NCBI GenBank assembly: GCA_003223255.1
Contig: QHYJ01000246.1
Span: forward strand, 2,423 to 45,150
Direction: 5' to 3'
Source: Acidobacteriota bacterium
GTDB taxonomy: Bacteria > Acidobacteriota > Terriglobia > Acidiferrales > UBA7541
Length of the DNA stretch: 42,728 nucleotides
In this document: piece by piece, positions 1-42,728 of the stretch
How the letters are laid out: the number at the start of each line of letters is the position of its first letter
How positions within the stretch are numbered: the first letter of the stretch is position 1
Program-made: the position numbers and the translations under genes
The notes under the pieces: model-generated
What the model saw: only the letters and a program-made list of their open reading frames with translations
Database searches by the model: none
Told to the model about the DNA's origin: nothing

Positions 1-28
1 TGCGACTCGCTGAGTTCCGTCCTTTTCA

Positions 29-214
29 ATGGAAAGTCCACGATTTTCGCAGCAGCTAATGCTATCCACACGTTCCGGTCCCGTCGTGAAAGGAATTCGA
101 CATCTTGAAAGTAAGCGAGTTTGTTTAGACAGCCGTCGGCCTGCCATCCGCGCCGCGAAATTGGGAAGCCGACTCCCGGTCTAGCTTCGCTAAGCCTTGG
201 ATGGAAAGTCCACG
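29..214. repeat. 14-bp direct repeat pair at the window edge
   Basis: ATGGAAAGTCCACG occurs at 29-42 and again at 201-214. Apart from this I see no recognisable gene in positions 1-235; short open frames exist on both strands but none reads like a known family. The repeat may be left from a duplication or rearrangement in this decayed stretch. Confidence 0.35.
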
Positions 215-235
215 TCGTTGGAACCTCAGTGAACG

Positions 236-559
236 GGTCGTACAGCAGCCTATCCGCTATTGGCACAAACTCCTTGTACCAACGGCCTTTGCCCGTCTTG
301 TTTCCCCCGATCAGCAGAATTGCAGTGCGGCGCGGGTCAAAGGCAAACAGTACCCGGTAAGGCCGTCCCCGGCGCTGAATCCGCAATTCATGTTGGCGTG
401 CCTGGAAGAAGCCACTGAGTCAACGTGCGGCCTTCCCAGCGACGGCCCGAGCCGTCGAAGCAGGTTTACACTTGCCCTCACGTCTTCTTGCTCGGCCTCT
501 GTCAGCTCATCCCACCATGCGCCAAACTCATCGCTGTACTCTACTTGCCATTCCTCCAA
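236..559 (-). pseudogene. Frameshifted RelE/HigB-type (Gp49 family) toxin
   Basis: The minus-strand frame starting at 559 encodes an N-terminus typical of Gp49/HigB-like RelE-superfamily toxins: an acidic start, a W-W-x-x-L segment, then LGRPHVDSV and SRHAN. At about 389-391 this frame leaves the family pattern. The next frame continues it exactly, with ELRIQRRGRPYRVLFAFDP followed by ILLIGGNKTG and the end segment RWYKEFVPIADRLYD. One or four bases appear to be missing at the junction. Members of this family are ribosome-dependent mRNA endonucleases usually paired with an HTH antitoxin encoded just downstream. I find no intact antitoxin in the bases towards position 1, so the module is probably dead. 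The family match is from motif memory; the frame switch is seen directly. A sequencing error could also explain the break. Confidence 0.72.
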
Positions 560-593
560 AGGAATATACCTCGAAAAGCCTTCCGGTCAATAG

Positions 594-1239
594 TGCTGCC
601 GGGAGCGTTCCATCACTGGAACCAACATCCGCGGTTCTAACATGGGTACCGGTGACTCCAGCTACGAACTGGCTGCGCTGCTGAAGGGAGGCCCGGCGCT
701 CAGCGCGGCGCAATTCGCAAATTACAGCCGGCGACGACCGTTGGAGCGAGCCTTACCAGTAGCGCATCCACCGGCCACTACGACCCAAACAGGGTGCTTA
801 TAGTAACCTTGGTTCAAATCGCTGGGCGCTCAAACCGGAAATCGCTGTCTCGCAGCCATTCGGGCGCGACCAGAAGTGGGAGTTCGACGCCTATGCCAAC
901 GCCGAATTCTACACGGGCGACACTTGTTATCATGGAAGGAAAATCCTCCGGCAGCAGGCGCTACGCGGATTCGAAGGACACATTAGCCACTCCTTCACCA
1001 ACAGCCTTTGGACCTCTCTTGATGCGCGTCACTCCTTTCGCGGCACTACCTCCGTCAGCGGCGTGAACCAGAACAACGCGCAGCAGAATTTCACTCTGGG
1101 CAGTGAGGTAAATGTTTCCCTCAATTCCCACAATTCGCTAGTCTTTGACTTTGCTAAGGCGCTGGTGCACCAAAATAGCGCGGCTTACACCGGCTTCGGC
1201 GCGAAGTACAACTACACCTGGGGCAAGGGCTACAAGTAA
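594..1239 (+). pseudogene. Decayed MetA-pathway-like outer membrane transporter
   Basis: Three consecutive plus-strand frames read as one protein of the PF13557 type (putative MetA-pathway of phenol degradation; outer membrane beta-barrel). Segment 1 (594 to about 735) has GTGDSSYELAALLKGGPAL. Segment 2 (about 737-797) continues with TVGASLTSSASTGHYDPN. Segment 3 (799-1239) continues with SNLGSNRWALKPEIAVSQPF, then FYTGDTCYHG, FTNSLWTSLDARHSF, and ends FGAKYNYTWGKGYK-stop. These motifs occur in the family order and end at its usual C-terminus. No intact start with a signal peptide is visible, so the 5' end is also lost. Two frameshifts plus 5' loss favour true decay over sequencing error. In the family the barrel is thought to let hydrophobic substrates pass; nothing here gives its original substrate. 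Confidence 0.75.
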
Positions 1240-1386
1240 CCACGGTATAGCTCCGGACCTTTCTGTCATTCTCTCGGTGACCCCCGCCGTTGCTTTTGTC
1301 GCGTGGGTCTGCGCCTTGTTGCCAGCGCTTCGTTGGTTAGTCGTCAAACCGGCGAGGTTCCGAGTAGTACTTGACTTTAGTGATTA

Positions 1387-1897
1387 TCATTGATCAGGAA
1401 GTTGCGAGCGCGATGCCAGGTATTCACCCGCCAGTCGCGCTTCTACATAGGTTCGGATTTCTGTGGCGATACCGGCAGCTAAAACCCCGGTCACCAGCAG
1501 GATGAGGGCAAAATAGAGAACCGCCGTCTGCATAACTGTGAAACCAATTACACGAGCAATGCCATGCCATCCGACGTAATAAGCAGCACCAAAATTTCCA
1601 ATTGAGGATACTATTCCGGAAAGCCAGCACAGTGTGGGTCTTAGCCTCAGAACGGACAGCAGGATGAATGGGGGAAAGGCCAGCACCCAAGGCGTGGCTA
1701 AGGGCCGATAGTCCGGAAGGAGATGGCTGCTGGTCGCAAACGCGACACCAACCGCAGGACAAAACGGCTCGAGCGCAGGAACCAAATACCCAAATACCAA
1801 TGGTGCGCTTTTTCTCGCTCCTGAGCAACGCGTAGCGAAACGCGGAGGACATATCGTGCACCCCATTGGCTCTTGTTAAGAAGATAGAGTCATTCAC
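1387..1897 (-). pseudogene. Remnant of a membrane signalling protein (N-terminal membrane domain)
   Basis: The minus strand encodes about five hydrophobic segments, then IRTYVEARLAGEYLASRS and a stop. The opening part (1897 to about 1795, with MSSAFRYALLRSEKKRTIGI) lies in one frame. The rest (about 1795-1387, with FILLSVLRLRPTLCWLSGIV and YFALILLVTGVLAAGIATEI) lies in another. Membrane segments ending in an I-R-T-x-V-E-A helix resemble the N-terminal membrane domain of class III adenylate cyclases or SpoIIE-type phosphatases, where a cytoplasmic catalytic domain would follow. No catalytic domain follows here. I therefore read it as a frameshifted, C-terminally truncated remnant. The identification is moderate at best; a small independent membrane protein is the alternative. 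Confidence 0.45.
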
Positions 1898-2406
1898 TTT
1901 GGAGACTGTCCAGGTTCTCTATTCTTGATCTAGGAGGAAACAACCACTTTCACTGCAGGAAGGATCGTTCTTAGGCGCACCAGTCGAAACTGACAAAACA
2001 AACAGGCGAGAACCAAGATTGGAATGCCTGCGGGCCAGTCGGGCAAGATCATTCGAGTGTTAATGATTACGCCCACAAGGAGTGTTCCGGGAAAATAAAA
2101 GCCAAAATCCCCTTAGACACGCAAACTCGCGACTTTTAGGCTCGTAGTTAAATTCTGATTTGCTATCTCGTTGATACCTCTTGGCTCTACTATATGGGGC
2201 ACGCAGCTTCTCAATACCTCGTGAGATGTGTCATGATTTGAGAAGGAAAGTTGACCTCCTGTTTAAATGTGGCGCTCGTTCAGCATCTCCGGATTGGGAT
2301 GCCGATCCGATTGCAGCGAGGAGGTTCGCGAGCTCGACGTGCGAAAGAGGCCATTTACTCCTCCAAGTGGAGAGCTACGTAGTTGCTTGGCTGCGCGAGG
2401 AATCTG
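1898..2406. other. 509-base gap with a hydrophobic minus-strand remnant
   Basis: No intact gene is visible. On the minus strand, 2112-1930 is open for about 60 codons and reads as two hydrophobic stretches (including ACLFCQFRLVRLRTILPAVK before the stop), with no credible start or ribosome site. It is probably another membrane-protein remnant. Short plus-strand frames overlapping the kinase start lack family features. The kinase promoter should lie here, but no convincing -35/-10 pair stands out. Confidence 0.4.
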
Positions 2407-4380
2407 ATGCGAGCTTCTCCCAGCGTCAAGAACAACACAATCGAAAGAGATGGTGTCCGAAGTGCATCTGCATTTCGCATAGCCGTTTTGTACGGCACGG
2501 CGCTGCTTTGGGTGGTCGTTGCAATTCTGCAATACAAGTGGGCCACACAGCTTAGTGCCGCGACGGAAGTGCGCATTGGCAGCAACCTACAGTCCTTGAT
2601 GACGAGATGGCAGCGGGATCTTTACGACGAGTTGTCGGCCGTCTGTGTCGCCTTACAAGTTGGGCCAGATTCTGGTGCGCACGATTCCTGGAGTGACTAT
2701 CTTCAGCGGTACGCTGAATGGAATCGGGGCGGGATAAGCAGCGAGGTTGCCGAGGGTGCTTATCCCCATCCAGACCTTGTTTGGGAGATTTACGATTGGC
2801 AAACCAGCGGGCCCGGAAAACCGGAACTGCTGCGCCTCGATCCAAGCAAGAAAACCCTACAAAGTTTAGGCGTGCCCCAGGAACTGGAAACGCTCCTGGC
2901 TCGGCTGAAGGCGAACTCCTCTAACCTGCGTGTGGCGAAGCGGGCTTGGGAATATGGAACTTCATCGGAAAACGAGAGCGGCCTCAGCAGCAATCAAGTC
3001 CGGAGCCCCGGCTTGCGCACGGATGCGCTTGCTGGCTGGCAACTTGACGAAGAAATCCCGGCACTTGTTCATCCCATAGTCCACCACGCCAATCCGTTGA
3101 GCTCTGAGACTCCCATCGATCGCACAACGGTTGATTGGCTTGTGGTCGTTCTGAACCTCCATGTAATCCAGGACCGGATCCTTCCAGAGTTGGCGAGCCG
3201 GCATTTTGCAGGTCCAGACGGTTTGGAATATAAGTTGGCGGTTGTGGCCGTTGACGACAAGCCCAGAGTCATTTATTCCTCCGATTCGACGCTTAGACTT
3301 GAAGATGTTGGCAGCTTCGACTCCATCATGAACATCTTCGGCGCTTCCTCTAATAGGACGAAGGGCGAGTTCTGGCAGTCCGTGAGTCACAGCTCGAATT
3401 TATCAGAACAAGATTGGCACAGCTTCGCAGCGCCGGTCTGGTTCCCGGTCTTGCAATATACATCCCATGATAAACCCTGGGTATTGATTCTCCGGCATCG
3501 GGCCGGACCGGTGGGGAAAATTGCGAGGAGCGTCTTATATCGGAATCTCATCATCGGCGGCGTTGTGTTGTCACTCCTTGCCGTGAACATGGGTCTCTTG
3601 GTTCTTTCAAGTCACCGGGCACACAAGCTCGCGAAAGTGCAAATGGAGTTCGTGGCGTCGGTTTCCCACGAATTGCGCACGCCGTTGGCTGCTATTTTTT
3701 CGGCCAGCGAAAACATCAAAGACGGATACGTGGAGGGAAGGAAGAATCTAAAGTTCTACGGCTCCATTCTCACCAGCCAGACACGTCGACTGATTGACCT
3801 TGTCGACCGCATCCTGCTTTTTGCTTCTACTCGAACGGGGAAGACAAGATATTCGGTGGTCCCTCTCACGGTAGCTGAAATTCTGGCAGTCATTAGAAAG
3901 AATGTGATAGAGGAAATCGAAGAAGAGCGGTGCACGCTCGAGGAGCATATTGAACCGGGTCTGCCGTCCGTTTCTGGCGATTTGTCGGCGGTGTCTGCCT
4001 GTTTGCGGAACCTGATTTCCAATGCCCTCAAGTATGGTGGAGAAGAACGCTGGATTGGTCTGTCCGCCACGTGTCATGAGACCGAGAATCACGCCAAAGA
4101 AGTTTGGTTTAGCGTTCAGGATCATGGGGAAGGCATCAGCGCTTCGGAATTGACACATATTTTTGAACCGTTCTACCGCAGCCCCAAGGTTGTGACGGCT
4201 CAAATCCATGGGACGGGTTTAGGGCTAGCACTGGCAAAGCGCATCGCGGAAGCCCTGGGAGGAAGAATTTCCGTTGTCAGCGAACTTGGGGTGGGAAGCA
4301 CTTTCACCTTGCACCTGCCCGCAGCGAGCCAGCAGGAACTCCTCAACGAGTCAAGCTTGCAAGAAACCACAGGACAATGA
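2407..4380 (+). CDS. Membrane-bound sensor histidine kinase
   Basis: Protein of 657 residues, a HisKA/HATPase_c histidine kinase. A first membrane helix lies at about 24-44 and a second at about 380-402. Between them is a periplasmic sensor region of roughly 335 residues that I do not recognise. The phospho-acceptor sits in VSHELRT (H421). The ATP-binding part has an N box (LRNLISNALKYGG), DHGEGIS, FEPFYR and the GTGLGLALAKRIAEALGG glycine loop, so the catalytic core looks complete. I chose ATG 2407 because GCGAGGAA lies just upstream; an in-frame ATG at 2383 lacks such a site. The response regulator begins three bases after the stop, so the two are surely cotranscribed and cognate. The multicopper oxidase operon follows in the same direction, which suggests control of secreted copper proteins in response to a metal, redox or envelope signal; this is inference. 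Confidence 0.93.
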   Translation: MRASPSVKNNTIERDGVRSASAFRIAVLYGTALLWVVVAILQYKWATQLSAATEVRIGSNLQSLMTRWQRDLYDELSAVCVALQVGPDSGAHDSWSDYLQRYAEWNRGGISSEVAEGAYPHPDLVWEIYDWQTSGPGKPELLRLDPSKKTLQSLGVPQELETLLARLKANSSNLRVAKRAWEYGTSSENESGLSSNQVRSPGLRTDALAGWQLDEEIPALVHPIVHHANPLSSETPIDRTTVDWLVVVLNLHVIQDRILPELASRHFAGPDGLEYKLAVVAVDDKPRVIYSSDSTLRLEDVGSFDSIMNIFGASSNRTKGEFWQSVSHSSNLSEQDWHSFAAPVWFPVLQYTSHDKPWVLILRHRAGPVGKIARSVLYRNLIIGGVVLSLLAVNMGLLVLSSHRAHKLAKVQMEFVASVSHELRTPLAAIFSASENIKDGYVEGRKNLKFYGSILTSQTRRLIDLVDRILLFASTRTGKTRYSVVPLTVAEILAVIRKNVIEEIEEERCTLEEHIEPGLPSVSGDLSAVSACLRNLISNALKYGGEERWIGLSATCHETENHAKEVWFSVQDHGEGISASELTHIFEPFYRSPKVVTAQIHGTGLGLALAKRIAEALGGRISVVSELGVGSTFTLHLPAASQQELLNESSLQETTGQ

Positions 4381-4383
4381 AAC

Positions 4384-5076
4384 ATGCTTGAGAGCATCCT
4401 TTTAGTAGAAGATGAAGCCGCCTTACGGGCCACCCTGGGTGACCGGCTTCGCGGCGAGGGTTACGTCGTTGACACAGCCGTCGATGGAATCGAAGCTGTT
4501 GAGAAAGCTGCCAACCTGCCCTTTGACTTAATCATTCTCGACCTTATGTTGCCGTCACGAAGCGGATTTGATGTTTGCCGCGACATCCGCCAAGCGGGAA
4601 TGGCTACTCCCATTCTGATCCTGACCGCTCGCGACCAAACCACGGATAAGGTGGCGGGACTAAGGCTTGGCGCGGACGATTACGTGACCAAGCCGTTTGA
4701 GGCCGCTGAACTTATCGCGCGCATCGAAGTTTTGCTGCGGCGCGTGCCCGTAAGGACGGGCCAAGGTACCCACGAATTTAGCTCGATCGTTGTCGACGCG
4801 AAGCGATCCACCGTTACGCGAGCTGGAAAGCCAGTCTATGTTACGGCTCGCGAGTTTCAACTTCTCCGCTACTTCATCGAACGACCTGGAATAACGATTC
4901 CACGCAAGGAACTGCTGCAAGCGGTTTGGGGCTATGTGGCGGATTCTCTCACGCGAACTGTCGATGCTCATGTTGCAAGCCTTCGACAGAAGTTGGAAGA
5001 GAATCCGAAGCGGCCGGAACTAATAGTCACGGTTTCCGGGACCGGCTATAAATTTGTGGGACACAACCGCAGCTAG
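4384..5076 (+). CDS. OmpR/PhoB-family response regulator
   Basis: Protein of 230 residues with the standard two-domain layout. The receiver domain (about 1-120) has the acidic pocket E9/D10, phospho-acceptor D53 in ILDLMLPS, T81 in LTARD and K103 in VTKPFEA, so all conserved receiver residues are present. The C-terminal winged-helix domain (about 130-228) contains VTAREFQLLRYF and ends with the family-typical TVSGTGYKF. It starts three bases after the kinase stop and is its evident partner. Regulators of this type bind paired direct repeats spaced 10 or 11 bp; just such repeats (TGWAAW at 5311, 5322 and 5332) lie in the gap before the multicopper oxidase operon, which is therefore the likely target. 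The ligand or stress sensed cannot be read from the sequence. Confidence 0.95.
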   Translation: MLESILLVEDEAALRATLGDRLRGEGYVVDTAVDGIEAVEKAANLPFDLIILDLMLPSRSGFDVCRDIRQAGMATPILILTARDQTTDKVAGLRLGADDYVTKPFEAAELIARIEVLLRRVPVRTGQGTHEFSSIVVDAKRSTVTRAGKPVYVTAREFQLLRYFIERPGITIPRKELLQAVWGYVADSLTRTVDAHVASLRQKLEENPKRPELIVTVSGTGYKFVGHNRS

Positions 5077-5278
5077 TTTCCTTCATCGGACCGCTCCACA
5101 AAGCGGCAGCCTGCGTCATCTAATCTGGTTTTGATTGCAATGCCATTTTCCATTTGAAGATTCTTGAGCTTAGGCGCACGCTCCAGAGATTGTTACTCTG
5201 GTGGTCCACTTCTAGGCAGGAAATAGCTACCTTTTTCACACAGCTTTTGGCTCTCTGCGGCAATCACAACTGTAATGT

Positions 5279-5293
5279 CCGTTTACAAAACGG
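5279..5293. promoter_or_regulatory. Inverted repeat CCGTTT-ACA-AAACGG
   Basis: A perfect 6-bp dyad with a 3-base centre, upstream of the oxidase operon and just before the phased direct repeats. It could be an operator half of the same control region; no known consensus is matched. Confidence 0.35.
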
Positions 5294-5310
5294 CGATGCT
5301 CTGGCCTTTA

Positions 5311-5337
5311 TGTAAAAAATGTGAAATCTCTTGAAAT
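5311..5337 (+). promoter_or_regulatory. Candidate response-regulator box: three phased TGWAAW repeats
   Basis: TGTAAA at 5311, TGAAAT at 5322 and TGAAAT at 5332 are spaced 11 and then 10 bp, so they lie on one face of the helix. OmpR/PhoB-type regulators bind direct repeats with this spacing, and such a regulator is encoded immediately upstream. The assignment is inferred from spacing and position. Confidence 0.45.
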
Positions 5338-5468
5338 GCGCGCATTCCGTGACGTTTGTTTGTTAGCAGTCAAATAGAAAGTCCCTTCCTGCGCCTAATC
5401 TCTTCCCGTTGCGCCGGCTAAATCCCGGCTGAGAAGTTTCGAATCACGTGCAAACACGCGAGGCCACT

Positions 5469-7148
5469 ATGAAAAAGTTGTTCCGAGTTGGATTGCCTTT
5501 ACTCCTATTCTGTTTGGCACCGCTCGTCGTAAGCGCCCAGTCATTCCGGGTGCAATGTCCGACAAGCACGATTACCCACCCAGACCCCAGCAATTCCGGC
5601 GTTAACAGTTCGGAACCCGCGTACAACGGGCCGACGTACACAGGAACTTCGGCGGACTACACAACCGGTCGCACCGGTCCGGCGAACGGCGCCATCAAGT
5701 GCCAGCAGATCGGCGGTGGCGACGGCTTCTCGACGATGGGTGACGGCACACAGATTTACATGTTCTCCTTCGGGCCGTTGTCTGGGCTTGCAGACATCGC
5801 AAATGGCTTGCCCGGCACGGAGTTCCCGAGCGTGTTCAATACCGTTTATCCGGGAACGTTTTTGCCCGGCGACCCTGCCGCCACACTTGGTGCGGGCAGC
5901 GGTGGGGTGGGCATTAATGCAAACCCGGTTCCCATAGGGTTTACCTATAACGGTGCCGTGGGCTTGGCTCCTGACGTCGATGCGCATGCCAACGGTCTTT
6001 GCGGGGGCACGGCACAACCGTCGTGTCTCAATGGGCACGTAGATCCTCGCGCGATCATTGACGTTGGAGTCATGAATGGCAATATCCCGGCGCCGCTGTT
6101 GGCGATGGACGAGGACGACGAAGTCTTCTTTACGCTCACCAACGTGGGCATGATCATGCGGCCGGATCTGTTCGAGCAGCACACCGTCCACTTCCACGGC
6201 TATCCCAACGCTTCTTCGTTCTACGACGGCGTGCCGGACGCCTCGGTCGCCATCAACATCGGCGGCAGCTTCACCTATTACTATTTTGCTCCAGATGCCG
6301 GAACTTATTTTTGGCACTGCCACATTACTCCTCCCGAGCACTTGCAGATGGGCATGGTCGGCCAGCTTTATGTGCGTCCGCGTCAGGATCGAGTCCCTGC
6401 CGGCGGCGACCTTTTCACATATCTGGGTTACCAGCAAAACGATCCACGCACGAAATGCGATACCTCCGCCGATATCCTGTGCAGCAATCCCCTGCCGGCC
6501 GTCAATACGGGCGCGACGAATCCACCGGCCGTTTATAACGCAGCGGCGAGCGGCACTAACGGGCCGAGGCCGGGGTATGCCTATAACGACGGCGATGGCT
6601 CGACGTTCTACGACGTCGAGTATCCTATCCAGATACACGGCTTCGATCCCAACTTCCACTTTGTCGGCATGACCTTCAACCCCGAAGAATTCAACGACAT
6701 GAAGGACAAGTATTTCCTGCTCAATGGTCGGAGCTACCCCGACACGGTAACGCCCGGTCCCCTGGCCACACAAGTGACAGATGGAAAGATGCACTTCTCC
6801 CAGCCGCTGCCCTCGATCATCAACATCCCGGCCGGCGGGAAGGCGCTCCTGCGCATTGACGACCTGGATGTTACGGAGTATCAGACCTTAGCGTCGCTCG
6901 GAATTCCGATGACCGTGATTGGGTTCAACGCCAAGCTTTTGCGCGACCAGGCTGGAAACAACCTGTACTACAACACAAACTCGATCACGCTAGGCGGGGG
7001 CGAGTCTCTCGACGTGATTCTGGATGCCAGCGATACAACGAAGTATCCCTCGGGCAGCGTGTTCTATCTGTACACCCCGAATCTCGACCACCTTTCCAAT
7101 GACGCTGAAAATTTTGGCGGGCTCATGACCGAGGTCCACATCAACTAG
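5469..7148 (+). CDS. Secreted multicopper oxidase, chain A (type 1 site and half a trinuclear site)
   Basis: Protein of 559 residues with a signal peptide (MKKLFRVGLPLLLFCLAPLV, cleavage near VSAQ). ATG 5469 is chosen because GAGG lies five bases before it and the signal peptide starts there. The cupredoxin core carries HTVHFHG (H238, H241, H243) and WHCHITPPEHLQMGM (H283, C284, H285, H291, M296). H238/C284/H291/M296 fit a type 1 copper site, and the two HxH pairs fit half of a type 2/type 3 trinuclear cluster. The spacing HCH-x5-H-x4-M is two residues longer than the usual HCH-x3-H-x4-M. This module lies in the middle of the chain. The remaining 260 residues are cupredoxin-like (GGKALLRIDDLDV, GGGESLDVILDAS) with no further HxH motif. 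Alone the protein lacks four of the eight trinuclear histidines; chain B, ten bases downstream, has them. Substrate unknown; a laccase-like metal or phenol oxidase is possible. Confidence 0.88.
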   Translation: MKKLFRVGLPLLLFCLAPLVVSAQSFRVQCPTSTITHPDPSNSGVNSSEPAYNGPTYTGTSADYTTGRTGPANGAIKCQQIGGGDGFSTMGDGTQIYMFSFGPLSGLADIANGLPGTEFPSVFNTVYPGTFLPGDPAATLGAGSGGVGINANPVPIGFTYNGAVGLAPDVDAHANGLCGGTAQPSCLNGHVDPRAIIDVGVMNGNIPAPLLAMDEDDEVFFTLTNVGMIMRPDLFEQHTVHFHGYPNASSFYDGVPDASVAINIGGSFTYYYFAPDAGTYFWHCHITPPEHLQMGMVGQLYVRPRQDRVPAGGDLFTYLGYQQNDPRTKCDTSADILCSNPLPAVNTGATNPPAVYNAAASGTNGPRPGYAYNDGDGSTFYDVEYPIQIHGFDPNFHFVGMTFNPEEFNDMKDKYFLLNGRSYPDTVTPGPLATQVTDGKMHFSQPLPSIINIPAGGKALLRIDDLDVTEYQTLASLGIPMTVIGFNAKLLRDQAGNNLYYNTNSITLGGGESLDVILDASDTTKYPSGSVFYLYTPNLDHLSNDAENFGGLMTEVHIN

Positions 7149-7158
7149 GAGAGCAGCA

Positions 7159-8784
7159 ATGAATGCGACGAACACAAAAATGATGATTTCGAAATCTCGA
7201 TTGCTTGTTTTGCTGGTGCTGGCGTTGCTGCTGACGGCCACGACTCATGCTGCTGCGCCGGGCATCACTGGGCCGGCGTTCAACTTGATGGCGCAGGCTA
7301 GTTCCATCAGCCAGCCGGACGGGGCGGCAGTTTATTCCTGGGGCTACGGCTGCAACGGGGCGCCAGCCGGCTTTGCCCCCGCGGCCATTACCAACGGGTT
7401 TTGCAACTCGATGCAAGTTCCCGGCCCCACGCTCATTGTCACCGAAAACCAGACGGTCACGGTAACACTCACGAATAATCTTCCTGCCGCGGCCGGCAAC
7501 ACCTCTATCCTTTTCCCCGGCTTCAACGTTACCGCGACGGGAGGCGTTGCCGGGCTGATGACCCAGGAGGCGGCGCCTGGCGGCACGGTGACCTATACGT
7601 TCACCGCCTCGTCACCGGGAACGCGCGCCTATTACAGCGGGACCCAAGGCGATCTTCAGGTTGAGATGGGCCTGTATGGCGCCATCATTGTTCTCCCAGC
7701 CAGCGTCCCGTCGGGCTGCACCGGCGCGCTGCATGCTGCCAACCTCACCGCAGAACAGTTCTGGGGTGAGGCCGACTTCCGACTTGCTGCGGCCGCGTAT
7801 GACCACGCCAGTACGTGCTACGACCGGGAATACCTGTTTCAGTTCGCCGAGATGGACCCCAAAGTACACGCAGCGGCGCTGGCGCAGGTCACGGCAGCTG
7901 GTAACTGCACGGCTGGGGCGCCCGGATGCAGCCTAAGCGTTCCGACGGAGCCCTATCAACCCGCCTATTTCCTGATCAACGGGCGCTCGATGCCTGATGA
8001 TATGGACCCCAACTATGCGCTGGAGTATCCCCACCAGCCCTATAACGGTAACCCACACATGCATCCCGGGGAATTGACCCTGATCCGCGTCATCGGCCAG
8101 GGACGGTGGCAACACCCATTCCACGAGCACGGGAACCACGTGCGCATCTTAGCCCGCGACGGAAACCTTATTCTCAGCCAGACGGACGCGACCAAGCTCG
8201 GTGGACGCCTGGAGTTCACCACGGACACGACTCCGGGGCAGGCGTTTGACGGGATCTTTTACTGGAGCGGCAAGGGTCTGAACTGGGATCCGTATGGACA
8301 CCATCCCGGCTCGAGCGACCCCTCCGCCACGCTTGCCTGTACTCCGGATGCGAACGGCTACAACACGGGCGCCCCTACCGCGATCAACTTCTGGGAGTGG
8401 TGCCAGGATCACAATAAGCCTGTGCAAGTGGCTCCCTTCGGTGATGTTGCAAGTGGCGGCCCGGCTACTCTGCCCGACCCGAACATTTTCGCAAACGGCC
8501 CGTGGTACGGCGGGAGCCCCTATCTGGGTCCGGATGCAACCCTTCGAGCGACTGGATGCATGCCCAGTGGCGCTGCTCAAACTAACGCGCCAAACTGCGG
8601 CGCCACCGGCTCAACTCCACCTTCCGGCACCATAGCAAACTCGCCATCGGGCGAAGCCGGCTTTGCTTTCATGTGGCACTCGCACAACGAGCGCGAGATC
8701 ACCACCAACAACATTTTCCCCGGGGGCATGCTCATGATGATGCTGGTCGATTCCCGGGAATTCGTCATTGACGAATCCAAGTAG
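7159..8784 (+). CDS. Secreted multicopper oxidase-like, chain B (HxH pairs, no type 1 Cys)
   Basis: Protein of 541 residues with a signal peptide ending near THAAAPG; AGGAG lies seven bases before ATG 7159. The N-terminal cupredoxin domain has the usual fold signatures (QVPGPTLIVTENQTVTVTLT, GLYGAIIVLP). Where functional oxidases have HxHG and WYHSH it reads ILFPGF and RAYYSGTQ, so this domain cannot bind the cluster in the usual way. The C-terminal domain has HPFHEHGNH (H319, H322, H324, H327) and MWHSHNERE (H507, S508, H509). Ser occupies the place of the type 1 Cys, so no type 1 copper is expected, but both HxH pairs are intact. Ten bases separate it from chain A and its stop precedes chain C by 17 bases, so it is one operon. 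I infer it supplies the histidines missing in chain A. It could instead be a ligand-binding paralogue without catalysis. Confidence 0.85.
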   Translation: MNATNTKMMISKSRLLVLLVLALLLTATTHAAAPGITGPAFNLMAQASSISQPDGAAVYSWGYGCNGAPAGFAPAAITNGFCNSMQVPGPTLIVTENQTVTVTLTNNLPAAAGNTSILFPGFNVTATGGVAGLMTQEAAPGGTVTYTFTASSPGTRAYYSGTQGDLQVEMGLYGAIIVLPASVPSGCTGALHAANLTAEQFWGEADFRLAAAAYDHASTCYDREYLFQFAEMDPKVHAAALAQVTAAGNCTAGAPGCSLSVPTEPYQPAYFLINGRSMPDDMDPNYALEYPHQPYNGNPHMHPGELTLIRVIGQGRWQHPFHEHGNHVRILARDGNLILSQTDATKLGGRLEFTTDTTPGQAFDGIFYWSGKGLNWDPYGHHPGSSDPSATLACTPDANGYNTGAPTAINFWEWCQDHNKPVQVAPFGDVASGGPATLPDPNIFANGPWYGGSPYLGPDATLRATGCMPSGAAQTNAPNCGATGSTPPSGTIANSPSGEAGFAFMWHSHNEREITTNNIFPGGMLMMMLVDSREFVIDESK

Positions 8785-8801
8785 TGAACAGGAGAAGAGC
8801 G

Positions 8802-10475
8802 ATGCGATTCAACGATCTGAAGATTTGTCTGAAGACAGCAGTACTCCTCACAGCTGTTCTCCTGCTCGGAGCGGGCCGCGTCGTTGCCCAGCAGCAGGTC
8901 AATTTGACCGCGGGGCCGACTACCGTAACCTTGCCGGATGGCTCGGTGGTGCCGATGTGGGGGTACAGTTGCGGCACTGCCGTGACTGGCTCCACGGCGA
9001 CGTGCGCTAACTTGAATCCGCTGGCCCCAGCGGCGACGACCACCACGCCAGCCGGTTGGTCTCCCGTGATCATCACTGTTCCTACGGGACAAACCCTCGT
9101 GATCAACCTCAGCAACAATCTCTCGTTTACGGCGGGCACTGCGACAAACACCGTGCCGACTTCGCTCGTAATCGTGGGTCAGTTGGGCGGTGGCCTAGGA
9201 GATGTAACGCAGCGAACCACGACCACACCTCCGGACCACAGCAAGGCCCAGCCACTCACGTGGCCCATCGCCGGTGATGCGCCCGGGGCGGGACTAACGG
9301 GTGTGGGAGTTCCCCCAACGCAGGGTCCCCGCGTGCAGTCGTTCTCCACGGAAGTTGCTGCGGGAGCAACAACGTCACTGACTTGGACGACACCTCGGCC
9401 CGGCACGTACTTGCTTGAGTCTGGCACGCACCCCTCCATCCAGGGACCCATGGGCCTGTACGGCATGGTCGTGGTTACCGAGGCGCCCTCGGCAACAGCC
9501 GTGGCCCCCGCGAGCGTCACCACAGGATGCGCTTACACCCCTGTTGCGGGAACAACGTGCGTCGTGCCTTACAATGCAGAAGCTAACCTGCTCTTCAGCG
9601 AAATTGATCCGGTCCAAAATAACGCGGTGCAAGCCGCGGTAACCACCGCGGGGTTCAGCGAGACGATGGTGTGGTCTGGCCAGCCCGGCGGCTGCGGCAA
9701 CCCGTCTTCGACAACGTACCACCAATGCTATCCGCCGGCGGTAAATTACACGCCGCTGTATTACCTCATTAATGGTGTTGGGTTTAGCAGGAGTAATGCT
9801 TCGGCGTCACTCTTCCCGGTCACGCCCGCGACGGGCGTTACCGGCAGTGTCTTGGTGCGCGTGGTGAACGCAGGCTTGCGCATGCACGTGCCTTCGATTG
9901 TCGGTTCCCAAACCGGGACCGCCGTAGCTCCGGCTCTTCCGCCTTCGGGCTTCGCGCTGATTGCGGAAGATGGTAACCCGCTACCGGGCATTCCGCGCGT
10001 GCAGAGCGAAGTATTTATGGCTGCGGGCAAGACTTACGACGTGATGATCAATGCGCCCGCCGCCGCTGCGACGGCCGCGACCCTCCCAGTGTATGACCGC
10101 GAGTTGAGCCTCTCAGGCAACGCCACCGCGCGCGACGCCGGTATGTTGGCTTACATCAGCGTCAATGGCGGCACACTGCCCAGCTCACCCTCGATCGCGG
10201 CTGCAGTAGCCCGCGCAGATACTTACAACTCTCTGATTGCGGGCCAGAAGTTCACGGTTTTGGATTCCGGCAAGCGCGTAATCGCCAACGATCCGAACGT
10301 CTACGGCATTCACCTCCTGGCGCCTGCTGCTAATGGTACAGTGACCCTCAACGCCAATGGTACCTTCACGTATGTTCCCAATTCGGGCAGTACTGCTACC
10401 TCGGATTCCTTCACCTATTGCGCGAACGGTTCGGTAACGGCGGGTGTGTGCTCTTCTGGTTTTGGGTGCGGGTGA
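8802..10475 (+). CDS. Multicopper oxidase-like chain C, copper motifs lost; 5' part of a giant gene
   Basis: Open for 557 codons. ATG 8802 has AGGAGA seven bases upstream and begins a clear signal peptide (cleavage near VVAQQQ); an earlier GTG at 8784 does not. It is a paralogue of chain B: both have a WGY-x-C segment near the N-terminus and PGT...SGT...MGLYG. All HxH and HCH positions are absent (GTYLLESGTHPSIQ replaces the WYHSH region), so it should be catalytically silent. The C-terminal 90 residues are a cadherin/VCBS-like repeat (VIANDPNVYG, TVTLNANGTFTYVPNSGST). The frame then stops prematurely at 10475, just after VCSSG. The next frame continues the same repeat array, so the natural product is probably the N-terminus of a much longer protein ending at 18674. 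It may be a structural subunit that docks chains A and B on the surface. Confidence 0.8.
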   Translation: MRFNDLKICLKTAVLLTAVLLLGAGRVVAQQQVNLTAGPTTVTLPDGSVVPMWGYSCGTAVTGSTATCANLNPLAPAATTTTPAGWSPVIITVPTGQTLVINLSNNLSFTAGTATNTVPTSLVIVGQLGGGLGDVTQRTTTTPPDHSKAQPLTWPIAGDAPGAGLTGVGVPPTQGPRVQSFSTEVAAGATTSLTWTTPRPGTYLLESGTHPSIQGPMGLYGMVVVTEAPSATAVAPASVTTGCAYTPVAGTTCVVPYNAEANLLFSEIDPVQNNAVQAAVTTAGFSETMVWSGQPGGCGNPSSTTYHQCYPPAVNYTPLYYLINGVGFSRSNASASLFPVTPATGVTGSVLVRVVNAGLRMHVPSIVGSQTGTAVAPALPPSGFALIAEDGNPLPGIPRVQSEVFMAAGKTYDVMINAPAAAATAATLPVYDRELSLSGNATARDAGMLAYISVNGGTLPSSPSIAAAVARADTYNSLIAGQKFTVLDSGKRVIANDPNVYGIHLLAPAANGTVTLNANGTFTYVPNSGSTATSDSFTYCANGSVTAGVCSSGFGCG

Positions 10476-11334
10476 TACAAGCAGCACTGTCGCCTGCAGC
10501 AGCCCGTCTTACACCGCGAGCACAGCCAGCTACCTGGCCATTAAGACCCCGGGCGTCCTTGCATCTTGTACAGACTCGAAGGGCTTTCCTCTCACCGCTA
10601 CAGCGTTTACAGGAGCGGGAGTTGTGGGGGATGCGAGCGGCGGTTTCACCGTTTCGCTGGCCACGCCTTGTACTACCTCGACCGGTTGCCCGACGTCTTT
10701 CACGTTCCAAGCGAAGAATTCGCAGGGAATCCTCAGGTCGGCTACGACTGTGAACGTTACCTTCGCGGCTGCCAGCAATCTCCTGGTCAAGGTTTTGGAC
10801 GGTGCCGACAAGACCACTGAGATTACCGACTATCGCTGGATTATCGAGGAAGACCGCACCTTCTACATTGACCCCAAATGCACAACGAATTCCTCCACGG
10901 CCATTCCGGGCTGTCCTCCACCTCCGGCTCCAGGGAGCACTACAGGGACCACGGTTCCGCCAACCTTTGGTGTGAATTTCCACACCAGCTACATGCCGGT
11001 GGTGGCGGCGGGCTGCACCGGGAAGCTTTCCTGTGAAGGTGGCCAGACCATGGTGGATCCGGCGACCGGTTCGCATGTTCCTGCGGTGTGCGACGTGGGC
11101 AACGGCGTTTGCCGGCCCGATCCCACAGGAAATGGATTCACGCCTCTGAATCCCAGCCAAGTTCATCTGGATCCGACCACGGCAGCGCGCCCGCGAACTG
11201 CGCAGCAGGCCCCTATGACAGCACGGACCCGACCGGCTTTAACACCGCTTGTGGCCACGGCATGGGTGGAGCTCCCATTCCCGCACTGCCTGCGGGCACT
11301 ACTTCTTATCCGACGACGCCATATACGATCCTGA
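10444..11334 (+). pseudogene. Middle segment of the giant gene, out of frame with both neighbours
   Basis: From about 10460 to about 11175 this frame reads like exported-protein sequence: SYLAIKTPGVLASCTDSKG is a VCBS/cadherin-like linker unit continuing the repeats of the preceding segment, followed by NLLVKVLDGADKTTEITDYR, then DRTFYIDPKC and VCDVGNGVCRPDPTGNGFTP. Beyond about 11175 it turns into a shadow of the downstream frame. It starts without a ribosome site or signal peptide, so it is not an independent gene. The first junction lies in a T/G-rich stretch around 10455-10465 and the second around 11170-11180. Two opposite shifts restore the original frame, which fits either two indels in a decaying gene or two consensus errors in the assembly. 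Confidence 0.7.
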
Positions 11335-14300
11335 CCCAGCCCGCTCCGTTCCCACCGGCTCTACTCTCAGTGTTTGTGTTCCAGGATGACTTCCCGCTGA
11401 ACGGCGAGCACGATGCCGGTGGTGGGACGGGCGCAGTGAATACCACCAGCGAGCCCGGTCTAGGTGGCTTTGAAATCACCCTCTTTGACGATGCTGGCGG
11501 CACTGGCGATGCTACCGGACAATTGACGCACGATATGTTCAATCAGCCACTTTCTAATAGCTTGGCAGGAACCATCGACCCCCTCAGTGGTCTCGACGCC
11601 TGCCCAATCACGAAAAGCCCGTTGGTTGCCATGGATACGTCAAATGGCAATGCCCCTGGCTCTGTGGGCACGATTGGCATCACCGGTAGGATTGTTACCT
11701 GCCCAGAGTTCGAAGCCGACGGTATAACACCGTCTCCGTTGGCTGGCCAAGCCATTATTCCCAACATGATGCAGGGAAGGTACGGCGTAGTGGCCACCCC
11801 GGCGGCAGACCGCATCGCCCGAGGTGAAGAGTGGCTGCAAACCAACACCTTGGACGGGGAGAAGGCCCATGATTCGTTCCTGCGCATCGGTGAACCCAGC
11901 TACTTCCAAGAGTACGGTCCGGCGGGCTACCACGTCAGCATCGGCTTCGCCAATCCGCAAATCATCAACAGCCGCTTGGCAGGAGTCTGCGCGGGTGCCG
12001 ATCCGACCATCACAGGCACGAATTGCCACAACGTCATAACCGCCACCGTCACAACCGAACGGATGAGCCGCACCCCGGATGAAAGGCTTTACAGCAGCGG
12101 CGACAACACCGGCTTCTCCTTCACTCAGTGCTACGTGAGCTTTGGCGATCCCGACGGCGAGGACTTCGCCTTCACCAAGTGCGGCCCCGATGGCTCCTTC
12201 ACCCTCTCTGGTCTTCCCGACGGCGACTGGAGGATAACCGTCTTTGACCAATGGAACGATATGTTGGTGGACGGTCTTTCCACGCCCGTAAGGCTTGCCG
12301 GCGGGGCAACGGTCAATATGGGCAATATCGCCATGAACCAGTGGCAGGCCAATATCTACACTTCGACTTTCTTCGACGCCAACGGGAACGGCGTTCGCGA
12401 TCCCAACGAAGACGGGCTCGCCCTGGTGTCCACGAATATTCGCTTCCGAGACGGCAGTTTCTCCAACTTCAACAACACGGACCTGAGCGGCAACGCGGGC
12501 TTTAACGAAGTGTTCCCACTATTCAGTTGGTACGTGGTTGAAACAGACGCGACTCGTTACAAGAGCACCGGAACCCACGTCGTCTACGACGCCGGAGGGC
12601 CCGCAGACGGCTCTTCGTCCTGCGGCGCAACCGGCTACCCCGCATGCGGAACCTCCACCATTGGCCAAATGATGGCGAACACGAACGAACCGGCTGCTGT
12701 CGCTCTGCCAACTAACCTGCGGGTGCCCGGCGCGTACTATTGCTCCAATGGAGACTGCACCGATGCCCCGGCTCCGCTTTCCCCGGGCGGCTCGGGAGGC
12801 TCCACAGGACGTGTTGATCCTCCTTGGGTTGCTTCCGAAGGTTGGCAAGGTTTCTCCGGACAGAACTCCTTCCTTGAGTTCGGCAAGAAACTCTTCGCAG
12901 TAGGGGAGACCGGCGGTATCCATGGCGAAGTGGTCTACGATTCCACACGCCCATTCGACGATCCACAGCTCAACCTGCACTTGAGCTGGACGCCGAACGT
13001 GCCCAATGTGACCGTTAACCTCTACCAAGAGGGCGTTGCGGGCGATAGCGTGACCCCAACCCTCAAGTTGGTGGACACCACCAAGACCAGCAGTTGGGAC
13101 GATTGGGCGCAGGGCTTCCGGTCCGATGGCACGCCCAACATGAACTGCCCGGGCCAGTCCACTACCGATCTCTTCTACTTCTCGGTGTTTAACCAGCCTG
13201 ATTACCTGGACGTGTACAACAACCAACACAACGGCACTCCGCTCCACACGATTCCGAATAATTCCCAGTTCAAGTGCTATGACGGCATGCACAACTGGAA
13301 CCAGCTCCAGCCAGCGCCGTACGACGGTACGTACCGGTTCCCCAGCGTCACTGGTATTGACCCGACGGGCAAGCCCAGTGGCACGAACTGCACCATCTGC
13401 ATCCCGAACCCCGACACGACCGACCCGTGGAGGGTTGGCACGCCCATGCTGCCTGCCGGCAAGTACGTGGTGGAAGTGGTTGTGCCGCCGGGTTATGAAC
13501 TGGTCAAGGAAGAGGACAAGAACATCCTGATCGGAGACAATTACATCGCGCCGGTCACGCAGCAGTTCGGCGGACTTGGCGCGATCTATATTCTGCCCGA
13601 CCAGGCCGCAGTCGGCGCGAGCTACAACGCCAACAACGCCCAGAACCAGACCACGGATTTGGGTACGTTGAACCTGCCCCGCGGTGAAGGCGACACGGGA
13701 AGCGTCGAACAGTTCTGGCCCTGTGTGGGCGAGGCGCGCATCGTGCCTGACTTCATGAGCATCTTCCCGCAGGCCCAGGAAGTAGCAGCCTTTCCCGGAG
13801 CTACGCGCAATCTGTGCGACCGTAGGGAAATCACGCTGCAAGACCAGGCATCGGCGCTGGCGAAGTTCTACATCTTCAGCTCGACCCACGTCGCCGCCCA
13901 CTTCACCGGCATAATCACGGACGACTTCACTTCCGAATTCGATCCTTTCTCCCCGGCTTTTGGTGAGAAGTTCTCGCCTCCAGACATGCCAGTGAGTATC
14001 AAGGATTGGGCCGGAAACGAAATCAACCGCGTGTATAGCGACCATTGGGGCGCCTACGATGGCTTGACCTACTCGACCTGGGAAGTCAATCCCCCCAACC
14101 CGACCGGCTATGGGCCGACGATGATGGTCACCTGCATGAACGACCCAGGACCCGTCGTGGACACGAATCCGGCTTCGCCCACCTACAACCAGATGATTAC
14201 GGACCCGTTGTTCAGCGCGCAATACAGCCAGTTCTGCTATGAGATCCCGTTCATGCCGGGACAGACACAGTACATGGATACGCCTGTCGTGCCTACATCC

Positions 14301-17300
14301 GCTTTCGCCGGTGCGGGCTACAACAATGTGGATTGCTCCTATCCCGATGCCACACCCGCGGTCAAGGAAGTGGATGGCGACGGGCTCGGACCTTGGGTGA
14401 GCGCGGCGGGTCACACGCTCACGATCACTGCGTTGGGCGATCAGATGGTGCCCAACAACGCCTACGCCGGGCCTCAGGCCACGACTGCTCCGTACAACCA
14501 GAAGTTTGTTAAGCGGCACTTTGGTTTTGGTGCCAGCCCCACTGTAACCATCGGTGGTGTTCAAGCCTCATGTACTGGCGGCGACCTCTCGCTGACTTGC
14601 AGCGTTCCGACAGGGGTGCAGCCGTGCCTAGTTCAGCAGCAGGCGCAGTACGGCGGTTCGACAGCCTATTGCGGTGAACTGGTCATCACCTCCGCCCCTG
14701 TGACCACGGGGACTGGTGGTGCCACCGGGGTGACGGTCACCAACGCAGGCAATGGTTATACCGCCAGGCCCACGGTGACGTTCAACAACACCGGGACCGG
14801 TGGTAGCGGTGCAGCCGCGACGGCGACGGGAACAGCCGTCCTCGGGTCAGGCACCACGGCAGGGAGAGTAGTCGGCGTAACCGTAACCAACCCAGGTTCG
14901 GGGTATACCAGCAGGCCGACGGTGACTTTCGCCCCGCCGTCTTGCACCATTAACGGAACGACATGCGTACAGGCAACCCTGACCAACTCTTCCACAGCGG
15001 GTGTCTTCATGGACGTAGTCTCAGTGACCGTTACCGCTGCCGGAACGGGTTATACCAGCAACCCCACAGTGACTTTCACCGCGCCGTCTTGCACAATTAA
15101 CACAACCACGTGCGTACGGGCCACCGGAACAGCCGCAGCCTCGCCGATTCAAACCTTCAGTGCGAGGCAGTCGATTGATACCGTTACGGTCACTGTCGGC
15201 GGCAAGCCACCGACTCACGTCCCCGCTACCGGGTCGATCCAGAGTGCGATTGACACTGCCGCTCCGGGCGACTTGATCATCGTTGACCCGGGCTTTACGC
15301 CATCCGCAACTGCCGCAGCTGGAACTTCGTGCGCCGGGGTAACTGCGCCGACCGCCACCTGTGTCGAAACCGGGGCTGCCCACAACGAATTGTTGATTAT
15401 GTGGAAGCCGGTCCGACTGCAAGGTGTCGGAGCCGCCTCCAGCATCATCAACGCAAATACCCATCCGGCGGGCCAGACCAAGTTGGACGCCTGGCGCCAG
15501 CGGATCGTTTGTCTCTTTGGCCTGGGGCTGAATGGTTCGCCAGTCAACACCAGCCCGCACACGGGTGATGTCAACACGATTAAGAACGTATTCGATCCCA
15601 CCAGCCAAGTCGGTTGCCCAGGAACGGGATGGAACTACTTTACAGCGTTCGACGAGAGTGGCGCGATGGCCGGCTCCTCCGCTACCAATGCGCAAGTAGA
15701 TCGTTTGCCAACGGAAGCCACTATCGGATGGGACGCCAACCTGAACGGCAACCTCGCCGAGCAGTTGCAAGAGCCATCTTTGATGGGCGCTCTGGAAGGC
15801 GCGGGCATTACCGTGCTCGCTAAGGGCGTGAACTTCCCCTCGGATCCATACGACCCAACTCTACTCGCAGGGTTCCCGACCGGCACGACACTGCTCATCG
15901 GAACCGATGCCGCCGGTGGCGGTAACTTCCCTGTGGGTGACGCCAATCCCGTCTGCCACACTAGTGCAGCCAGTGCGACCAACCCGTTCCCGAGCAACTA
16001 TTCGTGCAACCCCTCGAGCATCGACGGCTTGGGCATCACGGATAGCTCCCAGGGCGGCGGAGGCATCTTCGTCCACGGCTGGGCACATAATCTGCAAATT
16101 GCCAACAACCGCATTTACAGCAACGCCGGAACGCTTTCGGGCGGCATCAACGTCGGCCAGGGTGAGTTTACTGGCGCTTATATCCAAGGGGCGGGCGCCC
16201 TAAATGCGCCTCCAGGTTCCTGCGAGGACAGCCCTGTGCCTAACGCGCAGCTGCCGTACTGTGAAAACGTCAATGTGAATATCCATAACAACTACGTCGC
16301 ATTGAACTCTTCCACCGGCGATGAATTGTTCTCGGCCACACCGGCCGGGGCTGGCGGCGTCAGCATCTGCACCGGCGCCGACTACTACAAGTTCAACTAC
16401 AACTGGGTGTGCGGCAATCTGAGCAGTGGAGATGGCGGCGGCGTCGCTCATCTGGGGTATAGCTCCAACGGCGACATCGAGCACAATACCATCCTCTTCA
16501 ACCAGAGCACCAACCCCACAATCCCGACCAATGGTGGCGGTCTCATCATCATGGGCACTCCGGATCAGGACCTTGTTTGCAGTACGATCAATCCCAACCT
16601 CGACCAAGATTGCCCACCTACGGCATCAGTTGGTGGGGCTGCCAGTGTTACGCCGAGCGACGGCGTCGGTCCGGGCCTGGTCATCAACGCCAACCTGATC
16701 ATGGGGAACGCTGCCGAGAGCGGCACTGGGGCGGGCATCGCCTTCAATGCTGTCAACGGCACGGACATGGTTAACTTCCCCACCGATCCAGGACAGTGGA
16801 ACCTGGTGACCGTGACCAATAACATTATCGTGGACAACGTGGGCGGTTGGGATGGCGCCGGAATCTCGCTGGCCGATTCTCCCAACGTTAACATCATCAA
16901 CAACACCATCGCTTACAACGCCAGCACGGCTTCGGCAGGAATCCTCTTCAACACTCTTGGGGCTCCTCTTGCCAGCCAGGGCGGAAGCAGCTGCACGAGC
17001 ACAGCGACAACCACATGTCCTCGGCCCGCTGGGCTGGTGGCCATCCAGCATAGCGCAGTTTTGGCGGCGAATCTGCCATCGGGCACTGGTGGCGTCAATG
17101 TCGTCTGCCCCCCAGGCCATTTCCAGACCACGGCAACCAACGGATCTTGCAAGACCGTCTCGTATCCGAAGCTGGAGAACAACGTCTTCTGGCACAACAG
17201 CGCGCACTACATTGGCGTGGGCGCACTCAGCCCGCAATTCCAGCAGAATGTGGTGTCGCTGTTTAACGCCTTCACCCATACTGCCGTAGCGAGCCAACCA

Positions 17301-18674
17301 TCTGCTGACAGCTCGACGACGACGAGTGGGAGCACTACCATCACCGGAGGCACCGGGGCTTGCGTTTCCGGCACCCAATATTGGGATATCGGGGTGCGCG
17401 GTGACACAGGACCGACCAACCACAGCTCCGGGGTTACGCTCCGCGCGACCGATTCCGTGCTGACCCCAGGTGCGTCTGCTGTTTTGGCCTCTGGTAACTC
17501 CACGGCTGACCCGCGCTTCCTTAGCCAGTACTGCGACGGTTCACGCACGGCCCCCGAAACGCCGGGACTGCTTGCGGCGAGCTGGATCGTGCCTCCGGGT
17601 ATCTCGGATGCAACCGTGCCCAACCCGATCTTCAACCTGACTCCGGCCGCTACGGTGGACGAAGGCAACAACTGGGTCAACATGCGCTGGGGCCCACTCG
17701 CGATGACCAATCCAACAGTTGCAGCCGGACCTTACGGAAATTACTGTGGCGGCCTCCCGCTCGGTAATTACGGCATTGCCACGGCATCCTCCGCAGCAGG
17801 AAGGGTTGCTGGTGGCTCGGCGAACTACACCGACGCTCCTAACTTCGACTTCTACAACAACCCAAGGAAACCTGGTCCAATTGATGCTGGGGCAGTTCAA
17901 CGGACCGGGACTGGCACGAACAGAGACTTCACGGTCTCACCAGGGTTGGTGGACTTTGGCTTTGTGCCCCTGCATAGTCCGAGAACCGTGGATCAGGACA
18001 TCCAGGTCATTAACTCGGGCAACGTCCCGCTATCGTTCAACGCTGCCTCCTTCTCGATTTCGTGCACGAACGTGACTACCGGATGCAACACAGCAAGCTT
18101 CACCATCCTGTCCAATACCTGCTTTGTGGGCGGGGGCGTGTCCACGCTTGCTCCGGGACAAAGCTGCGTGGTCAACGTGGCCTTCAACCCCATCAGCACG
18201 TCGCAAGCAGCGAGGAATGCAACGCTGAGTGTGAACCCGGTAGGTAACGGCGGCGCGACGTTCGTCTCACTCACCGGTCACGACAGCATTGCCACGATAA
18301 CCATCTCGCCGCTCACTCCGGCGCTGACGGCAGGCGGAGCAAGCAACACCACCGTCAAGACCGGCACCATCACCATCACTAACACTGCCAACCCGAACAC
18401 GAATCTTGACGCCGGCCCGTGGATCCCAACAGCCATAACCCTTACCCGGCTGACCGGCACGGGTACTTTCGCGCGCGGTGGGACTTGTGCCGTTGGCACG
18501 GCCGTGAACGCGGGCGGAACGTTGGTGCCACCTGTAGCAGGCTCGAGTTGCACGATCATTATCACCTATACGCCGCCGGCAACGGGGTCCCCGAACGCCA
18601 GCGCGCACCTTACGGTGACGGGACTCGGGACCATAGCAACCACAAACATTAATACGACGTACAACGCGAACTAA
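11088..18674 (+). CDS. Giant extracellular SdrD-like/beta-helix/choice-of-anchor protein, 3' part
   Basis: Open for 2528 codons, though authentic coding in this frame begins only near 11175; the first 29 or so codons shadow the previous segment. Domains in order: an SdrD/Cna-B-like domain (about 92-140, VFQDDFPLNGEHD); prealbumin-like folds (about 365-395 and 789-820, with LPAGKYVVEVVVPPGYEL); a calcium-binding-type loop (about 424-440, FDANGNGVRDPNEDG); an IPT/TIG-like part near 1147; three GYTxxPTVTF repeats (about 1210-1345); a right-handed parallel beta-helix (about 1378-2270, beginning SIQSAIDTAAPGDLIIVDPG, rich in N-x-I/V-x-N-N rungs); and two C-terminal choice-of-anchor-D-like Ig domains (about 2280-2528). 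Paired cysteines are frequent, as expected for a secreted, disulphide-bonded protein. There is no membrane anchor or sorting motif I recognise. It probably forms a surface scaffold with the copper proteins encoded upstream. Confidence 0.85.
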   Translation: MRRGQRRLPARSHRKWIHASESQPSSSGSDHGSAPANCAAGPYDSTDPTGFNTACGHGMGGAPIPALPAGTTSYPTTPYTILTQPAPFPPALLSVFVFQDDFPLNGEHDAGGGTGAVNTTSEPGLGGFEITLFDDAGGTGDATGQLTHDMFNQPLSNSLAGTIDPLSGLDACPITKSPLVAMDTSNGNAPGSVGTIGITGRIVTCPEFEADGITPSPLAGQAIIPNMMQGRYGVVATPAADRIARGEEWLQTNTLDGEKAHDSFLRIGEPSYFQEYGPAGYHVSIGFANPQIINSRLAGVCAGADPTITGTNCHNVITATVTTERMSRTPDERLYSSGDNTGFSFTQCYVSFGDPDGEDFAFTKCGPDGSFTLSGLPDGDWRITVFDQWNDMLVDGLSTPVRLAGGATVNMGNIAMNQWQANIYTSTFFDANGNGVRDPNEDGLALVSTNIRFRDGSFSNFNNTDLSGNAGFNEVFPLFSWYVVETDATRYKSTGTHVVYDAGGPADGSSSCGATGYPACGTSTIGQMMANTNEPAAVALPTNLRVPGAYYCSNGDCTDAPAPLSPGGSGGSTGRVDPPWVASEGWQGFSGQNSFLEFGKKLFAVGETGGIHGEVVYDSTRPFDDPQLNLHLSWTPNVPNVTVNLYQEGVAGDSVTPTLKLVDTTKTSSWDDWAQGFRSDGTPNMNCPGQSTTDLFYFSVFNQPDYLDVYNNQHNGTPLHTIPNNSQFKCYDGMHNWNQLQPAPYDGTYRFPSVTGIDPTGKPSGTNCTICIPNPDTTDPWRVGTPMLPAGKYVVEVVVPPGYELVKEEDKNILIGDNYIAPVTQQFGGLGAIYILPDQAAVGASYNANNAQNQTTDLGTLNLPRGEGDTGSVEQFWPCVGEARIVPDFMSIFPQAQEVAAFPGATRNLCDRREITLQDQASALAKFYIFSSTHVAAHFTGIITDDFTSEFDPFSPAFGEKFSPPDMPVSIKDWAGNEINRVYSDHWGAYDGLTYSTWEVNPPNPTGYGPTMMVTCMNDPGPVVDTNPASPTYNQMITDPLFSAQYSQFCYEIPFMPGQTQYMDTPVVPTSAFAGAGYNNVDCSYPDATPAVKEVDGDGLGPWVSAAGHTLTITALGDQMVPNNAYAGPQATTAPYNQKFVKRHFGFGASPTVTIGGVQASCTGGDLSLTCSVPTGVQPCLVQQQAQYGGSTAYCGELVITSAPVTTGTGGATGVTVTNAGNGYTARPTVTFNNTGTGGSGAAATATGTAVLGSGTTAGRVVGVTVTNPGSGYTSRPTVTFAPPSCTINGTTCVQATLTNSSTAGVFMDVVSVTVTAAGTGYTSNPTVTFTAPSCTINTTTCVRATGTAAASPIQTFSARQSIDTVTVTVGGKPPTHVPATGSIQSAIDTAAPGDLIIVDPGFTPSATAAAGTSCAGVTAPTATCVETGAAHNELLIMWKPVRLQGVGAASSIINANTHPAGQTKLDAWRQRIVCLFGLGLNGSPVNTSPHTGDVNTIKNVFDPTSQVGCPGTGWNYFTAFDESGAMAGSSATNAQVDRLPTEATIGWDANLNGNLAEQLQEPSLMGALEGAGITVLAKGVNFPSDPYDPTLLAGFPTGTTLLIGTDAAGGGNFPVGDANPVCHTSAASATNPFPSNYSCNPSSIDGLGITDSSQGGGGIFVHGWAHNLQIANNRIYSNAGTLSGGINVGQGEFTGAYIQGAGALNAPPGSCEDSPVPNAQLPYCENVNVNIHNNYVALNSSTGDELFSATPAGAGGVSICTGADYYKFNYNWVCGNLSSGDGGGVAHLGYSSNGDIEHNTILFNQSTNPTIPTNGGGLIIMGTPDQDLVCSTINPNLDQDCPPTASVGGAASVTPSDGVGPGLVINANLIMGNAAESGTGAGIAFNAVNGTDMVNFPTDPGQWNLVTVTNNIIVDNVGGWDGAGISLADSPNVNIINNTIAYNASTASAGILFNTLGAPLASQGGSSCTSTATTTCPRPAGLVAIQHSAVLAANLPSGTGGVNVVCPPGHFQTTATNGSCKTVSYPKLENNVFWHNSAHYIGVGALSPQFQQNVVSLFNAFTHTAVASQPSADSSTTTSGSTTITGGTGACVSGTQYWDIGVRGDTGPTNHSSGVTLRATDSVLTPGASAVLASGNSTADPRFLSQYCDGSRTAPETPGLLAASWIVPPGISDATVPNPIFNLTPAATVDEGNNWVNMRWGPLAMTNPTVAAGPYGNYCGGLPLGNYGIATASSAAGRVAGGSANYTDAPNFDFYNNPRKPGPIDAGAVQRTGTGTNRDFTVSPGLVDFGFVPLHSPRTVDQDIQVINSGNVPLSFNAASFSISCTNVTTGCNTASFTILSNTCFVGGGVSTLAPGQSCVVNVAFNPISTSQAARNATLSVNPVGNGGATFVSLTGHDSIATITISPLTPALTAGGASNTTVKTGTITITNTANPNTNLDAGPWIPTAITLTRLTGTGTFARGGTCAVGTAVNAGGTLVPPVAGSSCTIIITYTPPATGSPNASAHLTVTGLGTIATTNINTTYNAN
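14717..15124 (+). repeat. Three in-gene repeats encoding GVTVTNxGxGYTxxPTVTF
   Basis: Units begin at about 14717, 14868 and 15016. Each encodes VTVTxxGxGYTxxPTVTF. Units 2 and 3 also share a following disulphide-loop segment, PSCTINxTTC. The second and third are close at DNA level, suggesting recent duplication within the giant gene. Confidence 0.7.
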
Positions 18675-18690
18675 CCAGATCAACCCTGGC

Positions 18691-18724
18691 GGGGCGGGCA
18701 TCTTCGGACGTCCGTCCCGTTTTG
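18691..18724 (+). terminator. Rho-independent terminator of the oxidase/giant-protein operon
   Basis: CGGGGCGGGC pairs with GTCCGTCCCG (10 bp, two G-U pairs) across a 10-base loop and is followed by TTTT. It begins 17 bases after the giant gene's stop. Confidence 0.75.
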
Positions 18725-18760
18725 GCGAAAGGAACTTTCTAGGGAGAGGACCAAAACGAG

Positions 18761-19270
18761 ATGCAAGAACGTCATCCAATCCTAAAAACAAACTTGATCT
18801 TTCTAGCTGGAGTTCTCGGCAGCAGCATTTTGGTATTCCAGGCGGGGGCACAGACCTCTTCTCACCCCGCGAATCCGAAGCGAACTGCCGCTCCGATGCA
18901 CTACCGCCCCGATCGCTTCGCCGGACGCGCGGGAAAGTACTACGCTCTGATTTGGGGCGTCGACTCGCTCAGCCTCAAGTACGCCGAGTCTGGCGAGGTC
19001 ATTCGATTCAGCTACCGCGTACTGGATCCCAACAAGGCGCGAACCTTGAACGACAAGAAGCTCGAGCCCAGCTTGATCGATCCGGAAGCTGGAGTGAAAT
19101 TAGTGGTTCCGTCCCTGGAAAAAGTCGGACAGTTGCGTCAGAGCAGCACCCCTGAGGCAGGCAAGTCCTACTGGATGGCATTTTCGAACAAAGGCCGATT
19201 GGTGAAACGAGGAGACCACGTCGATGTGGTGATCGGGCCGTTCCACGCTCAAGGACTTGTCGTCGATTAG
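18761..19270 (+). CDS. Conserved small secreted protein of unknown function
   Basis: Protein of 169 residues with a signal peptide (hydrophobic core LIFLAGVLGSSILVF, cleavage near AGAQT). GGGAGAGG stands before ATG 18761. The mature part has no cysteine and no membrane segment. It has the look of a small beta-rich domain with segments YYALIWGVDSLSLKYAESGE, RVLDPNKARTLNDKK, QSSTPEAGKSYWMAFSNKG and VDVVIGPFHAQGLVVD. I believe homologues occur as hypothetical proteins in acidobacterial genomes, but I cannot assign a fold or function. It follows the operon terminator by 37 bases, so it needs either read-through or its own promoter. Its position next to the secreted copper proteins suggests an accessory periplasmic role. 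Confidence 0.75.
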   Translation: MQERHPILKTNLIFLAGVLGSSILVFQAGAQTSSHPANPKRTAAPMHYRPDRFAGRAGKYYALIWGVDSLSLKYAESGEVIRFSYRVLDPNKARTLNDKKLEPSLIDPEAGVKLVVPSLEKVGQLRQSSTPEAGKSYWMAFSNKGRLVKRGDHVDVVIGPFHAQGLVVD

Positions 19271-19354
19271 CTTGGCTTTCCAGCCCGGAAAAAAGCAAAC
19301 GGGAAATTCCAAACGACCTGAGCCTTCGGCTTATGCGAAGAGGGGCATATTTCT

Positions 19355-19392
19355 TGAGACGGACGATTTGTCTCAGACATGCTGAGATTTTT
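19355..19392 (+). terminator. Terminator hairpin with a competing upstream hairpin
   Basis: TCTCAG (19371-19376) pairs with CTGAGA (19382-19387), followed by TTTTT at 19388-19392. The same TCTCA bases can instead pair with TGAGAC at 19355-19360 as TGAGAC/GTCTCA. The downstream hairpin is a plausible end for the 18761-19270 gene. The rest of the 349-base gap to the ferredoxin (19271-19619) shows only a small CCGTG-TCG-CACGG hairpin near 19404-19416 and the promoter element below. Confidence 0.5.
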
Positions 19393-19606
19393 GCCCAAGT
19401 AGCCGTGTCGCACGGACAAAGTATCACCTGGAAACCGTGGGATGTAGCCATCGTCGAGGAAAAATAGAAGCCAGCGCCCGCCTACGCAGGCGGTCCCGAT
19501 CCCCTCCCCGGGACATGAGGCGCTCTGCAGCTGCCTTAGCCCTGGACTACGATTCCAGCATCGAAATGTCTGCGGCTGCGGCGCTTCCAAATTCTCAGAA
19601 TCCAGG

Positions 19607-19612
19607 TATAAT
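19607..19612 (+). promoter_or_regulatory. Perfect -10 box eight bases before the ferredoxin start
   Basis: TATAAT ends seven bases before ATG 19620. If used, transcription would begin at or within a base or two of the start codon, giving a leaderless message. The -35 match at 17-bp spacing (CTTCCA) is poor. Confidence 0.5.
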
Positions 19613-19619
19613 CCACCGC

Positions 19620-19997
19620 ATGGCTCCTCCAACCGAAGTCAAAGCGCCGGGGCTGGTTCCGGACGAACTGAAGCACGAGCCGCGTTCCAAAGGCATCGCC
19701 ACCGCGCGCAAGAAAAAGCCCAAAGAACTTGCCGTCATCACCGAATGCTGCACGGGTTGCGCTGGCTCTCCCGCCTGCGTGGAATACTGTCCCGTCGAAG
19801 ACTGCATGTTCTGGGTTCCTGACGAGGACCATCCGCCGTTCGGCCGCATTCAGATTGATCCGCTTCTTTGCATCGGCTGCAAGAAGTGTCTCAGCAAGGG
19901 CCCGAACGGTTGCTTCCTCGACGGCTGCCCCTGGGATGCCATCGTCATGGTGGAAACCACGGAAGTGGAAAAAGAAGTCGGTCCCATGGTGTATTAA
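19620..19997 (+). CDS. Two-cluster 4Fe-4S ferredoxin-like protein
   Basis: Protein of 125 residues with eleven cysteines (43, 44, 47, 53, 57, 62, 84, 87, 90, 98, 103). The first group (ECCTGCAGSPACVEYCP, then EDC) and the second (LCIGCKKC, then C98 and C103) fit two 4Fe-4S sites of the bacterial ferredoxin type, with extra residues and cysteines between them. A cytoplasmic electron-transfer role follows from the family and from the absence of a signal peptide. I chose ATG 19620 because the reading frame upstream (from 19437) is basic, low-complexity and non-family-like, and because a perfect TATAAT sits at 19607. There is no Shine-Dalgarno site, in keeping with leaderless translation. It lies between the secreted-copper operon and the convergent peptidase gene; its partner enzyme is not in the window. 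Confidence 0.88.
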   Translation: MAPPTEVKAPGLVPDELKHEPRSKGIATARKKKPKELAVITECCTGCAGSPACVEYCPVEDCMFWVPDEDHPPFGRIQIDPLLCIGCKKCLSKGPNGCFLDGCPWDAIVMVETTEVEKEVGPMVY

Positions 19998-20048
19998 GAA
20001 TTGCTGCTCACCTGATCCATTACCAGCGACTGAAAACATGTTTGCGAG

Positions 20049-20069
20049 CGGGGAAGCATTCGCTCCCCG
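20049..20069. terminator. Hairpin between convergent genes
   Basis: CGGGGA (20049-20054) and TCCCCG (20064-20069) form a 6-bp stem with a 9-base loop, between the stop of the plus-strand ferredoxin and the stop of the minus-strand peptidase. The T-run is weak, so it may serve as a bidirectional terminator. Confidence 0.5.
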
Positions 20070-20130
20070 TCTTAACGCTAAACTAATGTTCTAACTCCTC
20101 GCTAAGTGAGTGCGCCAGAGAAGAAAGTTG

Positions 20131-21279
20131 TTAGGGCTTTTGGGGGTCCGATGTCGGCCGGCTTGGCAGGGGCTCCTGGCCGGCTTGCGGCTTTTGCGAA
20201 GTATCCATCTTTGTCCCGGCTTCAACGCCCGCAGCTGGCGTAGGCGCTATCAGCGCATTATCCACTACGCGCGTCAGGTAGAACATGAACGGTGTGATTT
20301 GGAACGGCGTGTTCTCCGCTTCGCCAACCGTGCCCACGGGCTTGGACTTGAGCATCCGTAATTGGTTGCTCCACGGATCAACCTTGATGCGTCCCCCGAG
20401 CGGCAACGCGGCAACCAGATTCGACGCTGGTTTTTCTTCCGGCGCACCCGCCGGCTTGTCACCGGCCGCTTTGTCGGCAGGAGAGGACTTGTCTGGGTCT
20501 CCTGCTGTCTGCGCTGCCGACACTTCCGATGCAACCGGCCAGCTTGCCGAAACCCGGTCCCCGAGATCCGGACTGATCAAATTCGGAATTTCCTTCGCGT
20601 GGCTCCGGACCGCTTGCGAAAAGAGTTGCGCGCTAGCGCCTTTGTCCTTATAGGGAGAATTTCTCAGCAACTCCATCCCTTTTTGCCTCGCGGCTTCTTC
20701 CTCTTCCGGAGTGCGGGCAAAATCAAAATGTTTGAAGGTCTCTTTTTCGTCGAATCGCAGTCGGTCGAAGAACGCAAACTGCGAGTCGATGCGGTGTCCG
20801 AGGACCACGTGGCCTAACTCGTGCGCCAGAATGACCGCAAGGCTGGCCTCGTCGGGAAGCACGTCAATCAGTCCGCGGCTCAACACGATAGAGTGACCGA
20901 TGGTGAAGGACTCCAGCGTAGAAGTCATCAGCACGCGGCAGCGCACTTCCGGCGCGATGTCGAGATTATTCGTAACCTCCAGGTTGTTGGCCACGGTCTC
21001 GAGCACTTTGTCCACTTCCCCGTAGGGCGCCAGCAGGCCCATCCGCTCCAGCCGGTCGGTAACGTTGTCTTCGGCTTGGTGGACCCAGGAACGCGCCGCC
21101 TGCAAGGGGGAATAGTCGTTGGCGATTTCCGACTGATCTTTGATTCCCGAGGCCTCCAGGAGTGGCCTAGGTTGTACCCCCAGAGCCGCGTCTGCGCGCG
21201 AAACGCTTTGTATCCGATGCTCACCGACAGCTTGTCGCGCACGCTGCCTTCTTCGCTGTAGACAAACGCCGGGAGCCAC
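20131..21279 (-). CDS. M48-family metallopeptidase, C-terminal part (frameshifted gene)
   Basis: From about 21175 down to 20131 this frame encodes the catalytic half of an M48 (Ste24/HtpX/BepA-like) zinc peptidase. HELGH in LAVILAHELGHVVLGHRID provides the two zinc histidines and the catalytic Glu. After it come a charged region (FDEKETFKHFDFARTPEEEE), an Ala/Pro/Lys-rich linker (SSPADKAAGDKPAGAPEEKP) and a C-terminal tail. The first 30 or so codons of this open frame are out of register; the true upstream coding is in the neighbouring frame, which joins at about 21165-21180. The protein should be periplasmic, since the upstream part has a signal peptide, and a role in envelope protein quality control is a fair inference. 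If the frameshift is real the peptidase is inactive; if it is an assembly error the gene is whole (20131-22136). Confidence 0.82.
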   Translation of the reverse strand: MAPGVCLQRRRQRARQAVGEHRIQSVSRADAALGVQPRPLLEASGIKDQSEIANDYSPLQAARSWVHQAEDNVTDRLERMGLLAPYGEVDKVLETVANNLEVTNNLDIAPEVRCRVLMTSTLESFTIGHSIVLSRGLIDVLPDEASLAVILAHELGHVVLGHRIDSQFAFFDRLRFDEKETFKHFDFARTPEEEEAARQKGMELLRNSPYKDKGASAQLFSQAVRSHAKEIPNLISPDLGDRVSASWPVASEVSAAQTAGDPDKSSPADKAAGDKPAGAPEEKPASNLVAALPLGGRIKVDPWSNQLRMLKSKPVGTVGEAENTPFQITPFMFYLTRVVDNALIAPTPAAGVEAGTKMDTSQKPQAGQEPLPSRPTSDPQKP

Positions 21280-22136
21280 AGGTTTTTCCCGACATTGCTG
21301 CGCCAGCTATCGAAATTGAAATAGTTGCTGGTTAGCGACGACCCGCCAAACGCCCCGTTGAAGCGCACAATGTGAAAATCCTGGTCCTCCACCCAGATGC
21401 GGCCAACAAAACGTCCTTTGTCCTTCTTGTTTAAGGGATCGACGTCAAAGACCAGACAGCGGACTTCGCCCAAAAATTCGCGCCGCACGTACTCAATCTT
21501 GTAGTGCGTCCTGTCGAAGCCGCTTATGTCGAGGAAAATCATTTGCAGGAAGCCGCGCGGGAGAAACTCCGAGCTGAAAAATTCTGCCCAGTTTCCAAGC
21601 AGCTTGTGTTTTAGGCCTTCGTCGCGGTCCAGTGGTTCCAGGGCCACGCCCTTCGAGAGCTCCGCCCGGCCCAGGAAATATTTGTCCCCGGCGGGTACCG
21701 CTCCCAGTTGCTTGTCCAGCCGCAGATACTGGATGTAGGTTTCCACCAACGGGGAGTACTGGCGAACCAAGCCGACCTCCGCCTGCTCCTGCGCCACAAT
21801 CTTGTCGATCGCCGCCTCTGGAGTCAGAGGCTGCTGGGCCGCAGGGGCCGGGAGTGAGGATTGTGCGCTGGTTGGAAGCGGCTGGCCCGCCGTGGCAGGT
21901 GTTGTCTCTGTTGTGGCGGGTGGCTGCTCCTGTGCGCCCGCTTCGGAAGGCGATTGCGCCCTTGCCGTGAGCGGCCACGCCAGTAGCGCTAGCGCCAGCA
22001 AGAGGAGCAGTATGAGAGTCGGCCGCACGTGGGCCAGCATATCTTGTAGCGGCAGTATCACGGCCCTATCTTCGCGTTGGCTGTCGTTCTCCGGGGTGCC
22101 GGCCGTTGGGGCAAGTAAAATCCTGGGGCTGCGCAT
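20928..22136 (-). CDS. M48-peptidase gene, N-terminal part (frameshifted gene)
   Basis: This frame gives the exported N-terminal half of the same gene: a short basic leader, a hydrophobic helix (LILLLLLALALLAWPLTARA, signal peptide or anchor), an Ala/Pro/Gln-rich linker, and a folded domain of about 230 residues (DKIVAQEQAEVGLVRQYSP; GFDRTHYKIEYVRREFLGEV; RFVGRIWVEDQDFHIVRFNG), which resembles outer-membrane lipoprotein-sorting-like beta domains that interpret substrates. After YKAFRAQTRLWGYNLG, around 21180, the reading should pass to the other frame, where LLEASGIKDQSEIAND and the HELGH motif follow; residues beyond that in this frame are shadow. ATG 22136 is chosen because GGGAGGC lies just upstream; an alternative ATG at 22040 starts nearer the hydrophobic helix but has no such site. 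Confidence 0.72.
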   Translation of the reverse strand: MRSPRILLAPTAGTPENDSQREDRAVILPLQDMLAHVRPTLILLLLLALALLAWPLTARAQSPSEAGAQEQPPATTETTPATAGQPLPTSAQSSLPAPAAQQPLTPEAAIDKIVAQEQAEVGLVRQYSPLVETYIQYLRLDKQLGAVPAGDKYFLGRAELSKGVALEPLDRDEGLKHKLLGNWAEFFSSEFLPRGFLQMIFLDISGFDRTHYKIEYVRREFLGEVRCLVFDVDPLNKKDKGRFVGRIWVEDQDFHIVRFNGAFGGSSLTSNYFNFDSWRSNVGKNLWLPAFVYSEEGSVRDKLSVSIGYKAFRAQTRLWGYNLGHSWRPRESKISRKSPTTIPPCRRRVPGSTKPKTTLPTGWSGWACWRPTGKWTKCSRPWPTTWRLRIISTSRRKCAAAC

Positions 22137-22265
22137 CACGCCTCCCAAACTCAACCTTTATAAACAGGGCCGGATTACACAGGGTAACTGCTGCGCCGAG
22201 ACCTGCCACCTGTCCTGAAGTGCAGTTTCCGGCCAGCCGTCCTCGCAGGTGATACTCGGTTAAGG

Positions 22266-23213
22266 CTAAGGCTTTGCGGACGCGCGGGAGCGGATGGCTT
22301 GCTCGGCTAGAAGGGCTTGCTGGCGCACGCGGCCGGGGATATCCCGCGATTCGCGCTCGTAGGGACGAATTGCCGGTAGATCCTCTGCACGACCGACGAG
22401 ATACAGCGCCCGCAAGGCTTCCCAAACCTGTTCGTCGCCGGGATCGACCGTGGCGATCTCGGCGCCCGCAGCAACATTGGCCCCGGTGGGCGCCGAAAGG
22501 GAATGGATGCGGCCGCTGATCGCAGAGCGAACTTCGACCGCCGCTTCGCCACTAGCCGAATTAGCTCCGGGCGGCGAGGTAGGCTGAAGTTTGGCGATGA
22601 TTCCGCCTTGATGAATGGCTGTGCCGAGACGGGCTGTGTCCATCACACGCCCCGCGCTAGGCGCGAGGACGTGCGCGGGCTGCAGCATCGCCACAATTTG
22701 CTCGCGCCCGGACGCATCGCCGAAACGCACCAGCGAAAGCGCCGCGTTGCCCCGCACCATGGGCGAGGAGTCCCGCAACATTTTTAATAGCGCGTCATGA
22801 AATCCCGCGCCCGTGGTGTCCTGCCCCATCACCCATGCGTCGGTATTGCGCACTTCCTCTACTGGATGCGTTGCCAGACGGGCCAGTTCCGGATACCAGC
22901 GCTTGACGGCCGCGTCGCGACGCACGATTCGTTCGCCAATCTGCACCAATGCGTGCTGGATGTGCCGCGGGCGTTTGTCGTCCGTCAAGTATTGCGTGAT
23001 TTGCTGATCGGAAAGCTGCCGGCCAAACCAGGTGTTCCACCAGAAGAGGAAGGGAAGCAGCACGATGAGCCATGCGGCGAGATAAAAAAGCAGCCGCGTG
23101 CGCGTAGATATGCGGTGGGCGGATTGGCCGGACGCCGCGCCTTGCGGAGCTGAAGTTTCGGTCACGGATGCTTCCGCGTCACCGTTTGAGGGAGAGCGTG
23201 AGGGAGTGTCCAT
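22266..23213 (-). CDS. Membrane-anchored HEAT-repeat protein with a biotinyl/lipoyl-like domain
   Basis: Protein of 315 residues. ATG 23213 is preferred over an upstream TTG at 23234; neither has a strong ribosome site. After a polar N-terminus comes one membrane helix (LLFYLAAWLIVLLPFLFWW, about residues 42-60). Then there are HEAT-like helical pairs (ELARLATHPVEEVRNTDAWV; MLRDSSPMVRGNAALSLVRF). A barrel-sandwich (biotinyl/lipoyl or membrane-fusion-like) segment follows (EVRSAISGRIHSLSAPTGAN then VAAGAEIATVDPG), but the Met-Lys-Met attachment motif is absent, so it is probably structural. A last helical pair closes the protein. It is the last of the genes running with the bc complex and cupredoxin genes, so it may help assemble or scaffold that chain. 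This is inference from position. Confidence 0.75.
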   Translation of the reverse strand: MDTPSRSPSNGDAEASVTETSAPQGAASGQSAHRISTRTRLLFYLAAWLIVLLPFLFWWNTWFGRQLSDQQITQYLTDDKRPRHIQHALVQIGERIVRRDAAVKRWYPELARLATHPVEEVRNTDAWVMGQDTTGAGFHDALLKMLRDSSPMVRGNAALSLVRFGDASGREQIVAMLQPAHVLAPSAGRVMDTARLGTAIHQGGIIAKLQPTSPPGANSASGEAAVEVRSAISGRIHSLSAPTGANVAAGAEIATVDPGDEQVWEALRALYLVGRAEDLPAIRPYERESRDIPGRVRQQALLAEQAIRSRASAKP

Positions 23214-23333
23214 TCTGCTGGATGAGTTTGTCAAAAAGGCAGTCGAGAAGCAAAAGGCCTTAAGCCTCTCGAACTGGGCGATGCGAGTTCCGACGTTTCG
23301 CGGCGCACGTGTGGCAAGCCTCGCCCCCTCTAT

Positions 23334-23561
23334 TTAACTTTCGTCGGAGGGGGCGCCAGGCTTGGCTGGCCCGCTGGGCTTCTTGCCGCCGCGCAACTCC
23401 CAGAAGGCATTCAGAAAGAAGACCCCCGAAAGGCTCAGCATGATGAGGATCTCAAACAGTCCATCCACGGTCTTCCAGGTGTCTGAAGCAAAGATCCAGG
23501 CGACCCCCGCGAGCGGAATCAGACCGAGCACAATGGAGATCAATAGCATCACGGCAAGCAA
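23334..23561 (-). CDS. Small two-helix membrane protein
   Basis: Protein of 75 residues with two hydrophobic helices (about 2-25 and 36-55) and a short basic, Pro-rich tail (GGKKPSGPAKPGAPSDES). The start is TTG 23561, supported by GAGGAGG four bases upstream; the in-frame ATG four codons later is too far from that site. It lies between the cupredoxin lipoprotein and the HEAT-repeat gene on the same strand, in the bc-complex gene run. No family is recognised; a small accessory subunit of the respiratory complex is possible. Confidence 0.65.
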   Translation of the reverse strand: MLAVMLLISIVLGLIPLAGVAWIFASDTWKTVDGLFEILIMLSLSGVFFLNAFWELRGGKKPSGPAKPGAPSDES

Positions 23562-23609
23562 GTCGCCTCCTCACACATCTCCTCGGAAATTGGTCCGGAG
23601 CACCTCATG

Positions 23610-24386
23610 CTACGGCTTGAACGTCTCGTCAACGGTTTTATTGTCTTTTGCCGCGAGGATGACCTTCTCGTCTTTCTCGCCTAGCTTCTCGTGGACGAAC
23701 GCCAGCGTATATTCACCCGGCGGCAGACCCTTGATTTCAAACTTGCCATCCGGGCCGGTGACCGCATAGAAGGGGTTCTTCACCACGTTGATGTACATCT
23801 TCATCCACGGGTGCTGATTGCACTTTACGGGGAGAAGAATTTCTTCACGCGCAAAATTCTTGTCGAGCGGCGCAGATTGTGGCGGCTGCGATTCGTTCCA
23901 CTCGCGGTTGTCCTTTGGCGTCGGATGGATATTGTGCGTAGTGGGGTCGCTGTTCACGATTTTGACGTCCTGGCCCGCCATCACGCCCATCACGTGGGGA
24001 TGGTACTTGCAGCCGCTCTGATCGAGTGTGGCCGCTTCCTTCGGGATCTCGAACGTGCGATTGCCGAGCCCGTCCTTCACATAAACAAACACATTAGCGA
24101 GATGACCGCCGCTGGCCACCACGGCTTCCGCAGTGTTCGTACCTTTGCAGGCGGGATCCTGGCTCATATCGATTTTTGTAGCGGCAGGTGCGGGGCCGTC
24201 AAATTTGACCGTGCCGCTGACCGTCGCGGCGGTTGCGGGGTCGATGGGGGTGGGGGCCGGAGCCGCTGCGGGTGCGGCCGCGGGCTGTTCCGCAGTTTCC
24301 TCTTTCTTGCCGCCGCAGCCCGCGAAGAGCACAAGTCCACACAAGGCTGGCATGCCGAGAGTTGTCATCCAGGTTTTCATCTTCAT
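23610..24386 (-). CDS. Cupredoxin-like lipoprotein with a carboxypeptidase-regulatory-like C-terminus
   Basis: Protein of 258 residues. The signal peptide ends in a lipobox, LFAGC, with C24 as the lipidated residue, and an Ala/Pro-rich spacer (about 35-50) follows. The next region has H151 and H154 in THNIHPTP and CNQHPWMKMYI (C189, H192, M195, M197), the ligand pattern of a type 1 copper or related cupredoxin site. The last 55 residues (AVTGPDGKFEIKGLPPGEYT onward) are carboxypeptidase-regulatory-like. Its gene lies 47 bases downstream of the octahaem cytochrome c gene on the same strand. I infer that it is a membrane-tethered electron carrier or donor in the bc-complex-to-oxidase path, since no soluble cytochrome c is encoded nearby. 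A purely structural protein is the alternative. The ribosome site is weak (GAGAGAGAG). Confidence 0.8.
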   Translation of the reverse strand: MKMKTWMTTLGMPALCGLVLFAGCGGKKEETAEQPAAAPAAAPAPTPIDPATAATVSGTVKFDGPAPAATKIDMSQDPACKGTNTAEAVVASGGHLANVFVYVKDGLGNRTFEIPKEAATLDQSGCKYHPHVMGVMAGQDVKIVNSDPTTHNIHPTPKDNREWNESQPPQSAPLDKNFAREEILLPVKCNQHPWMKMYINVVKNPFYAVTGPDGKFEIKGLPPGEYTLAFVHEKLGEKDEKVILAAKDNKTVDETFKP

Positions 24387-24433
24387 GGTTTCACTCTCTC
24401 TCTTGAGAATTAAATCTCACGGATAAATGAAAA

Positions 24434-27400
24434 TTATTTCCCCGCTCCGTGGCCGCCCTGGCCGCTCGCGCTTCCCGCGCGTGAGCCAGAGCTGCTTCGA
24501 GCAGAGGCGCGGCCCATGGACGCCGCGACGCGGCGCTGCTCTTCGGGCGTGAGCTGCAAAATGTAATCGACGAGGAGCCTTGTGTGGTCTTTATCATAGC
24601 CCTGGAACGAAGGCGGTGTCGGGCCGGAAAATACCCAGTGATTGTTTTGGCGCTTGAAGAGCCCTGAAGGCATGGAAGTGCCGGGACTGATGGCTTGCGG
24701 ATCGAGCATCCACTGCTCCATCCAATCCGGCTTCAGCCGCCCGCGGGCCTGCAGGAAATTTGGCGCCGTGGCGGTGCGATCGTGCCCAGGATCGCCCGTG
24801 GCGTGGCACTTCAGGCACGGTGCGGCTGTGCTACTGAAGAGACTCCGCGCCATTTCGGTTTCTTTGGCCGTGAGTACAGGCACTTCTTCGGGAATGTACG
24901 GGAAAGGCTGGCGCGAGAGTGCCTGGAAGAAGCGCACCAGTTTGCCCAGCTCATTTTCCGAAAACGAGAACGTCGGCATGCGCACCTGCAAATACGTGCG
25001 AATGCCGTTGCGATTCGTGTCTTTGTCGTTGAGCGCCGGATTTTTCAAGAAGCCCAGCAACCACTGGGGATCGACGCGGGCGCCCTCGGTGAGCAGCTTC
25101 GGAGGCAACTGCTCTTGCGCATCCCGATAACGGGCCAAGCCCATGAGGATGGTTTTCTGTCCGGGAATGAGTTGGTGGCAGCCCATACAGTTATATTTTT
25201 TGACCACCCACCAGCCTTCCTGAATGTCTTTTCGGTAGTCAAGCGGCCGGTATTGGTAGCTGGGCGGAAGCGGATTTTCCTGGCTGCCAAGAAGGAAGGT
25301 CGTGAGCGCGCGCACCTGTTCTTTCGTAAGATGCAAGTTCGGCATGCGCATCTGTTCGGCGGGCGGCTTGATTTTGCCCAGGTCCCAAATGTTCGGCTCC
25401 GCCAGCTTGTGCTCGAAGAAACCTTTGTGGTCGTACCAAGGCTCCTTGGCAGGGCCCTCGGGCAAGCGCGCCAGATCTTCGGGATCGGTGATGGGCTCCT
25501 TTCCGCCGCGTTGCGCGACTTCCGTGAGCAGCGCGAAGTCCAGGCGCTCGACGGGCTTGCTACCCTCGGTGGTTAGCTCGGTGCCGATGCGGCCTTCGTC
25601 CTCCAGCCCGGAAATTTCATGGCAGCCAAAGCAACCGAAGAAGCGCACCCACCTCTTGCCCTCTTCCTTGAGATTTGGATCGTCCATGAACGAAGCGTCA
25701 GCATACTCGGAGGGATTCTTCTTCTTTAGAGTGATGAGGTAGCTCGCGATGTCTTCGGCGTCGGTTTCGGAAAGCCGCAGGCTTGGCATCACCGTCATGT
25801 TCTGGACTTGCAGTTCGTGGCCGTCGTTCGGGCACTTGCTGTGATCCAGATCGAAGACGAAGGGCAATCCCTTCTTCTGGTAATCCTCAGGACCAATGTC
25901 TTTTTTCTCGTACGGGCAATAGGGCCGCGTGCGCTCGCGCGCATTGTGCACCCAGCGCACGAGGTAGTCGTAATTGGCCTTTTCGCCGACACGCGTGAGA
26001 TTTGCCGCAAACGTGCCGCCTTGTATCTGGTCGCCTTCACCGATGGAATGGCAAGCGAGGCAGCCACGCGTTTCGAACAATTCCTGGCCATGAGCAGCGT
26101 TTCCGGGCTTGTGCTTGGGCAGCGCATCAGTCAGTCCCGATTGCCAAACATAGGCCGAGATGGCCTTGACCTGCTCGTCGTTCAAGCGGAAGTTCGGCAT
26201 CTTCGTGGTAGGCCGAAAATCGGTGGGCTTGTTCAGCCAAACAGGAATCCAATTCTTGTTCAGTTTCAGGCGCACATCCTTGAGATTGGGCCCGACCTTC
26301 TTCATGTCCTGGAACAAGCTCTTGGTCGTCCGGTCGAGTTGCATGATGCGAAGATCCACTTTGCTGTTCTCGACCTTCAGCGCGACGGCACGATCGTTCA
26401 AGCGATTGGCTTCCTCGTTCGTCGCCGCCTTGTCGGCTTGCGCCATGAAATCGTCGGCTTGCTTCAGATTGTCCTTCTTCTCCTGCTCCAGCAGCTTGAT
26501 TTCCTGGCCAATGGAGAGAAGGTCCTCCGGTTCCTTGTCGTACCCCTCGTAGCGGTGGCAACCCATGCAGCCGCGCTGACGGAATAGGTCCTTGCCTTCG
26601 CTGACCACCCAGCCGACGTCGTTGCTTACCAGAACCATGTCCGCGGAGTGGCAAATCTGGCAGCCTGCTTCGTAGTTTTCTGGACGGAAGATGGGCCATA
26701 GCCAGTGTTCGTAAGTGCCATGCGCTTTTTCAACGCTTGTGGTGGCGCGGCCGTTGCCCTGGTGACACGGCGAGCAGCCGAACTTCTCTGGATCATGAAT
26801 TTTCAGGAGGTCGGGGCTCGGATGGCTGGTGAAGGCTTGCGCGTACTCGTCCGGTTTTTTGCCGGGCAGAGACATGGCGGCCGCGGTGATGTTGACCGGC
26901 TCGCGTATGCCCAGGTGGCAGGACTCGCAGCGGTCGACAATCTGGGCGCTGTCTTCGCGCTCGAGATTGGCGGCGTGCTCGTTCACGTTGATCTGGCGAA
27001 TGGCGGGTGTCAGGGATTCCACGCTGTTTTGGAGGTTCAGCAACTGAGAAGCTGTGAGGCTCACCATGTGATCGGTGAGGTAGGAATCCATCAATTCTTT
27101 CTTTTCGGTGACGGGCTTGAGCATTTCGCCGAGTTCGGTGCTCAATTGTGTGCGTTCGTTTTTAAATTCGTTGTAGGCTTCTTCCAACTCGTCGAAATTC
27201 TTGAACGTTTGTGCTTTGCCGTCAGGCATCTCAACAGTACTGGGTTTCGCTTTGTACGCTTCGAGGTCGCGCTGCTTGCTCTGCTTTGAGGATGGGCTCG
27301 ACGTGGTCTCGATGTCGTAAGTGGCGGCAGTCACGTAGGCGCGGCGGTCCGTGAAGTGACCGGGGCCGTCCTGGACTGCCAGGATTTTCGCACCCACTTC

Positions 27401-27721
27401 CCGGAGCTTTTCTCTCAATTCATTGATCCGCGGCTCCGCGTCCTTGCTGGCGGCTTCGTAATCCTCCTTCAGCTTCTGATAATCGGGGCTGTTCTCGACT
27501 TCCTTCTGAGATTCCGCCGATTCGGTGCGCGCAGTCTTCAAGAAAGCGGAGTAACGGCTTTTCCATTCGTGTTGGAACGTTTTCCACGGGCGCTGGCCGA
27601 AGTCCTCGTCCCACAGCGCCCAGAACAGCGTGGCCATGAGGATGACCATGGACACAACGTAGTGCGGCGCCAGCGACTTCGTTACGATCGGATCTTTTTC
27701 GGGAATGGGCTTCTCGGGCAC
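24434..27721 (-). CDS. Membrane-anchored octahaem cytochrome c of the bc-type complex
   Basis: Protein of 1095 residues. GTG 27721 is supported by AGGAGG five bases upstream. One membrane helix near the N-terminus (about 20-38, YVVSMVILMATLFWALW) anchors it, with the rest presumably periplasmic. Eight haem-binding motifs are present: CESCH 265-269, CSPCH 316-320, CQICH 354-358, CMGCH 385-389, CLACH 554-558, CFGCH 697-701, CMGCH 845-849 and CLKCH 969-973. Coiled-coil-like charged helices lie at about 65-110 and between haems 4 and 5 (about 395-480). The later haem domains resemble repeated mono-haem cytochrome c folds, with Met-containing segments such as TKMPNFRLN, MRMPNLHL and VRMPTFSFS after the motifs. 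It follows the cytochrome b genes and no cytochrome c1 or f is encoded, so it probably takes electrons from the Rieske protein and passes them to periplasmic acceptors. Confidence 0.92.
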   Translation of the reverse strand: MPEKPIPEKDPIVTKSLAPHYVVSMVILMATLFWALWDEDFGQRPWKTFQHEWKSRYSAFLKTARTESAESQKEVENSPDYQKLKEDYEAASKDAEPRINELREKLREVGAKILAVQDGPGHFTDRRAYVTAATYDIETTSSPSSKQSKQRDLEAYKAKPSTVEMPDGKAQTFKNFDELEEAYNEFKNERTQLSTELGEMLKPVTEKKELMDSYLTDHMVSLTASQLLNLQNSVESLTPAIRQINVNEHAANLEREDSAQIVDRCESCHLGIREPVNITAAAMSLPGKKPDEYAQAFTSHPSPDLLKIHDPEKFGCSPCHQGNGRATTSVEKAHGTYEHWLWPIFRPENYEAGCQICHSADMVLVSNDVGWVVSEGKDLFRQRGCMGCHRYEGYDKEPEDLLSIGQEIKLLEQEKKDNLKQADDFMAQADKAATNEEANRLNDRAVALKVENSKVDLRIMQLDRTTKSLFQDMKKVGPNLKDVRLKLNKNWIPVWLNKPTDFRPTTKMPNFRLNDEQVKAISAYVWQSGLTDALPKHKPGNAAHGQELFETRGCLACHSIGEGDQIQGGTFAANLTRVGEKANYDYLVRWVHNARERTRPYCPYEKKDIGPEDYQKKGLPFVFDLDHSKCPNDGHELQVQNMTVMPSLRLSETDAEDIASYLITLKKKNPSEYADASFMDDPNLKEEGKRWVRFFGCFGCHEISGLEDEGRIGTELTTEGSKPVERLDFALLTEVAQRGGKEPITDPEDLARLPEGPAKEPWYDHKGFFEHKLAEPNIWDLGKIKPPAEQMRMPNLHLTKEQVRALTTFLLGSQENPLPPSYQYRPLDYRKDIQEGWWVVKKYNCMGCHQLIPGQKTILMGLARYRDAQEQLPPKLLTEGARVDPQWLLGFLKNPALNDKDTNRNGIRTYLQVRMPTFSFSENELGKLVRFFQALSRQPFPYIPEEVPVLTAKETEMARSLFSSTAAPCLKCHATGDPGHDRTATAPNFLQARGRLKPDWMEQWMLDPQAISPGTSMPSGLFKRQNNHWVFSGPTPPSFQGYDKDHTRLLVDYILQLTPEEQRRVAASMGRASARSSSGSRAGSASGQGGHGAGK

Positions 27722-27813
27722 CAGTTCCTCCTAACCACTTGTGGCCGGAGCGGCGACCGACAGCAATCGCCGTCCAGACACTGGGCACAGCATGTTTGCC
27801 GCAAGCTGTGCCG

Positions 27814-28743
27814 CTACACGTTAAACCACGGCGTTATCCACACGTACTTGATGTGAAACAGCAGACGGATCAGCATCTTAATCGGCAGAGCCACCATGAT
27901 GAGGAAAAATGTCATCATGATGGAGTACTGCAGCAAGCTCATGCGCTTGTAGTCCTTCGGATTGCTCCGGCGGAACAGGCCGTTCACAATCAGCCCGCCA
28001 ATCACAAAATACCCGCCCACGACGAGCGCGCCGAAAATACCCTTCCACAAATTCGAAGTAATTCCAAATATGTCGGGCAGGTCGCGGTTCACTTCGTAAA
28101 TCAGCCGGTTGTGGTCCCAGGTCTGCCCGGGCCAGAACCACTGCCACCCAGGCCCGCGAATAAACGTGCCGATAAAAATCATGGAGACCCACAAAATGAC
28201 GAAACCGAAAAGAAACGTGCTGATCGCAAACTTGCGCTGTTTCCAGGTGTAGTAGCCGCCGCCCAACGGGTTGGTATCGATGTAAGGAATCACCATTAAC
28301 CCCATGATGATCAGGGTCGGCATAACAACGCCGGCGATCCAGGGGTCAAAGTACACCAGCATTTCCTGAAGGCCCAGGAAGTACCAGGGCGCTTTTGCAG
28401 GGTTCATGGTCAAGTTCGGATTAGCTGGCTCTTCGAGTGGCGCGTTCAGCGTGATGGACCAGACCATCAGGATGATGGTGACGATGATGGCCGCCAGAAA
28501 TTCCACGCGCAGCAGGAATGGCCAAACGTGCACTTCCTTCTGCCATCCCGGCCGGAACGGCCAGGTCTTGCGGTGATGCGTTTTTGCCTGGGCGGGATTA
28601 GCTTCCAGTTCCGCGATGAGTTTGTCGTTGGCGTGCGCCTGCTTCCACGCCAGATAAATGTAGAAGGCCAGCAGCGGAATCATCGCAACGATCGGAACGT
28701 TGTCCGGAGCAGAGAGAATTCCCCAGAGTTGTTTCCAATCCAT
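27814..28743 (-). CDS. Cytochrome b, C-terminal half (subunit IV-like) of the bc complex
   Basis: Protein of 309 residues with the quinol-site segment PWYFLGLQEMLVYFDPWIAG, the split-cytochrome counterpart of the cytochrome b C-terminal domain. Membrane helices lie near 18-33 and 85-105, a group around 135-235, and two more helices at the C-terminus beyond the usual subunit IV. At 309 residues it is longer than plant or cyanobacterial subunit IV (about 160), with an extra N-terminal helix and extra C-terminal helices. Its start lies two bases after the preceding cytochrome b6-like stop, so translation is probably coupled. The gene order Rieske, b6, IV, octahaem c defines one complex that oxidises quinol and moves protons across the cytoplasmic membrane. 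Confidence 0.9.
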   Translation of the reverse strand: MDWKQLWGILSAPDNVPIVAMIPLLAFYIYLAWKQAHANDKLIAELEANPAQAKTHHRKTWPFRPGWQKEVHVWPFLLRVEFLAAIIVTIILMVWSITLNAPLEEPANPNLTMNPAKAPWYFLGLQEMLVYFDPWIAGVVMPTLIIMGLMVIPYIDTNPLGGGYYTWKQRKFAISTFLFGFVILWVSMIFIGTFIRGPGWQWFWPGQTWDHNRLIYEVNRDLPDIFGITSNLWKGIFGALVVGGYFVIGGLIVNGLFRRSNPKDYKRMSLLQYSIMMTFFLIMVALPIKMLIRLLFHIKYVWITPWFNV

Positions 28744-28745
28744 GG

Positions 28746-29672
28746 CTATTTCTTCGCCTCCTTGACTTCGGAGTCGAGAACTACCGGGGCTGGCCCGGAA
28801 ATGCCGCCATCCTTTCGCACGCGCCAGAAGTGCACGATCATAAACACCGAAGCGATGATGGGAATGCCGATACAGTGCCAGATGTAGGAACGCAACAGTG
28901 CGTTGGCGTCCACAATCGACCCGCCGAGCAGCCCGAAGCGCACATCATTGTAAGGAGTCATTCCCAACTGCGCCCCAAACGGGCCCTCGTGACCTAATAA
29001 AGGAGTGGCGCGTGCCATGTTGGTGCCTACGGTGACGGCCCAGAAGCCCAGTTGATCATCCGGCAAGAGATAGCCGGTGAAGGAGAGGAGAAGAGTCAGC
29101 ACGAGCAGGATCACCCCAACGGTCCAATTGAATTCGCGCGGCTTTTTATAAGAGCCGGTGAGAAACACCCGGAACATGTGCAACTCGACCGCGATGACCA
29201 TCAAGTGCGCGGCCCAGCGGTGCATGTTACGCAGCAATTTCCCATAAGGCACGTCGTGTTCGAGGTACAGCACGTCGCGGAAGGCCTGCACTTTGCTCGG
29301 GTGGTAATAGAACATGAGCAGGACGCCCGTGAGCGTCAGCACGAAGAACAAATAAAAGGTAATGCCGCCCATGCCCCAGGTATAGCTGTACCGCACTGCA
29401 TCGCGATTGATCTTCGCGGGATGCAAATGTAGGAAGACGTTCGAAAGAACGCCCAGCGCGCGGTTGCGTGGCGTTTCGTCGTGTTTGTGCCGGAAAATGG
29501 AAGTAAAGAGCTGCGTCTTGGTAGGCTTGCTGAGAATTTCGATCTGTTCTTTGGCCTTCGCGGGAAGATCGGTCTTCAGAGCGTCCAGGTCTTCCTTGAC
29601 GCCCGTGGTAACGCGAGTGAGCAGGCCGGCCGATTTGCCGTTGTTGCCGTTTGCTTTGTTCTCTTCAGGCAT
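28746..29672 (-). CDS. Cytochrome b6-like N-terminal half of the bc complex
   Basis: Protein of 308 residues. An extra soluble N-terminus of about 85 residues, with a charged helical segment (KAKEQIEILSKPTKT), precedes four membrane helices. The b-haem ligands are seen as H-x13/14-H pairs: RNMHRWAAHLMVIAVELHMF in helix B and SYIWHCIGIPIIASVFMIVH in helix D. TGYLLPDDQLGFWAVTVGTN is the quinol-site loop typical of cytochrome b/b6. GGGGGAG before ATG 29672 supports the start. It sits 75 bases downstream of the Rieske gene and two bases from the subunit IV gene. The long N-terminal extension is unusual and may contact the octahaem cytochrome, which is inference. Confidence 0.92.
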   Translation of the reverse strand: MPEENKANGNNGKSAGLLTRVTTGVKEDLDALKTDLPAKAKEQIEILSKPTKTQLFTSIFRHKHDETPRNRALGVLSNVFLHLHPAKINRDAVRYSYTWGMGGITFYLFFVLTLTGVLLMFYYHPSKVQAFRDVLYLEHDVPYGKLLRNMHRWAAHLMVIAVELHMFRVFLTGSYKKPREFNWTVGVILLVLTLLLSFTGYLLPDDQLGFWAVTVGTNMARATPLLGHEGPFGAQLGMTPYNDVRFGLLGGSIVDANALLRSYIWHCIGIPIIASVFMIVHFWRVRKDGGISGPAPVVLDSEVKEAKK

Positions 29673-29747
29673 CGTGACACTCCCCCATTTCTTCTCGCGC
29701 CGATGATACTTTTCTTTACTTCCTAACTTCCTGGCTTTCTTCCTCCG

Positions 29748-30389
29748 CTACACTGGCAAGAACGATCCCGGATCATTGAAATGGCTTGGTTGTCCTTTGG
29801 GCCAGGAATACAACCTTGAAGTGTCCACGATGATCTGCCCATCGGGAGCTAATTGCAGGTTCGCACGGTCCATGGGCCGCGGCGCGGGGCCTTCGAAGTT
29901 TACGCCCTCGCTGTCATACCCGCTGCCGTGGCAGGGGCATTTGAACTTGTTTTCGCTGGCCTTCCAATCCGGGGTGCAGCCCAGATGCGTGCACCGGGCA
30001 TAAATCACAAAGAGACGGTCGGGTGTGCGGTCCACCCAAATGCGGTATCTCTGCTGCCACTTGGTGTCTACGCCGAGCGCGTAGTCGGAAGGATAGCCGA
30101 TCTTGAAAATGGTGGGAGGCTCAAAAAGCGTGCGCGGAAGAAAAAAACGGAGAAAAGCAATAAACCAGGCGCCCAGAAATGCCGTGACGCTGCACCAAAC
30201 CAGCCGGCGGCGCCGTTCGTTGGCCGCGCTGGGTTCGGGGCCGACACTGGCTACGCCGCCTGCGGGCGCCGCTTTGGACGTGCCCACAGCGGGAGTGCCT
30301 ACGTACTTGGTCGCGTCCGTACCGCCGGCAGCAGGGGATTTCACCGCCTGCGGCTTAGGTTTGACCGTTTCCGATTCCGGGGCCGCCAT
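29748..30389 (-). CDS. Rieske iron-sulphur protein
   Basis: Protein of 213 residues. An Ala/Pro-rich cytoplasmic N-terminus (about 60 residues) precedes one membrane helix (RRLVWCSVTAFLGAWFIAFL). The Rieske fold has CTHLGC and CPCHGSGYD: ligands C133, H135, C151 and H154, and the disulphide cysteines C138 and C153, are all present. AAGGAGG six bases before ATG 30389 supports the start. It is the first gene of the minus-strand bc run; transcription starts in the large divergent region shared with the oxidase operon. The protein takes the first electron from quinol and should hand it to the octahaem cytochrome c. Confidence 0.95.
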   Translation of the reverse strand: MAAPESETVKPKPQAVKSPAAGGTDATKYVGTPAVGTSKAAPAGGVASVGPEPSAANERRRRLVWCSVTAFLGAWFIAFLRFFLPRTLFEPPTIFKIGYPSDYALGVDTKWQQRYRIWVDRTPDRLFVIYARCTHLGCTPDWKASENKFKCPCHGSGYDSEGVNFEGPAPRPMDRANLQLAPDGQIIVDTSRLYSWPKGQPSHFNDPGSFLPV

Positions 30390-30471
30390 GCAGAACCTCC
30401 TTCACACGTAATGCTCGAAATCCTTGTTCGTTCTTGCGCGGCAGCCGTTTCCGCCGCCGCTCTTTCCCCTG

Positions 30472-30486
30472 GGGAACTAGGTTCCC
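30472..30486. promoter_or_regulatory. Inverted repeat GGGAAC-TAG-GTTCCC upstream of the Rieske gene
   Basis: Perfect 6-bp arms with a 3-base centre, 83 bases before the Rieske start codon on the minus strand. It is a candidate operator for the bc-complex operon; no known consensus is matched. Confidence 0.35.
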
Positions 30487-31043
30487 ACCACTTATTAGCC
30501 TAGTCCAGAGTTTCCCGCTTTCCTCTCCAATGGGCCGTGACCGTTCTCTCGCTGTCTTGCCTGGGTCCTCTATACTCTCTGCATCTTCTGTCTTAGCCAC
30601 TTTGCGCGGGTGCAAACACGAGCACGCTCTTCTCGGCACATGGCGAAAGGACCCTTCGATGAATAGGGTAATCACGCGAAAAGGGCGAATCGGCTCCCAG
30701 CGCCGAGTGCCCATCGAATTGGAAAGGCATGTTCTGAAAACATCGCGAGGCCCCAAACATTTCCACCGGCCCCCCAGATTCGAACGGATATTACTCAAAT
30801 CAAAAAAATTCGTCAATAAAGTTTCCGACGCAAAATCTTCGGCACCACGGAGAAACAGAAATTTGTGAAAAGAAAGATTGCCTTCCAACGCCGTGATTAA
30901 CAGCAACTTCCTTAAAAGGCATTCAGCAAAAGTCCCTAAGAAGCTGTTCTCATGTCGACGGGCACTCGGCCTAATGTGGGTCACGGCGAGAAGATCCGCA
31001 TCCGATAATCCATTCGTCTGTGAGTCACCAAACCACGGTTCAC

Positions 31044-31061
31044 GTTCTTGCATGCAAGAAC
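31044..31061. promoter_or_regulatory. Perfect 18-bp palindrome next to the oxidase promoter
   Basis: GTTCTTGCATGCAAGAAC is its own reverse complement. It ends five bases before the -35 element of the oxidase promoter, placing its centre near -47, a usual place for an activator bound beside RNA polymerase. Confidence 0.55.
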
Positions 31062-31065
31062 TTGC

Positions 31066-31093
31066 TTGCTTCGAGAAAAACCTGTGATATATT
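31066..31093 (+). promoter_or_regulatory. Sigma-70-type promoter of the cytochrome oxidase operon
   Basis: TTGCTT (31066-31071), a 16-bp spacer and TATATT (31088-31093), about 95 bases before the subunit II start. The leader would contain the CCCCC/GGGGG hairpin near 31114-31130. Confidence 0.55.
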
Positions 31094-31189
31094 CGCCCCG
31101 TTTTGGATTCCCCGCCCCCGCGAGTGGGGGAAATTCGCACAGCTCTGTGGGGAAGGCCGCAAAATAACGCTGGGGGAGGTTCGCGCTCT

Positions 31190-31996
31190 ATGGGCCTCGT
31201 TCTTTTGGTGGTCATCTGGCTGATCACTTTGATCGGCTCGTATTTCATCGTCGCAAAAACGTGGTGGCTGCCAGTCGGGGCGTCTGCGGCCGCGGCGGGA
31301 ATCGATCACCATTTCACCGTCACGTACATTCTTATGGGCGGTGTCTTCATTGCCGCGCAGTTGGCCCTGGGCTGGTTTGCGTGGAAATATCGCGACCGCG
31401 GAACGGGTTCTCAGCCGGCGCAGTATTCGCACGGCAACACCACGCTTGAGGCCGTGTGGACCATCCTCACCATCATTTTGTTTATCGGGCTGAATTTGGC
31501 CAGCAAATCCATCTGGGCTTCCGAGCGCTTCGATGCTGCGAAGCCCGGCGCCGTGCAAGTGGAGGTTACCGGAATGCAATTTGCCTGGTATTTCCGCTAT
31601 GCCGGACCGGACGGAAAATTCGGGGCAACGAAGCCGGAGCTGGAGGACGCATCCCTCGGCGGCGCGGGCGCGCTGGGATTGGATTCCACCGATCCTGCTT
31701 CGAAAGATGATGTGATCAGCGGCGTCATGGTCGTGCCGGTGAACCGCGAGATCGAAGTGATCCTGCGGTCCCACGACGTGATTCACAGCTTCTTCGTTCC
31801 GGCCATGCGTTTCAAGCAAGACACGGTTCCCGGCCTCGCAATTCACATGCACTTCACCCCGATTCAAACCGGCGATTTCGAGATCGCCTGCGCGGAGCTT
31901 TGCGGGCTTGGGCACTACAAGATGCACGGCATTGTAAAAGTCGTCAGCGAACCGGAATTCAATCAATGGCTGGCGGCACGAGAGGCGGAGAAGTAA
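31190..31996 (+). CDS. coxB: Cytochrome c oxidase subunit II (CuA)
   Basis: Protein of 268 residues. I prefer ATG 31190, which has GGGGGAGG ten bases upstream and leads directly into the first membrane helix; an earlier in-frame start at 31103 adds non-conserved residues. There are two membrane helices (about 1-22 and 44-66) and then the periplasmic cupredoxin domain. CuA ligands are complete: an upstream His in HDVIHSFFVP, and CAELCGLGHYKM supplying two Cys, Glu, His and Met. MQFAWYFRYAGPDG is the aromatic electron-entry segment. There is no C-terminal cytochrome c domain, so an external donor is needed. It is the first gene of the oxidase operon; subunit I starts four bases after its stop. 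Confidence 0.96.
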   Translation: MGLVLLVVIWLITLIGSYFIVAKTWWLPVGASAAAAGIDHHFTVTYILMGGVFIAAQLALGWFAWKYRDRGTGSQPAQYSHGNTTLEAVWTILTIILFIGLNLASKSIWASERFDAAKPGAVQVEVTGMQFAWYFRYAGPDGKFGATKPELEDASLGGAGALGLDSTDPASKDDVISGVMVVPVNREIEVILRSHDVIHSFFVPAMRFKQDTVPGLAIHMHFTPIQTGDFEIACAELCGLGHYKMHGIVKVVSEPEFNQWLAAREAEK

Positions 31997-32000
31997 TAAA

Positions 32001-33731
32001 ATGACGACTCACGAACCCCACGCGCACGCAGCGCCGCAAGGTTTCCTTCGAAAATATATCTTCAGTCTCGACCACAAAATAATCGGCATCCAGTATTTCT
32101 TTCTCGCGCTGGTGGCGGTATTTGCCGGCATGTTTCTCTCGCTGTTGATGCGTATCCATTTGGTGTGGCCTAACGCGTCGCTGCCGTTTTTCGGACAGAT
32201 CAAGCCGGAAACCTACCTCAGCTTGCTGACCATGCATGGCACTATCATGGTGTTCTTCGTGTTGACTACCGCGCCGCAGGGCGGCTTCGGAAATTATTTC
32301 CTGCCAATTCAAATTGGCGCCCCGGACATGGCGTTTCCCGTGCTGAATATGCTGTCGTTCTGGACGACGTTCCTCGGGTTCCTTGTCCTGCTCGCCGCTT
32401 TCTTCGTGACTGGAGGTGCGCCGCTGCACGGCTGGACCGGGTACGCTCCGCTCAGCGCGCTGCCCTCGGCTGGCCCCGGTGAGGGGTTGGGAGCGGATCT
32501 CTGGATCATTAGCATCGCCATTTTCTGTATCGGCGCGTTGATGGGTGCGTTGAACTTCATCACCACCACGCTGGACATGCGCGCAAAGGGCATGACCCTG
32601 ATGCGCATGCCGCTGACCTGCTGGGCGTGGTTCATCACCGCGATTCTGGGATTGCTGGCGTTTGGCGTGCTGCTCTCCGCAGGCATTCTCCTGCTGATGG
32701 ATCGCAATCTCGGCACGAGCTTTTTCGTTCCTCTCGGCACAGTGAACGGCGTGCTCACAGGGCACAAAGGCGGCTCACCGCTCTTGTGGCAACACCTGTT
32801 CTGGTTCTTTGGCCACCCCGAGGTGTACATCGCGATTTTGCCGGCGATGGGTCTTTGCTCGCAGTTGCTCTCGGTGTTTTCGCGCAAGCCCATCTTCGGC
32901 TACAAAGCGATGGTGTACGCCATCATGGCCATCGGGTTCCTTGGCTTCATGGTGTGGGGCCACCACATGTTCATGAGCGGCATGAGCCCGTACAGCGCGT
33001 TTGCCTTTTCCATCATGACCATGGGCATCGGCGTACCTTCGGCGATCAAAACGTTTAACTGGCTGGGAACCCTCTGGCGAGGAAGGATTCGTTTTTCTTC
33101 GCCAATGTTATTTGCCATCGGATTCGTCTCGCTGTTTGTGGTCGGCGGAATCAGCGGGCCGTTCCTGGCTCAGCCGGTGCTGGACATTTATCTGCACGAA
33201 ACGTACTTCGTTATCGCGCACTTTCACCTGATTATGGGCGTGGCGTCGATCTTCGGGATTTTTGCCGCAACCTATTATTGGTTCCCGAAAATGTTTGGGC
33301 GCATGATGAACGAAACCCTGGGGAAAGCGCACTTCTGGCTTACCTTCGTCGGCGCGTACGCCATCTTCATGCCCATGCATTATTACGGCATGGCCGGCGG
33401 CCTGCGGCGCTATTCCCAGGGTACGGAAGTGGCGTGGATTAATAGCCTGGCTCCGATACAGAAATTCATCAGCATCGCGGCATTTGTCACGATTGCGAGC
33501 CAGTTCATTTTCCTGATCAATCTCTTGTGGAGCATGAAGAAAGGCGAGAAAGCCGCCGACAATCCCTGGGAAGCCACCACGCTCGAATGGACCACCGCTA
33601 CGCCGCCGCCGCACGACAATTTCGGTGGCGTGACTCCCGTCGTTCATAACGGACCGTACGAATACAGCGTTCCCGGAGCGCCGCGGGATTTCGTGATGCA
33701 GACCGACGCGCCGGTCACGGCGAAACATTAA
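32001..33731 (+). CDS. coxA: Cytochrome c oxidase subunit I (aa3-type, family A)
   Basis: Protein of 576 residues, about twelve membrane helices. Haem a and binuclear-site residues are visible: the haem His in LLTMHGTIMVFF; HLFWFFGHPEVYI with the CuB His and the cross-linked Tyr; the HH pair in WGHHMFMSGM; and HETYFVIAHFHLIMG with the haem a3 and haem a histidines. The Tyr of the Tyr-His cross-link in GHPEVYI marks a family A oxidase. It reduces O2 to water while pumping protons. The stop-to-start spacing with subunit II is four bases, and the first subunit III gene begins seven bases after its stop, so this is a tight operon. Confidence 0.97.
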   Translation: MTTHEPHAHAAPQGFLRKYIFSLDHKIIGIQYFFLALVAVFAGMFLSLLMRIHLVWPNASLPFFGQIKPETYLSLLTMHGTIMVFFVLTTAPQGGFGNYFLPIQIGAPDMAFPVLNMLSFWTTFLGFLVLLAAFFVTGGAPLHGWTGYAPLSALPSAGPGEGLGADLWIISIAIFCIGALMGALNFITTTLDMRAKGMTLMRMPLTCWAWFITAILGLLAFGVLLSAGILLLMDRNLGTSFFVPLGTVNGVLTGHKGGSPLLWQHLFWFFGHPEVYIAILPAMGLCSQLLSVFSRKPIFGYKAMVYAIMAIGFLGFMVWGHHMFMSGMSPYSAFAFSIMTMGIGVPSAIKTFNWLGTLWRGRIRFSSPMLFAIGFVSLFVVGGISGPFLAQPVLDIYLHETYFVIAHFHLIMGVASIFGIFAATYYWFPKMFGRMMNETLGKAHFWLTFVGAYAIFMPMHYYGMAGGLRRYSQGTEVAWINSLAPIQKFISIAAFVTIASQFIFLINLLWSMKKGEKAADNPWEATTLEWTTATPPPHDNFGGVTPVVHNGPYEYSVPGAPRDFVMQTDAPVTAKH

Positions 33732-33738
33732 TCCGGTC

Positions 33739-34482
33739 ATGGCCAGCTTCAGCACAACCGCAACCTTAGGCGAACCGCAAGTTTCACGTGGCGACGAGGG
33801 GGGAGCACCACCAATTTTTGGAGGCGGCGGCGACGGTCGTCCGGGCAGGGGATTGCCCGATTACCCCACGCGATTGCGGCGGGCACGGCTCGGATTGCTC
33901 GTGGCACTGACGCCCGTGCTGATGCTGTTCGTCTCGTTCACAAGCGCGTACGTAGTACGGCAAGGGCTTCCGACGCTGGATCCGCGAACGAATCAACTGG
34001 TGCGTGACTGGATTCCGGTGAAACTCCCGGCGCTGCTGCTGGTGAACACCGTTGTTTTACTGCTGAGCAGCGTGGGCATGGAACTGGCGCGGCGCCAAAC
34101 GAAACTCGCTGCAGTCGCCGCCACGGCGAGACCGGCGAAAGAAGTTCCCCTCAGCGCGGAAGGGAAGACGCCGTGGCTGGCAATGACCATCGCGCTCGGG
34201 CTTTTGTTTTTGTTCGGGCAGTGGATGGCGTGGAAGCAACTGGCTGCCAACGGGTTCTACGTTGCGACGACGCCAAGCAGCTCGTTCGTGTATTTGCTGA
34301 CGGGAGCGCATGCGGTGCATTTGATGGGCGGCGTCTTGGCGCTACTGGTCGCGGGCCTGTTTGTCTTGCTGCGGCGGCCGGTGACGACGCGAAGCATCGT
34401 CGTGGATGTGACCGGCTGGTATTGGCATTTCATGGCGGCACTGTGGGTTTACATTTTCGCTTTGCTGGAGTTGGCCAGGTAG
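33739..34482 (+). CDS. Cytochrome c oxidase subunit III, first copy
   Basis: Protein of 247 residues with five membrane helices: LGLLVALTPVLMLFVSFTSA, LPALLLVNTVVLLLSSVGM, WLAMTIALGLLFLFGQWMAW, a fourth over TGAHAVHLMGGVLALLVAG and a fifth over TGWYWHFMAALWVYIFALLE. The last two contain the conserved H-A-x-H and W-x-W-H-F motifs of COX3. A Gly-rich cytoplasmic N-terminus of about 45 residues is unusual. It is clearly different from the next gene, which is also subunit III-like, so the operon carries two non-identical versions. The subunit stabilises the oxidase and its proton uptake. Confidence 0.9.
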   Translation: MASFSTTATLGEPQVSRGDEGGAPPIFGGGGDGRPGRGLPDYPTRLRRARLGLLVALTPVLMLFVSFTSAYVVRQGLPTLDPRTNQLVRDWIPVKLPALLLVNTVVLLLSSVGMELARRQTKLAAVAATARPAKEVPLSAEGKTPWLAMTIALGLLFLFGQWMAWKQLAANGFYVATTPSSSFVYLLTGAHAVHLMGGVLALLVAGLFVLLRRPVTTRSIVVDVTGWYWHFMAALWVYIFALLELAR

Positions 34483-34509
34483 GCAGGGCAAGGGGAGGAG
34501 GCCTGAGGC

Positions 34510-35304
<795 letters not shown>

Positions 35305-35316
35305 GAGGCGCACCGA

Positions 35317-35655
35317 ATGGACGCTACTCAAATCGCGATTGCGGAACGCGTTGCGGAAGAACAACGCCATCACAAAAAGGCGCAATTTTTCTGGGTCTGG
35401 GGGGCGCTGCTGGTGATAACGGCGATTGAAGTGTATTTGACTTATCAGAACATGCAGCCGGCCAAAATGCTGGCGATTCTGATGGGCTTGTCGCTGATCA
35501 AGGCGGCGCTGATCATCGGGTTCTTCATGCATTTGCGATACGAAATTTCGCGGATGAAGTGGATCACCATGTGTTCGGTGGTGGCGTGCCTGATCCTGAT
35601 GACCATTTTCTTTTTCCCGGACGCGCATCGTATTATTACGCTGGGAGTGAAGTGA
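35317..35655 (+). CDS. Cytochrome c oxidase subunit IV (prokaryotic type)
   Basis: Protein of 112 residues with three membrane helices (WVWGALLVITAIEVYLTY, LAILMGLSLIKAALIIGFFM and VVACLILMTIFFFPDAH), the pattern of the small prokaryotic COX4 family. HLRYEIS after the second helix matches the family's conserved M-H-L-R/K turn. AGGAGG lies just before ATG 35317 and overlaps the stop of the preceding gene. It is a small accessory subunit of the aa3-type oxidase. Confidence 0.9.
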   Translation: MDATQIAIAERVAEEQRHHKKAQFFWVWGALLVITAIEVYLTYQNMQPAKMLAILMGLSLIKAALIIGFFMHLRYEISRMKWITMCSVVACLILMTIFFFPDAHRIITLGVK

Positions 35656-35688
35656 GAGTTTGCGAGTAAAGTAGTCGTTGGAAATGAA

Positions 35689-35931
35689 ATGAGACTTCGC
35701 ACTGCGTTGTTGGCCGCGTTCGTCTTCCTGGGTGCGCTGTGCGCCGTGGCGCCTGCGTTCAGCCAGGGCTGCGCGATGTGTTCGAGCTACGTGGAAGCCA
35801 GCTCCAAAGGCGGACAGAGGGCGGTCAACAAAGGTGTGCTCCTGCTGCTGATCCCAGCCGCCGGGTTCATGAGCGGAGGCGTGGCGATGGCCTTTCGCTA
35901 CTGCCGGAAGCGGGATTTGGAACAAAGCTAG
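35689..35931 (+). CDS. Small membrane protein with CAMC motif at the end of the oxidase operon
   Basis: Protein of 80 residues. The N-terminus is a signal peptide or first helix (LLAAFVFLGALCAVAPAF, possible cleavage near AFSQG). Then comes CAMCSSYVEASSKGGQRAVN, a second helix (GVLLLLIPAAGFMSGGVAMA) and a short basic tail. The C-x-x-C pair after the exported N-terminus could bind copper or haem, or form a disulphide, in the periplasm. It starts 33 bases after the subunit IV gene on the same strand. I recall similar short proteins in acidobacterial oxidase clusters, so an assembly or copper-delivery role is a reasonable guess, not a finding. Confidence 0.75.
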   Translation: MRLRTALLAAFVFLGALCAVAPAFSQGCAMCSSYVEASSKGGQRAVNKGVLLLLIPAAGFMSGGVAMAFRYCRKRDLEQS

Positions 35932-35965
35932 AAATTCGAAAATCGAAACTGCAGAATCGGCGAAG

Positions 35966-35987
35966 GGGTCCTTTTGGAATGGGACCC
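35966..35987 (+). terminator. Weak hairpin after the oxidase operon
   Basis: GGGTCC (35966-35971) and GGACCC (35982-35987) form a 6-bp stem with a 10-base loop, 35 bases after the last oxidase-operon gene. A short T-run (CTTTTCC) follows a few bases later, so it is only a modest terminator candidate. Confidence 0.35.
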
Positions 35988-36088
35988 ACCACTTTTCCTC
36001 CAAGTGGTATGCACCCTAGTACCCCCCCCACGGCGAGATACGAAGACATATTTACCCAGGGACGCGAGACCCGGCTAGAACGCGAGGC

Positions 36089-36301
36089 TCAGCGGATGCG
36101 GGTGCAGGGGAAGCGCTCGCCGATGCGCGAGTGGTAGTACTCTTCTTTGGTCGGGGACTGCATCAGTTCGTCGTAAACTGTCGAGGGGAGGTTGTAAAAC
36201 TGGCAAACTTCACCGCGCGAAAATTGGATTTCCAGAATCTCTGAATCTTCCTGGTAACCAACTTGCATCATATCGACCGAGGAAACAGGGATCCGATGCA
36301 T
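36089..36301 (-). CDS. KTSC-domain protein
   Basis: Protein of 70 residues matching the short KTSC domain from memory of the family. It begins with VSSVDMMQVGYQEDSEIL, followed by EIQFSRGEVCQFYNLPSTVY and a closing segment, YYHSRIGERFPC. These correspond to the family's V-x-S-S, V-G-Y, F-x-x-G and final I-x-x-x-Y/F elements. The domain is found alone or fused to other enzymes, and its biochemical role is not established. It is a single gene convergent with the oxidase operon; no partner is evident. Confidence 0.8.
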   Translation of the reverse strand: MHRIPVSSVDMMQVGYQEDSEILEIQFSRGEVCQFYNLPSTVYDELMQSPTKEEYYHSRIGERFPCTRIR

Positions 36302-36667
36302 TGGGAGGGGCCCCTTTCTCCAAGGACGCCGATTGCCGGGGAAAGCTGCCCATATGGGTCTGCGACGGCCTTTACGTTGTCAGGCGCGAGGTCAACTTGG
36401 CCAAGCTTGGGCCACACAGGCCACGCTCTCCGGTCGTCGCCCTATGGCAAACCGATGAGCGAAGTTAGCATGAAATCGAATGTGACGAATCAACAAAAAA
36501 GATTGAAACCTCTGAACAAAAGGATGAGCGTGAGGGCCTTCCGGAGCTTAGCCGCCTTCATTCTAAACGACTTAACTGGGACGCAAGGGTCGATTCAGAA
36601 AAGGGGGAATTCACTGCAGGCGGTGACGTCCTTGCCTTTGCTGTGTGAGCGTAGGTGGTGCTAATTT
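36302..36667. other. 366-base gap without a supported gene
   Basis: No gene, hairpin terminator or promoter stands out. A plus-strand frame runs to 36664, whose last 70 or so codons (from MSEVSMKSNVTNQQK) are mildly basic, but it has no ribosome site and no family features. Confidence 0.4.
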
Positions 36668-37081
36668 CTAAGGGCATCGCCATGAGCAGGTTGCGCGGAA
36701 CGGTTTAAGAGGCGGCTGCGGCTCCTGTTCGAGCCGACGGATCGTAGCTTTCAGCCAGCTGCGCAAGGCTTCCTCAATTTCCAATTGCCTGGCCGATTCG
36801 TAGAGAGAGGCGAGCGTTTGGCCAGCGGCGTTTAGAGGGATGTGCCGGCAGGGAATTTGTTCGGACGCCCGATTCGTCGGAACGAACTGCATCAGAAGAC
36901 AAGCGCTGCATGGCGTGCGATCCTGACTGTTGAAATTCATGCACGTGAGAGAGTCCTCAAAGATGAGGGATGCCCGGCGCGCGGCGTGGGGAGATTGGCC
37001 ATAGCCTCCATCCTCGAGAAATCGTAGCTCGAACTTGAGCATTTCCAAGAGGTCGCGGTCGTCCTTTTTAGGTTCTGGCAT
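36668..37081 (-). CDS. Conserved Cys-containing hypothetical protein
   Basis: Protein of 137 residues starting at ATG 37081, chosen because GGAGG lies five bases upstream; an earlier in-frame start at 37141 adds non-conserved residues. It has an acidic helical N-terminus (DLLEMLKFELRFLEDGGYG), then SLIFEDSLTCMNFNSQDRTP, CSACLLMQFVP and CRHIPLN with four well-placed cysteines and a His, which may bind a metal. A helical C-terminus follows (ARQLEIEEALRSWLKATIRR). I recall close relatives as hypothetical proteins in acidobacterial genomes. There is no signal peptide, so it is probably cytoplasmic. Its promoter region is shared with the divergent gene at 37388 and contains a perfect CRP-type operator. 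Confidence 0.75.
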   Translation of the reverse strand: MPEPKKDDRDLLEMLKFELRFLEDGGYGQSPHAARRASLIFEDSLTCMNFNSQDRTPCSACLLMQFVPTNRASEQIPCRHIPLNAAGQTLASLYESARQLEIEEALRSWLKATIRRLEQEPQPPLKPFRATCSWRCP

Positions 37082-37146
37082 GGGCGCCTCCGTGAACCGA
37101 TTGTGGCGCGGCGTGGGCGGGATTGCGGTGACCGGGAGCACGTGGT

Positions 37147-37166
37147 GTTGTGACGGAGGTCACAAC
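37147..37166. promoter_or_regulatory. Perfect CRP/FNR-superfamily operator between divergent genes
   Basis: GTTGTGACGGAGGTCACAAC has perfect 8-bp arms around a 4-base centre and contains TGTGA-N6-TCACA, the CRP consensus. It lies 66 bases upstream of the minus-strand gene (start 37081) and 222 bases upstream of the plus-strand gene (start 37388). The remainder of the 306-base gap holds no gene. Confidence 0.7.
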
Positions 37167-37387
37167 GTGGGACCTAACTGACTGGAAATGCAAGGAAAGC
37201 ATTAAGCCACGGTTTCCGGTAAATCTAGGCATCGGAGGTGGCCACCGGGCCCCCTTGAAACGCTTTGCCCCCGCGGAAGCGTCTAATTCGTACGCGTCAT
37301 TTCTGTTGGCAGCGCGTAAGCCGGGGACGAAGATCCAACCGTCGCGCCGGGTCATCCTGGTAAAAATCAGGAGGTGTGGGGTTTCCA

Positions 37388-38626
37388 ATGGTGTTTTGTA
37401 ATCCGAAGCGCAGAAAAGGCTCTCTGGCTGCGGCCTTATTTGCGGCCGTGGGAACAATCGTGGCAGCGTGTCTGCCGGCAGCACTAAGAGGGCAGACGGG
37501 CGGCGCGCAAGCCGCGAATGCGGCGCGGGCGGTGGGAACTATTAAGTCCGTTTCGGGGAACAAAATTGTGCTGACCACGGACGCTGGCGGCGACGTAAGC
37601 GTGGTGGTGCAACAAGCGGCAAAGCTGGTTCGGGTGGAACCCGGCCAGAAGGATTTGAAGGAAGCCGTGCCCATTCCGCTCGAGGAATTGCTCCCCGGAG
37701 ACCGTATTCTGGTGCGCGGACAACCGGCCGAGGACGGGAAAACGGTGCTGGCAACGGCCGTGATCGCGATGAAGAAGTCGAGCATTGCCGAAAAGCAGGC
37801 GCACGAGCGTGAAGAATGGCAGAAACACGGCATGGCCGGGTTGGTGAGCAGTGTAGACCCGGCCGCGAGCACCATGCTTATTACTCTTCCAGGAATGGGC
37901 GAGAAAAAGACGGTGACGGTGCATCTCTCCCAGGAAACCATTCTGCGCCGCTACGCGCCCGACTCGATCAAGTTTGACGATGCGAAGCCGGCGCGTCTGG
38001 AGCAAATCAAGGTCGGGGACCAGCTTCGCGCGCGCGGCACGCGAAGCGCAGATGGAAGCGAGTTGACGGCGACGGAAATTGTTTGCGGGACGTTCCGAAA
38101 TATCGCCGGAACGATTTCATCCATCGACGCTTCAGCGAACAGCATCACCGTGCAAGACCTGGCCACAAAAAAGCCCATCACGGTGCGCATCACGTCGGAT
38201 TCGCAAGTTCGCAAGCTGCCGCTGCCGATGGCGCAGGGCATTGCCGCGCGCCTCAAAAGAACAGGGGCGGATTCGGAGACGGGCAGTGCTGCGGGAGGTA
38301 ATCCCAGCGCAACGCAAGGAACGAGAGCTGCCGGAACGCAAGTCGGTGGTGCGGCGGCGGGCGGTCCAGGAGGACCGGGCCGAGGCGCCGGCGGCGGAGA
38401 CTTTCAGCAAGCACTCAACCGTATGCCTCCAGCAACTCTCGGCGATTTGCAGAAAGGCGACGCGGTGATGATCGTCGCTACCGAGGGAGGACCGAACGGC
38501 ATGCCATCGGTGATCACGCTGCTTGGAGGCGTGGAACCCATCCTACAGGCTTCAAGCAATGCTTCCACGATTCTGTCGCCCTGGAGCCTTAGCGAAGCCC
38601 CCGGCGGGGAAGCAGGGAATCCTTGA
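37388..38626 (+). CDS. Secreted DUF5666-like repeat protein
   Basis: Protein of 412 residues. AGGAGG is 13 bases before ATG 37388; a GTG at 37376 lies too close to it. A hydrophobic signal (AALFAAVGTIVAACLPAAL) leads to a region of repeated small beta-domains of DUF5666 type: VGTIKSVSGNKIVLTTDAGG with LLPGDRILVRGQ; GLVSSVDPAASTMLITLPGM with IKVGDQLRARGT; and GTISSIDASANSITVQDLAT. Each has an x-G-x-I/V-x-x-V/I opening and a V/L-x-x-G-D-x-V/L motif. A Gly/Ala-rich linker (about 310-340) precedes a last unit (LGDLQKGDAVMIVATEGG). Function unknown; probably a periplasmic or surface protein. The receptor start (GTG 38671) is 44 bases after its stop, so they are likely cotranscribed. Confidence 0.8.
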   Translation: MVFCNPKRRKGSLAAALFAAVGTIVAACLPAALRGQTGGAQAANAARAVGTIKSVSGNKIVLTTDAGGDVSVVVQQAAKLVRVEPGQKDLKEAVPIPLEELLPGDRILVRGQPAEDGKTVLATAVIAMKKSSIAEKQAHEREEWQKHGMAGLVSSVDPAASTMLITLPGMGEKKTVTVHLSQETILRRYAPDSIKFDDAKPARLEQIKVGDQLRARGTRSADGSELTATEIVCGTFRNIAGTISSIDASANSITVQDLATKKPITVRITSDSQVRKLPLPMAQGIAARLKRTGADSETGSAAGGNPSATQGTRAAGTQVGGAAAGGPGGPGRGAGGGDFQQALNRMPPATLGDLQKGDAVMIVATEGGPNGMPSVITLLGGVEPILQASSNASTILSPWSLSEAPGGEAGNP

Positions 38627-38670
38627 TACCGCGCAATTGCAAGAGAATCCAAACGCGACTGGGAGATTTG

Positions 38671-41670
38671 GTGAGCTTCCGGTTGTTGCAAACCACATGT
38701 GCATTTTTCTTGTGTCTGTTGCTGCTGCCTTTCTTTGTTGAGCAGCTGAACGCGCAAGCCCCGGCGAGAGCACAGGGAGCGCAAGGAAAAGTTGCGCGGG
38801 GAGGTCCCACGGGAGGATTGACCGGGGTGGTGACCGATCCTTCGGGAGCTGGAATTCCTAAGGCCTCGGTGCGGTTGACGGATGCCGGCGGCGCTTCCTA
38901 CGACGCGACCACGAATCGAGAGGGAATCTACGAGTTCAAGACACTCCCCCCAGGCGTATACACGCTGAAGGCTTCCGCGACGGGATTCGCCCTCTTTACG
39001 CAAGAGAATGTGCAGGTCACGGCGAACCAGGTGCAGCAGGCGAACGTCAACCTGACGATTCAAATTGAAGAACAAAAAGTCGAGGTGACCGACCAGACCA
39101 CGAAAGTGGACGTCGACCCTTCCAATAATGCGGGCACCGTGGTCATGAAAGGAAAGGACCTGGAAGCACTTTCGGACGATCCGGATGAACTGCAATCGGA
39201 ATTGCAAGCGTTGGCGGGGCCCTCTGCCGGGCCGAACGGCGGACAGATTTATATTGATGGATTTACCGCCGGACAATTGCCGCCGAAAGCCTCGATTCGC
39301 GAGATTCGCATCAATCAGAATCCGTTCTCTTCGGAGTACGACAAGCTCGGCTACGGGCGCATCGAAATTCTGACGAAGCCGGGGACGGACCGGCTTCACG
39401 GGCAGTTCTGGGTGATGGGCAACACCACGGCGTTCAATTCAAAAAACCCCTTCGAAGGCGCCGGACGGCCGCCCAGCTATGATTCGACACAATACGAAGG
39501 GAATCTGGGCGGCTCGCTGGGGAAAAGGGTATCGTTTTTCACCAACGCCGAGCGGCGCAACCTGAACGAGCTGGCGGTGGTGAACACGCCGTTTGTGGAT
39601 CCAACGACGCTGCAGGTCTCGCAGTTTACGGGCGCGTTTCCCAATCCGCGCACGCGCACTGAGGTGAGCCAGCGCTTCGATTTTCAGGTTACGCCGAACA
39701 ACACGCTGACCACGCCGTATCAATATTGGCGAAACAATGAGCAGGGCGACGTTACCCCGGGGGGCTTCAGCTTGCCTTCCACAGGGTATGACTCGCTGAA
39801 TACTGAACACACGTTTCAGACGACCGACACGCAGGTGCTCGGCCCCCGCACAATCAATGAAACGCGGTTTCAGTACATCCATCAAGAACGAGATCAGAAT
39901 CCGCTCAATTCGACACCGACCATTGCGATTCAAGGCGCTTTCACGACAGGTGGAAACGACAGCGGAGTAAGCCTTGATACCCAGAACCGGTATGAATTGC
40001 AGAACATCACATACTTCAATGTGGGGAAGCACGCCATCAAGTATGGCGGCCGTTTGCGCGCAACAACGGATGACTATTGGTCGAATGCAGGGTTCACCGG
40101 AACCTACGTGTTCGGTCCGCGGCCGCAACCAAACTGTACGCCGACGGGCACGGACAATTGCCAGCTTAAGGGGTTGCAGGCGTATCTGATAACTCTCCAG
40201 GATCTCGCGCAGAATCCTCCCGTCGATTTCTCCACGAACGGAGGCGGCGCAAGCTACTACTCGCTGAATGCGAATGCGACCGGGAGGGCGGCTGCGAGCG
40301 TCAGCTGGTTTGATGGCGCGCTTTTTCTTCAGGATGACTGGCGAATCCGCCCAAGCGTGACGCTGAGCACGGGGTTGCGCTACGAAACGCAGAACAATCT
40401 GGGAGACCACGCCGATTTTGCGCCGCGTGTCGGCATCGCTTGGGCTTTGGATGGCAGCGGAAAAAAATCGCCTAAGACTGTGCTGCGCGGGGGCTACGGC
40501 ATTTTCTACGACCGCTTTACTTCCGACCTGGTTTTACAGCAGGAACTGCAGAACGGGCTCATTCGGCAACAATTCCTCGTGCAAGACCCTACGTTCTTCA
40601 ACCCCAATCAAACTACTCAAATTCGGCAGTCGAGCACCCCGGTGGTGGTTTACCAAGTAAATCCTTTGCTTCGGACTCCCTACATCATGCAAGCCGGAGC
40701 GACGATCGAGCGGCAACTCGGCAAAAGCGCAAATCTTTCGGTCACGTACCTCAATTCGCGGGGCGTGCACCATTTTTATACCAACGCCACACCGCCCACG
40801 GGCACGCCGTCTCCCGGCACTCCGCCCCAAATCATTCACCAGTACGAATCGGGCGGAATCTTCAAACAAAACCAAGTCATCGTGAATAGCAGAGTGCAGA
40901 TGGGCGCCACGCTGTCGTTATGGGGCTATTACACGCTGAACTACGCGAACGGCAACACCTCGGGCGCCAACTATGTTCCGTCGGTTCCTTGTGGAGCGCC
41001 AAGCCTGCCGGCGGGAGCGCCTTGCGGAATCGAGGAAGACTATGGCCGGGCTTCGTTCGATGTGCGGCATCGCATGTTTGTGGGAGGCACGGTGAGCATG
41101 CCGTGGGGACTTCGTGCGAGTCCGTTTCTGATCGCCCAGTCGGGCTCTCCTTTTAACATCACGACCGGTCAGGATTTGTATGGAATCAATGCCTACAACA
41201 CGCGTCCGACCGCGGGTACTTGCGGCAGTCCAGAGGTGATATCCACCATATATGGTTGCTTTACTGAAGTGGCGGAACCCGGGCAAATCGCCGTTCCGAT
41301 CAATGAAGAGACCGGTCCGGCACGATTCACGCTGAACATGCGCGTCAGCAAAACATTTGGTTTTGGAGAGAAGAGAGAATCGTCCGGGGGAGGCGGCGGG
41401 CCGCGAGGGGGAACGTTTGGGCGCGTTCCGCACGGCGGGGGCGGAGAACATGGTGGAGGAATGTTTGGAGGAAATCCTTCCAATAACCGCTATAACCTCA
41501 CGTTCGGCGTCAACGCGCGAAATGTTTTCAATAAAGTGAACTTAGCGAATCCGAATGGCAACCTGAGTTCGCCGCTGAAAGTTGGCGAGTCCAACGGGCT
41601 GGTAGGCGGACCGTTTTCTTCTTCCACGGCGAACCGCCTGATTTATTTGCAGTGCCTATTCAATTTCTAA
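38671..41670 (+). CDS. Oar-like TonB-dependent receptor with carboxypeptidase-regulatory domain
   Basis: Protein of 999 residues. GTG 38671 is chosen because GGGAG lies upstream and a signal peptide (LLQTTCAFFLCLLLLPFFVE, cleavage near NAQA) starts there. The mature N-terminus is a carboxypeptidase-regulatory-like domain (about 50-130, GLTGVVTDPSGAGIPKASVR and GIYEFKTLPPGVYTLKASAT). Next is a TonB-receptor plug (about 145-255, GQIYIDGFTAGQLPP, with YGRIEILTKPGTDRLHG at its end). A large outer-membrane barrel fills the rest, with an aromatic C-terminus (YLQCLFNF). A Gly-rich loop (RESSGGGGGPRGGTFGRVPH region) lies near the end. The domain order is that of Oar-like receptors, abundant in Acidobacteriota. 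The substrate is not readable; large surface polymers or peptides are typical guesses for the group. Confidence 0.9.
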   Translation: MSFRLLQTTCAFFLCLLLLPFFVEQLNAQAPARAQGAQGKVARGGPTGGLTGVVTDPSGAGIPKASVRLTDAGGASYDATTNREGIYEFKTLPPGVYTLKASATGFALFTQENVQVTANQVQQANVNLTIQIEEQKVEVTDQTTKVDVDPSNNAGTVVMKGKDLEALSDDPDELQSELQALAGPSAGPNGGQIYIDGFTAGQLPPKASIREIRINQNPFSSEYDKLGYGRIEILTKPGTDRLHGQFWVMGNTTAFNSKNPFEGAGRPPSYDSTQYEGNLGGSLGKRVSFFTNAERRNLNELAVVNTPFVDPTTLQVSQFTGAFPNPRTRTEVSQRFDFQVTPNNTLTTPYQYWRNNEQGDVTPGGFSLPSTGYDSLNTEHTFQTTDTQVLGPRTINETRFQYIHQERDQNPLNSTPTIAIQGAFTTGGNDSGVSLDTQNRYELQNITYFNVGKHAIKYGGRLRATTDDYWSNAGFTGTYVFGPRPQPNCTPTGTDNCQLKGLQAYLITLQDLAQNPPVDFSTNGGGASYYSLNANATGRAAASVSWFDGALFLQDDWRIRPSVTLSTGLRYETQNNLGDHADFAPRVGIAWALDGSGKKSPKTVLRGGYGIFYDRFTSDLVLQQELQNGLIRQQFLVQDPTFFNPNQTTQIRQSSTPVVVYQVNPLLRTPYIMQAGATIERQLGKSANLSVTYLNSRGVHHFYTNATPPTGTPSPGTPPQIIHQYESGGIFKQNQVIVNSRVQMGATLSLWGYYTLNYANGNTSGANYVPSVPCGAPSLPAGAPCGIEEDYGRASFDVRHRMFVGGTVSMPWGLRASPFLIAQSGSPFNITTGQDLYGINAYNTRPTAGTCGSPEVISTIYGCFTEVAEPGQIAVPINEETGPARFTLNMRVSKTFGFGEKRESSGGGGGPRGGTFGRVPHGGGGEHGGGMFGGNPSNNRYNLTFGVNARNVFNKVNLANPNGNLSSPLKVGESNGLVGGPFSSSTANRLIYLQCLFNF

Positions 41671-41777
41671 GATCACTTTAAGAAAAAAGGGCAAAGTGAA
41701 TTGGCATCAGCTCTTCGCAAGCCCTGCGGTGCGAAATACTTTCGTCTGGAGAGTGGTTGCGATACGCTCTCGTTGCC

Positions 41778-41936
41778 ATGAAGCGGCGGAAGAAGAAAGT
41801 CATCGATGTGGGAAAAGAGGCGCGGCGCGTGGCGCGAAAATCCGGTATCGCGCCTGCGGTTACGCGCGTGATTCCCGACAAGCGAAAGCGCCCCGATAAG
41901 CACAAGAAACAATGGCTGGAAACCGAGATGGACTGA
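41778..41936 (+). CDS. Small highly basic protein (52 residues)
   Basis: ATG 41778 to TGA 41936 encodes 52 residues beginning MKRRKKKVIDVGKEARRVAR, then KSGIAPAVTRVIPDKRKRP and a tail DKHKKQWLETEMD. About 40 percent of residues are Lys or Arg. I have seen similar short basic proteins in acidobacterial genomes but know no function; a nucleic-acid- or ribosome-associated role would suit the charge. No strong ribosome site is visible (the nearest purine-rich bases are weak). It lies in a 308-base gap between the receptor and the redoxin gene and is convergent with the latter. Confidence 0.55.
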   Translation: MKRRKKKVIDVGKEARRVARKSGIAPAVTRVIPDKRKRPDKHKKQWLETEMD

Positions 41937-41978
41937 AACGTCGAAGAATAAGTCCGACCGGACCTAGTTTTTGGAGCT

Positions 41979-42521
41979 TCAGCCTGGTTTGTTGGCGGGG
42001 ATGACTTCGTCGGGACGAAACAGCGGCGTAAGCGCCATCTTGCGGCGCTCGGCAAGTTCGCGCGCAATGGTTTCCAGTTCTTTTTTGTCAAAGCCCATCG
42101 AGCTGACTTTCACTTTTCCATCAGGATCAATCAGGAAAATCGTAGGGACATTGGTGAGGCCGTAAGCGTTGGAGACTGGATAGCCGTCCGCATCGAGAAC
42201 GAGAGGAAAAGTGAGGCCGTATTCCGAGGCAAAACTCTTCGTGGCGCGTGCGTCGTCTTGCGAGATGGCGAGAAAAGTTGCACTGGCGGAGCCGTAGCAC
42301 TGATGGAGACGCTCCAGAAAAGGAAAAGTGAATTGGCAGACCGGGCAGGATATTTTGAAGAAAGCAGCAACGACCGGGCCGTGCTCGAGTAGTGCGCGAA
42401 GCGAATACTCCTTTTGGTCGAGCGATTTAAGAGAAAACTCGGGAGCGATGTTGCCGGCAACGATGTGAGTCATTTGGTCCTGCGATCCCATCCAGCGTGA
42501 AAGCCGCCGCAAAATTCCCAT
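41979..42521 (-). CDS. AhpC/TlpA-like thiol redoxin
   Basis: Protein of 180 residues from ATG 42521 (an in-frame start at 42566 adds residues without support). The thioredoxin fold is clear: AGNIAPEFSLKSLDQKEYSL, then VAAFFKISCPVCQFTFPFLE with C59-P-V-C62, LAISQDDARATKSFASEYGL, VPTIFLIDPDGKV with the cis-Pro before T, and a helical C-terminus. The C-P-V-C site indicates a disulphide reductase or peroxidase of the TlpA/AhpC-TSA superfamily. There is no clear signal peptide; the short amphipathic N-terminus (MGILRRLSRWMG) could associate with the membrane. There is no Shine-Dalgarno site, and TACAAT lies six bases upstream on its strand, so the message may be nearly leaderless. Confidence 0.88.
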   Translation of the reverse strand: MGILRRLSRWMGSQDQMTHIVAGNIAPEFSLKSLDQKEYSLRALLEHGPVVAAFFKISCPVCQFTFPFLERLHQCYGSASATFLAISQDDARATKSFASEYGLTFPLVLDADGYPVSNAYGLTNVPTIFLIDPDGKVKVSSMGFDKKELETIARELAERRKMALTPLFRPDEVIPANKPG

Positions 42522-42678
42522 GAATAGATTGTAACGCAAAAGGGAAAAGGCCACATTCCCTGGCACGCTCTTCCCATTGCGGAGGGCCTGGTGTTTGATG
42601 CTTATAACAAACCAAAAGAGACCTTCTCGATGTAAGCGAAAACCCTTTTGTTTCTGTACGGATGTATCCCTTGCTGGT

Positions 42679-42684
42679 TATAAT
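42679..42684 (+). promoter_or_regulatory. -10 box of the tRNA gene
   Basis: TATAAT lies 18 bases before the tRNA 5' end, a normal distance for a tRNA promoter. No good -35 is seen at 17-bp spacing. The remainder of 42522-42678 shows nothing recognisable. Confidence 0.5.
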
Positions 42685-42702
42685 GAATGGGTATCCGGAA
42701 GA

Positions 42703-42728
42703 GCGGGCGTCGTATAATGGCAATATAG
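42703..42728 (+). tRNA. tRNA-Gly, 5' end only (cut by the window edge)
   Basis: GCGGGCG is the usual acceptor 5' strand of glycine tRNAs. TC follows at positions 8-9, then GTATAATGGCAATAT, whose GTAT/ATAT pairs form a D-stem around an AATGGCA loop with the invariant GG. The start closely resembles the tRNA-Gly of enteric bacteria. The anticodon lies beyond the window, so the isoacceptor is not seen. Confidence 0.78.

Follow-up and report, generated by a model that had tools for sequence, protein, structure and literature searches.

The arrangement of two neighbouring genes in an Acidobacteriota genome raises the question of whether a single multicopper oxidase (MCO) active site can be divided between different gene products. 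The genes lie in a window of 42,728 nucleotides (contig QHYJ01000246.1 of assembly GCA_003223255.1), which denotes here the whole stretch of DNA that was analysed. An earlier note had proposed from the sequence alone that the first product, A, provides a type 1 copper site and two HxH pairs, that the second, B, provides the other two pairs, and that an A-B heteromer would complete one enzyme. Our analysis has confirmed the underlying motifs and supports this interpretation, although the unit has been found to be larger, as the interval considered before stops short of a third gene, C, which starts with a further subunit of the same type. The locus comprises the following features.

5469..7148, + strand: gene A, secreted two-domain MCO-like subunit, 559 aa
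6024..6404, + strand: A domain 1 (A1, aa 186-312), the only domain with a complete type 1 site plus two HxH pairs
6180..6197, + strand: A H238 (type 1) and H241-x-H243 (trinuclear) ligands
6315..6356, + strand: A H283-C284-H285, H291 and M296, the trinuclear His pair around the type 1 Cys, plus the type 1 His and Met
6600..7145, + strand: A domain 2 (A2, aa 378-559), cupredoxin domain without HxH
7159..8784, + strand: gene B, secreted two-domain MCO-like subunit, 541 aa
7276..7713, + strand: B domain 1 (B1, aa 40-185), MCO domain 1 fold, ligands lost
7942..8781, + strand: B domain 2 (B2, aa 262-541), which keeps the two HxH pairs of domain 2 and has Ser at the Cys position
8056..8064, + strand: B H300-M-H302, an extra HxH
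8113..8130, + strand: B H319 and H322-x-H324
8677..8685, + strand: B H507-S508-H509
8802..10475, + strand: gene C, first stretch, third two-domain MCO-like subunit without ligand pairs, followed by a Big_9/cadherin-like repeat
8898..9485, + strand: C domain 1 (C1, aa 33-228), paralogous to A1 and B1
9735..10187, + strand: C domain 2 (C2, aa 312-462), paralogous to A2 and B2
10444..18674, + strand: rest of the giant C protein, with weak SdrD_B and choice-of-anchor D matches, broken in this assembly into frames 10444-11334 and 11088-18674; it is one frame in most relatives and a separate upstream gene in the four compact relatives
18761..19270, + strand: small secreted protein without Pfam match, with similar proteins in 40 of 86 loci, a possible further component

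The copper motifs are placed as the note had described them, and A has no HxH outside domain 1, whereas B contains the third HxH, H300-M-H302, which the note had not listed. Both A and B score above the cut-off of Pfam Cu-oxidase_3. That the motifs are beyond chance follows from their conservation in 80 distinct A/B sets, the best of 184 relatives, of which the most distant are about 37-41% identical. In these, H238, H241, H283, C284, H285, H291 and M296 of A are kept throughout and H243 in 79, the exception being a Ser in L088 (L numbers denote the individual loci), which is a metagenome-assembled genome. Likewise, H319, H322, H324, H507 and H509 of B as well as S508 are invariant. The additional H302 is found in 80 of 80 and H300 in 76 of 80; as H300 is not His in the four compact relatives L119-L122, the pair as such is not universal and is unlikely to constitute a fifth ligand pair, while H302 is a further conserved residue of unknown role.

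Conversely, A2, B1 and C1 show HxH in 0 of 80 rows (effectively 79 for A2, since L034 lacks this domain in the frame read), and C2 shows only a lone HMH in 7 of 80. Thus, of the six cupredoxin domains in A, B and C, only A1 and B2 keep ligand pairs, and the complementary loss is clear. Profile comparison by hhalign has shown that the three proteins are paralogues, domain 1 to domain 1 (A1-B1 96.5%, B1-C1 99.5%, A1-C1 72%) and domain 2 to domain 2 (A2-B2 95%, A2-C2 94%, B2-C2 94%), with all nine cross pairs between first and second domains at 11.5% or less, and one compact C tested alone passes two Pfam MCO cut-offs. Conservation does not separate the domains cleanly, however. In the 68 closer sets (the 73 sets with A, B and C, without L119-L123), A1 is the most conserved domain with a mean identity of 0.90, and C1 and C2 are the least conserved (0.65 and 0.67), but A2, which has no ligands, is kept slightly better (0.80) than the second half of B2 (0.77). 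B2 is also not a plain domain 2, as it has a long insert, the extra HxH and the invariant acids E511 and E513.

A, B and C have been found in the identical 11 of 299 genomes of the window's class (only the best 4 to 6 candidates per genome were scored, so that copy numbers are lower bounds), A occurs with B beside it in 7 of 7 Burkholderiales genomes with A, of 300 searched, and A and B occur in the same 2 of 349 genomes of that phylum. In every genome or locus where both were looked for, which leaves out G015, G016 and G030, three genomes with A in which B was not searched, A and B occur together, apart from contig ends. In 80 loci found with B, A lies upstream in 77 and C downstream in 79, the misses being at contig ends; it has to be considered that these loci were collected with B as bait and that genes of one operon co-occur for many reasons. 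A and B are in separate open frames in 77 of 77 loci. The family is present in soil Acidobacteriota and Burkholderiales, including Cupriavidus metallidurans CH34, and is annotated as "hypothetical protein" in the one annotated record read. Scans of viral contigs for more diverse relatives gave none. The multihaem and bc cytochromes further downstream in the window have no relative in the 86 loci, which is only weak evidence against a link, as these loci end about 10 kb beyond B at most (L119-L124 somewhat differently) while the cytochromes lie more than 15 kb beyond it.

The predicted structure of A (pLDDT 75, pTM 0.81) shows the fold of a two-domain oxidase or nitrite reductase subunit. The best match has been 3g5w (Z 23.3, 264 residues aligned over both domains, 2.8 A), followed by 2zwn (Z 23.0), but the copper nitrite reductases 4kns and 5zl1 (both Z 22.6) are tied with it, so the predicted fold alone does not separate the two groups. 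Two-domain oxidases of this kind are homotrimers, in which the trinuclear site is built between domain 1 of one chain and domain 2 of the next (PMC13151041; PMC6650940). A prediction of fused A and B was of low confidence in exactly the two domains with ligands, A1 and B2 (pLDDT 51, pTM 0.35), probably because these are too conserved to give an informative alignment, and only its well-modelled B1 gave fold matches. The contact between A1 and B2 is therefore inferred.

Based on these observations we consider it likely that A, B and C are three paralogous subunits of an extracytoplasmic MCO derived from a two-domain oxidase, probably of type C, with the type 1 copper in domain 1. The ancestral homotrimer would have had three identical sites, each between domain 1 of one chain and domain 2 of its neighbour, and after two gene duplications all but one domain 1 and one domain 2 lost their ligands. 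A would then supply the type 1 copper (H238, C284, H291, M296) and four trinuclear histidines (H241, H243, H283, H285), B would supply the other four (H322, H324, H507, H509), and C would close the ring without ligands and carry the complex on a giant surface-type protein. A1 must in this case sit next to B2, so the ring order is A-C-B, with one working site per trimer. Electrons from an unknown reductant, a metal ion or a phenol, would enter at the type 1 copper of A, pass through C284 and its flanking His to the trinuclear site shared with B, and reduce O2 to water. While the conservation and loss of ligands, the paralogy and the gene order have been observed, the trimer with C, the copper content, the oxidase activity and the surface display are inferred. 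One may go further and postulate a natural heterotrimer displayed on the cell surface through C, a separate-chain counterpart of ceruloplasmin or "split ceruloplasmin" that reached one site of three by gene duplication and complementary decay without gene fusion, which we regard as only somewhat more probable than not.

Other readings appear less likely, but they differ in weight. A and B may share one site in a simpler assembly (AAB, ABB or other), with C being only an adhesin that uses decayed MCO domains as a dock. This is unlikely but the most serious of the alternatives, since only A and B hold ligand pairs, C1 and C2 are the least conserved domains, and C is fused to a giant surface-type protein in the window's branch. 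In addition, a C-like stretch was listed on one contig (G138:C50) with no A or B listed, although for a C-like place on another contig (G278:C11) the search of what is apparently the same genome (G312) did show an A beside it. On the other hand, C keeps both cupredoxin domains in the order of A and B and is present in all 11 genomes with A and B, and in the four compact relatives it keeps its two domains while the giant part is a separate gene. A heterotrimer is accordingly more likely than a bare A-B pair.

It is more doubtful that A and B do not share a site at all, with A being a type 1 copper electron-transfer or copper-handling protein, B a separate histidine metal binder, and the enzyme role lost. 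B indeed lacks a type 1 site, has the extra HxH and invariant acids next to the pair, and no activity is known, but all eight trinuclear histidines, and not only the type 1 ligands, are kept down to about 37-41% identity with one exception in one row, and the losses are complementary. Very improbable is the formation of separate homo-oligomers of A and of B, each with an unusual copper site made from two copies of the active domain. Although each active domain has two HxH pairs and two-domain oxidases are homotrimers, this needs pairing of domain 1 with domain 1 or of domain 2 with domain 2, unlike the homologous structures, and does not explain the identical genome distribution of A, B and C. 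As to the origin of the family, fission of a MnxG-like six-domain oxidase is not favoured, because bacterial members have the type 1 site in domain 2 and the trinuclear site in domains 2 and 3 (PMC3600357), and no fused A-B frame was seen in the loci and genomes searched; MofA (PMC11412304) was considered in this context, without a comparison by sequence.

Among known systems, the two-domain oxidases 3g5w (Nitrosomonas europaea), 2zwn (a metagenomic laccase) and 3gdc, probably of type C, are closest. They share with A the predicted fold over both domains and the type 1 copper in domain 1, the domain 1 motifs align residue by residue, and HPFHEHG of B aligns weakly with the domain 2 motif of 3g5w. 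There, however, one polypeptide carries both half-sites and forms a homotrimer, whereas here the half-sites are on different gene products and two of the three copies of each domain have no ligand pairs. We have found no description of an MCO with its trinuclear site split over two gene products, within an open-access literature that leaves out most subscription papers and is hence weak evidence of novelty; PMC6563490 did not bear on it. Copper nitrite reductases have the two-domain fold, tied with the oxidases for A, and are homotrimers with copper ligands from two polypeptides (PMC3817396), but A and B carry full HxH pairs, and the Asp-x-His motif that appears to characterize the reductases is not there. 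In the MnxEFG manganese oxidase complex, an MCO likewise needs other operon products, yet MnxG is the only MCO of that operon, and MnxE and MnxF are about 12 kDa and said to have no known homologues (PMC5622069). Heterodimeric fungal laccases seem to share merely the name, as their small subunit is probably not an MCO and their active site is probably in one chain. The six-domain oxidases ceruloplasmin, hephaestin and MnxG-like proteins also consist of three two-domain units with site losses and one trinuclear site left, a similarity that by sequence extends to A, B and C if the three subunits form one ring. Those enzymes are single chains, though, and the bacterial ones have the type 1 site in domain 2 (PMC3600357), while here it is in a domain 1 and the chains are separate. 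In the scheme for ceruloplasmin-type enzymes, a two-domain oxidase was triplicated into one six-domain chain, which then lost copper sites (PMC3600357). The family described here, which searches that demand all motifs in one protein would miss, would be a living alternative, in which sites were lost while the chains stayed separate, making the subunits dependent on one another, and would give a directly testable case of a homomer turning into an obligate heteromer at a four-copper active site.

Chain A and chain B are both read on the + strand, ten bases apart, and are followed by a third gene, here called C, which starts at about 8802 and is broken into three overlapping frames. The features considered here, with their positions in the window, are:

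2383-5076, histidine kinase and OmpR-type regulator, directly upstream of A
5469-7148, + strand, chain A, 559 aa
7159-8784, + strand, chain B, 541 aa
8802-10475, 10444-11334 and 11088-18674, the three frames of gene C
18761-19270, small secreted protein without Pfam match
24434-29672, - strand, multihaem cytochrome with an MtrC/F-like domain match, and split cytochrome b genes

The copper motifs have been confirmed at the positions assigned to them in the earlier note, with H238, H241, H243 and H283-C284-H285, H291, M296 and no other HxH in A, and with H319, H322, H324 and H507-S508-H509 in B, which additionally carries H300-M-H302, a pair that the note had not listed. Both chains start with what looks, as judged by eye, like a Sec-type signal sequence. 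Pfam has placed Cu-oxidase_3 above its cut-off in both chains, and Cu-oxidase_2 above its cut-off in domain 1 of A (A1) and domain 2 of B (B2). In a comparison with solved structures, A residues 201-306 have been found to match the N. europaea blue copper oxidase 3g5w (E 1.4e-14), with the type 1 and trinuclear ligands aligned. The best matches of B are also two-domain oxidases, but are obtained through its ligand-free domain 1, while its HPFHEHG aligns only weakly (under 10 bits) with the domain 2 motif of 3g5w. Directly upstream of A, the histidine kinase and the OmpR-type regulator have similar proteins in 7 and 8 of 86 loci, respectively.

The first 460 residues of C hold two more cupredoxin-like domains (Pfam Cu-oxidase, below cut-off) without ligand pairs, followed by an adhesin-type repeat and a giant part with weak SdrD_B and choice-of-anchor D matches, likewise below cut-off. 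In one compact relative (locus L121), however, C alone passes the cut-offs of Cu-oxidase_3 and Cu-oxidase, and the separate giant protein passes that of SdrD_B. The relative of C in another locus, L029, reads through in one frame and matches the window in frames 1, 2, 1, and of 51 relatives with C not cut by a contig end, 46 have one open frame of 2,513-3,523 codons, so that the break observed in the window may be either an assembly error or a young lesion. Proteins similar to the small secreted protein at 18761-19270 have been seen in 40 of 86 loci, many of which end before this point, and after C in CH34 and on a Paraburkholderia plasmid, and it may be a further component. In Burkholderiales, a protein with cytochrome c and periplasmic-binding-protein matches recurs downstream of the unit (locus L121, 16348-18000; L126, 23900-25512; L125, 25933-27459) and represents a possible electron donor or sensor, and an S8 subtilase with Big_9 repeats like those of C lies next to the compact unit of locus L119 (2617-5229, - strand). 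No counterpart of the multihaem cytochrome and the split cytochrome b genes of the window has been found in the 86 loci, although their flanks are too short to test such a link.

In order to relate the three chains, profiles of each domain from up to 80 sets were compared with hhalign. The first domains match each other (A1-B1 96.5%, B1-C1 99.5%, A1-C1 72%), as do the second domains (A2-B2 95%, A2-C2 94%, B2-C2 94%), and all nine cross pairs of a domain 1 with a domain 2 are at 11.5% or less. A, B and C therefore descend from one two-domain subunit. As judged from identities alone and without a tree, the duplications look older than the split of the Acidobacteriota and Burkholderiales copies, since A of the compact Burkholderiales sets is 39-41% identical to A of the window, while A and B are 22-27% identical.

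The loss of ligands among these domains has been found to be complementary. B keeps H302, H319, H322, H324, H507, S508, H509, E511 and E513 in 80 of 80, so that an extra His (H302) and two Glu next to the HSH pair are invariant as well, whereas H300 and H327 are kept in 76, the four compact relatives being the exceptions. A2, B1 and C1 show an HxH in 0 of 80 rows (one row, locus L034, lacks A2 in the frame read), and C2 shows a lone HMH in 7 of 80. Thus, of the three copies of domain 1 only A1, and of the three copies of domain 2 only B2, are equipped, and B2 has Ser where a type 1 Cys would be. Mean pairwise identity in the 68 closer sets is highest in A1 (0.90), followed by the first half of B2 (0.82), A2 (0.80), the second half of B2 (0.77), B1 (0.70), C2 (0.67) and C1 (0.65); the equipped domains are accordingly better kept on the whole, although A2 overlaps with B2.

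A scan with B has found 184 relatives, of which the best 80 were fetched. A lies just upstream in 77 of these, in its own open frame, and C lies downstream within 1 kb in 79, while the three loci without A and the one without C end at the contig edge there. Because B had served as the bait, co-occurrence was also tested in whole genomes. In 299 genomes of the window's class, A, B and C were each found in the same 11; in 300 Burkholderiales genomes A was found in 7, all of which have B beside it; and in 349 genomes of that phylum A and B were found in the same 2, both already among those 7. A C-like stretch has also been noted on a contig where no A or B was listed (contig C50 of genome G138, 81406-82149). 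Four of the 7 Burkholderiales genomes carry compact versions (A 398-436 aa, B 426-475, C 634-693; 37-41% identical in A and B), in which a protein of 1,678-1,962 aa related to the giant part of C is a separate gene upstream, and the copper ligands are conserved there too. The window's genome has three copies, and in the third, located on its contig C30 (14440-18738), A, B and C are in broken frames and perhaps decaying. Named carriers include Cupriavidus metallidurans CH34, Paraburkholderia, Pandoraea terrae, Granulicella aggregans and Occallatibacter savannae, and in the annotated Paraburkholderia plasmid record A, B and C are designated 'hypothetical protein'.

Regarding the structure, a fused A-B prediction, made on locus L039 in which A and B are in frame, failed in the active domains (pLDDT 51.3, pTM 0.35) and says nothing for or against contact. 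Its well-modelled B domain 1 matches domain 1 of two-domain oxidases (3gdc, Z 11.4), with other multicopper oxidases and nitrite reductases about 1 Z unit behind or tied. A second prediction, for A of the window with A, B and C rows as alignment, has reached a pLDDT of 75 and a pTM of 0.81. The best matches of this model are 3g5w (Z 23.3, 264 residues, 2.8 A) and 2zwn (Z 23.0), over both domains, and Foldseek also ranks these two first; copper nitrite reductases (4kns, 5zl1, Z 22.6) are tied with them, so that the predicted fold alone does not tell oxidase from nitrite reductase.

In two-domain oxidases, the trinuclear site is coordinated by domain 1 of one monomer and domain 2 of the adjacent one (PMC13151041; PMC6650940), and type C has the type 1 copper in the N-terminal domain (PMC13151041). 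If A, B and C take the three places of such a ring, only the A1-B2 interface has a full ligand set, consisting of four histidines from A and four from B, with the type 1 copper of A joined to the site through C284. Since A1 must then neighbour B2, the order around the ring would be A-C-B, with C completing the ring and linking it to the giant surface-type protein. This arrangement is inferred from the ligand pattern, the paralogy and the co-occurrence together with the predicted fold of A. The earlier note had postulated that A and B complete one active site as a heteromer; the motifs on which it rested are confirmed, and the idea of a shared site is well supported by sequence and homology, although neither a complex model nor co-expression has yet backed it, while the heterotrimer with C extends it.

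Compared with known systems, the unit is not a canonical two-domain oxidase, because the half-sites are not on one chain. Neither is it a six-domain oxidase, because the chains are separate and the type 1 site is in a domain 1, whereas bacterial six-domain members have it in domain 2, with the trinuclear site in domains 2 and 3 (PMC3600357). MnxEFG needs partner proteins, but MnxG is its only MCO (PMC5622069).
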